NCBI GenBank assembly: GCA_016234115.1
Contig: JACRHD010000005.1
Coordinates: forward strand, 1 to 64,000
DNA length: 64,000 nucleotides
Direction: 5' to 3'
Source of the DNA: Nitrospirota bacterium
GTDB lineage: Bacteria; Nitrospirota; Thermodesulfovibrionia; UBA6902
Part shown: one piece after another, positions 1-64,000 of the stretch
Numbering within the stretch: the stretch's first letter is position 1
Layout: each line of letters starts with the position of its first letter
The notes under the pieces: generated by a model
The model's database searches: none
Told to the model about the DNA's origin: nothing
Seen by the model: only the letters and a program-made list of their open reading frames with translations
Position numbers and translations under genes: made by a program

Positions 1-2970
1 GTTCTCATCCGCTGTTCCATTACAGTTCTCGTCAGCACCATTACAGTTATCGTCTGCGCCAGTCGGGCTTCCCGCTACGCATGAATCCACAACAGCTCCG
101 GCTTCGCATGACGTTGAGCCTGCTGATGCGCAAGACCCAACTCCGCAGCTCGTTGCTGCAGGTGCATAGTTCTCATCCGCTGTTCCATTGCAGTTCTCGT
201 CAGTACCATTACAGTCGTTGTCCGTGCCGGAAGGTGTTCCCGCAACGCATGAATCCACAACAGCTCCGGCTTCGCATGACGTTGAGCCTGTTGATGCGCA
301 AGACCCAACTCCACAGCTCGTTGCTGCAGGTGCATAGTTCTCATCCGCTGTTCCATTGCAGTTCTCGTCAGCACCATTACAGTCGTTGTCCGTGCCGGAA
401 GGTGTTCCCGCAACGCATGAATCCACAACAGCTCCGGCATCGCATGACGTTGAGCCCGTTGATGCGCAAGACCCAACTCCGCAGCTCGTTGCTGCAGGTG
501 CATAGTTCTCATCCGCTGCTCCATTGCAGTTCTCGTCAGCACCATTACAGTCGTTGTCCGTGCCGGAAGGTGTTCCCGCAACGCATGAATCCACTACCGC
601 TCCGGCTTCGCATGACGTCGAGCCCGTTGATGCGCACGCCCCTACTCCGCACGTCGTTGTTGTTGCAGCATAATCCTCATCTGTCATCCCATCGCAGTCA
701 TCATCAGCTCCGTTACATTCCGAATCATCCACCGCCGGAGTTCCCGACACGCAGGTGTCCTGAATTTGTCCATTTATGCAAGCAAGCTGCCCCACTGCGC
801 TGCACGGCCCGATTCCGCAGCTTGTCGGGACAGGCGCGTAACCTTCATCCATCGTATCCGAACAGTTTTCATCTATACCGTTACAATTGTTGTCCGAAGC
901 GGACGGATTAACGTCTGCATTCCCATCGTCGCAGTCGCCTGAGGTCTGAGTCAATTCAGCGGCGACTTTGTAGTATAAAGGCCTTGAGCACTGCGCTAAT
1001 GAATTTCCGTTGGAATACCCGTCGTCGTCAGCATCCTGATACCAGACCTGATTCGGGTGTTCAAAAGGATCACTGGGATTGCAGTCCGTATTATCAGTTA
1101 CATACCCTGCCGACTGAGAACAAGCCTGTATTGTGTTACCCGGATCGCCATAGCCGTCACCATCAAGGTCCGCATAGTATGTAAAAGAGTAGCAATATCC
1201 GAATTTCTGTATACGGCTATTATTTGTGTCCGCAACATATACGCCGCCGACGTTGTCTACGGCTAATGAAGACGGCATGTTGAACTGCCCGTCTCCGCCC
1301 CCCATGATGCCCCACTTTGACAGAAATCCCAGGTTGCCGTCAAACTTCTGTATGCGATCATTTTCTCTGTCTGCAACATAAATATTCCCCGAGCTGTCCA
1401 CTGCTATTCCGTTGGGGTAATTGAATTGTCCATCGCCGGTCCCCGACGCGCCCCACATCGTTATAAAAACCCCGTTGCCGCTGAACTTCTGTACACAATG
1501 ATTACCATTATCCGTCACATAAATATTACCTGCGTCGTCCACTGCTATTCCGCTCGGGTATTTGAAATGACTGACACCGCTTCCCCAAACGCCCCACGCG
1601 GTCACAAACACACCATTGGCATCAAACTTCTGTATGCGATGATTTTCAGTGTCCGCCACATAAACATACCCTGCGCCGTCCACGGCTATTCCACCGGGCT
1701 CTTCGAACTGTCCCTCTCCGCTGCCCTCACTGCCCCACTTTGTGATATACACTCCGTCGCCGTCAAACTTCTGTATCCGGTTATTATCAGTGTCTGCGAC
1801 ATACACATACCCCAGGCTGTCCACCGCAACTCCCCGGGGGTGACTGAATTGTCCGTTTCCGCTTCCGCAATTGCCCCACTTAGTTATAAAAAAACCAAAG
1901 CTGTCAAACTTCTGTATGCGACTATTATCAGTATCTGCGACATAAATATATCCTGAACCGTCTGCGGCCACCCCGCCCGGGTATTTGAACTGACCGTCCC
2001 CGGATCCGTACGTGCCCCATTTGTCTAAAAATCCCCCGTCGAAGTCAAACTTCTGTATCCGGTTATTATACGTATCAGTAACATAAGCATTTCCGGAGCC
2101 GTCCACCGCTATACCGTACGGATACTGGAACTGTCCGTCTCCGCTCCCCAAACCACCCCACTTTGTCTGATACACCCCGGAGCTCGTAAACTTCTGTATT
2201 CGATGGTTATACGTGTCCGCAACGTATACATTCCCTGAGCCGTCAACTGTCACTCCCCGAGGAGAGTACAACTGTCCATTGCCGTTTCCATTGCCGCCCC
2301 ACTTTGTTATGAAGGCCCCATTGCCCGTAAATTTCACTACGCGATTATTGTCGGCATCCGCAACATATACATTCCCCGATTCGTCCACTGCGACCCCGCG
2401 TGGATGTTTGAACTGGGTGTTTCCGCTTCCGGAACTGCCCCATGCGGTTATGAACGCACCGTTGCTTGTAAACTTCTGTATGCGATGATTATCAGAGTCC
2501 GCAACATAAACATTTCCCGAACTGTCCACCGCTACTCCGCTGGGGTATTTAAATTTTTCAGTCCCGCCGCCCCAACTGCCCCACTTGGCCAGAAAATTCC
2601 CGCTGCTGTCGAACTTCTGTATGCGATGATTATCAGAGTCCGCAACATAAACATTCCCCGAAGTGTCCACCGCTATTCCGCTGGGCCAGATAAACTGTCC
2701 GTCTCCGCTCCCATAGGCGCCTATTCTCAACTCCGAAGCGGGATCGTTCGGGTCGATCCTGACAATTTGATCATTTATGGGATCAGTGACCCATAGGAAA
2801 CCGTCAGGGGCCACAGCGACTCCCCGCGGTTTAATAAACGACGGCTCATCAGGTATCTTCCACTCAAATGACGGAGGGTCCTCACCCCAAACGACACCCG
2901 CCGCGCCGATTACACACAAAAGCAGCACAAACAAAAGAGACAGAGTTCCGAACAAGGATTTCTTCAGCAT
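1..2970 (-). CDS. Secreted NHL-repeat protein with MopE-like C-terminal repeats (5' part; runs off left edge)
   Basis: An open frame without stop runs from ATG at 2970 to base 1, so the 3' end lies outside the window. GGGAGG stands 8-9 bases before the ATG. The N-terminus is a hydrophobic signal peptide (KKSLFGTLSLLFVLLLC). Residues about 30-590 hold about 12 NHL-type units of the form PxGIAVDxSGNVYVADxxNxRIQKF, enough for two six-bladed propellers. A DxDGDGYGD-type calcium loop follows. Cys-rich modules with DCDD and CNGxDENC motifs come next; these resemble the MopE putative metal-binding repeat (Pfam Cu-binding_MopE) and become nearly identical 56-residue repeats towards the left edge. An extracellular or surface protein is likely; the ligand is unknown. 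The family call is solid, the function is not. Confidence 0.85.
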   Translation of the reverse strand, partial: MLKKSLFGTLSLLFVLLLCVIGAAGVVWGEDPPSFEWKIPDEPSFIKPRGVAVAPDGFLWVTDPINDQIVRIDPNDPASELRIGAYGSGDGQFIWPSGIAVDTSGNVYVADSDNHRIQKFDSSGNFLAKWGSWGGGTEKFKYPSGVAVDSSGNVYVADSDNHRIQKFTSNGAFITAWGSSGSGNTQFKHPRGVAVDESGNVYVADADNNRVVKFTGNGAFITKWGGNGNGNGQLYSPRGVTVDGSGNVYVADTYNHRIQKFTSSGVYQTKWGGLGSGDGQFQYPYGIAVDGSGNAYVTDTYNNRIQKFDFDGGFLDKWGTYGSGDGQFKYPGGVAADGSGYIYVADTDNSRIQKFDSFGFFITKWGNCGSGNGQFSHPRGVAVDSLGYVYVADTDNNRIQKFDGDGVYITKWGSEGSGEGQFEEPGGIAVDGAGYVYVADTENHRIQKFDANGVFVTAWGVWGSGVSHFKYPSGIAVDDAGNIYVTDNGNHCVQKFSGNGVFITMWGASGTGDGQFNYPNGIAVDSSGNIYVADRENDRIQKFDGNLGFLSKWGIMGGGDGQFNMPSSLAVDNVGGVYVADTNNSRIQKFGYCYSFTYYADLDGDGYGDPGNTIQACSQSAGYVTDNTDCNPSDPFEHPNQVWYQDADDDGYSNGNSLAQCSRPLYYKVAAELTQTSGDCDDGNADVNPSASDNNCNGIDENCSDTMDEGYAPVPTSCGIGPCSAVGQLACINGQIQDTCVSGTPAVDDSECNGADDDCDGMTDEDYAATTTTCGVGACASTGSTSCEAGAVVDSCVAGTPSGTDNDCNGADENCNGAADENYAPAATSCGVGSCASTGSTSCDAGAVVDSCVAGTPSGTDNDCNGADENCNGTADENYAPAATSCGVGSCASTGSTSCEAGAVVDSCVAGTPSGTDNDCNGTDENCNGTADENYAPAATSCGVGSCASAGSTSCEAGAVVDSCVAGSPTGADDNCNGADENCNGTADEN
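79..582 (-). repeat. 168-bp tandem coding repeat, three near-identical units
   Basis: The string GCATGAATCCAC recurs at 79, 247, 415 and 583, an exact period of 168 bp (56 codons). The three units differ at only a handful of bases, while flanking units at 1-78 and 583-750 are more diverged. Each unit encodes one CNGADENCNGTADEN / SCGVGSCAS module of the MopE-like region. Near-identity at DNA level suggests recent duplication or gene conversion, and copy number is likely to vary between strains. Confidence 0.9.
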
Positions 2971-3659
2971 TGATATGTCCTCCCGATTTAGGTTTTATAA
3001 AAAAATATTTATAATAAATTGAAGATTATTGCGCCCAGCCTACCTTGAGACAGCCTTGAAAAAATGAAGACACAGGGCAGATGCGCCTTAATATCAAAGA
3101 CGCATAATATGCACTGCTCTTTTCATTAATTAATTACTTCAGCCGCATCCCGATGATAATATTCATTACCTGAAGTAATTCCTGCAAAGGTAAAGATTTC
3201 TTTTCATAAGCATGCATTTAACATGCCGGATTTAATGTCCTATCGACAGTAAACGATTAAGTTTGTTCCACTATTGAAAGAAAATAAGGACAACAGAGCG
3301 GGCTCGGGATAAATTTACTTTTATAGTCCAATCCCCCGAGGCATTAAATTAATTATTTTTTCATGAAGTTAAGCCGATATTCGCTTTACACGACTCAGAG
3401 TGCGGACTATCGCAAGATGACTTATAAAGTTATAAAAATAATTTGTTAATTTGTCCTTATCGGCAGATACGTTCTACTCCGGATGGATAATATCCTGAAG
3501 AAAAACCGGTCAAATTTCCGGGACCGGTCCGTAAAAAAACCAACCTTTGAAACCCCTCGACTTTGCCCCTTCGGACCTTATAAACTCGCTTGATAACTAT
3601 TGGATTAAAAATTTGTTTAAGTGCTATACTACCACTTAATTTTTTCAGGGGAGATACTT
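2971..3659. other. Intergenic region between divergent genes, no gene seen
   Basis: About 690 bp, AT-rich, between the NHL-repeat gene (minus) and bamA (plus). It holds two inverted repeats: AATTACTTCAG / CTGAAGTAATT at about 3133-3180, and ACCGGTC / GACCGGT at about 3503-3529. A looser CTCGGG / CCCGAG pair lies near 3302-3344. The ORFs here lack ribosome sites and coding character. It probably carries both promoters; nothing else is recognised. Confidence 0.6.
3600..3630 (+). promoter_or_regulatory. Possible sigma-70 promoter for bamA
   Basis: TTGGAT at 3600-3605 and TATACT at 3625-3630 are separated by 19 bases and lie 30 bases upstream of the TTG start chosen for bamA. The -10 is good; the -35 and spacing are only fair. 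Confidence 0.3.
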
Positions 3660-5954
3660 TTGACCGGAATAAAGGCCTTTGCAAAGAAAACATCGGGGAT
3701 CGGAATTCTTCTTACTGCTTTGTTTCTGCTCATCTCATCGCTGTCGGCATGTATCTCTGACGTTTCGGCAGAGGACGGCCCGATCATTAATGCCCTCGAA
3801 ATAAGGGGGACCAGAAGGGTCGATAGTGAAACGGCGGCTGTCCGGATAAAAAGCAGGACCGGCGAGCCGTTCTCGAAGATCACAGTCCAGGAAGATATAA
3901 AACGATTGTACGCCTTCGGTTATTTTGACGATATCAGTGTTGAAATAGAACCATTCGAAGGCGGCGTCAGGCTCATATTTATCATTACGGAAAAACCCCT
4001 TATCAACAGTGTGGATTTTCAGGGGAACGAGGAATATGAGGCCAAGGACCTCAGAGAAAAAATAGCCATAAACGCCGGCGCAATCGCCAGTCTTCCGCTT
4101 ATATCCGATAACGCGGAAAAACTCGTCTCCTACTACCAGTCCGAGGGTTACTGGCTCGTAAGCGTGCTTCCCGTCATCAGAGAAGTTTCAAAAGATTCCG
4201 TTGCGCTCACCTACCAGATCACGGAGGGGCCGAAGGTCGTGATCAAGGACATCATTATAGAAGGCAACAAAGCAGTCTCCAGAAGAGAAATAATGAAGGC
4301 CATGAAGACCAAAGAGAGGGGCCTCTTCTCTTTCATTACCGGCTCGGGCATCTACCAGAGAGACCAGATCAGGGCGGACCTTGAAAACATCAAGGAGGTG
4401 TACCAGAATAAGGGCTTTCTTTATGCCGCCGTTTCAGAGCCGGAGCTGTCCCTCAGCCCGGACAGAAAAAAGCTCTCCTTGAAAATCTCCGTGTCCGAAG
4501 GAGACCAGTATAAGATAGGCGGGCTCAGGCTCAGCGGCAATAAGGCCTTCCCCGACGACCGGATATACAAGGACCTCAAGATCGTTTCAGGTCAGATATT
4601 CGACAGGAGCGCTTTAAGGGCGGACATCGACAGGGTGCTGGACCTTTACATGGACAACGGATATGCCCAGGCAGACATCAATCCGCTTATCGATATAAAT
4701 ACCGGGGACAAAGTTGCAAACATCACTCTTTCAGTTACCGAAGGTGAAATATTCAGGGTCGGCAGGATAGACGTCTCCGGCAACACAAAGACCAGAGACA
4801 AGGTGGTGCGACGGGAAATGAGACTCGACGAGGGCGACGTATTCAGCAGGAAACTCCTGAAGAGAAGTTATCAGAGGCTGGGCAACCTCAATTATTTCGA
4901 GACAGTCGATATCTCCCCGTCACCGCGCATCAAGGAAAAACTTATGGACCTCGACGTAAAGATCAAGGAAAAAATGACGGGCATGCTCAGCGTAGGCGGC
5001 GGGTACAGCTCAGTGGACAAATTCATGGTCATGGGCGAAGTGACCCAGGGGAACCTCTTCGGGAAAGGCTACGCCCTGAAACTGAAAGCGGACCTGAGCT
5101 CCAGGAGGACGAATTACAACATCTCCCTGAGGGACCCGTGGTTCATGGACAAACCGCTGTCTGCCACAGTCGGTCTCTTCAGGGAAACATTCGAATATCC
5201 CGATTATGACAAGAAGTCGGCGGGAGGTCTCATAGGCCTGGGTAAAGAGTTTACGGAATATGTCAGCGGCAATGTAACGTATAACCTCGAATCCGTGGAA
5301 ATCACGGATGTCTCCGACAGCGCCTCTACGCTGATTAAAGAACAGGTAGGCAAAAAGCTTACGAGCAGCATAAGTCCGTCCATCTCGATGGATACGCGCG
5401 ACAGTTATCTGGACCCGACTTCCGGCTACCGGCACGCCCTGTATACGACGTTCGCAGGGCTGGGCGGCGACAATTATTTTGCGAAAGGGCTGGTCGACTC
5501 GGTATGGTATTTCCCCTTTAAATGGCGCACCACTTTCGACGTTCGCGGGCGTCTCGGCTATGCGGACGGATTTGCGGGAAGAGAGCTTCCCCTTTATGAA
5601 AGGTTTTGCGTCGGCGGAATCAGCACCATCAGGGGCATCGGGTTCTGCGAAGCAGGGCCGATTGACGAGCAGGGTGAAAAGATCGGCGGTAATTATGAGA
5701 TGATCTTCAATACGGAATATATCTTCCCCATCATAGATGATATACATCTGAAAGGGGTCGTCTTTTTCGATTACGGCAGCGCCTTTGACAAGAATGAAAA
5801 GTTCTCCATGGACAAAATGAGACAGACAGCTGGGTTCGGCTTCCGGTGGATGTCCCCCTTCGGTCCTCTAAGGCTTGAAATGGGATTCAACCTGGACCCG
5901 AAGGAAAATGAGGACAGCAGTAAACTGGAATTCTCCATAGGGGGGTTCTTTTAA
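3660..5954 (+). CDS. bamA: Outer membrane protein assembly factor BamA
   Basis: Omp85-family protein of 764 residues; it inserts beta-barrel proteins into the outer membrane. The start is taken as TTG at 3660 because AGGGGAG lies six bases upstream and the next residues (TGIKAFAKK, then a hydrophobic run) form a signal peptide. The longer frame from 3621 would begin upstream of the likely -10 box. Residues about 40-420 contain five POTRA domains (recurring 'I.I.GN...' strands such as DIIIEGNKAVSRREI). The rest is the 16-strand barrel, with the substrate-gate motif TIRGIGF and a terminal Phe (SIGGFF) like other barrel proteins. It heads the envelope cluster bamA-ompH-lpxD-fabZ-lpxA, a common order in Gram-negatives. 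Confidence 0.96.
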   Translation: MTGIKAFAKKTSGIGILLTALFLLISSLSACISDVSAEDGPIINALEIRGTRRVDSETAAVRIKSRTGEPFSKITVQEDIKRLYAFGYFDDISVEIEPFEGGVRLIFIITEKPLINSVDFQGNEEYEAKDLREKIAINAGAIASLPLISDNAEKLVSYYQSEGYWLVSVLPVIREVSKDSVALTYQITEGPKVVIKDIIIEGNKAVSRREIMKAMKTKERGLFSFITGSGIYQRDQIRADLENIKEVYQNKGFLYAAVSEPELSLSPDRKKLSLKISVSEGDQYKIGGLRLSGNKAFPDDRIYKDLKIVSGQIFDRSALRADIDRVLDLYMDNGYAQADINPLIDINTGDKVANITLSVTEGEIFRVGRIDVSGNTKTRDKVVRREMRLDEGDVFSRKLLKRSYQRLGNLNYFETVDISPSPRIKEKLMDLDVKIKEKMTGMLSVGGGYSSVDKFMVMGEVTQGNLFGKGYALKLKADLSSRRTNYNISLRDPWFMDKPLSATVGLFRETFEYPDYDKKSAGGLIGLGKEFTEYVSGNVTYNLESVEITDVSDSASTLIKEQVGKKLTSSISPSISMDTRDSYLDPTSGYRHALYTTFAGLGGDNYFAKGLVDSVWYFPFKWRTTFDVRGRLGYADGFAGRELPLYERFCVGGISTIRGIGFCEAGPIDEQGEKIGGNYEMIFNTEYIFPIIDDIHLKGVVFFDYGSAFDKNEKFSMDKMRQTAGFGFRWMSPFGPLRLEMGFNLDPKENEDSSKLEFSIGGFF

Positions 5955-5956
5955 TA

Positions 5957-6054
5957 ACAGTAGCGAGTAGTCAGTAGCAGGTAGTTAAGGAAAAATAATT
6001 AATTAATCGGGAGCGTCCTTTCCCCTTAACTACTTACTACTTGCTACTAACTAC
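5957..6054. repeat. Word-repeat dyad cassette (AGTAGTTAGTAGC family)
   Basis: The left arm (5957-5990) is built from GTAGC/GAGTAG/TCAGTAG-type words. The right arm (6021-6054) is its imperfect reverse complement, around an AT-rich centre. The same word family recurs at 55052-55142. As RNA it would fold into a long hairpin after bamA. Confidence 0.85.
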
Positions 6055-6074
6055 ATAAAATAAAAGGAGGCTGT

Positions 6075-6623
6075 ATGAAAAAAATTCTGATGATATTTGC
6101 CGCTGTGCTCCTGTTTGCGCTGGGCGCGCAGGCGGCGGAGGTGAAAATCGGGTATGTCGATCTGAACAAGGCCCTGAATGAATCCGATGAAGGGAAGAAG
6201 GCGGTAAAGACCCTTGAAGAGTTGTTCAAGACCAAGCAGACCGTCATCGAGGAAAAGCGCATGGAGCTCACTAAATTGACTGAGGACCTCCAGAAGCAGT
6301 CTTCTATCCTCAACCAGGACGCTATAAAAGAAAAACAGGACGAGAGGGAAAGGCTCGGAAGAGACTTCCAGAGGATGGTAAAAGACGCGGAAGAGGAGGT
6401 CGACAAAAAGAGGTCCGCTTTCATGGAGCGCATCCTGAAAGACCTTTCTGAAATCGTCAACAAGACAGGGGAAGAGGAAGGCTATACCGCGATATTTGAA
6501 AGGGTCCAGGGCGGCATCATCTATATGCCTGAAAAACTCGACATTACCGTCAGTATCATAAAGAAATACAACGAAGCCTCCAAGGGCGATACTAAGACGG
6601 AAAAGAAGACGGAGAAAAAATAA
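6075..6623 (+). CDS. OmpH/Skp family periplasmic chaperone
   Basis: A 182-residue protein with a clear signal peptide (MKKILMIFAAVLLFALGAQA) cleaved before AEVKIGYVDLNKAL, the usual start of mature OmpH/Skp. The middle is a long charged coiled coil (residues about 45-135) that forms the tentacles of the Skp trimer, and the protein ends in a Lys-rich tail. AAAGGAGG lies six bases before the ATG. Skp escorts unfolded outer-membrane proteins to BamA, which matches its position directly after bamA. The Lys/Glu-rich tail after residue 172 is extra low-complexity sequence. Confidence 0.93.
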   Translation: MKKILMIFAAVLLFALGAQAAEVKIGYVDLNKALNESDEGKKAVKTLEELFKTKQTVIEEKRMELTKLTEDLQKQSSILNQDAIKEKQDERERLGRDFQRMVKDAEEEVDKKRSAFMERILKDLSEIVNKTGEEEGYTAIFERVQGGIIYMPEKLDITVSIIKKYNEASKGDTKTEKKTEKK

Positions 6624-6627
6624 TCAA

Positions 6628-6776
6628 CCACAGAGGCACGGAGTACAATAAAAAATAATCCACAGATTACGCAGATTGACACAGATTATTAAGAAAAATC
6701 TCTTGTTATTTTTTTGCGTTATGAAATCTGCGAAATCTGTGGATAAAAAAAATCTTTTCTCTGTGATCTCTGTGGC
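6628..6776. repeat. Word-repeat dyad cassette (CACAGAG / CACAGATT family)
   Basis: Nested inverted repeat. The outer arms are CCACAGAGGCACGGAG and CTCTGTGATCTCTGTGG; the inner arms are ATCCACAGATTACGCAGATT and AATCTGCGAAATCTGTGGAT. It fills the gap between ompH and lpxD. Relatives stand at 12982-13080, 14731-14847, 50480-50558 and 58696-58838. Confidence 0.85.
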
Positions 6777-6787
6777 TTAAATATTCT

Positions 6788-7813
6788 ATGAAACTCAAAG
6801 AACTTGCGAACATCATCGGCGGAAAAATTTGCGGGGACCCGGATGTTGAGATAAAGGGGGCGGCCGGCATCAAAGAGGCAAAGGAAGGAGACATTACTTT
6901 CCTTGCTGAAAAGAAATACCTGAATGATCTCCCTGGTTCAAAGGCCTCGGCGGTAATCGCAAAGGATGAAATAACCGGGTTGTCCGCGAGTCTGCTGATC
7001 GCCGACAACCCCTATTTTGTTTTCGCAAAGGCGCTGAAAGCGCTTTACGGAAGACCCCGTGTTGCCCCGGGAATAAGCGACAGGGCCGATGTCTGCGCTG
7101 ATGCGGTCTTCGGGGAAGGAGTAACCGTCTACCCCGGCGCGTACGTCGGCAGCGGCGTCGTGATAGGCGCCCGGACCGTGATCTGCCCCGGTGTTTTCAT
7201 CGGCGACGGTTCTTCGGTCGGGGATGACTCCCTGATTTATCCTAACGTTACAATCAGGGAAAATGTAAGGATCGGCAATAAAGTGATAATCCACCCGGGG
7301 GCCGTCATCGGCTCCGACGGCTTCGGATATGTATTTGAACAGGGCGCGCATTACAAAATACCCCAGGTGGGCGGAGTTATAATCGAAGACGATGTGGAGA
7401 TCGGCGCAAACGTCACAATCGACAGGGCGACAACTGGAAATACCATAATAGGGGCCGGGACAAAAATAGACAACCTTGTCCAGATAGCCCATAATGTCAG
7501 GACCGGCAAAAATTGTATAATAGTCTCTCAGGTCGGCGTCAGCGGAAGCGTTGAAATGGGAGACGGCGTCGTGCTTGCGGGCCAGGCCGGGGTAAGGGAC
7601 CACGTCAAGATCGGCAGCGGCGTCACGGTGGCCGCTAAAGCAGGCATTACGGATGACGTGCCTGCGGGTCAGATATATTCAGGGATGCCCGCTATCCCTC
7701 ACAAGACCTGGCTCCGGGCGCAGAGTGTCTTTGCAAAACTGCCGGAATATATAAAACGCCTGCAGGAGCTTGAGAGGAAGATGAAAACGAGTGAAGAAGG
7801 AGTGAAGGAGTGA
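6788..7813 (+). CDS. lpxD: UDP-3-O-acyl-glucosamine N-acyltransferase LpxD
   Basis: 341 residues. LpxD transfers a hydroxyacyl chain from ACP to the 2-amino group of the lipid A precursor in the cytoplasm. The N-terminal uridine-binding domain (MKLKELANIIGGKICG...) is followed from residue about 100 by a left-handed beta-helix of hexapeptide repeats (VVIGARTVICPGVFIG...). The catalytic histidine sits in DNLVQIAHNVRTGKN. A C-terminal helix (LPEYIKRLQELERKM) closes the protein. The last eight residues, TSEEGVKE, are encoded by a word-repeat cassette. No strong ribosome site is visible before the ATG, because the upstream bases belong to another cassette. Confidence 0.96.
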   Translation: MKLKELANIIGGKICGDPDVEIKGAAGIKEAKEGDITFLAEKKYLNDLPGSKASAVIAKDEITGLSASLLIADNPYFVFAKALKALYGRPRVAPGISDRADVCADAVFGEGVTVYPGAYVGSGVVIGARTVICPGVFIGDGSSVGDDSLIYPNVTIRENVRIGNKVIIHPGAVIGSDGFGYVFEQGAHYKIPQVGGVIIEDDVEIGANVTIDRATTGNTIIGAGTKIDNLVQIAHNVRTGKNCIIVSQVGVSGSVEMGDGVVLAGQAGVRDHVKIGSGVTVAAKAGITDDVPAGQIYSGMPAIPHKTWLRAQSVFAKLPEYIKRLQELERKMKTSEEGVKE

Positions 7814-7865
7814 TGAAGTGATGGAGTGATGGAGTAACCTCTTTCACTTCTTCACTTCATCACTT
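7791..7865. repeat. Word-repeat dyad cassette (GTGATGGAGTGATG family), overlaps lpxD 3' end
   Basis: The left arm 7791-7834 is made of GTGAAGAAGGAGTGAAGGAGTGATG-type words; the right arm 7840-7865 is CTCTTTCACTTCTTCACTTC plus ATCACTT. The left arm begins inside lpxD and encodes its last residues and stop codon. Confidence 0.85.
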
Positions 7866-7885
7866 ATAAAAGGAGGAATTTTACA

Positions 7886-8326
7886 ATGCTTGACTGTCGT
7901 GAAATCCAGAAAATCCTGCCTCACCGGTTCCCGTTTCTACTGATCGACAGGGTCACCGACATACAGCCCCGAAAAAAAGCCCTCGGACTGAAGAATGTAA
8001 CGATCAATGAGCCGTTTTTCCAGGGCCACTTTCCTGATTACCCGATAATGCCCGGCGTATTGATCGTTGAGGCAATGGCGCAGGTCGCCGGGATATTGGC
8101 CTCCACCTCCGGCGCAAAAGGGAACATCGTATATTTCATGAGTATTGAAAAGGCAAAGTTCAGGAAACCTGTCGTGCCCGGAGATCAGCTCCGCTTTGAG
8201 GTCAATGTCCTTCAGCAGAGAAATAATGTCTGGAAATTCTCCGCTGAGGCGCGTGTTGACGACAAACTTGTGGCAGAGGCCGAATTCACGGCAATGGTGT
8301 CGGGAGGGGAGCTCAATAATGGCTAA
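7886..8326 (+). CDS. fabZ: 3-hydroxyacyl-[ACP] dehydratase FabZ
   Basis: 146 residues, the normal size for FabZ. It dehydrates 3-hydroxyacyl-ACP in fatty-acid elongation and so competes with LpxA/LpxD for hydroxyacyl-ACP. The hot-dog fold signature is present: LPHRFPFLLIDRV near the start, and the catalytic His/Glu in FQGHFPDYPIMPGVLIVEAMAQ (His about residue 49, Glu about 63). AAAGGAGG precedes the ATG. Its stop overlaps the lpxA start by eight bases (ATGGCTAA), indicating translational coupling. Confidence 0.96.
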   Translation: MLDCREIQKILPHRFPFLLIDRVTDIQPRKKALGLKNVTINEPFFQGHFPDYPIMPGVLIVEAMAQVAGILASTSGAKGNIVYFMSIEKAKFRKPVVPGDQLRFEVNVLQQRNNVWKFSAEARVDDKLVAEAEFTAMVSGGELNNG

Positions 8327-9098
8327 ACCTAAGATTCATACTACAGCAATCGTAGCACCGGGCGCAAAACTCTCCGACGGAGTTGAGATAGGACCTTACA
8401 GCATCGTGGGGGAGCGCGTCAAGATCGGCAGGAACACAAAGATAGGCTCGCACGTCATAGTTGAAGAAAGCGAGATCGGACAAAACTGCAGCGTGTACCC
8501 GTTTTCCACAATCGGTCTTCCCCCCCAGGACCTGAAGTATGCCGGAGAAAAGACAAAAGTCAGAATAGGAGACAACAACATCCTGAGGGAGTACATCAAC
8601 ATCCACCGCGCCTCCGTCGGCGGCGAAGGCGTGACATCGATAGGCAGCGACAACTTTCTCATGGCCTATGTCCATATTGCCCACGACTGCAAGATCGGCA
8701 ACAACGTCATAATGGCAAACGCGACCACACTGGCGGGGCATGTGGTGGTGGAAGATTATGTCTTTATCGGCGGGCTCGTCGCCGTGCATCAGTTTGCCAG
8801 GATAGGGGCCTATTCCATGATAGGCGGCTTCAGCGCCATCCCTCAGGACATCCCTCCCTATACCACAGCCGCAGGCGAAAGGGCGAGGCTTTACGGGTTA
8901 AATACCGTCGGTCTGAAGAGGCGTAATTTTTCTGATGCGGCAATCGGAGACCTGAAGAAGGCGTACAAAATACTCTTTCGCAGCAAGCTCACGCTCAGGG
9001 AGGCAATCGAGAAGGTAAAACATGACCTGGGTTCATCGGAAGAAATCAAAAACCTCATTGAATTCATAGAAAAGAACAAAAGGGGAGTATGCCGCTAA
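8319..9098 (+). CDS. lpxA: Acyl-ACP--UDP-sugar O/N-acyltransferase LpxA
   Basis: 259 residues, the usual LpxA length, starting at MAKPKIHTTAIVAPGAKL. The ATG overlaps the fabZ stop, with GGGAGGGGAG just upstream. A longer frame from 8145 only shadows fabZ. The hexapeptide beta-helix covers residues 1-190 and the catalytic histidine is in AYVHIAHDCKIGNN. The C-terminal helical domain includes RARLYGLNTVGLKRR. LpxA performs the first committed step of lipid A synthesis. The nearby gnnA and gnnB suggest that its natural acceptor is the 3-amino sugar UDP-GlcNAc3N, giving an amide at position 3; this is inferred from context, not seen in LpxA itself. Confidence 0.95.
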   Translation: MAKPKIHTTAIVAPGAKLSDGVEIGPYSIVGERVKIGRNTKIGSHVIVEESEIGQNCSVYPFSTIGLPPQDLKYAGEKTKVRIGDNNILREYINIHRASVGGEGVTSIGSDNFLMAYVHIAHDCKIGNNVIMANATTLAGHVVVEDYVFIGGLVAVHQFARIGAYSMIGGFSAIPQDIPPYTTAAGERARLYGLNTVGLKRRNFSDAAIGDLKKAYKILFRSKLTLREAIEKVKHDLGSSEEIKNLIEFIEKNKRGVCR

Positions 9099-9988
9099 AG
9101 GCCGGGGTCAGGGGTCAGGGGTTAGGGGTCGGCGAAGAACAAACCAAACCCCAATCCCTGGTCCCTGATCCCCCTGTTATCGCGGTCATTGCAGGCATGG
9201 GAGCGCTGCCGGTCGCCCTGGCGGCAGAGGCCAGAAAAATGGGCTACAGGGTCACGGGCATAGCGCTTCGGCCCCTTGCCGACGACTCCCTCAGGTCCTT
9301 TGCGGATGACTTTCATGAAATCGGCATCGGCAGCTTCGGGGGGCTGATAAAGCTGCTCGGGAAATTATCCATCAGGGACGCGGTGATGGCCGGAAAAGTC
9401 CCCAAAGAACTTCTTTACAAACACAGGATCATCCCCGACCTGAAGGCGGTTAAGCTGCTTTTTTCACTGAAGGACCAGTCTGACGACACCATAATGAAGG
9501 CCGTAGTGGATGAGCTTGAGAAAAACGGAGTTAAAATCCACGAGACCACGTTGTTCACTCAGGGCCTGCTCGCCCCGGAGGGAGTGATGACGCCGAAAAA
9601 ACCGACGAAGGAGCAGCAGCAGGATATCGAATTCGGCTATGAGATCGCAAAAAGAATCGGCGGGCTGGACATAGGTCAGACGGTGGTGGTGAAGGACAAG
9701 GCTGTGATGGCGGTTGAAGCCATCGAAGGAACGGATGAGGCCGTCAAACGGGGCGGCGCCCTGGCCGGAAAGGAAGCAGTTGTCATAAAGGTGAGCAAAC
9801 CGGAACAGGACCGGCGTTTCGACGTGCCGGTTGTCGGCGCAAACACCCTCCATTCCATGAAGAGCGTCGGGGCGAAGGTGCTGGCCCTGGAAGCGGAGAA
9901 GTGCATTATCCTGGACAGGGAGAATTTCATCAAGACGGCAGGCGAAATGGGAATCGTCGTCGTCGGGGTGAAAGAATTGAACCGCTAA
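9089..9988 (+). CDS. lpxI: UDP-2,3-diacylglucosamine pyrophosphatase LpxI
   Basis: 299 residues. LpxI hydrolyses the UDP-diacyl sugar to lipid X and replaces LpxH in many non-enteric bacteria. The family core starts about residue 31 (VIAVIAGMGALPVALAAEA) and contains GIGSFGGLIKLL, VMAGKV, the long helical N-lobe and the C-terminal catalytic half with VVGANTLHSMKSVGAKVLA. The ATG overlaps the lpxA stop by ten bases, with AGGGGAGT in front. The first 28 or so residues (KAGVRGQGLGVGEEQ...) are not part of the family. They are encoded by a G-rich word-repeat cassette, and no alternative start exists between it and the core. Confidence 0.93.
   Translation: MPLKAGVRGQGLGVGEEQTKPQSLVPDPPVIAVIAGMGALPVALAAEARKMGYRVTGIALRPLADDSLRSFADDFHEIGIGSFGGLIKLLGKLSIRDAVMAGKVPKELLYKHRIIPDLKAVKLLFSLKDQSDDTIMKAVVDELEKNGVKIHETTLFTQGLLAPEGVMTPKKPTKEQQQDIEFGYEIAKRIGGLDIGQTVVVKDKAVMAVEAIEGTDEAVKRGGALAGKEAVVIKVSKPEQDRRFDVPVVGANTLHSMKSVGAKVLALEAEKCIILDRENFIKTAGEMGIVVVGVKELNR
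9104..9174. repeat. Word-repeat dyad cassette inside lpxI (GGGGTCA family)
   Basis: Left arm 9104-9130 is GGGGTCA repeated with variations; right arm 9149-9174 is its imperfect reverse complement (CCCCAATCCCTGGTCCCTGATCCCC). The whole dyad is translated as the N-terminal extension of LpxI. Confidence 0.88.
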
Positions 9989-10067
9989 GGCGCAAAGGAC
10001 GCGAAGGATAATGAATAGAAATAATATACAATTAATTTTTTCTTTGCGCTCTTTGCGCCTTCGCGGT
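9981..10067. repeat. Word-repeat dyad cassette (CGCAAAGGACGCGAAGG family)
   Basis: The left arm ACCGCTAAGGCGCAAAGGACG (from 9981) carries the lpxI stop codon. The right arm at 10041-10067 is TCTTTGCGCTCTTTGCGCC plus TTCGCGGT. It fills the lpxI-gnnA gap. Confidence 0.85.
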
Positions 10068-10074
10068 AAAAAAT

Positions 10075-11004
10075 ATGATTAACGTCGCCGTCATAGGGGT
10101 CGGCTCCATCGGCAAGCACCATGCAAGGATCTTCTCCGGCATGGAAGGCGTGAGGCTTGCCGCCATTGTCGACGCGGACCTGCAGAGGGCGGAGGAATTC
10201 GCCGGCAAGTATCACTGCGACGCGTTTAAGGACCATCGGAAAATTATGGACTCAGTGGATGCGGTCAGCATCGCCGTGCCCACGACCTTTCATTTTTATG
10301 TGGCTATGGATTTTCTCCGGAATCACAAGCACGTCCTCGTCGAAAAGCCGATCACCTCGACTGTCGCAGAGGCGGACGCCCTTATAAAAGAGGCCGGGGA
10401 AAGGGGCCTCATCCTCCAGGTAGGGCACCTTGAGAGATTCAACGCGGGGGTCTCCCTGATAAGCGGCATGGTGGACCGTCCGCAGTTTATAGAGTCGCAG
10501 CGCCTGTCTCCTTTTCTGGGCAGGGGCATTGATGTGGACGTGACTCTTGACTTAATGATACATGACATAGATATAATATTAAGTTTGGTTGGTTCCGGCA
10601 TTACGGACATCCGGGCCACGGGCGCAAAAGTCCTGACGGAAAACATAGATGTCGCCCACGCGTGGATTGAATTCAAAAACGGCTGCATTGCCGAGGCGAC
10701 GTCAAGCCGGATAGCGAATGAAAAGGTGCGGCAACTGAAGGTATTTCAGCACGATAAATTTCTGAATCTCGATTACCAGAAACAGGAGCTGACCTGTGTT
10801 GCCAGGCTTGACGGGAGCATCGAAAAGGACGTCCGAAAGCCGGAGGAAAAAGAGCCGTTAAAAGAACAGCTCATTTCGTTTATAGAATGTATCAGGGCCG
10901 GGACCAGGCCGGTCGTTTCGGGACGTGAAGGCATGGAGGCGCTGAAGGTGGCGCTGAGAATTTCGGAGCTGGTCAATCAAACGCTTAAAGGAACATCTGA
11001 TTAG
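10075..11004 (+). CDS. gnnA: Gfo/Idh/MocA oxidoreductase, probable UDP-GlcNAc 3-dehydrogenase GnnA
   Basis: 309 residues. The N-terminal Rossmann fold carries GVGSIGKHHA (residues 7-16) and the family's EKP motif (Glu90-Lys91-Pro92). The C-terminal half is the substrate-binding alpha/beta domain (GHLERFNAG, DLMIHDIDIILSL). GnnA oxidises the 3-OH of UDP-GlcNAc so that GnnB can transaminate it to UDP-GlcNAc3N, as known from Acidithiobacillus ferrooxidans and Leptospira. The specific call rests on the pair of oxidoreductase plus aminotransferase following lpxA. An O-antigen sugar dehydrogenase of the WlbA type is the main alternative. Confidence 0.8.
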   Translation: MINVAVIGVGSIGKHHARIFSGMEGVRLAAIVDADLQRAEEFAGKYHCDAFKDHRKIMDSVDAVSIAVPTTFHFYVAMDFLRNHKHVLVEKPITSTVAEADALIKEAGERGLILQVGHLERFNAGVSLISGMVDRPQFIESQRLSPFLGRGIDVDVTLDLMIHDIDIILSLVGSGITDIRATGAKVLTENIDVAHAWIEFKNGCIAEATSSRIANEKVRQLKVFQHDKFLNLDYQKQELTCVARLDGSIEKDVRKPEEKEPLKEQLISFIECIRAGTRPVVSGREGMEALKVALRISELVNQTLKGTSD

Positions 11005-11013
11005 ACACCGGGA

Positions 11014-11088
11014 TAAGATAAGAAGATGAGAGGTTGAGTCAAGGTTTTCGGGACTCATCTTCAAAACTTCATGACTTCTCAACTTCTT
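11014..11088. repeat. Word-repeat dyad cassette (GAAGATGAGAGGTTGAG family)
   Basis: Left arm 11014-11043 (AAGATAAGAAGATGAGAGG..) and right arm 11052-11088 (GACTCATCTTCAAAACTTC..) are imperfect reverse complements. It lies in the gnnA-gnnB gap. Confidence 0.8.
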
Positions 11089-11130
11089 TTTCATTATTAC
11101 AGTCGTTCTTAAACGAATAAACGGGAGCAT

Positions 11131-12255
11131 ATGATAAACATTACACAGAATAAAACGGCCATACCCATGCTTGATATCAAGGCCCAGCACGAGCCGCTTA
11201 AAGAGGAGATCAAGCAGGCATTGAAAGACATCCTGGACAGCGGCCAGTTCATACTCGGGCCCAACGTCAGGTCCTTTGAACAGGAGACGGCTGCATACTT
11301 CCGCGTCGATAATGCCGCGGCCCTCGCTTCCGGCACCGACGCCCTCTATCTCTGTCTCAGGGCGCTGGACATTAAAGAGGGGGATGAGGTAATCACAACG
11401 CCTTTTACTTTTATAGCGACGGCCGAGGCGATTGCATATGTCAATGCGACCCCTGTTTTTACGGACATCGACAGGTATTCGTTGAATATGGACGTCTCGA
11501 AGATTGAAGAAAAGATCACGCCGAAGACCAGGGCCATCGTCGTGGTCCACCTGTTCGGCAGGCCGGCGGACATGGACGAGATCATGGAACTCGCCCGTAA
11601 ACATAATCTCAAAGTAATAGAAGACTGCGCCCAGTCATTCGGCGCGCTGTATAAAGACAGGCGGGCGGGCAGTATCGGCGATGCCGGCTGTTTCAGTTTT
11701 TACCCAAGCAAAAATCTTGGCGCTTACGGCGACGGCGGCATGATGATTACCGGCAATAGAGACGTATGTGAAAAAGTAAAACTCCTCAGGAACCACGGGA
11801 CCGTGGCCCCCTACCGTCACAGCTTCATCGGCTACAACAGCAGACTCGACGAGATCCAGGCCGCGATCCTCAGAATAAAATTAAAACACATAGAAGAATA
11901 TAACCGGAAGCGAAGGGACCTCGCCCGCATCTATACCTCCGTTCTCGGCGACGTTGTTCAATGTCCGGCGGAGACGTCCGACCGGACCCATGTTTATCAC
12001 CAGTATACCATCAGGGTGCCGGCGAGAGAAAAGGTCTCCGCAGCCCTGAAGGACAACAATGTCTCATCAGTAGTCTACTATCCGACGCCTCTTCATCTGC
12101 AGGAGGCATTTCACTATCTCGGGTACAGGAAAGGCGACCTCCCGGAAAGCGAAGCCGCGGCGGACGAAGTCCTTTCAATACCGGTCTATCCCGAGCTCGA
12201 GCCGGAGAAGGCCGAATTCATTGCCGGCATAATCCTCAAAACCGTCAGGGATTAA
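11131..12255 (+). CDS. gnnB: DegT/DnrJ/EryC1/StrS aminotransferase, probable GnnB
   Basis: 374-residue PLP-dependent sugar aminotransferase. The PLP lysine is Lys194 in FYPSKNLGAYGDGG. Upstream are SGTDALYLCLRAL (phosphate-binding segment) and VIEDCAQSFGA (Asp that contacts the pyridine nitrogen). Downstream is GYNSRLDEIQAAIL. GGGAG precedes the ATG. In the GnnAB pathway it transfers an amino group from glutamate to the 3-keto sugar made by GnnA, giving the 2,3-diamino sugar used by LpxA. It ends the envelope block. lpxB, which in A. ferrooxidans follows, is not in the window. Confidence 0.83.
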   Translation: MINITQNKTAIPMLDIKAQHEPLKEEIKQALKDILDSGQFILGPNVRSFEQETAAYFRVDNAAALASGTDALYLCLRALDIKEGDEVITTPFTFIATAEAIAYVNATPVFTDIDRYSLNMDVSKIEEKITPKTRAIVVVHLFGRPADMDEIMELARKHNLKVIEDCAQSFGALYKDRRAGSIGDAGCFSFYPSKNLGAYGDGGMMITGNRDVCEKVKLLRNHGTVAPYRHSFIGYNSRLDEIQAAILRIKLKHIEEYNRKRRDLARIYTSVLGDVVQCPAETSDRTHVYHQYTIRVPAREKVSAALKDNNVSSVVYYPTPLHLQEAFHYLGYRKGDLPESEAAADEVLSIPVYPELEPEKAEFIAGIILKTVRD

Positions 12256-12289
12256 CAGCTCCGCGTAACACCTTTTGTTGCAGAGCGCA

Positions 12290-12325
12290 TGAAACATATG
12301 TTTCATGTATGTTTCATGTGAAACA
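12290..12325. promoter_or_regulatory. parS-like palindrome cluster
   Basis: TGTTTCATGTGAAACA at 12310-12325 differs from the ParB site consensus TGTTTCACGTGAAACA at one base. Immediately upstream, ATGAAACATATGTTTCAT (from about 12290) forms another palindrome with the same half-sites. It is intergenic, downstream of gnnB. Confidence 0.5.
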
Positions 12326-12411
12326 TTGCAACGTTTCATCTTTGTTCCAAGTCTCTATCACGGCCACCCCTAAATAACACAAAATCAACTAATTATGATA
12401 TTGGACCATCC

Positions 12412-12427
12412 TGGCACGTTAATTGAT
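12412..12427 (+). promoter_or_regulatory. Possible sigma-54 promoter
   Basis: TGGCACGTTAATTGAT matches the -24 element TGGCACG exactly with the correct four-base spacer. The -12 element is TTGAT instead of TTGCW. It lies 65 bases upstream of the DsrE-like gene. Two sigma-54 activators are encoded elsewhere in the window. Confidence 0.45.
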
Positions 12428-12492
12428 ATTTAACATTCGTTAACAAAGCGGATTTCACAAATAAATCATTTAAAAAGAATAGAGGTAATCAC

Positions 12493-12972
12493 ATGGAAGA
12501 AAAAAAGAAGAGAATGGCTATCATAGCCTCAAAAGGCACCCTCGACATGGCCATGCCGCCGCTGTTCCTGGCATCCACTGCCGCGGCCATGGATGTAGAA
12601 ACCGCGATATTTTTCACCTTTTACGGCGTCGACCTTGTAAATAAAAAGAAGTACGCGTCTCTGCAGGTCGCGCCTATAGCAAACCCGGCCATGCCGTCGC
12701 CCGTCCCTTTTCCGAATATACTCGGCGTACTGCCGGGAATGACCGCCATGGCGACGATGATGATGAAGGGCATGATGAAGAAAATCAACTGGCCTACAGT
12801 GCCGGAGCTCATCGACATGTGCAGGGAGTCGGGGGTGAAGATGATAGCCTGTTCCCCCACGCTCGAAATGACCGGAGTTAAAAAGGAGGACCTTGTAGAG
12901 GGAGTGACCGTGGCAGGGGCCGCGGAGTTCCTGAATTTCGCGCTCGATGCGGACATAACCCTGTTCATTTAA
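12493..12972 (+). CDS. DsrE/DsrF-like family protein
   Basis: 159 residues of the DsrE/F/H-like (peroxiredoxin-like) family, linked to sulfur relay and persulfide handling. The family pattern is visible: KKRMAIIASKGTLDMAMPPL at the start, IFFTFYGVDLVNKK, a Met-rich middle, and the conserved cysteine in VKMIACSPTLEMTGVKKEDL, ending in LDADITLFI. GAGGT stands shortly before the ATG. A tusA-like gene follows on the same strand, so the pair probably passes sulfane sulfur between them. The substrate and final acceptor are unknown. Confidence 0.85.
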   Translation: MEEKKKRMAIIASKGTLDMAMPPLFLASTAAAMDVETAIFFTFYGVDLVNKKKYASLQVAPIANPAMPSPVPFPNILGVLPGMTAMATMMMKGMMKKINWPTVPELIDMCRESGVKMIACSPTLEMTGVKKEDLVEGVTVAGAAEFLNFALDADITLFI

Positions 12973-12981
12973 GTTTAGAGA

Positions 12982-13080
12982 TCACAGAATAATATGTTTA
13001 TCCGCAGATTCCACAGAGTAACGCATATTTATTTGATTAGATATTTCTTAATCTGAGTAATCTGTGTAATCTGTGGATTC
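12982..13080. repeat. Word-repeat dyad cassette (CAGATT / CACAG family)
   Basis: The left arm includes ATCACAG, TCCGCAGATTCCACAGAGTA; the right arm is TCTGAGTAATCTGTGTAATC plus TGTGGA. It separates the DsrE-like and tusA genes. Confidence 0.75.
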
Positions 13081-13113
13081 TTTATCTGTAAATAACCGTA
13101 AGGAGGAAACGAA

Positions 13114-13341
13114 ATGGACGCAAATAAAACGCTGGACTGCAAGGGGCTTAATTGTCCCATGCCGATTGTAAAGACAAAGAAGGCGCTCGAAACAATGAAC
13201 ACTGGAGAGGTATTGAGAATTGAGGCCACCGACAAGGGCTCAAAATCGGACATGGCCGCTTTTTCGAGCAGGACAGGTAACGAGTTGATCGAAGTTAAAG
13301 AGGAAGGCAGTACTTTTGTATATTTCATCAGGAAGAAATAG
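13114..13341 (+). CDS. tusA: TusA/SirA-like sulfurtransferase
   Basis: 75 residues, the usual TusA size. The signature LDCKGLNCPMPIVKTKKAL carries the reactive cysteine of the CPxP motif, and the remainder follows the TusA beta-alpha-beta fold (GEVLRIEATDKGSKSDMAAF). TAAGGAGG precedes the ATG. TusA-like proteins carry persulfide to tRNA thiolation, molybdenum cofactor, sulfur oxidation or, in YedE-linked forms, selenium metabolism. The neighbouring DsrE-like gene favours a sulfur relay. Which pathway it serves cannot be read from the sequence. Confidence 0.9.
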   Translation: MDANKTLDCKGLNCPMPIVKTKKALETMNTGEVLRIEATDKGSKSDMAAFSSRTGNELIEVKEEGSTFVYFIRKK

Positions 13342-13412
13342 GGCGTGATCAATCCGGACGAACTTTCCGCCTGCGCGGGAATAACATTTCTGAACAAAAA
13401 GGAGGCAACTAA

Positions 13413-14708
13413 ATGAAGCAGAAGTATTTGAAGGTCTTCAGGAGTATCTTTGTAAGTTCCTTCGTCATTATAGCAATGCTGTGCCTGGCGGGGCCCGGAT
13501 ATGCGACGAACGGGTATTTTGCGCACGGCTACAGCGCGAAAAACAAGGCCCTGGCAGGGGCCGGGACCGCCCTGCCGCTTGATTCCCTCGCAGCAGCGAC
13601 CAATCCGGCTGGAATGGTCTTTGTCGGCAATCGTGTGGACCTGGGGTTGTCTTTGTTTAACCCGAACAGAGAATATACTGTCGTGGGCACCCAGTCTCCG
13701 GCACCCGCTTTCGGCCTGGCCCCCGGCACAGTAGAGAGCGATTCAAAATGGTTCCTGATACCGTCTCTGGGCGCCAACCGGATGATGACCGATGATTACT
13801 CGTTAGGCGTATCCATTTTCGGCAACGGCGGCATGAATACGGATTATGATACCGGCACGTTTAATTACGTAAATACCTCGCTTCCCCAGGAAACTGGAGT
13901 CGACCTTATGCAGCTCTTTATCGTGCCGACCTATGCAAGGAAGATAACCTCCAAACACGGGTTCGGCGTCAGCCCGGTCCTCGCATACCAGTCATTCAAG
14001 GTAGACGGGCTTGGGATCCTGGGTGCGCAGGGATTCTCAGGTAATTCATCCAAACTCACCAATAACGGTCATGACCACTCTTTCGGTTACGGGGCCAGGA
14101 TAGGATATCTGGGTGAAATACTGCCTGATCTCTACCTGGGAGCGTCTTACCAGACAGAAATCAATATGAGCAGGTTTAAGGACTACGAAGGATTATTTGC
14201 CGAGCAGGGCGAATTTGACATTCCGCAGAATTGGTCTGCCGGTATCGCATACAGCCCCATGACTTCCCTTACCCTCGCCTTTGACGTACAGAAGATTTAT
14301 TACAGCGAGGTTGCATCAGTGGGAAACACCCTGCAACCTAACCTCACCGCGAGCCGCCTCGGTGAAGATTCAGGCGCCGGATTCGGATGGGAAGACATGA
14401 CGGTCTACAAATTGGGCGTACAATGGCAGAGCGACGATGAATGGACGTGGCGCGCGGGCTACTCATACGGAGAGCAGCCTATCCGTGACAGTGAAGTGCT
14501 TTTAAACATCCTGGCGCCCGGAGTCATCGAACAGCATGTGACAGCCGGCGTGACAAAGACAATCGGCGGGAATCAGGAGGTGACTTTTACCGCCATGCAT
14601 GCTCTCTCAAATGACGTAAGCGGCCCCAACCCCCTCGATCCGGCCCAGACCATCGAGCTCAAAATGGACCAGTGGGAATTTACCGCCGGCTACGCGTGGA
14701 AGTTTTGA
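13413..14708 (+). CDS. Outer membrane FadL/OmpP1/TodX family channel
   Basis: 431 residues with a signal peptide (FVIIAMLCLAGPGYA) and the family's mature N-terminus (TNGYFAHGYSAKNKALAGAG, then ALPLDSLAAATNPAGM). The rest is amphipathic beta strands of a 14-stranded barrel ending in FTAGYAWKF, with the terminal Phe recognised by Bam. AAGGAGG precedes the ATG. FadL-type channels pass hydrophobic molecules such as fatty acids or aromatics. Near DsrE- and TusA-like genes, it might be involved in uptake of hydrophobic sulfur compounds; that is speculation. Confidence 0.9.
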   Translation: MKQKYLKVFRSIFVSSFVIIAMLCLAGPGYATNGYFAHGYSAKNKALAGAGTALPLDSLAAATNPAGMVFVGNRVDLGLSLFNPNREYTVVGTQSPAPAFGLAPGTVESDSKWFLIPSLGANRMMTDDYSLGVSIFGNGGMNTDYDTGTFNYVNTSLPQETGVDLMQLFIVPTYARKITSKHGFGVSPVLAYQSFKVDGLGILGAQGFSGNSSKLTNNGHDHSFGYGARIGYLGEILPDLYLGASYQTEINMSRFKDYEGLFAEQGEFDIPQNWSAGIAYSPMTSLTLAFDVQKIYYSEVASVGNTLQPNLTASRLGEDSGAGFGWEDMTVYKLGVQWQSDDEWTWRAGYSYGEQPIRDSEVLLNILAPGVIEQHVTAGVTKTIGGNQEVTFTAMHALSNDVSGPNPLDPAQTIELKMDQWEFTAGYAWKF

Positions 14709-14730
14709 TGCAGTAATTGAATCATAAAAA

Positions 14731-14847
14731 ACCACAGAGAACACAGAGACACTGAGAATCAAGAAATTGCGATCTGTAAATTTCAAATTTTAAATTCCCA
14801 ATCTTCAATTTAAAATATTTCTCCGTGATCTCTGTGTCCTCTGTGGT
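14731..14847. repeat. Word-repeat dyad cassette (CACAGAG outer, AAATTTTAAATT inner)
   Basis: Outer arms are ACCACAGAGAACACAGAGAC and GATCTCTGTGTCCTCTGTGG. The core contains a second word family, AATTTCAAATTTTAAATT / AATTTAAAATATTT, which also occurs at 40339-40373. It lies between convergent genes. Confidence 0.8.
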
Positions 14848-14869
14848 GATGTCTTTCCTGCCCTTCGGG

Positions 14870-16048
14870 TTATTTCTTAAACAGGTCGTCTCTTGATATG
14901 ACGGGGTTTGTGAGCTCATTTATTACTATCGGGCCTTTCGGTGTTTCCTTCACAGACTTGTCTTTTTCAATTACGGACGTAACGGCGGTAGTCTCTTTCT
15001 TCTTTTTCGAATAGAAGGTAACAGGAGACCACTCTTCGCGTTTGATCACCGCGCCCCAGTTCCTGACGACAGGCCCCGTCTCTTGCTTCGCCGGGACATT
15101 AAGACCTTGACTGTCTGCACGGTCCGCCTTCTCTTCATCCCCGGCCTTGACCGCGTTCATCCCCGTCTTTATTAATGAAAGGTTCTCCTCAAACTTGTTT
15201 ACCATGACGGCGCCTTCATCTTTGTCTTCATCCGGGACCGGATTTGCCCCGGCCTTATCATCGCCTTTATCTTCCAATAACGCCACCGGCTCAAGAGAGG
15301 GTTTGAGAATAAAACTGATGCGCCTGTTCCTCGCATCCGAGGGGTCCCCGGCAATAAGGGGGTCTTTATCGGCGAATCCCGACACGCGCTCAATCCTTGC
15401 GGAGCTGATTCCGTTCGCCTCAAGCTCTCTTCTGGCCGACGACGCGCGCTCCGTGGAAAGTTCCCAGTTACTGTAATCGCTTCCGGCGTATTTCAGCGCG
15501 TCAGTATGACCTTCAATCGCAATCCTGTTCGGTAGGCCCTTAATATTTCCGGAAATCACGCGGAGGATTTCCCTTGCTTTCGGGGTCAATCTGTTGACGC
15601 CCCGCTCAAACATTAAACTGCCGTCTTTGTCGGTCATCTGGATGCGCACTCCTCCCTCGACGGTGTCTATTATTACCTGATCTTTGGCGTCTCCCAATTG
15701 TTTCATCAACCCCGCCTTGAGCTCTTCTTCCATTACTTTCATATTGTACGCGGTCGTCGTAAGCATTTCGCGCACTGTCTTCTGACTGGCCTCTCCTGCC
15801 TCGTTAAAGATTTCACTTGATTTGTCCATAAAAGACGTGCCGCCCTGATCGTAGATGCTGAAATGCTTGAAGTAAGTGGAGAGCCTCGCCCTCTTCTCCT
15901 CGGACGTCATATTCAAAAGCCACATCAGCAGAAAAAATGCCATCATGGCCGTCACGAAATCGGCATAAGCGACCTTCCAGGCGCCTCCATGGTGCCCCCC
16001 CGCAACTTTTTTAACTCTCTTGACTACTATTGATTTGGGGTTGCTCAT
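14870..16048 (-). CDS. motB: Flagellar motor stator protein MotB
   Basis: 392 residues. The N-terminal KKVAGGHHGGAWKVAYADF leads into a single membrane helix (VTAMMAFFLLMWLLNM) with the proton-binding Asp in YADF. The plug/linker follows. The OmpA-like peptidoglycan-binding domain spans about residues 125-250 (RIAIEGHTDALKY, ELSTERASSARRELEANGI, RNRRISFIL). A C-terminal tail of about 130 charged residues makes it longer than typical MotB (about 250-310). It overlaps motA by four bases (ATGA), so the two are translationally coupled. Confidence 0.94.
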   Translation of the reverse strand: MSNPKSIVVKRVKKVAGGHHGGAWKVAYADFVTAMMAFFLLMWLLNMTSEEKRARLSTYFKHFSIYDQGGTSFMDKSSEIFNEAGEASQKTVREMLTTTAYNMKVMEEELKAGLMKQLGDAKDQVIIDTVEGGVRIQMTDKDGSLMFERGVNRLTPKAREILRVISGNIKGLPNRIAIEGHTDALKYAGSDYSNWELSTERASSARRELEANGISSARIERVSGFADKDPLIAGDPSDARNRRISFILKPSLEPVALLEDKGDDKAGANPVPDEDKDEGAVMVNKFEENLSLIKTGMNAVKAGDEEKADRADSQGLNVPAKQETGPVVRNWGAVIKREEWSPVTFYSKKKKETTAVTSVIEKDKSVKETPKGPIVINELTNPVISRDDLFKK

Positions 16049-16893
16049 TTTCTCATGGCTTCTTCAAGCTCGCTAAACCCGGGTTTTGCATCTGAAGGAA
16101 TAACACGTCTTGCATACTCAACAGCTATTTGGGGTGCTGCGCCTCCGACAAAGTACACGAGCGCAATCTTGATTACCAGGAAAATGACCATGTCGTCATT
16201 AGCGATGTGCTCGAGATGCGTCCCTACCGGACCCACAAATCCGTAACTCAACAAAACCCCGAGAAATGTTCCGACAAGCGCTGCTCCGATACTGTGTCCC
16301 AGCACTTCCGGAGGCTCAGAGATTTTTGCCATTGTAAGAACGACGCCGAGAACTGCTGCGACAATGCCGAGTGCAGGCAGGCCGTCTGAAATCTTGTTGA
16401 CACTGTGGGCCGGTATCAGGGCTTCGTGATGATGCGAATCCATTTCAAGCTCCATTATGCTTTCAAGCTCAAAGGAAGAGACATTTGCAGAGATGATGAC
16501 TTTGAGATTATCGCATATGAAGCCGACGACATGATGATTTTTGAGAACACCCGGATACTTGCTGAATATGGGGCTTGCAGCGGGATTTTCAATATCAGCT
16601 TCAATCGCGATAAGGCCCTCTTTTCTCATCTTTGTAAATATTGCATACAGGACTCCGAGGATCTCAAGAAAGTCACCTTTGCTCGCGCTCTTGGCGGAAA
16701 AAATCTTCATGACATTTTTCAGGACCATACCTACCACTTTTGAGGGAGACGAGATCAGGAACGCGCCGACCGCAGCTCCGCCGATAATGAGAAGCTCAAT
16801 CGGTTGAAAAAGAAGATGGATATTTCCATGCTCCAGAATATAGCCACCTATAACAGATCCAAGGACAACAACTGCTCCGATTATTACAAACAT
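16045..16893 (-). CDS. motA: Flagellar motor stator protein MotA
   Basis: 282 residues, normal for MotA. It starts MFVIIGAVVVLGSVIGGYILEHG and has four membrane helices: two near the N-terminus, and two at about 170-225 including DGLPALGIVAAVLGVVLTM and GAALVGTFLGVLLSYGFVGP. The cytoplasmic loop lies between them. AGGAAG precedes the ATG. With MotB it forms the proton-driven torque-generating stator. A FliA-type promoter lies about 80 bases upstream, fitting late-class flagellar expression. No other flagellar genes are in the window. Confidence 0.95.
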   Translation of the reverse strand: MFVIIGAVVVLGSVIGGYILEHGNIHLLFQPIELLIIGGAAVGAFLISSPSKVVGMVLKNVMKIFSAKSASKGDFLEILGVLYAIFTKMRKEGLIAIEADIENPAASPIFSKYPGVLKNHHVVGFICDNLKVIISANVSSFELESIMELEMDSHHHEALIPAHSVNKISDGLPALGIVAAVLGVVLTMAKISEPPEVLGHSIGAALVGTFLGVLLSYGFVGPVGTHLEHIANDDMVIFLVIKIALVYFVGGAAPQIAVEYARRVIPSDAKPGFSELEEAMRK

Positions 16894-16973
16894 AGCTTAC
16901 ACTTCCTGTTGGTTTTTACTTTTTTGCATAGTTTCTTGCACTTACGCGTTTTCCACACTGGATTTACTATTAA

Positions 16974-17001
16974 CTATCGGTAAAGATAATGGTAAACTTT
17001 A
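16974..17001 (-). promoter_or_regulatory. Probable sigma-28 (FliA) promoter of motAB
   Basis: On the minus strand, TAAAGTTT is followed after 12 bases by ACCGATAG. The consensus is TAAAGTTT-N11-GCCGATAA; the -35 half is perfect and six of eight -10 bases match. It faces motA. Confidence 0.65.
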
Positions 17002-17184
17002 ACCGTGCCTGGCGCCGGAAAAAAGCATGGTCGGAATGGTTGACTCTTTTGCGAAGTGGGCAGGGTCTCTTGATTATTATTCAGCATTTATTTATCTTAA
17101 TTGTCTAAGACTGATGGAAGTTTCAGCGACAGGACATTTCTGTGCTCCTTTGCTGGGGACTTATTCATGAAACCGGAGTCCGGT

Positions 17185-17376
17185 ATGGATTGCAGGATTG
17201 AGACCAACAAGCGAAATTGTAATTGCACATATGAACCGTGCAGCAGGAAACACAAATGCTGTGAATGCCTTCATTATCACAGAAAGAATAATGAACTGCC
17301 GGCCTGTTTCTTCAGCAAAGAACAGGAACGCACGTACGATCGTTCGATCGGCAATTTTATAAGATTAAACAGATAG
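17185..17376 (+). CDS. DUF6485-type Cys-rich small protein
   Basis: 63 residues from ATG at 17185, with GGAG seven bases upstream; an ATG at 17167 or an even earlier start is possible. The core matches the small family annotated DUF6485: NCNCTYEPCSRKHKCCECLHYHR followed by NELPACFF and ERTYDRSIGNFI. Eight cysteines in the compact core suggest a metal site (zinc or iron-sulfur). The function is unknown. It stands alone, pointing towards the tRNA gene, divergent from motAB and convergent with the GeoRSP genes. Confidence 0.8.
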   Translation: MDCRIETNKRNCNCTYEPCSRKHKCCECLHYHRKNNELPACFFSKEQERTYDRSIGNFIRLNR

Positions 17377-17440
17377 CTGTCAGCAGTCGGCTATCAGCGG
17401 TCAGGAAAAATCTTTTTCAGTTGATCGCTGACTGCTTCAA
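17377..17440. repeat. Word-repeat dyad cassette (GTCAGCAGTCGGCTATCAGC family)
   Basis: The left arm GCTGTCAGCAGTCGGCTATC plus AGCGGTCAGG and the right arm TTGATCGCTGACTGCTTCAA form an imperfect dyad right after the DUF6485 stop and before tRNA-Leu. Confidence 0.75.
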
Positions 17441-17443
17441 TTA

Positions 17444-17526
17444 GCCGGAGTGGTGGAATGGCAGACGCGGTGGACTCAAAATCCACTGGAGGCAACTCCG
17501 TGGGGGTTCAAGTCCCCCCTCCGGCA
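17444..17526 (+). tRNA. tRNA-Leu (anticodon CAA)
   Basis: The acceptor stem GCCGGAG pairs with CTCCGGC, with discriminator A at 17526. The anticodon arm GTGGA-CTCAAAA-TCCAC gives anticodon CAA. The long variable arm (CTGGAGGCAACTCCGT) is typical of class II tRNA-Leu, and GGGGGTTCAAGTCCCCC is the T arm. CCA is not encoded. Confidence 0.95.
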
Positions 17527-17599
17527 TTTTTAATTCACAAGTATCTTCAAGGAGGCCCAAGCGCCGCCTCCGGCGCCATATAAAAGCGATTTGCATTAG

Positions 17600-18481
17600 T
17601 TACGCGCCGGACGGGTCTTTCCGGCAGGCAGGGTCTTTTTTATCAAATGCGCCGCGCAGAACATATGTTCTTCCCCTGCAGCCGCCTTTGCAGTCATCGA
17701 CTACGGCGCATTTCCGGCATTCCTGCGGGGGCAAAGAAAGCTCTGTCCTTATCTGTCGTCTTTCACAGGATGAATAAATCTCTTTCAGGGTCCCCGTCCT
17801 GAGGCTGCCCATTGAATGAGGCAGCAGCGGACACGGAGTTACGTCAAGGGCCGGGGATATATAAATCATCGTGAATGCGCCGTTACAGCCCATTCCCTCC
17901 GGACGATCTTTATTAAAGCAGACCTTCCACAATAACGGGTCGTGAATCATCATCTTCAGTCCCTGCAGCGACATACTTTTTAACGCGCGGGAAAGCCGGT
18001 CGACTTCTTCAGGCCCGGGACAATACATATCATTTTCGCCGTTCCGTTGTATCGGGAATTCAAGCTCGGTTATCCGCTTATTAATACAGCAGGAAATAAC
18101 AGCGGGGATTTCGTGAAAATTCCTGTTGCTTACCGGAAATGAAACGCCGCCCGCTAAACTGTCCGCGACGGCTTGAAGCCTGTCTGCGGAATCCGTCTCA
18201 GTGAAGATCGATATCTTACGGTCCCGCAATATCTTTATGGCCGCGCTTTCAAGGGCATCATGCCTTACAGTCAATCTGGTCCTTATATTCGTCACGGCCA
18301 ATTTCTCCGCGATACTTGTCACAACAGCGCTCACCGGCACGGAAAGGTCCCTGAGATTAAGGACAAATATTTTGCTCTTTATCAGTTCATCGCAGACCTT
18401 TGAAACAGCAGCGTCATCATACCCGGATGGATGTATGTCCCAGTAGACAATGAAGGGGTCGATCAGATTATCAGGGTTCAT
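17600..18481 (-). CDS. GeoRSP system SPASM-domain protein
   Basis: 293 residues. The layout resembles a radical SAM/SPASM protein, but the N-terminal half has no CxxxCxxC cluster motif; it starts [16 protein letters not shown] where that motif would be. The C-terminal SPASM region is intact: [36 protein letters not shown] and a last Cys in KKDPACRKD, enough for auxiliary 4Fe-4S clusters. It overlaps the upstream radical SAM gene by 11 bases. It corresponds to the SPASM partner of the GeoRSP (Geobacter radical SAM-SPASM-PqqD) set. It probably acts as a non-catalytic partner of the radical SAM enzyme. Confidence 0.82.
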
Positions 18482-19484
18482 GCCGCCAGCAGTGCGGATC
18501 AGGGTTGTTTATATCGCCGGTAAGGGCAATCGCCCTGGCAGTGCAGCCGCCGAGACAGTCCTCATAATGGCCGCATGCGGCGCACTTGCCTTTGGGGGTC
18601 TTGTTTCTCATCTTCATCAGCAGGGGAGAATTTTTCCAGAGGTCCTTTAAGTCGTCCTTTATAATACTGCCTATCACCAACGGGATAAACCCGCAGGGCG
18701 TTATATCGCCGTTTGCCTTGATGTTCAGTGAAAGCTTTCCGCAGACGCTTCCCCGGACCATGGAACCATTTTTGCCGAGGCCCAACAGCGCGATGATGGG
18801 ATCGTCAAGAGAGATGTCCAGTCCTTCCGTTTTCTGTTTCGCGTCAAGCGCCCTGATATAAAACTCCTTCCACTCATCAGCGCTCAGATCCAGCATGTCT
18901 TTATTGGAATAGCCGAGTCCCGAACATTTGAAGTTGTGAAAATTAAGATGTTTCACTTTATGCTCAACGGCAAATTCAATCAACGCGTCGATGTCTTTAT
19001 GATTGATCCTGCAGATGACCGACGATATGGAAGTCTCAAGCCCCGCGTCATTCAGACAGGCAAGCGCCCTCACGGCCTTTGCGTGACTGCCGCCGGTCCC
19101 TCTGAAATTATCGTGCGTTTCGGCCCGGCGGCTGTCAATGCTGATCCCCACTTTTGAAAAGCCGCTCTCTTTCAATTCCGCCGCCCTCGCGCCGTCTATT
19201 AAGGACCCGTTGCTGTTCATCGAGACCACCAATCCGTTCCTCGAAGCAAAACGGGATATCTCCATCAGGTCTTTTCTCAGCAGCGGCTCTCCGCCGCCGA
19301 AATTGATCGACAGCACGCCGGCCTTTACGACGCTCTCTATGCATTTAAAAACCACCTGTATATCGAGTTCGTCAAAAGGGTCCGTCCGGCTGTAGCAGTG
19401 GCCGCATTTGAAATTACATTTGTTCGTGACCGCCCAGTTGATCGTCAGCGGAGCGGCGGGAAGAAAGTCATTCATATCTGACAT
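18471..19484 (-). CDS. GeoRSP system radical SAM/SPASM protein
   Basis: 337 residues. The AdoMet-binding 4Fe-4S motif is CNFKCGHC near residue 18-25, followed by NFGGGEPLLRKDL (the GGE motif). The TIM-barrel core continues with VSMNSNGSLID and GISIDS. The SPASM region carries CGKLSLNIKANGDITPCGF, CAACGHYEDCLGGC and a final Cys. Radical SAM/SPASM enzymes mature ribosomal peptides or proteins, often guided by PqqD-like recognition domains, and a separate PqqD gene lies directly upstream with a 17-base overlap. The substrate is unknown, and no obvious precursor peptide was found nearby. Confidence 0.9.
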   Translation of the reverse strand: MSDMNDFLPAAPLTINWAVTNKCNFKCGHCYSRTDPFDELDIQVVFKCIESVVKAGVLSINFGGGEPLLRKDLMEISRFASRNGLVVSMNSNGSLIDGARAAELKESGFSKVGISIDSRRAETHDNFRGTGGSHAKAVRALACLNDAGLETSISSVICRINHKDIDALIEFAVEHKVKHLNFHNFKCSGLGYSNKDMLDLSADEWKEFYIRALDAKQKTEGLDISLDDPIIALLGLGKNGSMVRGSVCGKLSLNIKANGDITPCGFIPLVIGSIIKDDLKDLWKNSPLLMKMRNKTPKGKCAACGHYEDCLGGCTARAIALTGDINNPDPHCWRHEP

Positions 19485-19776
19485 ACCCTTTTTCTTTCAG
19501 CTCGGACAGAAATGCCTCCGCATCTCTCTTCAGCGTCTCGGGCCCGACATCGAATGTCCCGGCAAGATCGGACACAATTTCATCAAGGGTCCTGCCTTCG
19601 CACCTTTTCCATATCTCCGTTGCAAGTACGTTGAGCGAGAGCATCATTGAGTTGTGGTATAAAACGGACGTGCCGATCCCTTCGACGTCTTCTCCCTTTT
19701 GCAGTCCTTCATATGCCCGCGCCCTGTATTCGTCCTCCTCACGCCACATGACGTCGGCGTTTCTGAATATCTTCAT
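19468..19776 (-). CDS. PqqD-family protein (GeoRSP system)
   Basis: 102 residues. The PqqD-like winged-helix signature is clear: hydrophobic LNVLATEIWKRCEGRTLDEI, then VSDLAGTFDV, then AFLSELKEKGYVRYE. Such proteins bind the leader peptide of a RiPP precursor and present it to the radical SAM enzyme. Its start overlaps the cupin stop (TGATG) and its end overlaps the radical SAM gene, so the four genes form one tightly coupled unit. Confidence 0.88.
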   Translation of the reverse strand: MKIFRNADVMWREEDEYRARAYEGLQKGEDVEGIGTSVLYHNSMMLSLNVLATEIWKRCEGRTLDEIVSDLAGTFDVGPETLKRDAEAFLSELKEKGYVRYE

Positions 19777-20102
19777 CAGTCCCCCTGAGATGTCAGGGAG
19801 GCAATGACAAGATCGTCCCCCGACGCGTTGCGGATTCCGTGCTCTGCGAGCGGGGGCACAATCACGATTTTGCCGTGCTCGACCACCTGCGACTCCCCTG
19901 CTGTCGTGAATTCACCCTTGCCCTCCATAATCATCCAGATATGATTTCCGTGATGGGTATGGGTCGTTATTTCCTGTCCGGGTTTCATGCATATAATGTT
20001 TATCTTGGAATGCTTGTCCGACCATATTGTTTCCATGTGGCGCTTTTCATCGCTGAATTTCTTGAGCTTATGGATGTCCAGTATCAAACTCTTGTTCTTC
20101 AT
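19776..20102 (-). CDS. Cupin-domain protein
   Basis: 108 residues of a single cupin. Metal-ligand motif 1 is GQEITTHTHHGNHIWMIMEG and motif 2 is PPLAEHGIRN. It probably binds a divalent metal through the His-rich segment. AGGGAC precedes the ATG. As the first gene of the GeoRSP transcript, it may act on or bind the system's product; the reaction is unknown. Confidence 0.85.
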   Translation of the reverse strand: MKNKSLILDIHKLKKFSDEKRHMETIWSDKHSKINIICMKPGQEITTHTHHGNHIWMIMEGKGEFTTAGESQVVEHGKIVIVPPLAEHGIRNASGDDLVIASLTSQGD

Positions 20103-20126
20103 AAGTCCCTCCGGTTATGTTACCGA

Positions 20127-20154
20127 TTATCCCCCTTTGAAAAAGAGGGGATAA
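20127..20154 (-). terminator. Hairpin downstream of the permease gene
   Basis: TTATCCCC and GGGGATAA pair around CCTTTGAAAAAGA, between the permease stop and the cupin gene. There is no clean T-tract, so it may be a small repeat rather than a true intrinsic terminator. Confidence 0.4.
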
Positions 20155-20181
20155 AGCTGCTCTCGTACTGAATGGTTACCA

Positions 20182-22050
20182 TTATTTTATCATTCTGTAA
20201 TAATTTTCGAGTATTTCCGATGTCCGGTTGAAAAAATAAAAGGCCGCGGACACGGGGAGTTCGTCCGCATGTTCGACAGAGCCTGAAAATGTCACCCCGA
20301 ATCTCGAAGACAAGCTGTTGGCCCCGGTCCGCTGCCTGCCGGCCGCGATCAACAGTCCCTTCCCGTTATGTGAAAACCCGGATATTGTTTCCAGCTCGAC
20401 GTCGGAGAAGAGTCCCCCGGCCCCGCCCTCCCCGAAAAGTATCCATAGCTGAGAGTATTGCGCAAGCAACTCGCGCGACAACACGGGGGTCTCTTTTCTG
20501 TCCGTCACCTTCACTTTAAACCCGTCCTCCTTCTCCAGACCGTCAAGCGCGCCCTGACTGAAGGCCCCCGAATTACCCGCCGTGTTGTAAATCAATATAT
20601 CCATCATGCCTTCCGGCCCGCTGTTTTCTTCGAGCCGGGCCGCGATATTTCTTATGTATCTGCGGTTGTCATATTTGTCGGCGAGGAACCTGCCGGGACC
20701 GGAATCAAAAACAATGCCTCCATGTCCTTCCACCGAATTATCATAAGTAGCGATGGTCCCTTTTCCTCCGGGGTCCATAACGATCTTCACGTGTCTGTCG
20801 TCATGCGCCTTCGTAATAATCGCCGAGCTCCCTCCGGACACCGACCTAACGCCCCGCAAAACAGGATTGCCGGTATCCGTATACGGAGCGAACACCAGGT
20901 TCTGAAAAGACCAGGCAATGACAATCGTCCCGACAATACAGATGATCATATATAAAAAGAACACCCTCTTTCTGAAGATCGTCCAGAACATTACCATGGT
21001 AGGCATGGCCGTCACCGGACCTCCGATAAGGAAGGCGAGTCCGGCCCCTCCGTTCATGGTGCCGTCAAGGGCGCTTTTAATATGATAAAGAATGCTCGAG
21101 GCGCTGATCTGATGCAGAAATATGGGGACCGACCCCATCGTCACCCATATAATGCCGAACTTGTTTTCCTGGTTGAAAAACCTGTAAATCCATTCGTACG
21201 GCATGTATCTCTGCACAATAAGGCCTGAAGCAACTCCGATGAGGACATACTTGCCGACCAGCCAGAGCATCTCGGATGATTTTGCAAGAAAGATGAGGAA
21301 CATATTACCCGTTTTGGCCGCTACCCTGTTGCCGAATTTCTCTCTGCAATTGCATCTCAGGCGGTCGTCGGGATAATTCTCGTCATGGAAATCGCCTCTG
21401 GGGACGGCGCCCTCAATGAATATGGTTTCCGTCTGAAAACCCCTGTTCCTGACAAGATGAGTAAGGACCCCCGCAAATATCCCCATCAGCAACGCAGCAA
21501 GGGTCCGTATCACGGTCCATTCCGGGCCGAGGTCGCTCAGCGTGATCAGATACGTTGTCGGGCTCATCAGCGGGGAAGTAACAAGAAGCGCCATGACCGG
21601 CGCAAGCGGCAGGCCGGCAAACAACAGACTCACCGCGGTCGTCAAAGTGCCGCAGGCGCAGAGGGGGGTCAATATCCCTGTCAGAGACGCCAAAAAAATA
21701 CTGAGGAAACCGTACCGGTCGAGGGTCCGTCTGAGCCTGATCGCCAGCTTGTATGTTCGTATGAAGCCTGCTAAAAGTATCCCGATCATGAAATACGGCA
21801 ATATGTCCTTCAACTCTGCAAGCAACCCATGTTCGCTGAAGAACATATCCCGTATTTCATGTCCGAGTACAAGAGGAAACGGTTTTTGCGACAACCCGGG
21901 GCTTACGGCCTGACCGGTAGGACCGTAAACCCACACATGCCATGCTATAAGCAGAAAAGACGCAAATACCATAAACAGCAGCATCCTGTTGGCCCCCCTG
22001 TGGGGCGCTCCGTGGACCCTGCACCCGTTATTTTCTTTGCGATTTTCCAC
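20182..22050 (-). CDS. UPF0718/ArsP-type permease with extra C-terminal domain
   Basis: About 622 residues from a GTG at 22050 preceded by GAGGG; a TTG at 22113 would add 21 residues and overlap yedE. The N-terminal two-thirds is a permease of the DUF318/ArsP_1 type. Its first half carries LTPLCACGTLTTAVSLLFAG, and the second half has LVGKYVLIGVASG and VPIFLHQISAS. A charged loop between halves contains RCNCREKFGNR. From about residue 420 a soluble domain follows (MMDILIYNTAGNSGAFSQG, ILFGEGGAGGLFSD, GKGLLIAAGRQ). It looks like the class I glutamine-amidotransferase-like fold of GldG/DUF4350 proteins. Related permeases export organoarsenicals or other substrates; the position after yedE suggests a selenium or sulfur link. 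Confidence 0.8.
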   Translation of the reverse strand: MENRKENNGCRVHGAPHRGANRMLLFMVFASFLLIAWHVWVYGPTGQAVSPGLSQKPFPLVLGHEIRDMFFSEHGLLAELKDILPYFMIGILLAGFIRTYKLAIRLRRTLDRYGFLSIFLASLTGILTPLCACGTLTTAVSLLFAGLPLAPVMALLVTSPLMSPTTYLITLSDLGPEWTVIRTLAALLMGIFAGVLTHLVRNRGFQTETIFIEGAVPRGDFHDENYPDDRLRCNCREKFGNRVAAKTGNMFLIFLAKSSEMLWLVGKYVLIGVASGLIVQRYMPYEWIYRFFNQENKFGIIWVTMGSVPIFLHQISASSILYHIKSALDGTMNGGAGLAFLIGGPVTAMPTMVMFWTIFRKRVFFLYMIICIVGTIVIAWSFQNLVFAPYTDTGNPVLRGVRSVSGGSSAIITKAHDDRHVKIVMDPGGKGTIATYDNSVEGHGGIVFDSGPGRFLADKYDNRRYIRNIAARLEENSGPEGMMDILIYNTAGNSGAFSQGALDGLEKEDGFKVKVTDRKETPVLSRELLAQYSQLWILFGEGGAGGLFSDVELETISGFSHNGKGLLIAAGRQRTGANSLSSRFGVTFSGSVEHADELPVSAAFYFFNRTSEILENYYRMIK

Positions 22051-22081
22051 TCGGACCCTCGATTCCTCGAACCCTTGCTTT

Positions 22082-23179
22082 TCAGTCCAGGCCGGTCTGA
22101 TATTCAGGCGCAAGCCCTTTGTCTCTTTCGCGAAAGAGCAGACCCGTTATGACCAGGAAGACAATACCTGTCAGTACGGCAATCTTCCCTGGGAAAGGGA
22201 CTTCCGCTGCAGTAGCAGCAAGCCCCCAGTTCTGTACAAGGGCCCCGCCGACAAGCATGCCCATTACCGTTGCGCCCGCGTCGGTGTCGCCCTGGCCCGA
22301 AAGCACCAATTGTCTGAACGGGCATCCCTTGATAAGGACAGAGCCGAACCCGACAAGACCCATGCCGAGCACGTCCCATAAATAACTTTCAGATGGCCCC
22401 GCCTGTACAGGCATATCGACCGAGAATTGCCCGGTGAGCAGATTCGCCGCCAGCGCCGTAAGAAAGAAAGAGCCGATCGCCGTCAAAAGTCCCGTTGACT
22501 TCGGACATCCCCGGACCTCTCCCGGTCCCCATAAAAACAATCTCGCCAGCCCCCCGGTAATACAAAAGCCCGATATCTGGGCGAAAGACCCGATAAGCAG
22601 TCCGAATAACAAAGACATCCACACAGGCGCGTGGAGAGCCGCGGGACCCTTTACGCTTGTGTGTATGAACGGGACCTGAAACAACAGCAGCATGAAAAGT
22701 GCGAGCATGAAAACCGGCATGATAAAACCGTTTGCTCGCGGCGCGTCCGAGGGCCGTCCGAGCCTGAAACCTCCTTCGAGGAATTTCAGACCCGTCCACA
22801 CGCCGGCCGCAAGCCCTGTTACGCCGCTTACAGCGGAAAAATCCCCCGCAGACAACCGCAGGACCAATTTTATCGGACAGCCTATAAACACCGAGCACCC
22901 GATGATAAGCAGGATGCCGATAAAAAATCTCAGAAGCGGGGAGCCGCCCGAAGTCGTCCTGAATTCTCCTGTGGCAAGAGAGGTAAAAAAAGAACCCAGT
23001 ACAAATGCGATTATCTCCGGCCTGATGTACTGCATCCTTATATCGTCATGCAGTCCGATTGCGCCGGCTATATTTCTCATGAAGCATGAGACGCATATAC
23101 CGGTGTCGGCAGGATTTCCGGCGTAGGAAAGCAGGACCGCCCCGACGCCGAGAACGCCTCCGGCAATTATAAACTTCAT
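22082..23179 (-). CDS. yedE: YedE-family putative selenium transporter
   Basis: About 365 residues, an integral membrane protein with around ten helices. Diagnostic YedE segments are present: YAGNPADTGICVSCFMRNIAGAIGLH, GCPIKLVLRLSAGDF, AQISGFCITGGLARLFL, and WDVLGMGLVGFGSVLIKGCPFRQLVLSGQGDTDAG. The paired Gly-Cys-Pro motifs (IGCPIKL, KGCPFRQ) are typical. The ATG at 23179 directly follows the TPR gene stop; a GTG three codons earlier is possible. This YeeE/YedE branch is found mostly in selenium-using genomes and is proposed to move selenium species. That fits the probable selenoprotein at 58863-60047. Confidence 0.88.
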   Translation of the reverse strand: MKFIIAGGVLGVGAVLLSYAGNPADTGICVSCFMRNIAGAIGLHDDIRMQYIRPEIIAFVLGSFFTSLATGEFRTTSGGSPLLRFFIGILLIIGCSVFIGCPIKLVLRLSAGDFSAVSGVTGLAAGVWTGLKFLEGGFRLGRPSDAPRANGFIMPVFMLALFMLLLFQVPFIHTSVKGPAALHAPVWMSLLFGLLIGSFAQISGFCITGGLARLFLWGPGEVRGCPKSTGLLTAIGSFFLTALAANLLTGQFSVDMPVQAGPSESYLWDVLGMGLVGFGSVLIKGCPFRQLVLSGQGDTDAGATVMGMLVGGALVQNWGLAATAAEVPFPGKIAVLTGIVFLVITGLLFRERDKGLAPEYQTGLD

Positions 23180-23180
23180 C

Positions 23181-23705
23181 TTACCCACAGGACGCCGCCA
23201 GTTTTTTAATAAGATAGCGCGTGTTCTTTTTCGCCGTCTTCATATAGGGGTCATCCGGTCTGTTCGACAGGGTCTCATTTATTTTCAATTTTGCTTCTTC
23301 GACGGCAATCTTTATCTTGCGCCCCTGAAAGAGAGACGTCTTTTTGTCCAGGTAATCAGGGTTCAGGTCAACGGCTTCTCTATACTCATAAACAGCGCCC
23401 ACGGCGTCCTGCCTCCGCATCATTACATCGCCCATAAGCATATGAAGCTCTCCGTCATAAGGATATTTTCCGGTCAATTCTTTTATCAGGGCCTCGGCCT
23501 TCTGAATATTGTTCGCCTCTATCAGTCTTTTGAGTGTCCTGGTTTCCTCTTCCGCGAGGCCGCCTGCGGCGGTCGTGTTCCCCGGGCGGGTCGATGAACG
23601 CTTGATATTTTTTTCGGGACCACTGCGATATTCAGCGCTGACAACGGCAAGAGCGGCAATAAATATCAGGATAAAGACAATAGATAATTTGTCCAGCTTA
23701 TCCAT
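23181..23705 (-). CDS. Membrane-anchored TPR protein
   Basis: 174 residues from ATG at 23705. One N-terminal helix (LSIVFILIFIAALAVVSA) anchors it, followed by a linker and tetratricopeptide-like helices (EANNIQKAEALIKELTGKYP, LHMLMGDVMMRRQDAVGAV, YEYREAVDLNPDYLDK). No Shine-Dalgarno is obvious; a TATAAT-like box sits just upstream. It shares its end with yedE and may scaffold cytochrome or transporter assembly. Function unknown. Confidence 0.75.
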   Translation of the reverse strand: MDKLDKLSIVFILIFIAALAVVSAEYRSGPEKNIKRSSTRPGNTTAAGGLAEEETRTLKRLIEANNIQKAEALIKELTGKYPYDGELHMLMGDVMMRRQDAVGAVYEYREAVDLNPDYLDKKTSLFQGRKIKIAVEEAKLKINETLSNRPDDPYMKTAKKNTRYLIKKLAASCG

Positions 23706-23754
23706 AGGCAATATTATATCAATTTTGATTTGATTTGTTGTCCTTCCACTGCCG

Positions 23755-23804
23755 GCCCGGATTATTCTAAACTCCGGGAGTACGATACTTGTGAATAGTC
23801 CGGG
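23755..23804. repeat. Miniature copy of the 217-bp inverted-repeat element
   Basis: GCCCGGATTATTCTAAACTC plus CGGGAG, joined to TACGATACTTGTGAATAGTCCGGG, corresponds to the two outer ends of the element at 29796-30012 with the middle missing. It sits between the PhnD-like and TPR genes. Confidence 0.65.
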
Positions 23805-24707
23805 TTAATACTTCTGATACGGCGGCATATTGGTGCGTCTGGCCATATCGCGCACAATATCGTAATCCTCGTCTTTTACGTCATGAAAACCGTCAAGCCC
23901 GGCCCTTGCAAGCACCCTCACTGTTTCTCCGTCTATTTCTACCGTGTCTTCCTTTTTTAGGCCGAGCAGGGCCTTCTTGAGCTTGTGAGCGAGCGGATCG
24001 TCGGTCCTTTGCGCGGCCCCAAAAGTGCAGTAGGGGACCGGTTCTCCTTCCGCTATTATTCTGAAATCCTCGCGGTCGATCTTTCCCTCCCCGATCATCT
24101 TCTCAAAATCAAGCATCTGAAACGCTCCCGCGTCATATTTGCCGTAGAGGACGCCGTAGATGACTTTTTCATGTTTATATGTCCCGGTCGGTATCGTGTA
24201 GGACGACAGGTCCTCTTCAGGGCTTAGGCCGCCCCGGACCATCAGGTCATATTGCTGCAGGTATCCTGTCGGCGCAAGCATGGGCCCGAAAACCATGCTC
24301 TTCCCTTTCAGGTCCTTTATCCTGGTGATCCCGCTGTCTTTCCTTGTTACAATCGCCCCGTTTGATCTCGGGCCGAGGGCCCCCTGCTCATCCGCCGTCA
24401 AGGCCCTCACACCGTGATACCGGTTTAAGATTATATAGAGAAGAGAATTCGTATGGGTAAAATCCAGTCCGTCTACTTCCTTTGTAAAGTTGGTGGTATC
24501 AATAGCAACCGCCTCCATTTTAATACTTAGTTTCCTTCCGAGATAATCCGTTAAAGGTCTGAACCTGTAAAGCGTCTCTTCTTCACTATTGCAGATCATG
24601 TAACCGATTCTGTAGGTCTTCTCATCTTTGCCGACAGACGGGGCCGGCCGGCATGAGACGAGACTGATGAACAGTCCGATAAACAGCAGCGGTTTAATAA
24701 ATCTCAA
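23805..24707 (-). CDS. PhnD-like phosphate/phosphonate-type substrate-binding lipoprotein
   Basis: 300 residues. The lipoprotein signal ends LLFIGLFISLVSC with Cys19 as the lipidated residue. The type II periplasmic-binding fold follows: TYRIGYMICNSEEETLYRFRPLTDYL, a middle lobe with GAIVTRKDSGITRIKDLKGKSMVFG, and GTYKHEKVIYGVLYGKYDAGAF. PhnD relatives bind phosphonate, phosphite or arsenite (the AioX/ArxX branch). No ABC permease or ATPase gene is nearby, so a sensing or delivery role for the adjacent respiratory cluster is more likely than import. The ligand cannot be told from sequence. Confidence 0.87.
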   Translation of the reverse strand: MRFIKPLLFIGLFISLVSCRPAPSVGKDEKTYRIGYMICNSEEETLYRFRPLTDYLGRKLSIKMEAVAIDTTNFTKEVDGLDFTHTNSLLYIILNRYHGVRALTADEQGALGPRSNGAIVTRKDSGITRIKDLKGKSMVFGPMLAPTGYLQQYDLMVRGGLSPEEDLSSYTIPTGTYKHEKVIYGVLYGKYDAGAFQMLDFEKMIGEGKIDREDFRIIAEGEPVPYCTFGAAQRTDDPLAHKLKKALLGLKKEDTVEIDGETVRVLARAGLDGFHDVKDEDYDIVRDMARRTNMPPYQKY

Positions 24708-24725
24708 TGAGGCCCTTCCTTCCGG

Positions 24726-25634
24726 TCATGCGCGTACTTTCCCGAATAAATATAATACGCCGCCTAAAGCGACCATGCAGAACCCGAGATAAACAACAGG
24801 CGTGCCCTGGTCCCTCGTTATCTGCAGACCGACAAAGGGGTTCCTGTAAGGGTCCCTGCCGGTTGAGGTGTGAAAAAATTTCTGCCCTTCCCATTCGAGC
24901 GGGCTGTTCACTTCCGTCCTGCCTTCGGACACTATTGAGCCGTTCCTTGAAAACGCCAGGTCCACCCAGGTCCTTTTTACTACAGGGTCCACGTACGCCA
25001 CAAGCCTGAACCCGAAGGGGAAATCAGCAGGCAATTCCATCACACCTGCGGTGTCCGCATGTCCGATGAGGGTGTTCCCGCTGAAGACGCTGAGTTTCAG
25101 GCTTTGCGATCTCATATCAAACGCGTCTGCCCGTATCCGGTAATTTTCAAGGTCGAAACTCCCGCCGGTCTCAAGCACATAGAGCCCGGACTTTTCCCCG
25201 TCTCTGAGCACGCCGACCTTTACAGGCACGGGATAATATTCTTCGTGTAATCGTTTGACCGTCATATCCATCGTCAGGGGAACATCTTTTTTCATGTCCC
25301 ACCTGTAGACTGTATCGACCGTTTCGCCTTCATAGACGTTTACCGTGGCAACGTATCCGAAGGCGCCGAGCCCCCCGCCGACAAAAGATACGATTACGCC
25401 CGCGTGCATTATCACGACCGGCACGGCGAGGGTCTTTATCCTTCGCAGAGTGCACAGGACAAGGTTGACAACCAGCAGCGCAAACAGCCCCCTTATAATC
25501 TGCCATACCCAGGGCGGGGCCGCTTCGGAAAAAGTCGTGACTGTCAGCGCCGGGCAAAGTACGATAAGAAGCGCTGTTATTAATTCTTTCGATGAAAGAA
25601 AATCGTATAGCCATTTTCTACCTTTTTCAGGCAT
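24726..25634 (-). CDS. ResB/CcsB-like cytochrome c biogenesis protein
   Basis: 302 residues, shorter than full ResB (about 450). Two helices near the N-terminus (ELITALLIVLCPALTVTTF; WQIIRGLFALLVVNLVLC) and a third at AVPVVIMHAGVIVSFVGGG precede a periplasmic beta domain (NVYEGETVDTVYRWDMKKD, ...EWEGQKFFHTS). A final helix is VVYLGFCMVALGGVLYLFG. ResB works with CcsA/ResC to attach haem to CxxCH motifs; the CcsA partner is not in the window. Location downstream of the giant cytochrome suggests a dedicated assembly factor. Confidence 0.85.
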   Translation of the reverse strand: MPEKGRKWLYDFLSSKELITALLIVLCPALTVTTFSEAAPPWVWQIIRGLFALLVVNLVLCTLRRIKTLAVPVVIMHAGVIVSFVGGGLGAFGYVATVNVYEGETVDTVYRWDMKKDVPLTMDMTVKRLHEEYYPVPVKVGVLRDGEKSGLYVLETGGSFDLENYRIRADAFDMRSQSLKLSVFSGNTLIGHADTAGVMELPADFPFGFRLVAYVDPVVKRTWVDLAFSRNGSIVSEGRTEVNSPLEWEGQKFFHTSTGRDPYRNPFVGLQITRDQGTPVVYLGFCMVALGGVLYLFGKVRA

Positions 25635-25659
25635 TTCACAATTCTATAACAACATCTTT

Positions 25660-25850
25660 ACTAAGGTTCATGATGGTTGCTTAGAGTTCATCACTATGAT
25701 GCACGGCACGTCATTCCCGCAGTCCTCAGGCGGGAATCTATTTTAAGGAAGTGGATGCCCGATTAAGGACCCCCCATTACGACATTCGAGGGCAGGCTTC
25801 GGGCACGACGACCATTGACGTGTCTTTACATATGAACTCATTGGTATAAG
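25660..25850. repeat. GTCATTCCCG interspersed element (copy 1)
   Basis: The core from CGTCATTCCCGCAGTCCTC to CTTCGGGCACGACG (25709-25810) matches copies at 47651-47752 and 51092-51190. Like the 47.7-kb copy it is followed by TGTCTTTAC-TATGA-CTC. GAGTTCAT on the left and ATGAACTC on the right form short inverted ends. The rest of the gap between the ResB-like and OpuAC-like genes holds nothing else. Confidence 0.75.
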
Positions 25851-25853
25851 ACA

Positions 25854-26435
25854 TTAAATCAGTTTCTTTTTCTTTAAAAAATTCTTTGCGGCCTTACCTG
25901 CCTGCCCGTCCGCCTTGACCGCTTTGGTCATCTCACGAAAACTCTTGTCCGCCGCAATATCCGAAAGCTTGTTGATAAGCCTCGGAAGCGCGGGGAAATT
26001 AATCAGCACGTGCCCGGTTATCACGGGGGCGTAATAATATTGTCCTGCGCCGTCTTCCGTTTTCACCGCCCCAAAGGGCTTCAGCCATATCAGGTCCATC
26101 CTGTCCCTGAATTCTTTCCTCGACAGATCATAAGCCTTTACATTGTCCCCGTTGTCCGGCATGTTCAGGATCTTCAGCGCGCGTCCGGTGTCTTCAACGA
26201 CCATGCCGAGCTCATCCCTTTTTACCGCCTCGTAAATCTGCCCTGAATCACCGTAGACCCTGATGTTGACGGTCATGCCAGTCCTTTCATTTATCAGCAC
26301 CGACACCAGTTCCGCGAGAAGATTTTCATTGACCGAATTCAGGATGCCTATGTTGAGGACCTTCCCGACACAGGCGTATGAAGGGCCGGTAAAAAGCAGA
26401 AATGCAATGAGCAGGCTAATTATTATTCTTTTCAT
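25854..26435 (-). CDS. OpuAC-like periplasmic substrate-binding protein
   Basis: 193 residues from ATG at 26435, preceded by GGGGAG; a longer frame from 26489 only reads into the upstream gene. A signal peptide (KRIIISLLIAFLLFTGPSYA) precedes LNIGILNSVNENLLAELVSVL. Then come ERTGMTVNIRVYGDSGQIYEAV and GMVVEDTGRALKIL, which resemble the substrate-binding part of glycine-betaine-type ABC systems. It is shorter than a full binding protein and has no transporter genes beside it. Overlap with the upstream gene by 20 bases places it in the surface-protein operon. Ligand unknown. Confidence 0.72.
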   Translation of the reverse strand: MKRIIISLLIAFLLFTGPSYACVGKVLNIGILNSVNENLLAELVSVLINERTGMTVNIRVYGDSGQIYEAVKRDELGMVVEDTGRALKILNMPDNGDNVKAYDLSRKEFRDRMDLIWLKPFGAVKTEDGAGQYYYAPVITGHVLINFPALPRLINKLSDIAADKSFREMTKAVKADGQAGKAAKNFLKKKKLI

Positions 26436-27144
26436 CCGTCTTATTCTCCCCGGCGACAATGTCAAAACCGGCCTTGTCCGCCTCCACATTCAATTCCTTA
26501 TAAACGCTGTGACCCTGAGGCGGGAACATGCCGGCATATCCGATCGAATATTTCCCCTTCGGAAGAAACAGGCTGTAACGACCATCCCTGTCCGTCCACG
26601 CGGAGATGAAGTCGGGCAATTTATCGGAACTGCGGGATGGGTCCTCTCCTTTTCTGTTTGCAGTCACATAATACGACCGCGCCGCAGGACCGCCCTGCCC
26701 GTCCAGGACACGTCCCTCGATCTTAAAATAATCGTCTCTCGTCTTTTTCGCCAGACGCGCCGCGTCCCTGAGGTCCGCCACCGTAAAATCCGTCAAAAGC
26801 TCCCCTCCGGCTGCGAGCTCGATTTCAACCGGCCCGCCTGAATGCCGGTCTCCGGGCATAAGGGGCCCGTATTTCCCGCCCTTTCTCTCTCTGGCCACGG
26901 CCTGATATTTTCCGGCCGGAACAGTCATCCTGAAATTGCCGCCCGCGTCCGTCCGCGCCGATATGAAATCGGCAGGCCGTCTTGTATCGGAGGAATTATA
27001 AAGAAATATTCCGGCCCCCTTAACGGCCTTGCCTTCAACATCAAAGACCCGTCCCCTGAATACCGCTGTCTCGAGCGCAAAGACTTTCTGGACACCGCAC
27101 AACTGGAGCGCCGCAATCGCAATAATTATAATTACCTTATTCAT
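26416..27144 (-). CDS. Secreted carboxypeptidase-regulatory-like domain protein
   Basis: 242 residues: signal peptide (KVIIIIAIAALQLCG...VFA) then two beta-sandwich domains of the carboxypeptidase-regulatory (Cna-B-like) type. The first is FRGRVFDVEGKAVKGAGIFLY with TDAGGNFRMTVPAGKYQAVA. The second is IEGRVLDGQGGPAARSYYVT with TDRDGRYSLFLPKGKYSIGYAG. It overlaps the beta-helix gene upstream by eight bases. These domains are usually adhesive or structural modules outside the cell. Confidence 0.82.
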   Translation of the reverse strand: MNKVIIIIAIAALQLCGVQKVFALETAVFRGRVFDVEGKAVKGAGIFLYNSSDTRRPADFISARTDAGGNFRMTVPAGKYQAVARERKGGKYGPLMPGDRHSGGPVEIELAAGGELLTDFTVADLRDAARLAKKTRDDYFKIEGRVLDGQGGPAARSYYVTANRKGEDPSRSSDKLPDFISAWTDRDGRYSLFLPKGKYSIGYAGMFPPQGHSVYKELNVEADKAGFDIVAGENKTDEKNNN

Positions 27145-29695
27145 CTTTCATATCCACAGGCGCTTTCAGGTACGGCTCATAGAGGACCCTGCCGATTCCC
27201 GGCTCGTCATGTCCGTCAAAGATCGTATCGGCGGGATTTGTTCCGCACCACCAGTTCTCACGCGCGTCTATGTCCTCGGTGTTGAAATCGCCGACCCTTA
27301 CGTTGTAATTACTGTTGGAGCAGATATTATTTCTGCTGATAGTCAATCCGCTCCCTTTTTCCCTGACAAATATGCCGACTTCGTTGTTTACTATAACATT
27401 TTCCTCTATCACGGCGGTCCCGAAATGGGCCCGGATCCCTACCCTGTTTTCCCTGAAGGATGAACGTCTGACCTCGACGGGTCCGCTCCTGAAGCGTATG
27501 CCGCCTTCGTTGCCGGTGAACCGGCAGTCTGAAATTCCAAGACCGGTAAAATGACTGTGCAGGGCCCACGTCGCATGTCTGAAATCACAGAATGAAAATT
27601 CGCTCCCGTCCGCGTGCTCAAGTAATATCTCGTCCCACAGGCCGTCTTCAGTCCCGGCCCCGGAAATAAATTCTATTCTCCTGTCCGCTGTTCCGACCGC
27701 GTGTATCCTCCCTCCCGAAACCTTCAGACCCGCGCCTTTTGAGAAGGAGATCCTCGATGCAGGGGCGATCTCGAGCACGGCCCCGAAGAAATCGACCCGT
27801 TCCCTCAATGCAATATCTCCATGCCATGTAATGTCGGCAAAAACTTCCTGCGCCGGCCATATGAACGTCAAGGGTCTTTCCTTTGCCGGAGCATATAAAA
27901 CCCTGCCCTTTTGAGGGTCGTCTTCCCCGTCATAAAGCGCTGCGCCCGGCTCTTTTACGCCCCACCAGTTTGCAGGGGCGGAAATATCGGAGACGCCTTC
28001 GTTCTCTATCGCGTAAAGACCGTTGCGCTCGATGTTGTTTCCTGTGATGATACCGCTGAAGGACCGGATGCCGAGGCCCCTTTCGCCGTTTTCGGAAATA
28101 ATATTGTCTTTCAATACCGCCCCCGCGTCTTGCAGACTGAAGCCGTTCAGCCCGTTGCCCTGGACAAAATTCCCGCTGACCTCGATATTATCGACCCCTT
28201 TAAGCGATATGCCCGATTCATAGTTGTTCACGACCACATTATTGCTGAACCTGCCGTGAAAGGCGTCGCTGACCACCAGCCCGGACCTGCCGCAGCCGAT
28301 GGTATTTCCGTCAGCGACTGTAACGCCTTCCCTGATCTTGAACCCGTAATCGGCGCTGCCTGAAATTATGTTGCGTCGCGCGGTCAATTCCGCGCGGAAG
28401 AAGTTTACGCCGTTTATATTACTGAATATATAATTCCCGGTGATGACGACCTTTGAGTCCCGGCCCCTTATTCCGTTTGTGTTGCCGTAGATATGGCTGT
28501 CGCGCACCTCGACCGCGGATTCCTGAAATTGCATGCCGATGTAATTGTTTCTCAGGACCGTTTCGTTTACCATGACATTTGAGAAATGGAAGTGCAGCCC
28601 CCTGTATGCGTCCTCCACCTGGCAGAACTCCACAAGATTTTGCGCCCCGTCGCTGTTCATGATATTGATGGAATCCCAGTCCCCGGACCTTTTCTGTTTC
28701 TCGGCGGACCTGAAGATGACCGGATTTTCCATTGTGCCTTTGGCGATGAGAATACCCTGCAGCAGGATGCCGTTTTCACCCAGGCCGTCTCCGTCCGTGT
28801 CCCTGCGTTTGAATTCCACAACCGTCCCTGGCGTAATTATCAGCCTGGAGTCCTCCGGGACCCTTATTAATCCGTCGACCGTGATCCTGCCGCGCCAGAC
28901 CGTATCGCCCGACAGGACTTCATCGCCATATGATTTGACGGCCTCCGTATACTGCGCCTTATATTCCCTGATAATTTCAGCGGGCGGCCTCCCGCATGAG
29001 GCGTGATGTTTTATAAGCATCTCTTTTATTTCAGGCCCGGCCGGCGCGGGCCTCAAAACCAGCCTGCTTCCTTCGTCAAAGATGTTCAGGTCCCTCTTTC
29101 TGTTGTCCGCCATCATGCCGCCCCTGTTGTTTATCTTTGCGCCTGAAAAAGAAGATACGCCGTATTCGTTCTCCGTGACTTTCGTATTTACCATAGTGAC
29201 CGTCGTCTGCCCGCCCCAGGCCGTGAGACCGTGCCGGTTATGTTTCAGGAGCGAGTCCCTTATTTCAAGCGACCCCCCGACAATGTAAATGCCGGTTTCC
29301 GCGTTGTGGATGCCGCATGACCTTATGACTGCGGACCCGCCGTTAATAATTATCCCGGCCCATGCTTCTTTATTATTATCTCCTTTGATCCGAAAGACCA
29401 CGGGCGCTTCATCCGTCCCTTGTACTTCAAGCCTCCCCCTTATCATTATCTCGGTCGTATGCGAAATATATTCAGCCTCGCTCTTCGTCCTGTCGGAAGG
29501 CAGGACGTCCACCGTCGTTCCGGACAAAACAGTAAGTGTAACGCCTTCAGGCACAAAGACATCGTCATTTACGGTAATCTCTCCCTTCCAGACAGTGTCT
29601 CCTGTTATGGTTTCAGCCCGGCTTATTGATGGAAGAAACGCGGAAAAAAAGGTCAACAGAACAATCGGAAAAAGCCTGGTCTTCACTGAACGCAT
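27137..29695 (-). CDS. Secreted right-handed parallel beta-helix protein
   Basis: 852 residues from ATG at 29695 (MRSVKTRLFPIVLLTFF, a signal peptide); a TTG ten codons earlier is possible. Three modules each begin with a TVWKGEITV / TVWRGRITV / ITWHGDIAL strand and continue as beta-helix coils (NAETGIYIVGGSLEIRDSLL, NTNGIRGRDSKVVITGNYIF, NNEVGIFVREKGSGLTISRN). Two end with the NWWG-type cap: ANWWGVKEPGAALYDGEDDP and ENWWCGTNPADTIFDGHDEP. NosD/pectate-lyase-like folds of this kind are carbohydrate-active or structural surface proteins. No catalytic site is recognised, and a structural role is likely. Confidence 0.85.
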   Translation of the reverse strand: MRSVKTRLFPIVLLTFFSAFLPSISRAETITGDTVWKGEITVNDDVFVPEGVTLTVLSGTTVDVLPSDRTKSEAEYISHTTEIMIRGRLEVQGTDEAPVVFRIKGDNNKEAWAGIIINGGSAVIRSCGIHNAETGIYIVGGSLEIRDSLLKHNRHGLTAWGGQTTVTMVNTKVTENEYGVSSFSGAKINNRGGMMADNRKRDLNIFDEGSRLVLRPAPAGPEIKEMLIKHHASCGRPPAEIIREYKAQYTEAVKSYGDEVLSGDTVWRGRITVDGLIRVPEDSRLIITPGTVVEFKRRDTDGDGLGENGILLQGILIAKGTMENPVIFRSAEKQKRSGDWDSINIMNSDGAQNLVEFCQVEDAYRGLHFHFSNVMVNETVLRNNYIGMQFQESAVEVRDSHIYGNTNGIRGRDSKVVITGNYIFSNINGVNFFRAELTARRNIISGSADYGFKIREGVTVADGNTIGCGRSGLVVSDAFHGRFSNNVVVNNYESGISLKGVDNIEVSGNFVQGNGLNGFSLQDAGAVLKDNIISENGERGLGIRSFSGIITGNNIERNGLYAIENEGVSDISAPANWWGVKEPGAALYDGEDDPQKGRVLYAPAKERPLTFIWPAQEVFADITWHGDIALRERVDFFGAVLEIAPASRISFSKGAGLKVSGGRIHAVGTADRRIEFISGAGTEDGLWDEILLEHADGSEFSFCDFRHATWALHSHFTGLGISDCRFTGNEGGIRFRSGPVEVRRSSFRENRVGIRAHFGTAVIEENVIVNNEVGIFVREKGSGLTISRNNICSNSNYNVRVGDFNTEDIDARENWWCGTNPADTIFDGHDEPGIGRVLYEPYLKAPVDMKDE

Positions 29696-29795
29696 AGGTG
29701 TATATTTTAAGGCAACAATAAGCAAAAGGTAAATAAAAAGCCGCTGAAGACCGGCATTGTGACCTCCGACGGCCCGGCGACAGTCAGTGGTCCTT

Positions 29796-30012
29796 AGCCC
29801 GGATTATCATTCATAAAAAAACTCCGGGAGGTATGATTCAAAAACATATTGCTGCAATCCCCTGGCCGGAATTTTCGCGTGCTGAAAAAAGTACACTCTG
29901 TAAATGCAATAACTTAAAGAGCGAAAAGTCCTGACAAATAATCTCATTGCTTTGAAGATGTTTTTGAATCATGCCTCCCGGAGTACTATAATTAATTGTG
30001 AATAATCCGGCT
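29796..30012. mobile_element. 217-bp MITE-like inverted-repeat element
   Basis: The outer ends AGCCCGGATTAT and ATAATCCGGCT are inverted. Inside, ACTCCGGGAGGTATGATTCA..ACAT (29821-29847) and its complement at 29959-29985 match at 26 of 27 positions. A further inner pair is GGAATTTTCGC / GCGAAAAGTCC, so the whole element folds on itself. It has no ORF. The rest of the 412-bp gap (29726-30137) shows no gene. A shortened copy lies at 23755-23804. Confidence 0.7.
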
Positions 30013-30137
30013 CAGATAAATCTTACCGGTTCAGCAAGGATGAACAGCAGCCCTCCCTACTATTTTTGGGGGAACATATTTGATTTTTTTCATACTGCAC
30101 CTCCTTTCGTCCCGCCACAAACCAGTGACGGGTATAG

Positions 30138-30974
30138 TTATGGTTTCTTTTTCTGTTCCTGCTGATTTTCCCTGGCCGCACCTGCTTCCGGCTGTCGTCC
30201 GCCGGGTCCCTTCTCCATGTGTCTGATCACTTTTATATCGACATTGCCGGTCAACTCGCCCGTCTTCACGGTCACGGGCGCAGGCATTTCTTCCCCATAC
30301 CCCCCCATTATCGCGCCGGGGACCGGAGGCCCGCCGCCGTAAACATCCCTCACTCTCAAATAATATCTGCCGCCCCTGTCGACGGTGATGATGTATTTAC
30401 CGTCTTTTCCGGTCTTATAAGAAGTAAACGGAGGTATACCGGTCATCGTCTCAGTGTAGTACGCAAATACTATCGCCCCCTCGACCGGACTGCCTGCCAT
30501 GTCATGGACCGTTCCCGATATGCCGGTAGCGTCCTCCGGGACCCTGCGCTTGTAAGGGACGGCGTCAGCAATTACGCCGATATTCAATTCCTTGTCTTTC
30601 TCAATGAGATACTGCCGCGGATTTCCCGCTTTGTCTTCGCTGATGATAAAATAATCTCCGTCCTGAGGGGGGCCCGCTTTGTCGCCTGATACCCTTTTAA
30701 TCGCCCCGAGGTAATACCTGCCCACGGGAAGCATGGTGCGGAACCTGCCCTCCGCGTCGATCCCGTCTACCCCGTCCGGGACCCTGAAGTATTTGTCGAG
30801 AGAAGGCGGCGGGCCGGTTTGGGCGTCGAAGAAAGCGATCATGCCGTTTGACATCGGACCTCCGCCCTTGATCATCATACGACCGGAGATCCAGCCTGTT
30901 TCCACTTCCGAATGAGAGTAAATTGCGGTAAATATTATTATCAGAAACGACAGCAGGACGGCCTTTTTAATCAT
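30138..30974 (-). CDS. Secreted carboxypeptidase-regulatory-like domain protein
   Basis: 278 residues. Signal peptide KKAVLLSFLIIIFTAIYSHS, then a first beta-sandwich (GWISGRMMIKGGGPMSNGMI, GRFRTMLPVGRYYLGAIKR). A second domain (ISGTVHDMAGSPVEGAIVFAYY, GKDGKYIITVDRGGRYYLRV) is followed by a Gly/Pro/Gln-rich tail ending EQKKKP. It starts one base after the stop of the larger neighbour (30976-33024), so the two are co-transcribed. Probably a periplasmic or surface adhesive partner; function unknown. Confidence 0.82.
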   Translation of the reverse strand: MIKKAVLLSFLIIIFTAIYSHSEVETGWISGRMMIKGGGPMSNGMIAFFDAQTGPPPSLDKYFRVPDGVDGIDAEGRFRTMLPVGRYYLGAIKRVSGDKAGPPQDGDYFIISEDKAGNPRQYLIEKDKELNIGVIADAVPYKRRVPEDATGISGTVHDMAGSPVEGAIVFAYYTETMTGIPPFTSYKTGKDGKYIITVDRGGRYYLRVRDVYGGGPPVPGAIMGGYGEEMPAPVTVKTGELTGNVDIKVIRHMEKGPGGRQPEAGAARENQQEQKKKP

Positions 30975-30975
30975 G

Positions 30976-33024
30976 TTACCCCCTCTCCCTTATGCCCGCG
31001 CCCTTTGCGGGGGCGACGAAATACGGTTTATAAATTACGCTTCCCAAAGAGTCATCCTCGCGCGCGTCATATATGGTATCGATGATGTCCCCGTCATCAG
31101 CGCTGCCCCACCAGTTGTCATTCAGTAAAATATCATACCCCTGCCTCTCACCCAGCCTGTAATTATAGTCCGTATTGGACTGGATATTGTTCGACATGAC
31201 GATAAATTGTCTTCCCGCGACGGTCTCTTTCTTATCGAACGTGAAGGAGAAGTCCGTTACATTCTGGTTTGAGGGCGCAAGGAAAATGCCCACACTGTTG
31301 TTTCTGATGTTGTTGTATTTTATTTCAACAGGCTCCTCTACCCTTGTATGCCTTATGCCGTACTGATTGCCGGAAATATCATTGTGGTCGACGAGAAGCT
31401 CGGCCCTGCCGAACCGTATGCCTTCCTGGTTTTTTGTGAAGACCGAATCGCTGATTACGGCCTTTGAAAAATGCGCCTGCACCCCGGTAAACGCGTATTC
31501 AAACACACAGCGCCTGATAACGCTCTCCTCACCCGAGGCGAATAAAAGGATGTAGGACCAGTCCATCGTTTCAGGCCTTTCTTCACCGGACGTAAATGTG
31601 ATTGCCCTGCCGGGGGCCCCTTCAGCCGCCAACCGTCCGCTGACCGTTATCATGGCGTCTCCCACGCCGTCGCCGTTTCTGTCTTTCTTCCTGAATTTGA
31701 CCGTCGTGCCGGGACTGATCGCAAGTGTCGCCGCCCGCGCGACATGAACGGTCCCGTCGATTATTATCTCCCCTTCCCATACGGTGTCTTTGTCTATGAC
31801 GACATCTCCACTGTAAATATGGTTGCGGACCGGCTCTGCTGCCTGCCCCTTGCCCCTTGCCCCCTGCCCCTCGACTTTCTCCCCCATCACCCTGCTTACC
31901 GCGATGTTCACGTCTTTGAGAGGACCTTCCTCTACCGCGACAAGGTGATTTGCATTGCCCTCATAAAGACCATAGTTTTCTCCCCTGACGGGCGCTTCAC
32001 CGATACGTTCTCTCGCGACGACATAATATGTTCCGCTTCCCGCGTTATCGATCAGGTAATGTCCGCTGTCGTCAGTCCTGACCATATGATCAGGCATGGT
32101 CCTGATAAAATGCATCTGGAACATTTCATTCGGTCTTGCCCTGTACATCATCACGTAAATGTCCTTCACTGGCGCCCCCTGCAGATCGGTCACTCTGCCC
32201 TGCACCCTGTTGACGTCTCCGGTTTCTTCAGGCCTGTTTTCCCTGAACCTCACGCCGTCTGCAGTGGATTTTTTTACGAGAACGGCTGAATAGGCCTTCT
32301 CGCCCAAGAAGGCCTTCAGATCGTCTTTCGGGTAACACGGGATATCGGTCCATACCCCTTTCGCATCCGTTATCGTAACGGGATTGGCCGCAAAATAACA
32401 GAACAGGTCTCCCTTTTCAAGAGGCCTCAAGCCGCCGTTCATTCTTTTCCTCGCGATAATGACGTAGTCCCCCGGCTCAGGTCCCATTTTAAATGTCCCG
32501 TCTTCGTCCGTCGTGCCGGTAAGATACCCCATGCCCTTGAAAACAGGGGCCGCGGCCCAGGGTCCGGAATTACCCGGCAGCGGATAAATTGAGACCTGCG
32601 CGCCCCTGACCGGAGAACCTTTAAAAGTCACTCTGCCGGCAAGCCCGGAAGGTGACGCTTCAGTCTTTTTGGCGGCGGTTTCGGAAACCGCCATAAAAGG
32701 TATCCACAGGTCGTTCTCCTCGATCCTGACGGGATTGGCGCCGTGATAAGAGAAATGGTCTTTTCCGTCGCTCTTACCCGAAGCGGTCATATAATAAGTC
32801 CCCGGAGGCAATTCGATTTTGTAAAATCCTTTCTTTTCCCCTGCCTCGGAAACACGAGCTGAGGCGCCCCTGAGGTCATTGAACGAGGCGGAGGCATACA
32901 CCTTTGCGTCTTCAATAAGTCCGTTTTCCGAAAGCACAACGCCCTCGACAACGGCTGAAAGAGAAATTAACGGAGAGAAAAATATCACAAGCAGGACAGA
33001 TGTTAAATAAAGCTTCAGTTTCAT
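30976..33024 (-). CDS. Carboxypeptidase-regulatory-like plus beta-helix secreted protein
   Basis: 682 residues with a signal peptide (KLYLTSVLLVIFFSPLISLSA). Residues about 25-375 hold three carboxypeptidase-regulatory-like domains (VEGVVLSENGLIEDAKVY; LAGRVTFKGSPVRGAQVSIY; VQGRVTDLQGAPVKDIYVMM). Residues about 405-680 form a beta-helix beginning DTVWEGEIIIDGTVHVA and ending with the NWWGSADDGDIIDTIYD cap. The linker EKVEGQGARGKGQAAEP between the two parts is encoded by a G-rich word repeat. It unites both domain types seen separately in the neighbours, supporting a common structure. Confidence 0.85.
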   Translation of the reverse strand: MKLKLYLTSVLLVIFFSPLISLSAVVEGVVLSENGLIEDAKVYASASFNDLRGASARVSEAGEKKGFYKIELPPGTYYMTASGKSDGKDHFSYHGANPVRIEENDLWIPFMAVSETAAKKTEASPSGLAGRVTFKGSPVRGAQVSIYPLPGNSGPWAAAPVFKGMGYLTGTTDEDGTFKMGPEPGDYVIIARKRMNGGLRPLEKGDLFCYFAANPVTITDAKGVWTDIPCYPKDDLKAFLGEKAYSAVLVKKSTADGVRFRENRPEETGDVNRVQGRVTDLQGAPVKDIYVMMYRARPNEMFQMHFIRTMPDHMVRTDDSGHYLIDNAGSGTYYVVARERIGEAPVRGENYGLYEGNANHLVAVEEGPLKDVNIAVSRVMGEKVEGQGARGKGQAAEPVRNHIYSGDVVIDKDTVWEGEIIIDGTVHVARAATLAISPGTTVKFRKKDRNGDGVGDAMITVSGRLAAEGAPGRAITFTSGEERPETMDWSYILLFASGEESVIRRCVFEYAFTGVQAHFSKAVISDSVFTKNQEGIRFGRAELLVDHNDISGNQYGIRHTRVEEPVEIKYNNIRNNSVGIFLAPSNQNVTDFSFTFDKKETVAGRQFIVMSNNIQSNTDYNYRLGERQGYDILLNDNWWGSADDGDIIDTIYDAREDDSLGSVIYKPYFVAPAKGAGIRERG
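31841..31872. repeat. G-rich word repeat inside coding sequence
   Basis: GGGGCAGGGGGCAAGGGGCA (minus-strand sense) continues with another GGGGCAGG and encodes the linker GQGARGKGQAAEP. It looks like half of a word-repeat cassette, similar in style to the one in lpxI. Confidence 0.65.
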
Positions 33025-33076
33025 GACGCGATTTAAGCCGTTCGGGCGGCCTGAACTGCCTGAACGGTCCCTTCCG

Positions 33077-36000
33077 TTAATTGCACGTCCCGTCTCCCTG
33101 CTGATACGCCGGTGTCGTCACCTGCGCCTCGTTGCTGTATGACGACCTGTCCTGACCCTTGAATGTCCTGACCCTGTATGTATACGTCTTCTCAGGTTCG
33201 ATACTCATGGTGTCCGTATAAGTTACCACGTCCTGCCCGACCGTTGCTATCTTGACAAATTTACCGTTCCATATCTGCACTTCTATTTCATATCCGTCTT
33301 CGTTATTCGCATTGTCGATCCAGTCGAGTCTTATTATCATTGAATTAAGCGTCGTGGCCGTCAGTCCGGTCGGATGCCCCGCGAAGGTCACGTCGCAGTA
33401 TTCATTGCCATATCCGGTGTCCCAACCGCATGCAGCCGTCTTGTACGCCCTCACCCTGTAACAATACGTTGTCTCAGGGGCGACCGTCGTATCGCTGTAC
33501 GCAGTGAGATTTGAATCTACCGTCGTTATCTCCGCGTAATCGCCGCAACCTGCCCCCGCGCATCTCTCTATCCTGAATCCCGTCTCATCAGTTGTGTTGT
33601 CGGTCCATGAAAGGTCTGTTTGATTGTCCGTAACGGCAGTTGCCGTAAAGCTGCCGGGCGCCGGGCTTGTCGCAGTCGCCTCAGCGGCCGTGCTGCCGTA
33701 ATCCGAATACCACGACGGAGAGGTCTTGTACGCCCTGACCCTGTAACTATAACTCGTCGAGTTGCATACGGAACTGTCCTGATATGCAACCGCGTTTGCC
33801 CCTGCTGTGGCTATCTCCGCAAAGTCGCCGCAGTCCGCGCCGGAGCACCTCTCTATCCTGAATCCCGTCTCGCTCACCGTATTGTCCGTCCACGCAAGGT
33901 TTATCTGCGTAGTATTGATTGCCGACGCGGCAAGACCTGAAGGCGGTGTAATCGTAGTGGCTGCCGAAGAGACGCTGCTGACCTCTTCCCATGAGCAGGT
34001 CGCGGTTTTGTATGCCCGTACTCTGTAGTTATAGGTGGTTGCAGGGCTCAGTCCGGCATTGTTGTAAGTCGTCACCCCGGCCGCGAGGCTCGCTATCTGG
34101 ATAAAGTTTGTACAGCCCGCGCCTGCGCATCTGTCGACTTTAAAGCCTGTCTCATCTGTTGTATTGTCGGACCATGAGAGGTTTATCTGCACCTCGGATA
34201 TTCTCGTTGTTACAAGAAGGTCCGGCGCTGAAGGCGTCGCTGTCACCGCAGACGCGGTATCGCTGTAGCCCGAGTCCCATTCTCCTGTTTTGTATGCCTT
34301 TATTCTGTAGCCGTAGCTTGTCGAATTGCAGACAGAGGCGTCCTGATATGTGGTCACGTTTGCGCCTACGGAAGATATTTCCGTAAAGCTGCCGCAGCCC
34401 GGACCCGAGCATCTTTCAATCCTGAATCCTGTCTCAGAGCCCGTGGTGTCCGTCCAGGAAAGGTTTATCAGTGTTGTGCCCACCGCTGCAGAGGCAAACC
34501 CTGAAGGTGGAATAACGGCCGTAGTCTCCGTCCCTGTATTGCTGTAATCCGTGTTCCAGCCGCATGAGGCCGTCTTGTATGCCCTGACACGGTAGCTGAA
34601 AGTCTGTCCGATAGCGAGCCCCGTATCGCTGTACGCGGTGGTGTTTGCGGCAAGGGTGGTTATTTCCGCAAAGTCGCTGCAGCCCGCTCCCGCGCATCTT
34701 TCCACCTTAAAGCCCGTCTCATCCGTTGCAGTATCAGTCCAGGCAAGGGCAACGAATACGTCGCCTGCCGTTGTTGAAAGCGCCGGTGCGGCTGCTATGC
34801 CGGGGGTGGTTGCCGAGGCCTCGTTGCCGGGCTGTGTCTCCCATGTGACGTCATATGTGAAGCAGGAAGAGGGTTCTTCCGTCCCGGCAGATACGGAGGG
34901 CTCGATGGAGGCATATCCCTGCACGGTGACAAACTGTATGTTTGCCTGATGGGAATATTGTACGAAGGCCACGCGCATGACGGCATCGTTGTAAGCCGAT
35001 GACTCTTTCACGAGCGTCCAGTCCGCGTATGCCCCGCCTTTTACGTAGTATCTGGCCCCCGGCGCTTTAAGTTCTATTTTCATTTCATAGGCCGTGCTTG
35101 CAGAATATGCGCCCGTACCGCCCGTGCCGGAGCCTTTTTCATAGGTTGTCAGGTAGTAGTTGTTCCAGTATAGTCCATGGACCAGTTGGTTGTAATTGGC
35201 GCTGGAGACCTGGTTGAGCTCCCATCCCGTCATGAAGTGATTGTTGCCGGATGTATCGGCAGGGATTGTGAGTCTCGCATATAGCATCTTGCCGGAGGTC
35301 CTGGCAATTGTCTGGTTGGATATAAGGGCCTTTGTCCAACTGTCGCTTACGTCATTCAATATCAGGCCGTCGCTTTGTGAAATAGAGTTGTCAGGGTCTA
35401 TTTCCGTCCATTTGGCCGTGTTGATTGTCGTACCGCTGAAGTTGTCGAAGAATTCAAAGACGGCGCTGCCGTCGCTTGCGCCTGCGGCTGCAGGATTGCC
35501 GTAATACATATGGATATTATTGTTCACTCCTGTCCTGAGCCATACCGTTGCCGAAACACCGTCCGTTTTGCTCTCGAGCCAGTAAGGCAGTTCAGAGAAG
35601 GAAGTTCCGTCATAAAAGCGTATGTCGTCAAAATCCGCCTGCATATCGGGATCGTATGTAATGATCATCTTCGTCTGATAATCAGACTGGAAATCGGTTA
35701 TCATCAGGGGGGCGCGCCTTGTCCAGCAGCCGCCGCCTCCGTTGGACAGCCCCTCGTTGACGGCCTTCACATGGTAGTTGTACGTCGTTGCATCGCAGGC
35801 TGATGTGTCTGAATATGCTACTGCGTTGCGTGCGGCTTTTGAGAGTTCCGTAAAGTCGCTGCAGCCCTGGCCCGTGCACCTCTCTATCTTGAAGCCGGTC
35901 TCCGAGCCTGTGTTGTCCGTCCATGAAAGGTCTATCTGTGTTGTGCCGACCGCGGTTGCCGTCAGTCCGCCCGGAGGAGGGACTGTAGTTGTGGCGACTG

Positions 36001-39000
36001 TGGCCGTGTTGCTGTATCCGGTGTTCCAGCCGCCGTTACAGGTTGCGTTCTTATAGGCCCTTACGCGGTAATTATACGTCGTCGAGGGCATCAGGCCCGT
36101 GTCATTGTATGTGGTCGTGTTTGCCGCAACTGTTGTTACCTCCGTAAAGTCGCCGCAGCCCGGACCCGCGCATCTCTCTATCCTGAAACCGGTCTCATCG
36201 GTTGTGGGCCCTGTCCAGGTCAATGTTATCCTGACCTCGGTCGCTCCTGAGGCTGCAAGACCGCTCGGGGCCGACGGGGCGCCTGTTGTCGCTGATGTCG
36301 TATTGCTGTAGCCTGAATCCCATTCTCCCGTCTTATAAGCCCTTACTCTGTAGTTATAGCTCGTGGAGCTGCATACTGTGGTGTCCTGGTATGTGACTGC
36401 ATTTGCCGCAACCGTGTCTATCTCCGTGAAGTCGGAACAGCCTGCGCCGCCGCACCTCTCTATCTTAAAGCCTGTCTCGCTTACTGTCCTGTCCGTCCAG
36501 GAAAGGTTTATCTGCGTAGTATTGGCTGTAGAGTCGCTGAGCCCTGAGGGCGCCGACACGCTCGTAGTCGCAGAGGCCGCGCCTCCTGTAGTTTCCCATG
36601 GACATGCCGCGGTCTTGTATGCCCTCACACGGTAAGTAAAGCTTGTTGCAGGGGCAAGCCCGCTGTCGCTGTACGTAGTGGTGTTTGCCGCAAGCGAGGC
36701 TATCTCTGCAAAGTCGGCGCAGCCTGCGCCTGTGCATCTGTCTACTTTAAAACCGGTTTCATCTGGTATGGTGTCCGTCCATGAAAGGTTGATCTGTGCT
36801 TCCGAGATCCTCGTTGCCGTGAAAGTGCCGGGGGCGCCGGGAGTTGAAGTTGCCGCCTGGGCCTGGCTGCCGTAGCCTGTACTCCACCTGCCCGTCCTAT
36901 ATGCTTCCACCCTGTAGCTGTAACTTGTGGAACCGCAGACAGAGGCGTCCTGATAGGATGTAGTATTTGCCCCTGCGACGGCTATTTCCGCAAAGTCGCT
37001 GCAGCCTGCCCCTGCGCATCTCTCTATCTTGAACCCGTCCTCTCCAGTCGTATTGTCCGACCATGAAAGGTCTATCTGTGTCGTGTCTGCTGCCGAGGCC
37101 GTCAATCCCGACGGCGCCGGGGGCGCAAATGTGGCCGAGCCTTGTTCCGTCCACAGCGAGGTCTCTCCGTTGTTTTTGAAGGCACGGACACGGTAGCAGT
37201 ATTCCGCCCCTATGCCGAGCAGCGTGTCTGTGAATGAAGTCTCGTTTGCCGAGGCCGCGTATATTAAACTCCAGGGCTCTGACGACGAGCATAAGCCGGT
37301 CTTTCTCTCTATGTGAAAGCCGTCCTCCGATAATGAATTGTCCGACCACGAAAGGACGACCTCGTCATATGACGGCGCCGTTGTCAGCGGCGCCGAAGGT
37401 TGAAGCATATTGTTTGTTATCTTAAATACTACATAGTCGGCATTGCCGCTCGCATTTACGGTATATCCTCCCGCAAATGCCTCTCCGATGCTATTTACCG
37501 TTATTGCCGCTGCGCCGTCATTTGCATTTGCGACGCCGTTGTAGACGCTGCCGCCGAGGAATGTGCCTTCCGCGCCGTACTGCACTGATATGATGTCGGA
37601 GTTGGAGCCGTTGTCCGTATCGCCCGCTATATGAACGTTGCCCGACAGGTCCATCGCCGTTGCCACTGCAACATCATTGCTGCCGGGTCTGTCGACCGTC
37701 CTCTCCCACAGGACGTTACCGTCCGGGTCGTATCTGATTATGTGCAAGTCTTTATTGCCTGCCGAGGTGAGCACTGTGCCTGAAACCACGACTGCATTAT
37801 TTATTGTGTCCGCGGCTACTCCCGCTGCTTCATCGAATCCGTTTGCGGTCCCGTCTTTGGTGCGCACCCATGTCCTCGCGCCGGTTGCGCCGTCGTATTT
37901 GATTGTAAGAAAGTCCTCGTTGCCTGACGCGGTCACTGCAAGACCGGTTACATAAGCGTTTCCGGAATTGTCCACTGCAATGGCCCTGGAATAGTCGTTC
38001 CCGCTGCCTGCGCCGCCGTAGACGTCCGACCAGATAACGGCCCCGGTCCCGCCGTTGTACTTTGCCGTGAAGTAGTCGTAGTCCGCTCCGTTGTATGTGT
38101 AACCTGCCACAAAGATGTCTCCTGAGGCGTCAAAGGCCACTGCCGAGGGATAGTCATGACCCATTACTCCGCCGTCATACGGCGCGGCCGCCCACGCGCG
38201 GCTGCCGTCATTGAGATATTTCACTACATAGATATCGTCGTTCCAGTCGGCGTTCCTGCCGTATCCGACTACCACGTAATTGTCCGCCCCGTCTTTGGAC
38301 ACGTCTACTACGCTCGAACGGTCATCGTCTCCCGCCGGGCCGTTGTACTGGTCGTGCCAGTCCTCCGGCGGCCCTGTCGAAGGATATCTTATGCTGTATA
38401 TGTCGTTGGTGTTTCCGCTTGATTGAGCGCTGTAAAGATATGAATATCCGGACACAAGCACGGCATTGCCGCCGTCAACCATGATTGTCTCTGCTATATC
38501 AAGGTCATTCTGATCGCTGTCGTATCTCGCGCCCCACAATACGCTGTTGTCTTCCCTGTTGAGCTTAAGGGTGTAATAATCAAGCTGACCCGTGGACGAG
38601 AAGCTGTATCCCGTTGCAACCGGGTGATTGTCGGGACCGTTTGATATATCGGTGACATAATCGTCGCCGCTGCCTGCGCCGTTGTATATGTGACTCCACA
38701 CAGGCGGCGTGTATGTATAAACGGTCGTTACCGAATATGTCTCGTTGCTGTAATGGGAATCTCCTTCGGTTGAGTTGTATGACCTCACTCTGTAATAGTA
38801 TTTTGTGTCGGGGTCCAGTCCGGTATCGTTGTAAACGGACGCGCCCGCTCCTGTTTCGGCTATCTGGGCGTAGACGCCGGGTTCTCCGATTTTCCTCTCT
38901 ATCCTGAATCCGTCCTCGTTTGTAGAGTTGTCCGTCCATGAGAGGTCTATCTGCGAGTTGGAGATTGTCGCCGCCGTAAGTCCCGTAGGGGGATTCAACA

Positions 39001-40378
39001 GTCCCGGGTCGTACTTGATTGCGTAATAGTCGTAGTCCGATGCCCCGGCTGTCCATACGTCCGTCCAGCCGGCGATTACCGGCTGTCCGGATGACGTTAA
39101 GCGGATACCGATTGCCCTGTCGTCTCTGCCGGCGGGGCCGTCATAGCTTTTTTGCCACAGAAGCGTGCCGTTGTCTTTGGTGTATTTTAGGGTCACAAAA
39201 TTATAATCGGCCCCTGCGTCGTCATATGTGTCGCCGCCGATGAAGATATCGCCGGATTCGTCTACTGCCAGGGAGACCGCCCTGTCGTTGTTTCCGTTTA
39301 ATGAATTGAAGATACGGCCCCACCGCAGTACGCCTGTGCCTCCATCGTACTTTGCCGTGTAGATGTTATCGGCCCCGGTAAGAGTATATGTAAAACCGGT
39401 TATGAAGACGTCTCCGAAAGAGTCCACAAATACTGCCGCCGGTTCATCATTGTAGCCGCCGTCGTAGGTCATGCTCCAGAGTATGTCCCCGGCCGGAGCG
39501 CCGTATTTAACAGTGTAAATATCTTTAGATGAGCCGTTATAGTCCGTCCCGGTCACTATGACGTTTCCGGACGCATCCATGTCCACTGCCCTGCCTTTTT
39601 CATTGCCGGAAACCGCATGCTGCTTCTGCCAGACAGGCGTGCAGTCAAAGTTGTACTTGATAGTCAGACCATCAAAGTCATGGGCGCTGTTCTCGGACTC
39701 GCCTGTTACTGCTATGCCGTCGATGCCGGACGTTATTGAAATTATCCTGTCATGGCCGTTTGCCGCGCCGTTGAAGCTCCTCTGGCATATCGGCGTACCG
39801 TCGGGATTCGGACCGCCGGGACCGTATTTTATCAGCATGATATCGTCCGCCCCGTTTGCGCCCTGTGAGTTTCCGGCCACATAAATACTGTTCACGCCGT
39901 CTATTGCCACGGATGTCGCGTAGTCGTTGCCGTTGATCGCCGCGTTGAACGTGTGCTGCCACAACACCGTGCCGTCGCTGCCTCTGTATTTTATTGTGTG
40001 AAAGTCATAGCTCGTGCCGTTCCATACATACCCGGTCACGATCACGTTGTCATCGGAGTCAAGCGCCACAGCCGTAGCATGGTCGTCTCCCCCGGCCTTG
40101 TCATATGTCCTGCTCCATAATACCCCGCTTCCGTCGGGGGCTATCTTGACTGTGAAGTAATCATCGTTTCCCGACTGGTCCGTATACCCGGTAATGATTG
40201 TATTTCCACTCGTATCCACGACCGTCGCCTCTGCTTCCTGTTTGCCCGCGGCCGGAGTTGCTCCGTACTGCCAGATAACGTCCCCCCCGGCGCTGTAAGC
40301 TCCCGGCGCAAAGGCAAAGAGACTTAGAAGCGCCAGAATAAAATTTAAAATTTGAAATTTGAAATTTGAAATCTTCAT
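33077..40378 (-). CDS. Giant secreted SBBP/fibronectin type III/DUF2341 protein
   Basis: 2433 residues. The signal peptide is LNFILALLSLFAFAPGAYS. Residues about 35-460 and 570-990 are SBBP-type propeller repeats (GYTDQSGNDDYFTVKI, ATAVALDSDDNVIVTGYVW). Thirteen fibronectin III domains occur: one between the propellers and twelve from about residue 1000 to the end. A DUF2341 domain (LMITDFQSDYQTKMII, WLRTGVNNNIHMYYGNPAA) is inserted after the seventh. Domains 3-12 each carry an ERCxGxGC cysteine pair, and many add another Cys further on. It starts four bases after the cytochrome stop. It probably forms a long cell-surface fibre or scaffold working with the cytochrome; enzymatic activity is not apparent. 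Confidence 0.88.
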   Translation of the reverse strand: MKISNFKFQILNFILALLSLFAFAPGAYSAGGDVIWQYGATPAAGKQEAEATVVDTSGNTIITGYTDQSGNDDYFTVKIAPDGSGVLWSRTYDKAGGDDHATAVALDSDDNVIVTGYVWNGTSYDFHTIKYRGSDGTVLWQHTFNAAINGNDYATSVAIDGVNSIYVAGNSQGANGADDIMLIKYGPGGPNPDGTPICQRSFNGAANGHDRIISITSGIDGIAVTGESENSAHDFDGLTIKYNFDCTPVWQKQHAVSGNEKGRAVDMDASGNVIVTGTDYNGSSKDIYTVKYGAPAGDILWSMTYDGGYNDEPAAVFVDSFGDVFITGFTYTLTGADNIYTAKYDGGTGVLRWGRIFNSLNGNNDRAVSLAVDESGDIFIGGDTYDDAGADYNFVTLKYTKDNGTLLWQKSYDGPAGRDDRAIGIRLTSSGQPVIAGWTDVWTAGASDYDYYAIKYDPGLLNPPTGLTAATISNSQIDLSWTDNSTNEDGFRIERKIGEPGVYAQIAETGAGASVYNDTGLDPDTKYYYRVRSYNSTEGDSHYSNETYSVTTVYTYTPPVWSHIYNGAGSGDDYVTDISNGPDNHPVATGYSFSSTGQLDYYTLKLNREDNSVLWGARYDSDQNDLDIAETIMVDGGNAVLVSGYSYLYSAQSSGNTNDIYSIRYPSTGPPEDWHDQYNGPAGDDDRSSVVDVSKDGADNYVVVGYGRNADWNDDIYVVKYLNDGSRAWAAAPYDGGVMGHDYPSAVAFDASGDIFVAGYTYNGADYDYFTAKYNGGTGAVIWSDVYGGAGSGNDYSRAIAVDNSGNAYVTGLAVTASGNEDFLTIKYDGATGARTWVRTKDGTANGFDEAAGVAADTINNAVVVSGTVLTSAGNKDLHIIRYDPDGNVLWERTVDRPGSNDVAVATAMDLSGNVHIAGDTDNGSNSDIISVQYGAEGTFLGGSVYNGVANANDGAAAITVNSIGEAFAGGYTVNASGNADYVVFKITNNMLQPSAPLTTAPSYDEVVLSWSDNSLSEDGFHIERKTGLCSSSEPWSLIYAASANETSFTDTLLGIGAEYCYRVRAFKNNGETSLWTEQGSATFAPPAPSGLTASAADTTQIDLSWSDNTTGEDGFKIERCAGAGCSDFAEIAVAGANTTSYQDASVCGSTSYSYRVEAYRTGRWSTGYGSQAQAATSTPGAPGTFTATRISEAQINLSWTDTIPDETGFKVDRCTGAGCADFAEIASLAANTTTYSDSGLAPATSFTYRVRAYKTAACPWETTGGAASATTSVSAPSGLSDSTANTTQINLSWTDRTVSETGFKIERCGGAGCSDFTEIDTVAANAVTYQDTTVCSSTSYNYRVRAYKTGEWDSGYSNTTSATTGAPSAPSGLAASGATEVRITLTWTGPTTDETGFRIERCAGPGCGDFTEVTTVAANTTTYNDTGLMPSTTYNYRVRAYKNATCNGGWNTGYSNTATVATTTVPPPGGLTATAVGTTQIDLSWTDNTGSETGFKIERCTGQGCSDFTELSKAARNAVAYSDTSACDATTYNYHVKAVNEGLSNGGGGCWTRRAPLMITDFQSDYQTKMIITYDPDMQADFDDIRFYDGTSFSELPYWLESKTDGVSATVWLRTGVNNNIHMYYGNPAAAGASDGSAVFEFFDNFSGTTINTAKWTEIDPDNSISQSDGLILNDVSDSWTKALISNQTIARTSGKMLYARLTIPADTSGNNHFMTGWELNQVSSANYNQLVHGLYWNNYYLTTYEKGSGTGGTGAYSASTAYEMKIELKAPGARYYVKGGAYADWTLVKESSAYNDAVMRVAFVQYSHQANIQFVTVQGYASIEPSVSAGTEEPSSCFTYDVTWETQPGNEASATTPGIAAAPALSTTAGDVFVALAWTDTATDETGFKVERCAGAGCSDFAEITTLAANTTAYSDTGLAIGQTFSYRVRAYKTASCGWNTDYSNTGTETTAVIPPSGFASAAVGTTLINLSWTDTTGSETGFRIERCSGPGCGSFTEISSVGANVTTYQDASVCNSTSYGYRIKAYKTGEWDSGYSDTASAVTATPSAPDLLVTTRISEVQINLSWSDNTTDETGFKVDRCAGAGCTNFIQIASLAAGVTTYNNAGLSPATTYNYRVRAYKTATCSWEEVSSVSSAATTITPPSGLAASAINTTQINLAWTDNTVSETGFRIERCSGADCGDFAEIATAGANAVAYQDSSVCNSTSYSYRVRAYKTSPSWYSDYGSTAAEATATSPAPGSFTATAVTDNQTDLSWTDNTTDETGFRIERCAGAGCGDYAEITTVDSNLTAYSDTTVAPETTYCYRVRAYKTAACGWDTGYGNEYCDVTFAGHPTGLTATTLNSMIIRLDWIDNANNEDGYEIEVQIWNGKFVKIATVGQDVVTYTDTMSIEPEKTYTYRVRTFKGQDRSSYSNEAQVTTPAYQQGDGTCN
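40339..40373. repeat. AAATTTGAAATTTG word repeat forming a signal-peptide start
   Basis: Minus-strand AGATTTCAAATTTCAAATTT and its continuation encode KISNFKFQILNFIL, the first residues of the giant FN3 protein. The same word family lies in the cassette core at about 14780-14820. Confidence 0.7.
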
Positions 40379-40382
40379 TCCA

Positions 40383-43300
40383 CTACCATTCCGTCACATT
40401 GTTCCATTTCTGATTGTCGGGCCAGCCGCTTGAGCCGTTGGCGGCGGCAGCGCCGTGACACATTGATGTGCTGTACTGGCTGAACCCGTCGTCCCACCAG
40501 CCGTACGGGAACCTCCCGTAACGGTTTTCGTATGACCATGAGACGTCGTAAGGATATGGAAGTCCGCCGGACGCCACCCTGCCCCTGTGCTTATAGTCAA
40601 GACAATTCGTTTGAAGCAGTCTCGGCAAGCCCGAGTTATGGGGCTGATGGCACTTGGAGCATGGATATGAATGCTCACTATTGGCCCCCCAGCCCTTTAC
40701 TGCCTCGTGTACCCTGTCAAGGCCCCTGAAGGCGGTGTTCTTGTTCGTGCTGTCCGTAAGATTGGCCTTCGGATGGCATTTCAGGCACAGCCCCGCGAAC
40801 TTGCCGTCATCCTCATTTATCCTGCCGTATGTGCCGTCAGGGACGTTGGCTTTATTGCTTAAGTCAACTGTGTTAAAAGTATTTCTGTCCGTCTTCCACG
40901 CGCCTGCGGGCTGGGGATCGGCCTTCTGACCGTAAGGTTTGACGTACGCGTCGCTCCATGTATTGTAATAGTTATAAAATCCGCTCTTGGCCGAGTAGCC
41001 GTCTTTGTCCATCGGGGTAACGTCTTCCCTGTAAGGCGATGTCAGCCACGTGCCTTTAAGAAGAGGCACCGCATATTGCTGATCGCTTCCAAGACTCGGG
41101 CTTACTCCGTGAGGGTCATGACACGGCGTGCAGAGACCGTTGATTGCGCCCTGGGCCTCATCCCCTGTTGCCGGCGTACCGTCCAGGCCCTTCAACGCGG
41201 ATGACGCCTTTAAGTGGCCTCCGAGTATTGCCTTGCCCGACCTGTATGAATAGCGGGCCGTAGAGCCCTTGGCGCCGGCGCCGAATCGCGAGGTATCTTT
41301 GTATCCCTTTATCGCCTCTGACGCGCCGAACGTGGAATTGTAGCCCCACGGCTTTGTGCCGGAGGCTGCTGTTTCATGACAGTCAAAGCATTGGCCCGCC
41401 CCTGCGTTATACGGGTTTACCCCCGCCGTATTCGCCGCTGCCGTGTACGTCATGCCATAGCCGCCTTTGCCCGCCTGCGTCTCTTTGAGGTTTGCCCCGT
41501 TATTGGTCCCGTTGAATGTCTTATAGCTTGACGTCACGCCCTGGGCCTTTGAACCATGTGAACTGTGACAGTCGAAACACTGAACACTCTGACTGCCGTT
41601 TCTGGTGTCGGGTATGGTCCCGTCCAGACCCGTTGCCGCGTCCCATCCTCCCTGATTGGCTGTTGCGTTGCCGTGCGCCGAGAACGCCTTGGTGACGGTG
41701 TCCTTCTTCGATGCATTCGGATAAGTTGCAGACGAATATTTGCCCCAGGCAGTCGTGCCTGTCTGGGAATATCTGGCCGCGATGCTTGTCCTGTCCCAGG
41801 CATACTGCCTCGGCGTCTTGCAGTCGCCGTTGTCGGGGTCTGCTATATTGAAAGGAGTTGTCTCGTTGTTCTGGTCGCTGTGGCAGCCGAGGCAATGCTG
41901 CGTGACCCTGGCGACCTCTGTCCGTTCATCTGCAGTGCCTACTTTATTTGCAGTAAAGGTGACCGCCGTTTCTCCCTCGACATAGGCGGACGGTCTTACG
42001 CCCGCCCCCCAGAGAACAAGATCGGCAGAAGCGTTTTTGACGGATGTATGGGTCTTGTAGTTATATCCCGAGTGATAGTTTACATCAATAAGCCCTATGT
42101 CCGTCGCTTCCCAGTGACACGCGTAGCAGTGCTTGTTTGTCAGGGTCACGCCCTGTACGTGGTGCGAGTTGGACTTCAACTGGCCTACAATGTCCATGCG
42201 GTTGTTGATCACTCCGTTATGGCATTTTGTGCAGTCCCTCGGCAGTCCGAATCCGGTATGCCTCGGGACCGGCTTGTTCAGATGACAGGTGTTGCACGCC
42301 TTGCCGGAAGCATGGCTGTCGCTGAATTTGTGCTCGTGGCATGAGGTGCAAATCCTTCCGGAGTTATGACCGTCTCCGTAATCATACCTGTAGTGCTGTC
42401 TTGCTTCCGAATGACAGACGTTGCATATGCCGTTATACGGAGCGGACACCCTTGCGTAATCCAGTCCGCTCTGCTTTCTCGTGAAAACGACGTCGCGTCT
42501 TGAAACGGGCACTCCGAAGGCGCCGTCCGTTTCCGTCGCGACCTTGTTCTGTATCATGTAAATGTTTGTATCGCCGTGAGGGTCGTGGCAGTCCCAGCAG
42601 AACTTGCCGCCTTTCCACACGCCGTTGTTTTCATATGCGGCATAGTGCTTGTAGCCGAAATGCGTCGAGGTCGCCTTGGCCTGTACGGCGCTGATATGAC
42701 CGGTGCCCGGGTCATAGCCTAACTGATACTGTGTCCCCGTATGGCACTGGTTGCATCTGTTGTTGCTGTCGTCGTCATGACAGATAAGACAAACTCCCAT
42801 CATCACATATTGGTTCTGTATGTCCGTCTTCTGCGCCGCCGTCCACAGCCCTGCGCCGGTGTTATGCCTTTGCGCGTCAGTCGCGTGACATACGTTCACG
42901 CAGGAGGTCTGTCCATCGGCGTATCCCGTATGGTCCTGAGAGAAAGGAGGGTCCGTGATGGCGCTTAACTGGGGAGCGAGGGAAAAGGTGGAATTGTGGC
43001 AGTTCATGCACTCGCCGTCGAGTCCTTCCATATGGCAGTAAACGCATTCTTTCTCAAAGCGCCTGTTGAAATGATCGTGTTTCTTCAGTCTGAACGGGTT
43101 TGAAGCGTCTTTATGCAGTATGTTGTTATCATGACAGTACCAGCATGGGTTGCCGGGGAAATCGGCAGGGGGATTGCCGGAGGCATAGTTTCCCGAGGCC
43201 GCCGGCCTGCCGTGCCCGCTCGTGGTCCATTCGGTCATATTGATCCTGGCGCGGGCGCCGTTGAAGTTTGCAAAATCATCCACGTCGGCCTCTGTGGTCC

Positions 43301-45470
43301 CATGGCAGGTATAACATAAAATCAGACCGTCCACGGAATCGCCCCACTGGGGGTCCGTCCCTGAGTGGCAAGCCGTATTGGAACACTTCTTTTCGGCCTG
43401 ATTGTAGGTGCCTCCCTCCTTGAAATATATGTCCTTTATTTTGTTTACATGATAAGCAGGGTTTATATGATTGACTTCATCCATGCTCCCCGATGGAAGG
43501 CTGTCGATATGGCAGTCGGTGCATGTGCCGTTTACAATAGTGTTAGCATGACAGTTGTCGCAGGGAAAGTTAGTGAGCAGATGCCTCATATGAGTATTTG
43601 CCCTCTCGGTGCCCGCCCCGGTATTCGTGTACATCGGCATGGCCGCCTTCCATTCGTTGCCCGGAGACCATCCGGTCCTTCCATCCGTATGACAGGTAGG
43701 GCAACTGCCTTGAGAATGTCCATGACAGGTATTACATTTTGCGCGCCCTTGCGTCCATGCAAACGGCCTCACCTCGGGATTAACGGTAGTGCCGTCGCTA
43801 TGGCAGTAGACGTTGCTGCAGGTTTTTGTATTCGGATCATATGAAGGATCAGGGTTGCCGGTGATCTTCCACAACGATGCCATCGCGATGTCCTTATTTT
43901 CATTTACATGTTTTGCGTAATCCTTGATGTTGCTCGACGCGTCTACTGTCGAGTCGTGGCAGTAGTAACATGGAAACCTCCGCACCCACTGGCTGCTTAC
44001 AAGCCGGTTATGCCCGTTTGACTGCATTTCGAGGGCTTCAATCCCCGTCCTTCCGTTGTGGCAGGAATCGCACTGCATGGAAGACATATCCGTCCATTTT
44101 ACTGCAACATTAGGCGCCCCGCCCTGTGCGTTGCTGTGACAGTATGTGCTTGCGCATGATTTTATGCCGCCGTCAAATATGCCGCCGGCCGCAAATACGA
44201 CGTCCTTGACATTGTTGGCGTGATAGGATTGGTTCTTAATCCCGCTGCTGCCTACGGCCGTTTGATAATGACAGTTTTCACAGGGAAACGAGTACGTTGC
44301 TTCGTGTGTATGCCTGCGATGCTTGCCGCCCAGGTCGCTCAGGGAGCCGCCGCCGTCGTGACAGGACGCGCAGGTAACAGAGCCGTCCCACCTGGGCGCC
44401 GTGTCTTTGCCGCCTCCCCAGATTGTGCCGTCAGGAAGCCGCCCGTGACAGTATATGTTGCTGCACGTGTTGCCGCCTGAATTGGAAACCGTCGTATTTT
44501 GCCCGCTGCCGACATAATTGACGCCGGACTGCCCGTCATAACCGCCGCCGACGTATGAAAACACGCTGAATCCGATATCAACGGCGTGATTGACGCTGTC
44601 AGGCATCGAATAACCGTTATGACACGTCAAGCATGAAAGTCCGAGGTCGACCGCATGCTTTTGATGCTTTCCGGCAAGCGTCGAACCCGTGGCATCCGTG
44701 CCCTGGACAAGGTCGGATGCTATTAAAGGCGCGCCGGTCTGCCCTGATGCCCCGTGGCAAACGTTACACGCGCCGCCGAATGGGAGAAACCCATCTTTAT
44801 GAGAATGGCATGCTGTGCAATTGGACGCGTTATTATGGCCCTTATTCGACTGGGCGCTTGTGTCATGCCTGTGATAATTCGTGGCGGTGTGGCAAACCTC
44901 GCAGACCTTTGTTGACGACGTATGGTTCTCGGAGTCATCGCCCATTGCGTATGGGGCGTTCCCCTGGGCGCCCGTGAGATATCTGAAATCGACTGTGCCG
45001 CCCGGAAGTGTCCCGCCCGGCGCTGTAATGTTTTCTTTTATGAGATATATATTCTTTGTGGCATGAAAGGTATGACACGTTTCACAGACAAACTCCCCGT
45101 ATCGGCCTCCTGCAACGCCCCATCCGTTGCTGCCCGCCCATTTCCGGGAGGTCCATACGCCCCCGCCGGATGCGCATGCCGTCTTCGTCTTATATGCGTT
45201 ATTGGAGCATGAGCCTGCGATTTCAGAGCTGTGCATCTTGATCGCGTTGCCCCAGTTGTTCTGCTCATACCCAGCCTCTCCCGGAGAGGGAGTATTCGCG
45301 TTCGTCCTGTGGCAGCCTTCGCAGATTTCTCCGGGAAGACGCCTGAGCAGATTCCCGTCTCCTGCATTTGTCACCGCTTCAGAAGTAACGATAAGGGGAA
45401 AAAGGAATAGGGATATGCAAAGCGAAAGCAGCAACGCAGGGTTGCGATATTTCTTGTATTTCTCTGACAT
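40383..45470 (-). CDS. Giant multihaem c-type cytochrome (CxxxxCH/CxxCH family)
   Basis: 1695 residues. A signal peptide (LLLSLCISLFLFPLIVTSEA) precedes the first motif, CEGCH. I count 32 CxxCH motifs, four CxxxxCH motifs (CSNIYCH, CASTYCH, CSNVYCH, CSNTACH) and one CxxxCH (CVNVCH), up to 37 covalent haems. CxxxxCH followed by CxxCH is characteristic of the Geobacter-type repeated cytochromes (TIGR01904-like). Many additional His residues can serve as distal ligands. Motifs are dense up to about residue 1140 and sparse afterwards, where long Gly/Ser/Thr-rich stretches lie between haems. It heads a string of secreted proteins in the same direction, so extracellular electron transfer is the best guess. 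Confidence 0.92.
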   Translation of the reverse strand: MSEKYKKYRNPALLLSLCISLFLFPLIVTSEAVTNAGDGNLLRRLPGEICEGCHRTNANTPSPGEAGYEQNNWGNAIKMHSSEIAGSCSNNAYKTKTACASGGGVWTSRKWAGSNGWGVAGGRYGEFVCETCHTFHATKNIYLIKENITAPGGTLPGGTVDFRYLTGAQGNAPYAMGDDSENHTSSTKVCEVCHTATNYHRHDTSAQSNKGHNNASNCTACHSHKDGFLPFGGACNVCHGASGQTGAPLIASDLVQGTDATGSTLAGKHQKHAVDLGLSCLTCHNGYSMPDSVNHAVDIGFSVFSYVGGGYDGQSGVNYVGSGQNTTVSNSGGNTCSNIYCHGRLPDGTIWGGGKDTAPRWDGSVTCASCHDGGGSLSDLGGKHRRHTHEATYSFPCENCHYQTAVGSSGIKNQSYHANNVKDVVFAAGGIFDGGIKSCASTYCHSNAQGGAPNVAVKWTDMSSMQCDSCHNGRTGIEALEMQSNGHNRLVSSQWVRRFPCYYCHDSTVDASSNIKDYAKHVNENKDIAMASLWKITGNPDPSYDPNTKTCSNVYCHSDGTTVNPEVRPFAWTQGRAKCNTCHGHSQGSCPTCHTDGRTGWSPGNEWKAAMPMYTNTGAGTERANTHMRHLLTNFPCDNCHANTIVNGTCTDCHIDSLPSGSMDEVNHINPAYHVNKIKDIYFKEGGTYNQAEKKCSNTACHSGTDPQWGDSVDGLILCYTCHGTTEADVDDFANFNGARARINMTEWTTSGHGRPAASGNYASGNPPADFPGNPCWYCHDNNILHKDASNPFRLKKHDHFNRRFEKECVYCHMEGLDGECMNCHNSTFSLAPQLSAITDPPFSQDHTGYADGQTSCVNVCHATDAQRHNTGAGLWTAAQKTDIQNQYVMMGVCLICHDDDSNNRCNQCHTGTQYQLGYDPGTGHISAVQAKATSTHFGYKHYAAYENNGVWKGGKFCWDCHDPHGDTNIYMIQNKVATETDGAFGVPVSRRDVVFTRKQSGLDYARVSAPYNGICNVCHSEARQHYRYDYGDGHNSGRICTSCHEHKFSDSHASGKACNTCHLNKPVPRHTGFGLPRDCTKCHNGVINNRMDIVGQLKSNSHHVQGVTLTNKHCYACHWEATDIGLIDVNYHSGYNYKTHTSVKNASADLVLWGAGVRPSAYVEGETAVTFTANKVGTADERTEVARVTQHCLGCHSDQNNETTPFNIADPDNGDCKTPRQYAWDRTSIAARYSQTGTTAWGKYSSATYPNASKKDTVTKAFSAHGNATANQGGWDAATGLDGTIPDTRNGSQSVQCFDCHSSHGSKAQGVTSSYKTFNGTNNGANLKETQAGKGGYGMTYTAAANTAGVNPYNAGAGQCFDCHETAASGTKPWGYNSTFGASEAIKGYKDTSRFGAGAKGSTARYSYRSGKAILGGHLKASSALKGLDGTPATGDEAQGAINGLCTPCHDPHGVSPSLGSDQQYAVPLLKGTWLTSPYREDVTPMDKDGYSAKSGFYNYYNTWSDAYVKPYGQKADPQPAGAWKTDRNTFNTVDLSNKANVPDGTYGRINEDDGKFAGLCLKCHPKANLTDSTNKNTAFRGLDRVHEAVKGWGANSEHSYPCSKCHQPHNSGLPRLLQTNCLDYKHRGRVASGGLPYPYDVSWSYENRYGRFPYGWWDDGFSQYSTSMCHGAAAANGSSGWPDNQKWNNVTEW

Positions 45471-46229
45471 GGTTAATCCACAGTCAATGAATCAGTACAA
45501 AGTATTACACCTCTATGCCCCTGCCGCCTGAGACCGAAACGAGCCTGGTCCCTCTTCCTGATGCGGAGCAGCCGCGCAGGTGAGGCCGGTTTCAGGATCG
45601 ATCATCAGTCCCGTTCATGATCGGTATAGACCCATTATGGTTGACAGTATCGTTCTGCCCCACGCGTGTCCAAGTATGGGGTCAGGACCAATAAATACTC
45701 AACAGGAAGACTATTTAAGAAACTTGCTCCATCCTTGTCAGGCATGCATTTTAGCATAAAAAAATATATCTTGCGATGAACAAATGATTTTTTCGTCGCA
45801 ATTATTGTGCCACTTATAATGTCTTGGTTTGCAATTTTCAGGCATGGGCGCACTCCGCAAGAGTTACCGGTAAGCACATGCTTGCCGTTGCCGGGGAACT
45901 GGGAATCCGAAAAAACATGATAAATTATTATGGTTATATCCATACCAATAAACTTAACGATAAGATGTTTATTGGTGTTATTTCAGTATTGTTAAACGAG
46001 GCATGAATATAAAACCGGGTTTGGGCAGCAGGCCTTTTCAGGAAATATTATATTAACGATCTTGTCCGGTATTGGTGATATTACCAAGGCGAAAAGCCTT
46101 TCCCGTCTGATGACGCAATATTGCTCCCCTTACAACATCCTGATAATTAAGTCAAAAGTCCTTCTTCAATCCCTGCGGCTGATTTTACGCAGTAAATATG
46201 TGTTTATGCCGGTCGGAAGATGTCGGAGT
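45471..46229. other. Intergenic region, no gene recognised
   Basis: About 760 bp between the cytochrome gene and a response-regulator gene, both on the minus strand, so the cytochrome promoter should lie here. A 10-bp inverted repeat ACCAATAAAC / GTTTATTGGT stands at 45944-45976 and a TATAAT at 45815-45820 (plus strand). Short ORFs on both strands lack ribosome sites and family features. No GEMM-type riboswitch was recognised. Confidence 0.6.
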
Positions 46230-47582
46230 TCAGGGGGTCTCTATCCCCAGTGACTTTATCTTCCTGTGCAGGTTGCTCCTCTCGATCTCCAGCTCTTCCG
46301 CGGTCTTGGAGACATTGTAGCTGTTCTCCTGGAGCTTCTTCAGGATAAAATCTTTCTCAAACTGGTCGCGGGCCTCCCTTAATGTCCTGAACGAGGAATA
46401 ATCGGTTTTCACGGACTTGAAGGAGGGGACCTCTCTGGCGTCGATGGTGTCCGATGGGTTCATAATGACAAAGCGCTCAATGGTGTTCTTCAGCTCCCTG
46501 ACATTGCCGGGCCAGTCATAGTTTATAAGCGACTCCATTGTCGCCCTGCTCATCTTCTTTGTCTTCTGTCCGTACTGACGGGCAAATATATTCAGGAAAT
46601 GGTCTACCAGCAAGGGGATATCGTCCTTTCTCTCCCTGAGGGGAGGGACGTGTAAGGGAATGACGTTCAGCCTGAAATACAGGTCCTCCCTGAAACTCGC
46701 CTTTTTGATCTCTTCTTCAAGGTCCTTGTTCGTGGCGGCGATTATCCGCACGTCCACCTTTATTTTTTTACTGCCGCCGACCTTCTGGAATTCCTGCGTT
46801 TCGAGGACCCTCAACAGCTTCGCCTGTGCGGCAAGCGACATGTCGCCTATTTCATCGAGGAAAAGTGTGCCTTCGTCGGCCAGCTCGAACTTTCCCTTCT
46901 TGGATTCAAACGCCCCTGTAAAGGAGCCCTTTTCATGACCGAATAGCTCGCTTTCAATAAGCTCGTGAGGAATAGCGGCGCAGTTTACTTCGATAAAGCT
47001 TTTCTCTTTCCTGTCGCTCGAGCTGTGCAGCGCCCTCGCAACAAGCTCCTTTCCGGTCCCGCTTTCGCCGAAGATGACGACCCTTCCCTGGGATATGGCT
47101 GCCTTTCTGATTTTGTCTTCCAGTTCTGTTATCTTCGGGTTTGTGCCCACGATCTCCCACTGGCGCGAGAAAGTCGTCTTCAGCTCGATGTTTTCTTTTT
47201 CGAGATTCTGTTTTTCAACCGCCCTCCGGACTATAATCACGACCTTCTCGAGCGAGAGGGGTTTTTCCAGGAAGTCATAAGCCCCGAGCCTGGTGGCATG
47301 GACCGCCGTCTCTATGTTGCTGTGGCCGGAGATCATAATCACGCAGACATTGGCGTTCTTTTCACGGATGCCTTTTAATGTCTCGAGGCCGTCTATTCCC
47401 GGCAGCCATACGTCAAGCAGGACGACATCCGGAGAAGTCCCGGTGATATACTCCAGGGCCTTCTCGCCCGAAGAAGCTGTAAGCACTTCATGCCCTTCGT
47501 CTTCGAGGATGCCGCTGAGGGCATCGAGGATGCTCTCTTCGTCGTCAACGACGAGTATTGTTGCTTTTGATGGTTTCGGCAT
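46230..47582 (-). CDS. Sigma-54-dependent response regulator (NtrX/NtrC-type)
   Basis: 450 residues in three parts. The receiver has phospho-acceptor Asp in PDVVLLDVWLPGIDG (about residue 56), with VDDEES at the start and Lys in FLEKPLSLE. The AAA+ domain has Walker A GESGTGKE, the sigma-54 contact loop as GSFTGA and Walker B TLFLDEIGD. A Fis-type helix-turn-helix closes it (NSYNVSKTAEELEIERSNLHRKIKSLGI). It lies downstream of an NtrY-like kinase, with only a repeat element between, so the two are likely partners. It activates sigma-54 promoters; the regulon is unknown. Confidence 0.93.
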   Translation of the reverse strand: MPKPSKATILVVDDEESILDALSGILEDEGHEVLTASSGEKALEYITGTSPDVVLLDVWLPGIDGLETLKGIREKNANVCVIMISGHSNIETAVHATRLGAYDFLEKPLSLEKVVIIVRRAVEKQNLEKENIELKTTFSRQWEIVGTNPKITELEDKIRKAAISQGRVVIFGESGTGKELVARALHSSSDRKEKSFIEVNCAAIPHELIESELFGHEKGSFTGAFESKKGKFELADEGTLFLDEIGDMSLAAQAKLLRVLETQEFQKVGGSKKIKVDVRIIAATNKDLEEEIKKASFREDLYFRLNVIPLHVPPLRERKDDIPLLVDHFLNIFARQYGQKTKKMSRATMESLINYDWPGNVRELKNTIERFVIMNPSDTIDAREVPSFKSVKTDYSSFRTLREARDQFEKDFILKKLQENSYNVSKTAEELEIERSNLHRKIKSLGIETP

Positions 47583-47650
47583 AACTCTCCTGATTAAGAA
47601 ACTATTAAATTATACATTACAGAGGATTCATTTAACACAGGCAGGAGCTC

Positions 47651-47752
47651 GTCATTCCCGTGCCTAAAGCACCTACTGTTGGCAGTCAGTAAGCGGGAAT
47701 CCAGAGACAATTAAAAGAACTGGATGCCCGATTAAGAACTTCGGGCATGACG
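47651..47752. repeat. GTCATTCCCG interspersed element (copy 2)
   Basis: GTCATTCCCGTGCCTAAAGC, then CTACTGTTGGCAGTCAG, GCGGGAATCCAG and CTGGATGCCCGATTAAG..TTCGGGCATGACG. It is nearly identical to the copy at 51092-51190 and related to the one near 25.7 kb. It lies between the kinase and regulator genes. Confidence 0.85.
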
Positions 47753-47790
47753 CTGATTTATGTGTCTTTACTTATGAGCTCCATAGTAAC

Positions 47791-49848
47791 TCATTTCTGT
47801 CCCGCCGGCAGTTCTATAATAAACCGGGTCCCCTTGGGCTCATTGTCCTGCACCCTTATATATCCCCTGTGTTTTGAAATAATGCTGTTGACGATGGCGA
47901 GGCCCAGTCCGGTGCCCTCCTTCTTTGTCGAGAAATACGGGAAAAATAATTTGTCCTTGTCCTCTTCCTTTATCCCAGTCCCTTCGTCGATTATCTCTAT
48001 CCTTATGAGTTCCAGCGCAGGGTTGTAAGAGGCGTTTAACCATATCTTTGCGGTATGCGCCTGGATGGCGTTGTCCATGAGATTTATAAGCGCCATCTTG
48101 ATCTGCTGCCTGTCGATCTCGATTTCCGGGAGGTCTCCGTTCATGGAAGGGATTATCTCGATGTCCTTGACATTGCTGTAGAGCTCCACGACTTCATCCA
48201 TCAACGACTTTATATGCGCGGGTCCGAGGTTTATCCTTGGCATCTTGCCGAACCGCGAAAATTCGTCCACAAGCGACCGGAGGCTGTCCACTTCCTGGAC
48301 GATGGTCTTTGTCGACCTCATGAGCACGTCTCCGAAATCCCCGGCCTTTTCGTTCCATTTCTTCATCAGCCTCTCGGCGGAGAGCCTGATCGGGGTAAGG
48401 GGGTTTTTGATTTCATGGGCGATCCGCTTTGCGACCTCCTGCCATGCAAGCGCGCGCTGCGCCATGATCACCTCAGTGAGATTATCGAACACGACAAGGG
48501 TCCCGACAAACCTGCTTTCAGCGTCCTGGATGATTGTAATATATACCCTCAAATCCAGCGGCCTGCCGTTTATGTAGATATGAAGTTCCTTCTCCACGAA
48601 CCCATGGCCCCTTTCGGCAAGATGTTTGACCATCGAGTTGAGCTCGTCCGACTTAAGCCTTCCCAAAAGCTCCCTGTAGCTCCTCCCTTCCACGGCGCTT
48701 CTTTCAATTCCCAGCATGATGCAGGCTGCGTTGTTGAGAGTTATTATCTTTCCGGAGCGGTCGGAAAATATGACGCCCGTATTTATGCTCTCAATAATGG
48801 CCTCCATACCCAGCCTCCGGCGGTCCGATTCCTGATAAGCCTTTTCAAGGGATTGTTTTCCGTCATGCAGGTCGTCCAGCATTTTATTGAAGGAATCGAT
48901 CAACAGACCGATCTCATCGTCTCTTTTGAGCGCGATCCTGAAATCAAGATCGCCCTGAGCCACGGTCTTCGTGGCCTCGGCAAGCGACTGAATGGGCACC
49001 GTTATGCTTTTTGCAATCCTGAGCGATATCCACAGGGCGAGGAAGATGACCAGGAGGGTCGCGACGGTAAGCAGCAGGAAATACAGGAAACGTATGGGTG
49101 TCTGCTGTGTTTTGACCTGTACATACTCATTGAAGGCCTTCTGGATGGTCTCCATTTTTATAACGATGTCACGGGGAATCATGGTCTCTACCACAACAGC
49201 GCCTGCGACCCTGTTCCCTTCCATGACGGGGTGTGCCGCCCTTATCGTATCTCCTTTGTCGTCGGAAAGCACATCCGAGGAGGGAATGCCCCTGAAGACT
49301 TCATTGATGAAATCAGAACCGTCGGATTCGGCAAGGAAATGACTCCGGTATGAGCCGGTCTCTTCAGACGGATAGGGTTTGCGGTCCAGGAGGTCCCTGT
49401 TCGCCGCAAGCAGTCTTGAATAATTCATCGCGTGCTGTCTTTCCTTGGCATACAAAGTCGAGGCTATGTCCATTGAATCGTGTATGGGCTTCTGCACTTC
49501 CAGAGAGAACCACGTGTTTATCGAGTTGTTGATCAACTGGTTTGACAGGATAAAGAGAAGGACCGACGGTATGAACACCAGTCCCAGAAAGGCGGTGACG
49601 AGTCTGGTCCTGAATTTCGAGCCGAGGGCCTTCCTTCTTTTCTCGGTATATATGCCGACGAGGTTTCTGCTGACAAAAAAGATGAGCAGCAGAAGGTACA
49701 GGACCACATTTACTATAATGAAGATGAAACCGATCTTCATGATGAGGGAGCCGTGCTCAATCCCGAAAGAGCTGACCACGATCCCCGTAATGACTATCGC
49801 TGCGACGCTGAGTGCCAGAAGGCCCAATAATATTTTCAGATTTTTCAT
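47791..49848 (-). CDS. NtrY-like membrane sensor histidine kinase
   Basis: 685 residues. Three N-terminal membrane helices (LLGLLALSVAAIVITGIVV; GFIFIIVNVVLYLLLLIFFV; LVTAFLGLVFIPSVLLFIL) are followed by an extracytoplasmic sensor region (about 110-255). A fourth helix (FLYFLLLTVATLLVIFLAL) leads to HAMP, then a PAS domain with ESINTGVIFSDRSGKIITLNNAA. The HisKA box has His at about residue 480 (AKRIAHEIKNPLTPIRLSAERL). The ATPase motifs are NLMDNAIQA, IIDEGTGI and GTGLGLAIV. It overlaps DUF4390 by four bases (ATGA) and its response regulator follows. The signal is unknown; the NtrY family senses nitrogen or redox state in some bacteria. Confidence 0.93.
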   Translation of the reverse strand: MKNLKILLGLLALSVAAIVITGIVVSSFGIEHGSLIMKIGFIFIIVNVVLYLLLLIFFVSRNLVGIYTEKRRKALGSKFRTRLVTAFLGLVFIPSVLLFILSNQLINNSINTWFSLEVQKPIHDSMDIASTLYAKERQHAMNYSRLLAANRDLLDRKPYPSEETGSYRSHFLAESDGSDFINEVFRGIPSSDVLSDDKGDTIRAAHPVMEGNRVAGAVVVETMIPRDIVIKMETIQKAFNEYVQVKTQQTPIRFLYFLLLTVATLLVIFLALWISLRIAKSITVPIQSLAEATKTVAQGDLDFRIALKRDDEIGLLIDSFNKMLDDLHDGKQSLEKAYQESDRRRLGMEAIIESINTGVIFSDRSGKIITLNNAACIMLGIERSAVEGRSYRELLGRLKSDELNSMVKHLAERGHGFVEKELHIYINGRPLDLRVYITIIQDAESRFVGTLVVFDNLTEVIMAQRALAWQEVAKRIAHEIKNPLTPIRLSAERLMKKWNEKAGDFGDVLMRSTKTIVQEVDSLRSLVDEFSRFGKMPRINLGPAHIKSLMDEVVELYSNVKDIEIIPSMNGDLPEIEIDRQQIKMALINLMDNAIQAHTAKIWLNASYNPALELIRIEIIDEGTGIKEEDKDKLFFPYFSTKKEGTGLGLAIVNSIISKHRGYIRVQDNEPKGTRFIIELPAGQK

Positions 49849-50420
49849 TTGTGGATTGGTCCGACCTCAAACGGCGGTGATTCCTTTGCAAGGCTCATTT
49901 CCACCTCGGGGACGAGGTGCATAAGGAAGCCTATTAGGGGAAGCTGCTCCATACTTCTGGATTCGACGACGACTCTGATATAATAATGACTCGGGTCCAG
50001 CTCCCTGACATTGGCAAGGTTGACGGCGGCGACGGTAAAAATCCGGTCTTTCAGCGAGATAAAATCAGTGAAATTCTTCCCGGTCCGCGTTGTCCCGTCA
50101 AATGATGACAGACTGTACTGGTCCCTGAGGTTGTCGTATTTTATGACCCTGCTTATTTTTTTCGAGACCACGAATTCATCCGGCCAGAACCGCCAGACGC
50201 GGATAAGCTCGGTCGTAAATACAATCTCTTTGCCGACCCCGGATTTTATGGACTGTTCGAGATCGGAGGTATCGGCAATGGATGTTTCCACTATGATATT
50301 ATTGTTTATGATTTTCATCTCGGGTCCTAAAATGCGCGGGGTCACGGCGGAAGCAGGCGGCGGTATCATCACTGAAGACAATAAGACAAAAAGGATAAAT
50401 AGGGCATTTTTCGTTTTCAT
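49845..50420 (-). CDS. DUF4390-domain exported protein
   Basis: 191 residues with a signal peptide (NALFILFVLLSSVMIPPPASA). The mature part is beta-rich (IINNNIIVETSIADTSDLEQSIKSG, EIVFTTELIRVWRFWPDEFV, HYYIRVVVESRSMEQLPLIG), matching the DUF4390 family commonly found directly before NtrY-type kinases. The overlap with the kinase start suggests it works with the sensor in the periplasm. Biochemical function unknown. Confidence 0.82.
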   Translation of the reverse strand: MKTKNALFILFVLLSSVMIPPPASAVTPRILGPEMKIINNNIIVETSIADTSDLEQSIKSGVGKEIVFTTELIRVWRFWPDEFVVSKKISRVIKYDNLRDQYSLSSFDGTTRTGKNFTDFISLKDRIFTVAAVNLANVRELDPSHYYIRVVVESRSMEQLPLIGFLMHLVPEVEMSLAKESPPFEVGPIHK

Positions 50421-50479
50421 CTTGACAAGGTAGAAAAAATTTATTTTGATTATAACATACAGACATAACGTCTGTTGAT

Positions 50480-50558
50480 GACACAGATTAAGAAAGATGA
50501 CACAGATTTAAAGATAAAGAGTTTTATCTGTGTTATCTGGTTTATTATCTGTGTAATC
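50480..50558. repeat. Word-repeat dyad cassette (ACACAGATT family)
   Basis: The left arm has GATGACACAGATTAAG and GATGACACAGATTTAAAG; the right arm has TTTATCTGTGTTATCTG and TTATCTGTGTAATC. It lies between the divergent DUF4390 and adenosine-kinase-family genes, so their promoters must be inside or next to it. Confidence 0.75.
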
Positions 50559-50572
50559 AGGGGGGAGACCAC

Positions 50573-51055
50573 ATGGAATTAAAGACCGTAAAAATCGACA
50601 TCCCCGAGGGCTGCAATATCATCCTCGGGCAGACGCACTTCATCAAGACCGCGGAGGACCTCTACGAGATTATCGCGACTACCGCTTCCCAGGCGAGATT
50701 CGGGGTGGCGTTTACAGAGGCGTCGGGCCCATGTTTAATCAGGACCGAAGGGAATGACCCGGATTTGACAGGCGCATGCGCAGGCAATCTCGCCAATATA
50801 GGGGCAGGTCACGTCTTCATGATCATCCTGAAAAATGCGTTTCCCGTTAATGTGCTCAACGCAATAAAAAATTGCCCCGAAGTATGCGGCATTTATTGCG
50901 CGACCGCTAACCCCGTTGAAGTGGTCGTCGCGGAGACGGACCAGGGGAGTGGCATTCTGGGCGTCATCGACGGTTTTGCTCCCAAAGGCACGGAAACGGA
51001 CGCAGACAAGGCCGGCAGGAAGGCGTTCCTTAGAAAAATAGGATATAAACTTTAG
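50573..51055 (+). CDS. Adenosine-specific kinase family protein (PF04008)
   Basis: 160 residues, the normal length for this archaeal and bacterial family. Characteristic segments are DIPEGCNIILGQTHFIKTAEDL, FGVAFTEASGPCLIRTEGND, GAGHVFMIILKNAFPVNVLNAI and IYCATANPVEVVVAETDQGSGILGVIDG. GGGGGAGA stands before the ATG. The family is named for adenosine-binding or kinase activity reported for an archaeal member; the role in bacteria is uncertain. It stands alone between repeat elements. Confidence 0.9.
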   Translation: MELKTVKIDIPEGCNIILGQTHFIKTAEDLYEIIATTASQARFGVAFTEASGPCLIRTEGNDPDLTGACAGNLANIGAGHVFMIILKNAFPVNVLNAIKNCPEVCGIYCATANPVEVVVAETDQGSGILGVIDGFAPKGTETDADKAGRKAFLRKIGYKL

Positions 51056-51091
51056 TACATCAAAAACATGGAGCAGAGAGTTGTTGAAGCT

Positions 51092-51190
51092 GTCATTCCC
51101 GTGCCTAAAGCGCCTACTGTTGGCGGTCAGCAGGCGGGAATCCAGACCGTTTGGAATCCGGATGCCCGATTAAAGACTTCGGGCATGACG
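51092..51190. repeat. GTCATTCCCG interspersed element (copy 3)
   Basis: GTCATTCCCGTGCCTAAAGC..CTACTGTTGGCGGTCAGCAGG, then GCGGGAATCCAG and GGATGCCCGATTAAAGACTT plus CGGGCATGACG. Weak inverted flanks GGAGCAGAGAGT / ACTCTGTACTCC surround it. Confidence 0.85.
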
Positions 51191-51228
51191 ACTAATAAAT
51201 TCCCGACTCTGTACTCCGGGACTATACA

Positions 51229-52677
51229 ATGAAATTGTCCATATTTTCCCGTCTCGTCATAGGATACCTTATAATTTTTGTCCTGGCCATAACGGTAAGC
51301 GTATACGCCGTAATGCAGTTGCGCAAGGTGGAGACCGTCACGGTGTCTATTCTCGAGGTGAATAACCGCCTGCTGGATTACGACCGGAAGCTCGCGGACG
51401 TGTTCCTGTCGATGATAAATTACGAAAGGAAATTCATTATCACAGGGGACGAGGATTTATACGGCCGGTTCACCCTTGCCGCAAATGATTTTAACAAGTA
51501 TCTGAAAGAGATGGCCTCCACTGCGGACGCTGAATATTCGGGAAACGCATTTAATGAAATAGCCTTCCTCTCCCGCCGTTATATTTCAACATTTACGGAA
51601 GAGGCCGGTCATGTCAGATCAGGACTGGAATATCCCGGAAAAAAATATAAAAAGGAGAAGGAAGAGGCGGCGAACAGGATCATGAATGAGCTCCGGGCAT
51701 TGAGGGACTTCAGCCAGCAGAGCACTTATGACAAGGTTGAAAAACTCGGAGCAGCCGAAGGAAATGCGAGAAGGGTCGTGATAGTCATGGGTCTGGTCTC
51801 TCTCATTGCCGGGACAATCATCTCGGTTTATATAACCATAAATATTACAAAACCTCTTTCCCTCATTCAAAGGAAGACCAGGGAGATCGCCGCGGGGGAG
51901 TTCGGGGAAGACCTCAAGATCGCCTCTCCGCCGGAGATAACGGAGCTGGCGCAGTCCTTCGACGCCATGTGCGCCAAGCTGAAAGAGATAGACAGGATGA
52001 AGTCGGACTTCTTTTCTCTGATGTCTCACGAGCTGAGGACCCCGCTGACCACCATAAAGGAAGGCGCGGTCCTTTTCTGGGAAGGGTTAAAAGAGGGGCC
52101 GGCCACGGACAAACAGAAGAGACTGCTGACTATAATTAATGAGGAATGCGGCCGCCTGATCAACCTCGTCAATTCGCTGCTGGACCTTTCGAGGATGGAG
52201 GCGGGGATGATGGTTTATAATTTTGTCCAGGGAGACATTTCCGCGCTGATTAAGAGGGTCGTGCGGGAGATGGAACCCCTGCTGGACAACAATAATATCG
52301 TGCTCGAGACAAACATAAGTTATACCCTGCCGCCGGTAAAAATCGATATGGACAGGATGCTCCAGGCGCTGAGGAACCTGATCGGCAATGCCGTAAAATT
52401 CACTCCCGGAGGCGGGACTGTAAAGGTTTCGGCGCACTCGACTGAGAAAGAGGTGGTTGTTTCGGTGGCGGACAACGGCGTCGGGATCCCGAAGGAAAAA
52501 ATAGACATAATTTTCAATAAATATCAGAGGGCGGTCCTTGCGGATTCGGGCAAGATAACCGGGAGCGGTCTGGGCCTGTTTATCGTCAAACAGATTATAA
52601 CCGCTCATGGAGGGAGGATCAGTGTCGAAAGCACGCCTGGCAAGGGAAGCGATTTCACCTTTGTCCTGCCCGTTTGA
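51229..52677 (+). CDS. Membrane sensor histidine kinase with HAMP domain
   Basis: 482 residues. TM1 is LVIGYLIIFVLAITVSVYAVM and TM2 (about residues 183-205) is VVIVMGLVSLIAGTIISVYI. The periplasmic part between them is a helical four-helix-bundle sensor. HAMP (ITKPLSLIQRKTREIAAGEFGE) leads to HisKA with SHELRTPLTTIKEG and an ATPase domain with NLIGNAVKFTP, VADNGVGIP and GSGLGLFIVKQII. The next gene on the strand is a sigma-54 response regulator, its likely partner. The signal is unknown. Confidence 0.92.
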   Translation: MKLSIFSRLVIGYLIIFVLAITVSVYAVMQLRKVETVTVSILEVNNRLLDYDRKLADVFLSMINYERKFIITGDEDLYGRFTLAANDFNKYLKEMASTADAEYSGNAFNEIAFLSRRYISTFTEEAGHVRSGLEYPGKKYKKEKEEAANRIMNELRALRDFSQQSTYDKVEKLGAAEGNARRVVIVMGLVSLIAGTIISVYITINITKPLSLIQRKTREIAAGEFGEDLKIASPPEITELAQSFDAMCAKLKEIDRMKSDFFSLMSHELRTPLTTIKEGAVLFWEGLKEGPATDKQKRLLTIINEECGRLINLVNSLLDLSRMEAGMMVYNFVQGDISALIKRVVREMEPLLDNNNIVLETNISYTLPPVKIDMDRMLQALRNLIGNAVKFTPGGGTVKVSAHSTEKEVVVSVADNGVGIPKEKIDIIFNKYQRAVLADSGKITGSGLGLFIVKQIITAHGGRISVESTPGKGSDFTFVLPV

Positions 52678-52722
52678 TTTCTTTTTCCCGGATGGATGTG
52701 ATACGTTAATTATTGCGGACCA

Positions 52723-52797
52723 AGCCGCTTGAACGGCTTGAACGACTTGAACGGTTCAAACGGCTCAAGCGGATGAAACGGTTGGAACGGTTACAAC
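52723..52797. repeat. 9-bp tandem word repeat (CTTGAACGG family)
   Basis: About eight degenerate 9-mers run in series: cttgaacgg, cttgaacga, cttgaacgg, ttcaaacgg, ctcaagcgg, atgaaacgg, ttggaacgg. It lies between the kinase and its regulator. A weaker relative (CCTGAACTGCCTGAACGG) is at about 33040-33070. Confidence 0.8.
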
Positions 52798-52816
52798 ATA
52801 TGGAGAGTGAAATATC

Positions 52817-54175
52817 ATGCCTGCGACAACCATATTGGCAGTAGACGACGACCGCAATCTTCTCGAGGTGCTGAAGATGCGCCTCGAATCTGCGAGCTAC
52901 GGGGTCATTACAGCCATGAACGAAAGTGACGCCGCGACAGGAGTGAGAGAGCAGGTCGTCGATTTATGCATCATCGACCTGCAGCTTGGGGAAGAAGACG
53001 GTATATCGGTCATGAAGAACATCCACCGCATAAACCCTGAGATCCCCGTGATCATCCTTACCGCTTACGGGAGCATAGAGAGCGCCGTCGAAGCGATGAG
53101 GAGGGGCGCCTTCAGCTATCTGACCAAACCGTTTGATCCGCAGGACCTGCTTCAGCAGATTGAAAACGCCCTTGTCAGCAGGAAGCTTGTTTCCGGGATA
53201 AAAAATCTGAAAAGCCGCATGGAAGAAAGATACGATTTCGTACACATTGTGGCAAAGAGCGATAAAATGCAGAACGTATTGATGCTGGTGTCGCGCATCG
53301 CGGGAACGGATTCCACCGTATATATTCAGGGTGAAAGCGGGACCGGCAAGGAGCTCGTGGCGCGGGCGATACATTTGAGCGGCGCGAGAAAAGACAAGCC
53401 CTTCGTCGCTATTAACTGCGCCGCGATTCCCGAGACCCTGCTGGAGAGCGAGCTTTTCGGCTACGAGAGGGGGGCCTTTACGGGGGCGATCCAGGATTCG
53501 AAGGGATTGTTTACCCAGGCCCATACGGGATCTCTCTTCCTTGACGAGATCGGGAACATGCCGCTTTCCCTCCAGACGAAAAGCCTTCGGGTGCTCCAGG
53601 AGAGGCAGTTTTATCCCGTGGGCGGCAGCAAACCTGTGTCAGTGGATGTAAGGGTCATAGTCGCCACTAATCTGGACCTTAAAAAGGAGGTTGAAGAGGG
53701 CCGCTTCCGTGAGGACCTCTTTTACAGGATCCATGTCATCCCGATTGTCCTGCCTCCTTTGAGAGAAAGAAAAGAGGACATTTATCCCCTGATTGAACAT
53801 TTCCTGGGCAAGTTCAACGTAAAGATGAAAAAAAACGTGACCGGATTAACGCCCGCGGCAATGCAGCGGATTATGCTCCATGATTGGCCGGGCAATGTGC
53901 GGGAACTGGAAAACACTCTGGAGTTTGCAGTGGCGATGTCTGAAGCTGATGTCATTACGGAAGACCTCATCCTCGGAGACAACAGGGCCCCCGAGAAATT
54001 TAAGCCGTATAAGGAAGCCAAGGCCGCCTTTGAAAAAGGATACATTATCAGCCTCCTCGAACTGACAAAGGGCAACGTAAGCAAGGCGTCCGAGTTAGCC
54101 GGCAAATATCGTCCTGATTTCTACAATATCCTCAGGAAATATGACCTGAAGCCCGAGGATTTCAAGAAGACGTAA
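52817..54175 (+). CDS. Sigma-54-dependent response regulator
   Basis: 452 residues. The receiver has acidic pocket AVDDDRN, phospho-acceptor Asp in DLCIIDLQLGEEDG and Lys in YLTKPFDPQD. The AAA+ domain has GESGTGKE, the canonical sigma-54 loop GAFTGA, SLFLDEIGNMP and WPGNVRELENTLE. A C-terminal Fis-like HTH ends it (GNVSKASELAGKYRPDFYNILRKYDL). GAGAG is seen upstream of the ATG. It pairs with the kinase upstream, so the window encodes two separate sigma-54 circuits. Confidence 0.93.
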   Translation: MPATTILAVDDDRNLLEVLKMRLESASYGVITAMNESDAATGVREQVVDLCIIDLQLGEEDGISVMKNIHRINPEIPVIILTAYGSIESAVEAMRRGAFSYLTKPFDPQDLLQQIENALVSRKLVSGIKNLKSRMEERYDFVHIVAKSDKMQNVLMLVSRIAGTDSTVYIQGESGTGKELVARAIHLSGARKDKPFVAINCAAIPETLLESELFGYERGAFTGAIQDSKGLFTQAHTGSLFLDEIGNMPLSLQTKSLRVLQERQFYPVGGSKPVSVDVRVIVATNLDLKKEVEEGRFREDLFYRIHVIPIVLPPLRERKEDIYPLIEHFLGKFNVKMKKNVTGLTPAAMQRIMLHDWPGNVRELENTLEFAVAMSEADVITEDLILGDNRAPEKFKPYKEAKAAFEKGYIISLLELTKGNVSKASELAGKYRPDFYNILRKYDLKPEDFKKT

Positions 54176-54180
54176 GTATT

Positions 54181-54257
54181 AGTGACAAGTAACAAGTGAC
54201 GGGTAACTTCAAACAACCACTTGTCACTCGTTACTCGTTACTCGTTACTTGTCACTT
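54181..54257. repeat. Word-repeat dyad cassette (AAGTAACAAGTGAC family)
   Basis: The left arm AGTGACAAGTAACAAGTGAC and the right arm CACTTGTCACTCGTTACTCG plus TTACTCGTTACTTGTCACT are complementary. It lies between convergent genes and supplies the ABC permease stop codon region, so it may act as a bidirectional terminator. Confidence 0.85.
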
Positions 54258-55014
54258 ATTTCCTCCTCTCAAACAACAGTCCCGCGGCAATGACAAATGC
54301 GATTGAAGAGATAACGAGAATGCCGATGTCCGCCGACAGTGAGAAATCGGTCAGGGAGGCGTCGCGGAAGATCGCGTGCTTCAGCGCGTCTATGCCGAAA
54401 GTCAGCGGATTGAGCTTTGTTAACAGTTTTAAAATATCGGGCAGGTTTTTCACGGGGTACATCGCGCCTGAGAGAAAAAACATGGGCATCACTATAAAAT
54501 TCATAATAGTGCTGAAGCTTTCGAGATTTTCAAAGAAGGCGGCGATGATGATCCCTAACGACGCAATGCAGAACGAGAGCAAAAAGGCAACGGCCATCGC
54601 ATAAGGTATTGACAGGACGCTCAGTTTTATTCCTAAAAACGGGAACAGCAGAAGGATTATGGTTGCCTGGATGACCGAAATGATCGTGCCGCTCAGGGCC
54701 TTGCCTATTACTATGGAAAAGCGCGACACCGGGGCCACGAGTATTTCCTTCATCAGCCCGAATTCCTTGTCCCATATGATGGAGATCGAGGAAAAAATAG
54801 AACTGAACAGGATCGTCATCCCCAATATTCCGGGGAATATGAACTGGATGTAGGAAACACCCATACCCGGGGAAACAAGCCTCGACATGCCTCCGCCGAC
54901 AAGAAAAAGCCATATGAGCGGCCTCGCCAGCGTGGCGACGAGCCTGCTCTTTTCCCTCACGAATTTCTTGAAGTCCCTTGCGATCAGCACATAAACGGCG
55001 TTTACTTCAATCAA
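54256..55014 (-). CDS. ABC-2 type transporter permease
   Basis: 252 residues, six membrane helices, ABC-2 family: YVLIARDFKKFVREKSRLVATLARPLIW at the N-terminus, SIIWDKEFGLMKEILVAPVSR after TM2, and LSGAMYPVKNLPDILKLLTKLNPLTFGIDALKHAI before the last helix. This form resembles drug- or polysaccharide-type exporters. The cognate ATPase gene is not adjacent; the upstream neighbour is an MFS gene. It either uses a distant ATPase or has lost its partner. Confidence 0.87.
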   Translation of the reverse strand: MIEVNAVYVLIARDFKKFVREKSRLVATLARPLIWLFLVGGGMSRLVSPGMGVSYIQFIFPGILGMTILFSSIFSSISIIWDKEFGLMKEILVAPVSRFSIVIGKALSGTIISVIQATIILLLFPFLGIKLSVLSIPYAMAVAFLLSFCIASLGIIIAAFFENLESFSTIMNFIVMPMFFLSGAMYPVKNLPDILKLLTKLNPLTFGIDALKHAIFRDASLTDFSLSADIGILVISSIAFVIAAGLLFERRK

Positions 55015-55051
55015 GCGTCACCCCTCCATGGAAAAATCTTACTACAAATTT

Positions 55052-55142
55052 ACAGTAGTTAGTAGCAAGTAGTTAGTAGCTAAGGGGGGGGATTTCTTAA
55101 CGTGCCTCCCTTAACTACTTAACTACTAACTACTCGCTACTT
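55052..55142. repeat. Word-repeat dyad cassette (AGTAGTTAGTAGC family)
   Basis: Left arm CAGTAGTTAGTAGCAAGTAG plus TTAGTAGCTAAGG; right arm CCTCCCTTAACTACTTAACTACTAACTACTCG. Same family as 5957-6054. Confidence 0.85.
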
Positions 55143-55152
55143 AATTACGGTT

Positions 55153-56457
55153 TCATTTCTGCGACAGGTATCTCGCCTCTTCCACCCCCTTTTGCTCATT
55201 TACAAAATACAGCAATATCCCGCCGGCAATGAAGAAAATCGAAATAGAAGAAATACTCACCCTTGACGCAGTGACGCCGCTGTATCCCATTGCCCTGACC
55301 GCGAGGCCTGTTCCGCCCATTAAAACAGGTCCGAGGACGGCGGCAAACTTGCCGATCATGTTATAGAAACCGAAGTACTCCGCCGACTTTTCGGCAGGAA
55401 TGATCCTCGCGTATAACGAGCGGCTCAGGGCCTGGATGCCTCCCTGCACCAGACCGATGATAATTGCCAGTATATAGAATTCCTGTTTACTGTCCATGAA
55501 AGCGCCCCAAACAGTGACAAACAGGTACACGCCGATTGCAATAAATATGCTTTTCCTGGCGCCGAGCCTGCCGCCTAAATAGCCGAACCCCGCAGCGCAC
55601 GGAAAACCGACAAACTGGGTGATGAGGAGCGCAAGGATCAGGTCATTTGCCTGCAAGCCGATGGACATGCCGTAATCCACCGCCATTACGATGATTGTGT
55701 CCACGCCGTCAATGTAGAGCCAGTAAGCAAGGAGAAAGAGAAATATGGTCTTCAGGTGACGGATTTCATGAAAGGTCCCGCTCAACTGCCGGATGCCGGC
55801 CCTGATCGCATTGGGTCCATTGCCGCCGCTGCCTCTTCCGGGCTCCCTCACAAACAGCAGCAAGGGAATTGAAAAGACCGCCCACCACACGCCCACGGAG
55901 AGAAAAGAAAACCTGACAGCCTCATGCGCGCCCGCGAACCCGAAGCTCCCAGGGCTGAGGGTCATCCAGACGTTAAGCGCAAAAAGGAGGCCCCCTCCTA
56001 AATATCCCGCGGCGAAGCCCATCGATGAGACGAGATCGAGTTTCCTGCCGGATGCGACAGACGTCAATAATGAGTCATAAAAAATGTTTCCTCCTGAAAA
56101 CCCGATTACGGCAAACACATAAAGGACAAGCGCCGTCAGCCAGTCACCCCGTGAAACAGTGTAGAGAGACAAGGTCATAAGGACGCCCATATACGCAAAG
56201 AAGATGAGGAATTTCTTCTTTGCCGTACCCTTGTCGGCGATGGCCCCTAACAAAGGGGCCATAAGAGCTACTGTAACGCCCCCGATGGAATTCGCCAGTC
56301 CGAGTCTCGCCGTACTTTCCGTCACATCGACCCCGGAGCTCCAGAACTGTTTGAAGAAGAGTGGGAAAAATCCCGCCATAATTGTTGTGGCAAAGGCCGA
56401 ATTCGCCCAGTCATACAGCGCCCATCCGAAGATCGCCTTCCTGTCATCAGCCCGCAT
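55153..56457 (-). CDS. UMF1/Atg22-like MFS transporter
   Basis: 434 residues from ATG at 56457, with GGAGGGAG eight bases upstream; an earlier TTG is less likely. The family N-terminus FGWALYDWANSAFATTIMAGFFPLFFKQFW is diagnostic of the UMF1 group, and about 12 helices follow. Other marks are GFSGGNIFYDSLLTSVAS, GFPCAAGFGYLGGRLGARK and GLVQGGIQALSRSLYARIIP. Yeast Atg22 exports vacuolar amino acids; the bacterial substrate is unknown. It is probably an efflux or uptake carrier, expressed alone. Confidence 0.9.
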   Translation of the reverse strand: MRADDRKAIFGWALYDWANSAFATTIMAGFFPLFFKQFWSSGVDVTESTARLGLANSIGGVTVALMAPLLGAIADKGTAKKKFLIFFAYMGVLMTLSLYTVSRGDWLTALVLYVFAVIGFSGGNIFYDSLLTSVASGRKLDLVSSMGFAAGYLGGGLLFALNVWMTLSPGSFGFAGAHEAVRFSFLSVGVWWAVFSIPLLLFVREPGRGSGGNGPNAIRAGIRQLSGTFHEIRHLKTIFLFLLAYWLYIDGVDTIIVMAVDYGMSIGLQANDLILALLITQFVGFPCAAGFGYLGGRLGARKSIFIAIGVYLFVTVWGAFMDSKQEFYILAIIIGLVQGGIQALSRSLYARIIPAEKSAEYFGFYNMIGKFAAVLGPVLMGGTGLAVRAMGYSGVTASRVSISSISIFFIAGGILLYFVNEQKGVEEARYLSQK

Positions 56458-56500
56458 AACGATAACTCCCTCCGAATAAATCAGCCTCAATTATACTAAG

Positions 56501-56577
56501 TATAGAGTTTAGAGTATAGAGTTCGGAGTTTAGAAAGACGGCTGTTGCTGAACTCCGGACTCCAAACTCCGGACTCT
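56501..56577. repeat. Word-repeat dyad cassette (GAGTTTAGAGT / ACTCCGGACTCC family)
   Basis: Heptamer-like words TATAGAG, TTTAGAG, TATAGAG, TTCGGAG, TTTAGAA on the left, and AACTCCGGACTCCAAACTCC plus GGACTC on the right. It stands between the divergent MFS and DUF116 genes. Confidence 0.85.
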
Positions 56578-56598
56578 TTTATGTTATCCTTTTGATAT

Positions 56599-57114
56599 AT
56601 GTTGAAAAAACTCAAATTCCTGGGCAGTCTTTATATTTACAAGCTCCGGGGACTCCTTGGCCTGAAGCCGTACGATATTATGTCGGCCATCAACGATTAC
56701 TACAGGGACGACTTCCTGAAATTGGAGAAGAAAGACGTTGCCGTCATCCTTCCGCACTGCCTTATTCATAGCAGGTGTCCGGCTAAATTCTCGAAGGCCG
56801 ACGGGGTCCTCTGCACCAGATGCAACCTCTGCGGATGCGGGGAAATCAATTCGGCTGCCGCCGAGAGGGGCTATCAGTTTTATATCTCTCCAAGCGTGGG
56901 ATTTACCAAAAGACTCGTCCGGAGGAAAAATCTCTGCGGCGTCATAGGGGTCGCCTGCGATTATGAAATCGAGAGGGGCATACATTCCGAGAGAATATCA
57001 GGCAACGGCGTCAGTATCGACCAGAGGAAAATAAAGACCCAGGGCATCCGCCTCCAGGCCTACGACTGCATCCATAACGACGTTGACTGGGAAAAGATAA
57101 AAGCGCTGCTTTAA
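56599..57114 (+). CDS. DUF116 protein
   Basis: 171 residues. The DUF116 signature is present: VAVILPHCLIHSRCPA, then GVLCTRCNLCGCGEI, and later RKNLCGVIGVACDYEIERGI. The seven or so cysteines suggest an iron-sulfur or zinc site. Many family members are membrane-associated; here no clear membrane helix is present. It is followed after two bases by a nuclease-like gene, so the two are co-translated. The role of DUF116 is unknown. Confidence 0.88.
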   Translation: MLKKLKFLGSLYIYKLRGLLGLKPYDIMSAINDYYRDDFLKLEKKDVAVILPHCLIHSRCPAKFSKADGVLCTRCNLCGCGEINSAAAERGYQFYISPSVGFTKRLVRRKNLCGVIGVACDYEIERGIHSERISGNGVSIDQRKIKTQGIRLQAYDCIHNDVDWEKIKALL

Positions 57115-57116
57115 GA

Positions 57117-57965
57117 ATGGAAGAAGATACAAAGGCCCTCAGGAGCGAAATCAGGCGCCTCAGGAAGAAAATAACCCGGCTTACCCCGGGCCTTGAGGCC
57201 ATGCTGAAACTCCGGGGATTCAGAGTATACAAGAAAGGGCCTTCCGAAGATTTAATCCTGCCTCAGAAGAAATATGACCGTCCATATTTCGAAAAACTGA
57301 AGAAATATTCCTTCCGGCTGCTCATGAGAGACGTCATAAAGCATCAGGATTTCTTTACGCCCGAAATGGTGACCCGGTATGCGACAAAGGAAGTGACCCT
57401 GCAATATATCGGTTTTCTGCTGAAGGCGGGCATTGTTGAACCGGCCGGTGAAGGCTATCGTTCGGTCAAACGCCCGATCAAGAGTTTCGGCGAAACCCTC
57501 GAATGGTTTGTTGCGGGCCTGTTACAGAAGGAATTCGGGGCGGAAACGATATGGGGGGTCAAGTTCAAAAGGCCCGGGGTCGGCGGCGATTATGACCTTA
57601 TAGCCAGGATTGAAGACGCCGTCCTGTATATGGAAATCAAGTCTTCCCCGCCTAAACAGATTTATGACCGCGAAATAACCGCTTTCATGACCCGCGCCGA
57701 AGACCTGTCGCCCGACCTCTCCATCTTTCTCGTGGATACCGAGCTGAGGATGAAGGACAAAATAGTCCCGATGTTCGAGGACGAATTAAGGAAGCGGTAT
57801 GAGGACCCGCCGCCTGTAGAACGGCTCGAAAAGGAACTGTTTCATATATGCAATAAAATCCTTATAATAAACTCGAAAGACAGCATAGAAACGAATATCG
57901 GGAAGGCCCTGGCATTTCACTGGAACAGAAAAGGCAGAGTTAAGAGTCAGGAGTTCAGAGTTTAG
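57117..57965 (+). CDS. PD-(D/E)XK nuclease-like protein
   Basis: 282 residues. An N-terminal coiled coil (TKALRSEIRRLRKKITRL) and a winged-helix-like part (RLLMRDVIKHQDFFTPEMV, EVTLQYIGFLLKAGIVEP) precede a likely PD-(D/E)XK core. In the core, GGDYDLIA supplies Asp and AVLYMEIKSSP supplies the ExK pair about 12 residues later; TLEWFVAGLLQKEFGAETIWGV is the preceding helix. This is the layout of restriction-endonuclease-like proteins, but the family was not identified. The last residues VKSQEFRV are encoded by a half word-repeat. It is coupled to DUF116; function unknown. Confidence 0.7.
   Translation: MEEDTKALRSEIRRLRKKITRLTPGLEAMLKLRGFRVYKKGPSEDLILPQKKYDRPYFEKLKKYSFRLLMRDVIKHQDFFTPEMVTRYATKEVTLQYIGFLLKAGIVEPAGEGYRSVKRPIKSFGETLEWFVAGLLQKEFGAETIWGVKFKRPGVGGDYDLIARIEDAVLYMEIKSSPPKQIYDREITAFMTRAEDLSPDLSIFLVDTELRMKDKIVPMFEDELRKRYEDPPPVERLEKELFHICNKILIINSKDSIETNIGKALAFHWNRKGRVKSQEFRV
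57936..57965. repeat. Half word repeat in a coding 3' end (AGAGTTCAGAGTTTAG family)
   Basis: AGAGTTAAGAGTCAGGAGTT plus CAGAGTTTAG is the left-arm style of the 56501-56577 cassette, without a right arm. It encodes the last residues and stop of the preceding protein. Confidence 0.6.
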
Positions 57966-57985
57966 CAATAAAGGAGCTGATCATA

Positions 57986-58153
57986 ATGAATAAAACGATT
58001 TGCGCAATCTGCGCATGGAGGGCCACCTGCAAGAAACAGTTCTCCATGAGCGGGGACGTGAAATGTGCTGATTATGTAAGAGATGTCTCCATTAAAGAAG
58101 AAAAAGAAGAAGACGAGGGGAAAAAGACCCCCGACCCCGAAAAATCAAAGTAA
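57986..58153 (+). CDS. 55-residue Cys-containing protein
   Basis: A good AAAGGAG lies shortly before ATG at 57986. The product has four cysteines in CAICAWRATCKKQFSMSGDVKCADY, then RDVSI and an acidic/Lys-rich tail. The Cys spacing suggests a small zinc or iron-sulfur knuckle. It follows the nuclease-like gene by 20 bases in the same direction and may belong to that operon. I recall similar short proteins in related genomes but cannot name the family. Confidence 0.72.
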   Translation: MNKTICAICAWRATCKKQFSMSGDVKCADYVRDVSIKEEKEEDEGKKTPDPEKSK

Positions 58154-58200
58154 GGAATTCCGACGGCAGCGGACGTGTGACGCGGTCCGCGGCGGGGATG

Positions 58201-58617
58201 TCATGCCCGCCTGTCTACAAGACGCTTTTTTTCTTCGAGATAATCTTCCAGTCTCTGCAGTCTTCTGTGAGTAAAGTCCCGGATCTTTATCATGGTCCCT
58301 TTTGCACTGTTCGGCCCTTTGGGCCCCGGGACTACCACGCCCCTGACTTCAGAAAGCAGTTTTATCTTCGGCGGGATATAGAAATGAAGCTCCACGCTCG
58401 ACCCTTCAGGCAGGGGTGTGTCCGTCTCGACAAACACCTTTCCTTTGCTCGTGTTCAGCAAAAAAGCGGGGCACGAAAGAGGGACGTCATCTCCGAATTT
58501 AACGGCGAGACAGAGCGGAAAATTGACCGGTCTGGTAATTCCCTCATCCTGATAGAATTCCTCCGCCCTTCCCTTCTTGTCGATAAAATATTTGTCCATA
58601 TCGCTTTCTCCGGGCAT
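58201..58617 (-). CDS. PilZ-domain protein
   Basis: 138 residues. The PilZ fold is indicated by an Arg near the start of the domain (EGITRPVNFPLCLAVKFG), FLLNTSKGKVFVETDTPLPEGSSVELHFYIPP, and LLSEVRGVVV. The classical DxSxxG motif is replaced by LNTSKGKV, so c-di-GMP binding is plausible but not certain. AGGAAGA precedes the ATG. With the diguanylate cyclase at 61450-63858 it may belong to c-di-GMP signalling. Confidence 0.8.
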   Translation of the reverse strand: MPGESDMDKYFIDKKGRAEEFYQDEGITRPVNFPLCLAVKFGDDVPLSCPAFLLNTSKGKVFVETDTPLPEGSSVELHFYIPPKIKLLSEVRGVVVPGPKGPNSAKGTMIKIRDFTHRRLQRLEDYLEEKKRLVDRRA

Positions 58618-58695
58618 TTATACTCTTCCTGATTAAATTATATCAAAGAAAATTCCGGAAGCAAGAGGCGGGATCAGCCCGGAATCCACCACCTA

Positions 58696-58838
58696 ACCAC
58701 AGAGGGCACAGAGAAAAGATTTATTTATCGGCAGATTACACAGATTTCACAGATTGAAAAAATATTTCTAAATACATCTGTGTTAATCAGTGTAATCTGC
58801 GGATTAATATTTATTTTTTCCTCTGTGGTCTCTGTGGT
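58696..58838. repeat. Word-repeat dyad cassette (CACAGAG / CACAGATT family)
   Basis: Outer arms AACCACAGAGGGCACAGAGA and CTCTGTGGTCTCTGTGGTTT; inner arms GGCAGATTACACAGATTTCA and ATCTGTGTTAATCAGTGTAA. It is the closest relative of 6628-6776. Confidence 0.85.
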
Positions 58839-58862
58839 TTGTCTTTTGATGGTCAATCCGGG

Positions 58863-60047
58863 TCAGCGCTTGAACCGTCTTTTGCGGTCGGTCCATATGA
58901 GAAGAGCGAAAATGGTGAGCAGCACCGCCGTTGTAGTTATAAAAGCGCTGCCCGGGCCGAACTCGTAGGGCAGCAGCGCGGCCCTCTCATAAAACCATGA
59001 GTCCCTCAGCAGTAAACCGAGAGGCGCCCTTAATCCGACCACGAGCATGGCCCCGAGTAATGCAAACCAGTGTCTTACATATCCCTCGGCGGACCGCCAG
59101 AGTATGCCGCTTACTCAGCCTCCGGTGATGGTCATGCCGAACCCGAATATAACACTTCCAAAAAAGATGTTCCACCCCGCCCTGAAGACATATGACTCCT
59201 CCGGCCTGAGCCCTGCCGTCTTGACAAGGGTAAATCCTGCCACACCGATCAGCAGACTTATAACGAGACTTCTCATCATGCGGGTAGTTCTGGTGACGAA
59301 GATTTCCCTGAAGGCTGAGGCGAAACAGAATGCGGACCTCTGAAAGACTACGCCGAAGAATGCCCCGAAGAGAAAGGCGGCGGCCGGAAATTTCGAGCCT
59401 TTATATATATCTGCGGCTATGATAAATAGTATTACGAGTGATGCGACCGCGGCAATCGCGGGTTGAAAACGCCTGTAATCTTTTTTAATGACCTCGTTTT
59501 TTGACGCATTGCCCATCCGGAGGGGACCGGAGCCGAACAATTTTTCAGACTCCCTGTTTATCTGCCATATCACAAACTTCCCGCCGATGAAGGCGCCGGC
59601 CAGCAAACCCGCCATCATAACGAAGCCGCTCAGCGAAAGCCCCATGATATCCGAATACAGTCCGCCCAGGATGCAGGCGCCGGCCAGGAAACTGCCGATC
59701 CCCATCAGCGAGCCGCCGATGAAGCCCTGAACATAGCCGCTTATTTTTTCTCTTTTCAGGCTGAACTGTTTAGCAGTGAGGGCTGATAAGAAGACCCCCG
59801 ACATCAGGCCGATGTACAGGACATGTTCCGCATAATATCTTGAAGCCTGCAAAAACTGCGCAGGCGGCTGGATATTCATCGAAGGGATTTTATAAACCCA
59901 TCTTCCCCAGTCCGCAATAACCGCCGTAGTAGTCGCTATGGGCCCTGAATACAAAAACATCAGGGTATTAAGCAGCGCCAATATTACCGCGCCGAGTTCC
60001 GAAGGCCACTTTTCCTCAAAGATTTTTTTATAAAGGTCGGAAGGCAT
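58863..60047 (-). CDS. YeeE/YedE-family transporter, probable selenoprotein (in-frame TGA = Sec311)
   Basis: Read through one TGA (59115-59117), the frame gives 394 residues. Before the TGA: LNTLMFLYSGPIATTTAVIADWG, MGIGSFLAGACILGGLYSDIMG and QRSAFCFASAFREIF, all YeeE/YedE (sulfur transporter) features, ending IFGFGMTITGG. After it, in the same frame, come VSGILWRSAEGYVRHWFALLG and two further helices to LLIWTDRKRRFKR. Family members have Cys in this Gly-Gly-Cys position, so the TGA replaces the conserved Cys of the second repeat. A SECIS-like hairpin follows at the right distance. A nonsense mutation is the alternative. Sulfur or selenium oxyanion transport is inferred from family. Confidence 0.75.
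59077..59107 (-). promoter_or_regulatory. Bacterial SECIS-like hairpin
   Basis: In the mRNA, 19 bases after the UGA, a GGUCC apical loop is closed by UGGC/GCCG, then CU/GG after one mismatch. After a two-base bulge GCAUA/UAUGU continues the stem. This meets the usual bacterial SECIS rules (loop 16-37 bases after UGA, G in the first loop positions) and recalls the GGUC loop of E. coli fdhF. Confidence 0.65.
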
Positions 60048-60146
60048 CGTCTCTTTGTTTCATTGTAACAAAGAGTCACGTTTATTCTCCACCAAGGGTG
60101 TTTGTCGATTATGGAAATTCCGGGACAGGCTGCCCTTTGTGCGCTT

Positions 60147-60317
60147 TCACGACTCCCTGCAGTTGTCGCCCCCGCAGGGGAAATAGACGGAAAAGGCCTG
60201 CTTCATCTTTTCGACGGCTTCCTGCTGTGTCCTTCCTCTTGCCGTAAATCCCGGGATCTCCTCGCAGCTTACAATCCAGTCCCCTGCTTCATCCTGATAA
60301 ACTGTCAGCTTCTTCAT
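60147..60317 (-). CDS. Small HicB-like protein
   Basis: 56 residues: KKLTVYQDEAGDWIVSCEEIP, then GFTARGRTQQEAVEKMKQAF. The pattern of a partial RNase H-like HicB domain (edeGgyva..pelpG....G.T.eEA...i..Ai) is clear. No HicA toxin gene is visible beside it, and the C-terminal DNA-binding part of full HicB is absent. No strong ribosome site. Likely a solitary HicB-fold protein, possibly regulatory. Confidence 0.65.
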   Translation of the reverse strand: MKKLTVYQDEAGDWIVSCEEIPGFTARGRTQQEAVEKMKQAFSVYFPCGGDNCRES

Positions 60318-60336
60318 TACCTATGCGGCCGTAGTC

Positions 60337-60516
60337 CTATTTCACGTCTCTGATTGTGGCCATTATCTTTTCCTTCATAGTCTCGGACATCTCTCTCATA
60401 TTATGCTTGACGATGCCGTGCTTTGCAATTTTCATGAGGATCTCTTCCTTTGTCTTGGCCCGGCATTTCCAGTTGCATTCCCCTCCGAAGTCCCTGCAGC
60501 TAAACAATTTTGCCAT
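60337..60516 (-). CDS. DUF1059 small protein
   Basis: 59 residues from ATG at 60516, with GGAGG six to seven bases upstream; an upstream extension to 60606 is not credible. AKLFSCRDFGGECNWKCRAKTKEEIL is the DUF1059 signature (CxDxGxxCxxxxxAxtxeE), followed by MKIAKHGIVKHNM. Three cysteines may bind metal. Function unknown; it lies just upstream of the HicB-like gene on the same strand. Confidence 0.85.
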   Translation of the reverse strand: MAKLFSCRDFGGECNWKCRAKTKEEILMKIAKHGIVKHNMREMSETMKEKIMATIRDVK

Positions 60517-60671
60517 ATGCCTGTCCTCCGATATTTCTACGTCCATTATACTAAAGGACGCCCAAAAGTCAAGATATTTTTTCCGAAGAAATTTGCCGGC
60601 GCTCATTGACAGCGCACACTTTCACTGTTAATATTTTTTTAGAACAAACTTAAACAGGAAAGGAACGCTCT

Positions 60672-61202
60672 ATGGAAATCCCGTTACAGATTACAAGCCG
60701 AGACTTTGAACTTACTGAAGCGATGAAATCCGAAATCATGGAAAAGGCCGATAAACTGGACAAATGCTATGAGCGCATCATGAGATGCAGGGTAATCGTC
60801 GAAGCCCCTCATCGCCATCAACAGGAAGGGAGGCTGTACAATGTCCAGATATACTTGACCGTGCCCGGAGGAGAGCTGATCGTAAAACGGGAGCCCAATG
60901 AAGACCTTTATGCGGCAATCAGAAACAGTTTTGAAAACGCGCTGCGCCAACTCGAGGACTTTGCCAGGCGTCAGCGCGGGGACGTAAAACGCCACGAAGA
61001 GCCGCCGTATGCCCGCATAAGCTCCCTGTTCCCGGAAATGGGGTACGGCTTTATCACAACAATCGACGACCGGGAAATATACTTCCACAAAAACAGCGTG
61101 GTAAACCGCGATTTTATGAAACTGAAAGAAGGGATGGAGGTGCGGTTTACAGAAGAAAAAGGCGAGAAAGGCCCGCAGGCAAGCAGTGTTACTGTGGCAT
61201 GA
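60672..61202 (+). CDS. HPF/RaiA ribosome-associated protein fused to a cold-shock domain
   Basis: 176 residues. Residues 1-105 are a hibernation-promoting-factor/S30AE-like domain (PLQITSRDFELTEAMKSEIMEKADKLDK, VQIYLTVPGGELIVKREPNEDLYAAI). Residues about 112-176 are a cold-shock (OB) domain: GYGFITTIDDREIYFHKNSV holds the RNP-1 and RNP-2 strands, and EGMEVRFTEEKGEKGPQASSVTV ends it. GGAAAGGAA precedes the ATG. It probably binds idle ribosomes and RNA under stress. The fused form is known in environmental bacteria but is less common than HPF alone. Confidence 0.9.
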   Translation: MEIPLQITSRDFELTEAMKSEIMEKADKLDKCYERIMRCRVIVEAPHRHQQEGRLYNVQIYLTVPGGELIVKREPNEDLYAAIRNSFENALRQLEDFARRQRGDVKRHEEPPYARISSLFPEMGYGFITTIDDREIYFHKNSVVNRDFMKLKEGMEVRFTEEKGEKGPQASSVTVA

Positions 61203-61351
61203 GGGTCACTCGCCGACAAAAGCTGCATTATCACATGAGCAGGGCATCAGAGCATTAAGGCTCACATTGCGCCCGAAGCCGGTACATTCTGCTTCTGTAT
61301 TTTTCACTTGCCTTCTTGTTCTCTGCGGTTAATATCGGGGATATCCTGATA

Positions 61352-61378
61352 TTGAAAACCGCAGGCGCCTGTTATAAT
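61352..61378 (+). promoter_or_regulatory. Probable sigma-70 promoter
   Basis: TTGAAA (61352-61357) and a perfect TATAAT (61373-61378), spaced 15 bases (17 if TATTGA is taken as -35), 71 bases upstream of the PAS/GGDEF gene. The rest of the 247-bp gap holds nothing recognised. Confidence 0.5.
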
Positions 61379-61449
61379 TGAATCAGGGATAATCTCCTCT
61401 TATCTTCTTCTCAAGAGCCGTAGCGACACAAAGGAGTAATCGGCCTTTT

Positions 61450-63858
61450 ATGAAAAACAGGGAAATAGCAGCGCGCGTATCAGATCATTCCCATGAAATT
61501 TTCAGGGCCGTCTTCTTCCAGTCTCCCGTAGGAATCGAGATTTATAATCAGGAGGGGCTGCTGATCGATGCGAACACGGCATGCCTGAAAATATTCGGAG
61601 TGGAAAGTGTCGAAGAAGTCAGGGGCTTCAGGCTCTTCGACGACCCGAACCTTCCGGCTGATGCGAAGACCAGGCTCCTCAACGGCGAGGCAGTGAAATA
61701 CGAGTCGGAATTCAACTTCGATATCATAAGTAAAATGTCATTATACCCGACTTCAAGGAACGGGAATTGTTATATCGATTGTCATATACAGCCGTTACTG
61801 ACGGACGAAGACGGTTTCTCGGGTTTCATAGTACACGTCATGGACATCACCGAGCGCAGGAGGGCGGAAAACGACCTGAAACGGAGTGAGGGTCTCCTTG
61901 CTGAATCGCAGAGGGTCGCCAGCATAGGAAGCTGGGAATGGGACATCGCCACAAACAGGTTGAAATGGTCGGATGAAGTTTACACTCTTTATGGATTGGA
62001 CCGCGAAAAGGTCGTCCCTACATATGAAATAGTCCTTGAAACCCTGCACCCCGATTACAGAGAGTCTTTCATCAGGGACATAGATGAAGCGCTCAACCGG
62101 CGAAAACCCTTCGATAGGGAATACTGCCTTGTCCGGCCGGACGGGAGCGAGAGATTTACGCACACAAAAGGAAAAGTATATTGCGACAAGGCGGGCAACC
62201 CGGTGAGAATGATGGGAGTGGTACAGGATATCACGAAACGCAAACGCGTCGAAATCGCTCTGCGCGGCAGCGAAGAGAAATTCCGCACGATTTTCAGCAG
62301 CGCCGGCATAGGCATCGCTCTGTCGGACATTGACAGGACCATTATTGATTGCAATCCCGCGCTGGAAAAACTGCTTGGCTATTCACGAGAAGAGCTCATC
62401 GGTAAATCAATAGCCGACATCAGCCATCCTGAGGATGAAGCCGCAAATATCGTAATCTCCAAAACAAGCCTGGCTGAGCGGCAGGAACACTTCCGGATAG
62501 AAAAACGTTATATCCGGAAAGACGGCGAAGTCATTCACGGTCTCCTGTCGGTTTCCAATATTTTCACTGCCGGAGGCGAGCCTGAATTCCTGATCGGAGT
62601 GATAGAGGACATCACGGAGCGCAAGAAATACGAGGAAGCGCTCATGAAAATCGAGCGCCGTTATCGCATGTTTCTTGACTCCACCACCGACGTATCATTT
62701 CTCAAAGATGATAATTTTCGTTATGTAATCGTCAATAAGGCGTTCACTTCCCTTATGGGGAAAACAAAGCGGGAAATTATCGGCAAGACCGATTTTGAGC
62801 TGAGCCCGCCGGACGTGGCTGAATTCTGCAGACAGTCCGACATCAGGGCGCTGAAATCGGATGGCGTGGTGACAGGCGAAGAGGTCGCGGGTAACAGGAT
62901 ACTGGAAGTCAGGAAATTCCGCGTGGACATAGGAAACGGCAAATTCGGAATAGGCTCGCTCGTCAGGGACATCACCGACCAGAGACGCATGGAGGAGGCC
63001 ATTGAAAAATCCCACCAGGTGCTCCTCAATGTGCTTGACGGGATCGATGCCATTGTATACGTCGCCGATATGGAGACTTATGAAGTCCTCTATGCCAACA
63101 AATATGTGAAAAACCATTTCGGCGACATAACCGGCAATATATGCTGGAAGACTATTCAAACCGGACAGACCGGGCCCTGCCCTTTCTGTACCAATCATAA
63201 ACTGCTTACGCCTGAAGGCCTTCCCGCGGCCGCCTGCCACTGGGAATTCCGCAACACTGTTAACGACAGATGGTATGACATTCGCGACAGGGCGATAGAG
63301 TGGCGGGACGGCCGCACAGTCAGGCTTGAGATAGCAAATGATATTACCGAACTCAAGGAAGCGGAGGCAACACTGCGCTCCATGTCCTTTGTCGACGACC
63401 TGACGGGTCTTTATAACCGGAGGGGGTTTTTAACGCTGGCTGAACAGCAATTGAAGACCGCCCACCGTGAGAAGAAAGAGCTGCTGCTGATATTCGCCGA
63501 TCTCGACAACATGAAATGGACCAATGATTCTTTCGGTCATCTCACGGGTGATAAGACCTTAAAGGATGTGGCCGGAATACTGAGAGAGACCTTCAGGGAA
63601 TCCGACATTATTGCGCGGGTAGGCGGTGATGAATTCGTAATTCTTGCGATGGAAGATCCTGAGGCCGGTTCGGTATCTCTTATTAGTCGTTTAGAGTCCC
63701 GCATAGGCGCGTACAATTCCGAAAAGAGATTGTTTAACCTTGCCCTGAGCCTGGGAATAACGCGCTATGATCCTGACAACCCCTCCTCCCTTGATGAATT
63801 AATGAACAGGGCGGACGCAATGATGTACAGACAGAAGAATGAGAAGAAAAAAAGCTGA
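61450..63858 (+). CDS. Multi-PAS diguanylate cyclase
   Basis: 802 residues with no membrane helix. Five PAS domains lie at about residues 15-135, 145-265, 275-392, 400-520 and 525-640. They have PAC tails (HVMDITERRRAENDL, GVVQDITKRKRVEIAL, GVIEDITERKKYEEAL). The last PAS contains CWKTIQTGQTGPCPFC, a cysteine cluster that may hold a metal or act as a redox switch. The GGDEF domain (about 650-800) has SFVDDLTGLYNRRGF, an intact GGDEF and an RESD inhibitory site five residues before it, so it should make c-di-GMP and be product-inhibited. AAGGAG lies upstream. It is a cytosolic sensor; the ligand is unknown. Confidence 0.92.
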   Translation: MKNREIAARVSDHSHEIFRAVFFQSPVGIEIYNQEGLLIDANTACLKIFGVESVEEVRGFRLFDDPNLPADAKTRLLNGEAVKYESEFNFDIISKMSLYPTSRNGNCYIDCHIQPLLTDEDGFSGFIVHVMDITERRRAENDLKRSEGLLAESQRVASIGSWEWDIATNRLKWSDEVYTLYGLDREKVVPTYEIVLETLHPDYRESFIRDIDEALNRRKPFDREYCLVRPDGSERFTHTKGKVYCDKAGNPVRMMGVVQDITKRKRVEIALRGSEEKFRTIFSSAGIGIALSDIDRTIIDCNPALEKLLGYSREELIGKSIADISHPEDEAANIVISKTSLAERQEHFRIEKRYIRKDGEVIHGLLSVSNIFTAGGEPEFLIGVIEDITERKKYEEALMKIERRYRMFLDSTTDVSFLKDDNFRYVIVNKAFTSLMGKTKREIIGKTDFELSPPDVAEFCRQSDIRALKSDGVVTGEEVAGNRILEVRKFRVDIGNGKFGIGSLVRDITDQRRMEEAIEKSHQVLLNVLDGIDAIVYVADMETYEVLYANKYVKNHFGDITGNICWKTIQTGQTGPCPFCTNHKLLTPEGLPAAACHWEFRNTVNDRWYDIRDRAIEWRDGRTVRLEIANDITELKEAEATLRSMSFVDDLTGLYNRRGFLTLAEQQLKTAHREKKELLLIFADLDNMKWTNDSFGHLTGDKTLKDVAGILRETFRESDIIARVGGDEFVILAMEDPEAGSVSLISRLESRIGAYNSEKRLFNLALSLGITRYDPDNPSSLDELMNRADAMMYRQKNEKKKS

Positions 63859-63859
63859 C

Positions 63860-63894
63860 CCGGCAGGGGCGACCCGCCGGGTCGCCCCTGCCGG
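63860..63894. terminator. Strong bidirectional hairpin terminator
   Basis: CCGGCAGGGGCGACCC and GGGTCGCCCCTGCCGG pair perfectly (16 bp) around a GCC loop, between the convergent PAS/GGDEF gene and the membrane-protein gene at the right edge. Confidence 0.75.
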
Positions 63895-63898
63895 ATTC

Positions 63899-64000
63899 TT
63901 AACTCTCTTTTAGCGGCGATTCTACAGGCTTCAAAACCAGTATCCTTACGGCTTCAAAGATTAATAATACACTCAGAAATAACAGGATGACGCCGAAGAC
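63899..64000 (-). CDS. 3' end of a membrane protein (partial)
   Basis: A stop-free frame enters from the right edge and ends TAA at 63899. The 33 visible residues are a hydrophobic helix (VFGVILLFLSVLLIFEAV) followed by RILVLKPVESPLKES. It ends five bases from the terminator hairpin, as expected for a real gene end. Too little is visible to name a family. Confidence 0.6.
   Translation of the reverse strand, partial: VFGVILLFLSVLLIFEAVRILVLKPVESPLKES

Follow-up and report, generated by a model that had tools for sequence, protein, structure and literature searches.

A conserved VHPC-ending peptide family as candidate precursor of the GeoRSP radical SAM system in Nitrospirota and the class of Geobacter

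Analysis of a 64,000-nucleotide stretch of a Nitrospirota genome (contig JACRHD010000005.1 of assembly GCA_016234115.1, hereafter the window) revealed a 20-codon ORF, MKKIKYVPPKIVGRAAVHPC, encoded in the same co-directional array as the GeoRSP radical SAM genes, and the family to which it belongs is, in our opinion with little doubt, the GeoRSP precursor. Most probably, GeoRSP is a RiPP system whose products are VHPC-derived peptides with a link to extracellular multiheme cytochromes. The explanation taken as a whole, an RRE-dependent RiPP-type GeoRSP with a VHPC precursor that serves a secreted cytochrome apparatus, appears probable to us, and a direct role of the peptide product with the cytochromes, suggested by the gene neighbourhood, is put forward more tentatively.

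The GeoRSP genes and the array that contains them

An initial annotation of this DNA had described four overlapping genes for a cupin, a PqqD-like protein, a radical SAM/SPASM enzyme (rSAM) and a SPASM protein lacking the CxxxCxxC motif. These genes are real, lie on the minus strand with overlaps of 11, 17 and 1 bases, and are the final four of a longer minus-strand array (Table 1). Two of them score above the cut-offs of curated NCBIfam profiles, PqqD with 134.2 bits on TIGR04302 (cut-off 100) and the rSAM with 548.8 bits on TIGR04303 (cut-off 400). Aligned with positions 2-293 of the 293 of TIGR04304, the SPASM protein scores 199.2 bits (E 7.5e-59), below the cut-off of 300; since it is homologous yet falls short of the NCBI threshold, we describe the three genes as GeoRSP-type, their SPASM partner being divergent. 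The gene order PqqD-rSAM-SPASM is that of GeoRSP as defined by the three profiles, and the present analysis extends this picture by a precursor family and a setting of 12 genes.

Table 1. Features of the window, with positions counted from its first nucleotide.
Feature	Position	Strand	Evidence or remark
DUF6485 protein	17101..17376	opposite to the array	Rejected as substrate candidate
SPASM protein, pseudo-radical-SAM/SPASM partner	17600..18481	-	TIGR04304 199 bits; without CxxxCxxC, all SPASM cysteines present
Radical SAM/SPASM enzyme (rSAM)	18471..19484	-	TIGR04303 549 bits; CxxxCxxC = C23/C27/C30
PqqD-like RiPP recognition element (RRE)	19468..19776	-	TIGR04302 134 bits; AF2 model
Cupin	19776..20102	-	Cupin_2 52 bits; invariant His48, His50, His54, His88
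ArsP/SO_0444-like permease with C-terminal domain; possible exporter	20182..22113	-	Profile matches, operon position
YedE-family (putative sulfur/selenium) transporter	22082..23188	-	TIGR04112 372 bits, cut-off 200
TPR protein of the conserved operon	23181..23711	-	Profile matches
PhnD-like periplasmic binding lipoprotein	23805..24707	-	Phosphonate-bd 147 bits
ResB-like membrane protein	24726..25634	-	ResB 40 bits, cut-off 24.6
Small secreted protein, conserved, family c6, weakly binding-protein-like	25854..26489	-	
CarboxypepD_reg secreted protein, family c2	26416..27144	-	
NosD-like right-handed beta-helix protein	27137..29725	-	
Candidate precursor-peptide ORF MKKIKYVPPKIVGRAAVHPC, 20 codons	30031..30093	-	Shine-Dalgarno AGGAGGT just before ATG
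CarboxypepD_reg protein, family c2, adjoining the peptide gene	30138..30974	-	
CarboxypepD_reg + NosD-like protein	30976..33024	-	
Fibronectin-III/SBBP protein, 2433 aa	33077..40378	-	C terminus ...GDGTCN
Multiheme c-type cytochrome, 1695 aa	40383..45470	-	32 CxxCH; tail ...QKWNNVTEW

An alignment of 21 sequences showed that C23, C27 and C30 of the rSAM are invariant together with C248, C264, C301, C304, C310 and C314, and with its SPASM Pfam domain the enzyme has the cysteine complement of a radical SAM/SPASM maturase; among solved structures, its profile is closest to PqqE, SkfB and SuiB. The absence of CxxxCxxC from the SPASM protein was borne out, and C199, C217, C255, C258, C264, C268 and C286 are retained. 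Its structural model has a complete radical-SAM/SPASM fold (pLDDT 88.6) that superposes on PqqE with a Z score of 17.5 and an rmsd of 4.1 over 274 aligned residues. Judged from this model and the missing SAM-cluster motif, the partner is a pseudo-radical-SAM fold, a putative dead paralogue of the rSAM, perhaps acting as substrate partner or electron-transfer partner. It is similar to pseudo-radical-SAM proteins such as TIGR04347, which are SPASM proteins with the SAM cluster motif lost, and differs from them in being, to go by sequence, conserved as the companion of an apparently active rSAM and PqqD. The SPASM protein was not found at loci L108-L112 and L117, although the genomes there carry the peptide.

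A scan of named genomes yielded 76 further GeoRSP loci, mostly from Nitrospirota/Thermodesulfovibrionia and Geobacteraceae, in which genes were re-called and compared using HMMs built from the first 25 loci; operon counts were restricted to the window and these 76 loci because L034-L057 and L058-L133 share genomes. Across the 77 loci, many of which are cut by contig ends, PqqD was found in 73, the SPASM protein in 66 and the cupin in 43, together with genes for NosD-like (55), c2 (53), YedE (50), c6 (49), ResB-like (48), PhnD-like (48), permease (47) and TPR (44) proteins. The cupin, described initially as an addition to the system, is not a stray extra: it always stands between the ArsP-like permease and PqqD, the order permease-cupin-PqqD being kept in all 43 cupin-bearing loci. 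Its residues H48, H50, H54 and H88 are identical in 43 of 43 sequences and make up the histidine set of a metal-binding cupin. When only loci with at least 7 kb of upstream sequence are counted (59), permease and cupin occur without NicO in 36, NicO and c11 without permease or cupin in 12, permease, cupin and NicO together in one, the permease alone in three and none of these genes in seven.

Two further observations concern the window itself. DsrE2-like and TusA-like sulfur-carrier genes lie near the operon on the plus strand (12493-13341), and a link with the YedE transporter is possible. Positions 75-911 are repetitive, with long overlapping ORFs on both strands, and probably represent a tandem repeat rather than a gene.

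A short conserved ORF with a leader-like half

The initial annotation had found no visible precursor, having looked only between and beside the four core genes; MKKIKYVPPKIVGRAAVHPC is encoded further off, in the same co-directional array some 10 kb upstream of PqqD. The operon gaps and flanks of the 77 loci were searched for ORFs of 18-140 codons, which were clustered by blastp with no preset motif; the top cluster was a peptide of about 20 residues (ten ORFs from nine loci), with a VHPC end in seven of the eight members printed. A DNA pattern describing this family has one match in the window and none in 100 shuffles. Family members have 17-20 residues, roughly M-K-K-x-x-Y-x-x-P-x-[VI]-V-G-x-x-x-V-H-P-C, and no matching model was found in NCBIfam or Pfam. 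When loci lacking a VHPC copy were searched with relaxed criteria, a single clear variant emerged, MKKHTYVRPRVVASAEVYPC in L079.

Pattern matches in the fetched loci amounted to 92 non-duplicate copies, four of 96 having been dropped as duplicates; L078 and L130, which have no leader motif, were removed from the set of 76 matches. The start codon is ATG in 82 of the 92 copies, and a Shine-Dalgarno-like word of at least four letters is present in 82 of 92. Identity between close pairs is 81% over the 48 coding nucleotides versus 29% over the 48 nucleotides downstream (468 pairs), and third positions take 54% of the differences in codons free of the pattern (450 pairs). Counting back from the C-terminal V-H-P-C, Tyr occupies position -15 in 80 of 81 distinct peptides, Pro -12 in 81, Val/Ile -10 in 78 and Gly/Ala -8 in 81, an invariance that is partly by construction because a genome match is possible only with Y, P, G/A and VHPC in place; the clustering of gap ORFs was independent of the pattern.

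The DUF6485 protein, proposed earlier as a weak substrate candidate, was discarded: it was found in the window only, and comparison with 24 other loci brought up no relative.

The first part of MKKIKYVPPKIVGRAAVHPC, with its YxxPxVxG motif, is predicted to be the leader (MKKIKYVPPKIVG), followed by a predicted core that ends in VHPC. The Tyr-x-x-Pro-x-Val-x-Gly half resembles, at the level of the sequence, the leader motif of lasso-peptide RREs: according to a section of PMC12710340, YxxP is a characterised leader motif of lasso peptides that is read by the RRE, and an excerpt of PMC10368454 gives the lasso leader motif as YxxPxL. The fold of the PqqD-like protein points in the same direction. 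Its AF2 model (pLDDT 95.5) has as best PDB match 5v1v, TbiB1 with bound leader (E 2.8e-4, TM 0.75/0.86), followed by 6jx3, another lasso B1 protein with leader, and then by PqqD 5sxy; TbiB1 is also the best PDB match by sequence alone, though a weak one (E 0.064). The window thus shares with lasso leader/B1 pairs such as TbiA/TbiB1 the RRE fold and a YxxPx[L/V] leader motif, and differs from them in a core that ends in VHPC and in its radical SAM enzyme; the scanned operon genes include neither an asparagine-synthetase-like cyclase nor a transglutaminase-like peptidase. The combination of a PqqD-like RRE fold with an associated short precursor gene is that of an RRE-dependent RiPP pathway.

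The PQQ (PqqA/D/E) and mycofactocin (MftA/B/C) pathways are also comparable, as they join a PqqD-type RRE and a SPASM radical SAM enzyme to a short peptide, and PqqE is the nearest solved structure to the window rSAM by profile. The precursor motifs of these pathways are Glu/Tyr in PqqA and a C-terminal Val-Tyr in MftA; the GeoRSP peptide has a different motif, occurs in many copies per genome and is encoded alongside cytochromes.

Association of the peptide with GeoRSP enzymes across genomes

As the initial annotation had proposed, small ORFs were examined for co-occurrence with GeoRSP genes, and the result is the one that it had named as a refutation, a consistently associated candidate precursor elsewhere. 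Among 395 genomes of the window's phylum, where PqqD was called at E 1e-10 or better, PqqD was found in 25 and the peptide pattern in 28 (both in 23, PqqD only in two, peptide only in five, neither in 365), so that the peptide occurs in 23 of 25 PqqD genomes versus 5 of 370 without PqqD. The 244 genomes of the class of Geobacter gave PqqD in 77, only 32 of which exceed the curated GeoRSP cut-off, and the pattern in 83 (both in 75, PqqD only in two, peptide only in eight, neither in 159), or 75 of 77 PqqD genomes versus 8 of 167 others. The reversed pattern, used as a control, had no match in any listed genome of either group. Fisher values are 2.7e-30 and 7.9e-51, respectively, and overstate the evidence because the genomes are related; the association holds in each of two distinct groups and across several gene orders. 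In the class of Geobacter, at least 35 of the 77 genomes with PqqD have a pattern match that begins 1046-1218 nt beyond PqqD and on its strand, which is the spot just behind the rSAM gene of about 1 kb, and at L117, L122, L125 and L261 the peptide directly follows the rSAM or lies between rSAM and SPASM genes. Behind the named GeoRSP loci, the pattern was present in 40 of 50 genomes (50 of the 76 loci) and absent from 10.

Thirteen genomes carry the peptide with no PqqD match (five in the window's phylum, eight in the class of Geobacter), and in five such genomes tested no GeoRSP rSAM exceeded the cut-off. One of them, G063, has a partial SPASM-type match some 1.1 kb away from the peptide, where the contig ends, a hint that the locus is cut there; assembly gaps likely explain some of the peptide-only genomes. 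Conversely, PqqD genomes G158, G297, G403 and G467 lack the pattern, and a looser look at stretches of these four genomes gave no convincing peptide.

A short ORF of this kind could instead be a regulatory upstream ORF or ribosome-arrest peptide that controls secreted proteins and is not a GeoRSP substrate, as suggested by its small size, its strongly conserved C terminus, its strong ribosome-binding site and the presence of a co-directional gene within 150 nt downstream in 38 of 90 copies. We regard this as very unlikely, as 22 of the 90 copies are followed by a gene of opposite orientation and another 30 have their next gene more than 150 nt away, the peptide tracks PqqD across genomes and directly follows the rSAM in many, and Tyr-x-x-Pro is a leader-type motif. 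The data support the reading of the core genes as a peptide-modifying system, already made in the initial annotation.

Secreted cytochromes and a proposed maturation pathway

The neighbours of the 92 copies were compared with 326 control gene positions, which were drawn solely from five genomes in the class of Geobacter, the peptides being from both groups. With this difference in sampling, a multiheme gene (5 or more CxxCH) lies among the three upstream co-directional genes in 33 of 92 copies versus 14 of 326 controls and immediately upstream in 24 versus 6, and a c2 protein is encoded at most two genes away in 51 of 92 copies versus none of the controls. At least one multiheme, c2, NosD-like or rSAM neighbour was found for 77 of the 92 copies and none for 15. 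The peptide reaches 15 copies in genome G263, the maximum, and 11 in G321, often alternating as peptide-c2-peptide-c2. We also noted, in these two genomes, up to five peptide-CarboxypepD_reg pairs in tandem (L168, L172, L173, L175), whose peptides carry an extra Cys (SVCVHPC) and whose c2 proteins often end in ...VVPGY.

A WNxKTPW-like C-terminal tail with a W...W end occurs in 21 of 45 peptide-adjacent cytochromes versus 3 of 28 other multiheme genes of the same loci, the window cytochrome ending in WNNVTEW. Once matches with TGG as last codon, which the tail pattern let through, had been filtered, 15 of the 395 genomes of the phylum had WNxxTPW before a stop, and 14 of these 15 also carry the peptide; the loosest tail, WNxxTxW*, is found in 51 genomes, 18 of them with the peptide. 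One tail expression that was tuned after the data had been seen is excluded from the evidence. Giant cytochromes of the window and of L165, L184, L185, L264, L265, L271 and L278 have in common WNx(K/V)T(P/E/Q)W before the stop, and this tail resembles an independent signal for sorting, docking or capping. Another C-terminal feature, the near-terminal Cys tail GD(G/E/K)TC(N/E/Q), ends large fibronectin/SBBP proteins in the window (33077-40378), L184, L185 and L281; the window protein with this tail is encoded between the cytochrome and the peptide.

The secreted proteins could themselves be the true substrate (CarboxypepD_reg, NosD-like or WNxxTPW-tailed cytochrome), with the peptide as a carrier or joined to them, and the alternation of CarboxypepD_reg and peptide genes at L168 and L175, the excess of W...W tails near the peptide and the 14 WNxxTPW* genomes with the peptide all agree with such a scheme. 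PqqD and rSAM of known systems work in the cytoplasm, whereas these candidates, to go by their families and N termini, are probably exported, and we therefore hold this possibility to be just as improbable as that of a regulatory ORF. Least probable of all, by a little, is action of the rSAM/SPASM pair on a tetrapyrrole or another small molecule, with the peptide belonging to something else in the same regulon: outside GeoRSP, the rSAM scores highest in NCBIfam against NirJ2 (188 bits) and AhbD (186 bits), ahead of mycofactocin MftC (161) and PqqE (125), and the operon encodes a ResB-like protein and cytochromes, but 73 of the 77 loci have a PqqD-type RRE, the PqqD model fits leader-bound RREs best, and PqqE, SkfB and SuiB are the top solved structures for the rSAM profile.

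For GeoRSP as a RiPP system with a VHPC precursor, we propose the following pathway. The PqqD-like protein would capture the Y-x-x-P-x-V-x-G leader half and hand the peptide to the radical SAM/SPASM enzyme, which would be assisted in most loci by the SAM-less dead paralogue with its SPASM clusters. The rSAM would act at the VHPC end of the peptide, where the C-terminal Cys might undergo thioether or decarboxylative chemistry or Val or His might be changed, and the cupin may contribute an optional step, oxidation or metal binding. No leader peptidase was recognised in the operon. The product may be exported by the ArsP-like permease, or by NicO/MFS proteins in other loci, and would be used by the secreted giant multiheme cytochromes and the CarboxypepD_reg/NosD-like apparatus.

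Among the matches listed from the open-access literature, we found nothing on the GeoRSP system or on a VHPC radical-SAM peptide, and no paper linking a radical-SAM peptide product with giant multiheme cytochromes. TIGR04302 is absent from the main text of PMC12710340 and PMC7470986, and GeoRSP from that of PMC7470986.

GeoRSP has been a named enzyme system without a known substrate, and now has a specific 20-residue candidate. The genes around the peptide connect a radical-SAM peptide product with giant multiheme cytochromes, and we suggest, as a speculation that may well prove wrong, that these peptides form a new RiPP class for extracellular electron transfer. Each VHPC peptide, encoded with its own giant cytochrome or CarboxypepD_reg protein and matured by a single PqqD/rSAM/pseudo-rSAM unit, might serve WNxxTPW-tailed cytochromes as a ligand, cap or cross-link that is redox-active or binds metal. 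The candidate, common to two bacterial groups rich in multiheme cytochromes, makes GeoRSP directly testable.

Follow-up and report, generated by a model that had tools for sequence, protein, structure and literature searches.

A YeeE/YedE selenoprotein with the motif GUxSG is already present in published catalogues, including a 2022 review (PMC13188914, PMC9312934), and the main texts of the two primary studies cited by the catalogue do not name it. Another described relative is the thiosulfate importer TsuA/YeeE of Spirochaeta thermophila (StTsuA, PDB 6LEO), in which three cysteines form a relay, with Cys91 in the middle. Two of these, C91 and C293, are called indispensable in a study of SoxT, which left open whether sulfur is transferred covalently between relay residues or is passed by hydrogen bonds only (PMC11582611). 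The locus considered here lies in a 64,000-nucleotide stretch of a Nitrospirota genome (contig JACRHD010000005.1 of GCA_016234115.1), hereafter called the window. The original prediction presented its yeeE/yedE-family gene as a new selenoprotein. The reading as a selenoprotein is strongly supported, as described below, while its novelty at the level of the family has to be given up: the family was predicted earlier, and the window gene adds a member to it.

How is this gene built? With a standard gene caller the frame stops at residue 310, as had been foreseen, and since standard callers end such genes at UGA, the window-type YeeE proteins would be annotated as truncated. Past the TGA at codon 311, the frame goes on for 83 more residues (VSGILWRSAEGY...) up to a second TGA (Table 1). 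When read through, the window protein matches the Pfam family Sulf_transp (PF04143) in two stretches with 155.5 bits against a cut-off of 27; both halves of the family are present in circularly permuted order, the C-terminal half aligning to the first half of the profile. The original observation holds in every respect. The Sec motif of the translation is GUVSG, and the proposal that a conserved Gly-Gly-Cys is encoded here as Gly-Gly-TGA agrees with relatives whose codon at the aligned position is TGC. Upstream of the window copy lies a gene for a DUF1059 protein.

Table 1. Positions of the features discussed (unlabelled positions are those of the window; own genome, the genome of the window)
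Feature	Position	Strand	Remarks and basis
yeeE/yedE-family gene	58863-60047	minus	394 codons, UGA 311 predicted to be Sec, end at UGA 395; translation, PF04143, homologues with the same architecture
Open frame up to TGA 311	59115-60047	minus	310 aa
Predicted Sec codon TGA, residue 311	59115-59117	minus	Equivalent to StTsuA Cys91; homologue DNA and PDB 6LEO alignment
SECIS-like hairpin	59085-59102	minus	Loop GGUCC, bulged U; loop GGUC in 18/18, stem codons constrained
Cys125 codon	59673-59675	minus	Aligned with StTsuA Cys293, the first cysteine of the relay; invariant in 22/22
Cys241 codon	59325-59327	minus	Aligned with StTsuA Cys22, the third cysteine of the relay; in 15/18 Sec forms
Terminal TGA (codon 395)	58863-58865	minus	No comparable hairpin downstream
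Second YedE (TIGR04112 seleno_YedE)	22082-23188	minus	372 bits, cut-off 200
ArsP_1/SO_0444-like permease	20182-22113	minus	CAC motif
DsrE-like carriers near Sec-YeeE	L067:14001-14357 (own genome, C24); L070:6876-7280 (own genome, C46)		TGA at L-U-GGC; relatives likewise
PrdB/GrdB-like gene	L070:1757-2508 (own genome, C46)		TGA in motif PTU..C
selD	L100, C33:32321-33232 (own genome)		One in-frame TGA inside the gene
yeeE of Acetoanaerobium noterae	L102:4001-5332		Two half-proteins, Cys-type

In the bacterial family of the window, 37 genomes were searched, and nine of them yielded 18 close full-length homologues, with 39-69% identity in the alignment. Each homologue has a single internal stop, a TGA, which in the DNA falls on the same codon throughout (18/18). 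Three of these 18 copies belong to the genome of the window itself (contigs C21, C24 and C46). Four distant relatives, with 30-31% identity in the alignment, have TGC at the Sec site, so that the aligned site over the 22 members is TGA in 18 and TGC in 4. Since all close homologues down to 39% identity share this codon and are free of further internal stops, the TGA at codon 311 is more than a chance event, and a sequencing error is excluded by the 18 copies. Maximum likelihood places all 18 Sec sequences in a single clade (support 99/99). In a phylum-wide sample of 396 genomes, Sec forms occur in the window's own bacterial family only, and searches of plasmid, phage and viral-contig proteins gave distant YedE matches only, or none. 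What kind of selection acts past the TGA? For the 75 codons that follow it, pN/pS is about 0.05-0.40 across pairs, and it is similar in the 75 codons before it if pairs with one sequence (G031_C25) are ignored, whose values are inflated because of a one-codon length difference near the site. Moreover, four residues past the TGA, Arg318, Ala320, Glu321 and Gly322, do not vary among the 22 aligned proteins. By these measures, the sequence past the TGA evolves as protein.

The predicted GGUCC-loop hairpin is found where it was expected: it reads CUC-U-GGC-[GGUCC]-GCC-GAG, and its loop starts 19 nt after the UGA. While all 18 Sec forms keep the loop GGUC at this distance of 19 nt, the Cys forms have GGAC and have lost the stem. 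Folding of 45 nt gives -13.7 kcal/mol after UGA 311 versus -1.3 after stop 395. Pair counting revealed no measurable covariation among the 15 directly alignable hairpins, whose stem is nearly invariant, the three C46-type paralogues with a shifted stem being excluded from this alignment; an Rfam search of the hairpin region gave no family matches but one at chance level. Because the stem hardly varies, a codon-choice test was used instead of covariation. For the Ala of the 3′ stem, GCC is used in 18/18 versus 31% of the other Ala codons in the same genes, and a control Ala nine codons past it never uses GCC; the Arg at the entrance of the loop has CGG in 15/18 versus 13% elsewhere. All four TCN codons occur for the loop Ser, and all four GGN codons for the Gly that lies two codons ahead of the stem. 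It is to be noted that these counts come from related sequences and hence are not independent events. In the three C46-type paralogues, Gly replaces Trp and AGG replaces CGG, and a stem rebuilt in a different register (CGGCA/UGCCG) again closes the GGUC loop. Judged from codon usage, the hairpin is kept through codon choice.

The machinery for Sec insertion is complete in the own genome (3.5 Mb, 97% complete), where selA, selB, selC and selD are all present: tRNA-Sec scores 72.5 bits and has the anticodon TCA, and the profile matches are 359 bits for SelB, 618 bits for SelA and 325 bits for SelD. Of the 37 genomes of the bacterial family, 31 have a SelB match that reaches the family cut-off. 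One carrier of Sec-YeeE, G010, has a partial SelB-like match only (174 bits, from a contig edge), in an assembly of about 640 contigs. The selD gene of the own genome has one in-frame TGA, and SelD is therefore likely a selenoprotein too.

Taken together, the conserved TGA, the conserved hairpin, protein-type selection past the TGA, the full Sec machinery and the alignment with Cys91 strongly support, at the level of sequence, the Sec reading, and we are highly confident that UGA 311 of the window gene is read as Sec. SelB and Sec-tRNA(Sec) would decode it with the help of the hairpin just downstream, and translation would end at UGA 395, which has no such hairpin. Could UGA 311 instead be a true stop, leaving either a pseudogene or a 310-residue protein whose downstream part is unused or separately started? 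The frame drawn by the standard gene caller is in line with it, but the same TGA in 18 copies from nine genomes with no other stops, purifying selection beyond it and the four invariant residues there make this very improbable. Nor is it any easier to believe that UGA is read as another amino acid, such as Trp, via a reassigned code or plain read-through, for which the open frame is the only argument: relatives have Cys at the aligned position, their Cys forms have lost the hairpin, the gene itself ends with UGA, and the Sec machinery is complete.

If UGA 311 is Sec, where in the transporter would it act? Window residues 225-331 align with StTsuA residues 6-111, and residues 65-150 with 232-318. 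Counted along these alignments, Sec311 corresponds to Cys91 (Ala in 6LEP), Cys241 to Cys22 and Cys125 to Cys293. Because Sec311 falls on Cys91, Sec lies in the middle of the relay, and the expectation that it occupies the transport cysteine agrees with this alignment. The Cys22 equivalent is absent from three of the 18 Sec forms and from all four Cys forms. Three Sec-YeeE forms (L071, L072 and L073, from G010, G018 and G016, respectively) have D-G-U instead of G-G-U; these forms have no Cys22 equivalent but still possess Sec and the Cys293 equivalent. An AlphaFold prediction from four sequences reached a pLDDT of 35 and was set aside. A thiosulfate or sulfane-sulfur type substrate may be imported along Cys125, Sec311 and Cys241, with the selenolate at 311 providing the central contact or forming a transient Se-S bond. 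A selenolate is mostly deprotonated at neutral pH; it donates hydrogen bonds poorly but is a good nucleophile. Therefore, a selenolate at the Cys91 position would tilt the balance to covalent transfer and away from the hydrogen-bond relay proposed for TsuA, and a natural Sec at this position provides a handle on the question of covalent versus hydrogen-bond passage of sulfur in YeeE proteins.

The surroundings of the paralogues point to sulfur. On contig C24 of the own genome, the gene order is arsR, yeeE(Sec), dsrE, dsrF-like, dsrH-like, SQR-like and dsrE2-like, and seven loci have dsrE, dsrF and dsrH near Sec-YeeE, every dsrE having an in-frame stop inside. In six of the seven, the six that were read out, the stop is a TGA at the site L-U-GGC. 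The TGA of the C24 dsrE is residue 77, and its TusD/DsrE profile match ends at position 77, near Cys78, the active cysteine of TusD and DsrE. DsrE-like UxxC selenoproteins are a catalogued family, and DsrE near Sec-YeeE seems to be a second selenoprotein of the neighbourhood. The upstream ArsR protein has weak similarity to the model of sulfite-sensing BigR (44 bits, cut-off 155). About 2.5 kb downstream of the C46 paralogue is a PrdB/GrdB-like selenoprotein gene (PF07355; TIGR04483 162 bits, below the cut-off of 300), and two PrdB/GrdB-like genes are near the G010 copy of Sec-YeeE. The dsr neighbourhood supports the view that the paralogues, at least, take part in importing and handling sulfur; they would then probably pass the cargo to the co-encoded DsrE/F/H-type carriers, DsrE seemingly also with Sec. 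No sulfur genes were found adjoining the window copy or its four closest orthologues, and because of this we infer the substrate of the window copy only from the paralogues and the fold family. As a tentative idea, which we hold to be possible though not the likelier case, Sec-YeeE and Sec-DsrE might form a dedicated import relay of two selenoproteins, with a covalent Se-S handover from the Sec in the membrane to that of the cytoplasmic carrier, the window copy being a branch away from the operon. The Sec-DsrE pairing hints at a sulfur pathway with two successive selenium-dependent steps in poorly known Nitrospirota.

The window also encodes the separate YedE of the selenium-associated branch announced in the original prediction, about 35.7 kb off; it matches TIGR04112 (Table 1), and its frame is open, with no TGA. 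It adjoins an ArsP_1/SO_0444-like permease gene; SO_0444 transporters are a catalogued selenoprotein family, and the copy in the window has Cys, not Sec.

What, then, is transported? Sulfur as the substrate appears to us the moderately probable answer, argued from neighbourhoods and homology. The same Sec protein might instead carry a selenium species, its Sec then serving selenium supply. The best NCBIfam match in all 22 members is indeed selen_YedE_FdhT, with 144 bits and below its cut-off of 350, and the second YedE attests to the organism's investment in selenium handling; but that dedicated TIGR04112 protein is already in the same genome, and the paralogues sit with sulfur carriers and an SQR-like enzyme rather than with sel genes, so that a selenium substrate looks rather unlikely. 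Slightly less credit still is given to Sec-YeeE being mainly a sulfur sensor that feeds a regulator rather than a bulk importer, after the manner of Hyphomicrobium SoxT1B, which acts in signalling and depends on all three cysteines (PMC11582611). An ArsR-family regulator directly upstream of several paralogues would suit such a sensor, whereas the sulfur carriers and the SQR-like enzyme of the same operons fit import and use, and no regulator adjoins the window copy. Import of sulfur therefore remains our preferred reading.

How does the locus compare with the systems described so far? The catalogued YeeE/YedE selenoprotein belongs to the same family PF04143 with a predicted Sec, and its GUxSG motif fits the GUVSG of the window; WP_012471001.1 of the catalogue is likened to the window protein by family and motif only. 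In distinction to it, we have here a clade of 18 in Nitrospirota, with operon paralogues that carry GUAAG, GUAVG or GUVVG. In the literature covered, which is incomplete, we did not find described such a clade of Thermodesulfovibrionia-type Nitrospirota, three Sec paralogues in one genome, the GUxxG variants, the mapping onto Cys91 or the neighbourhood with a TGA-bearing dsrE. The Acetoanaerobium noterae YeeE, which is split into two half-proteins flanking a TusA-like gene, was rejected as a Sec form, having no TGA at the site. TIGR04112 seleno_YedE, a putative selenium transporter, is a distant relative without Sec; against its cut-off of 200, the window Sec protein has 23 bits. The window protein is also below the NCBIfam cut-offs for TsuA (NF052577, 93 versus 400 bits; NF041049, 77-83 versus 645 bits), and no TusA-like YeeD gene was recognised beside the window copy, unlike in the StTsuA comparison system. 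StTsuA is homologous in both halves and its three relay residues can be aligned, but the window protein has the halves swapped in order and Sec in place of Cys91. The SoxR-SoxT modules likewise combine an ArsR-type regulator and a YeeE-like importer near sulfur-carrier genes (PMC11582611), as the paralogues do. No sox genes were noticed in the stretches read around the paralogues, and where those modules have TusA, the paralogues have DsrE/F/H-like carriers with a TGA in dsrE, next to an importer that itself carries Sec.
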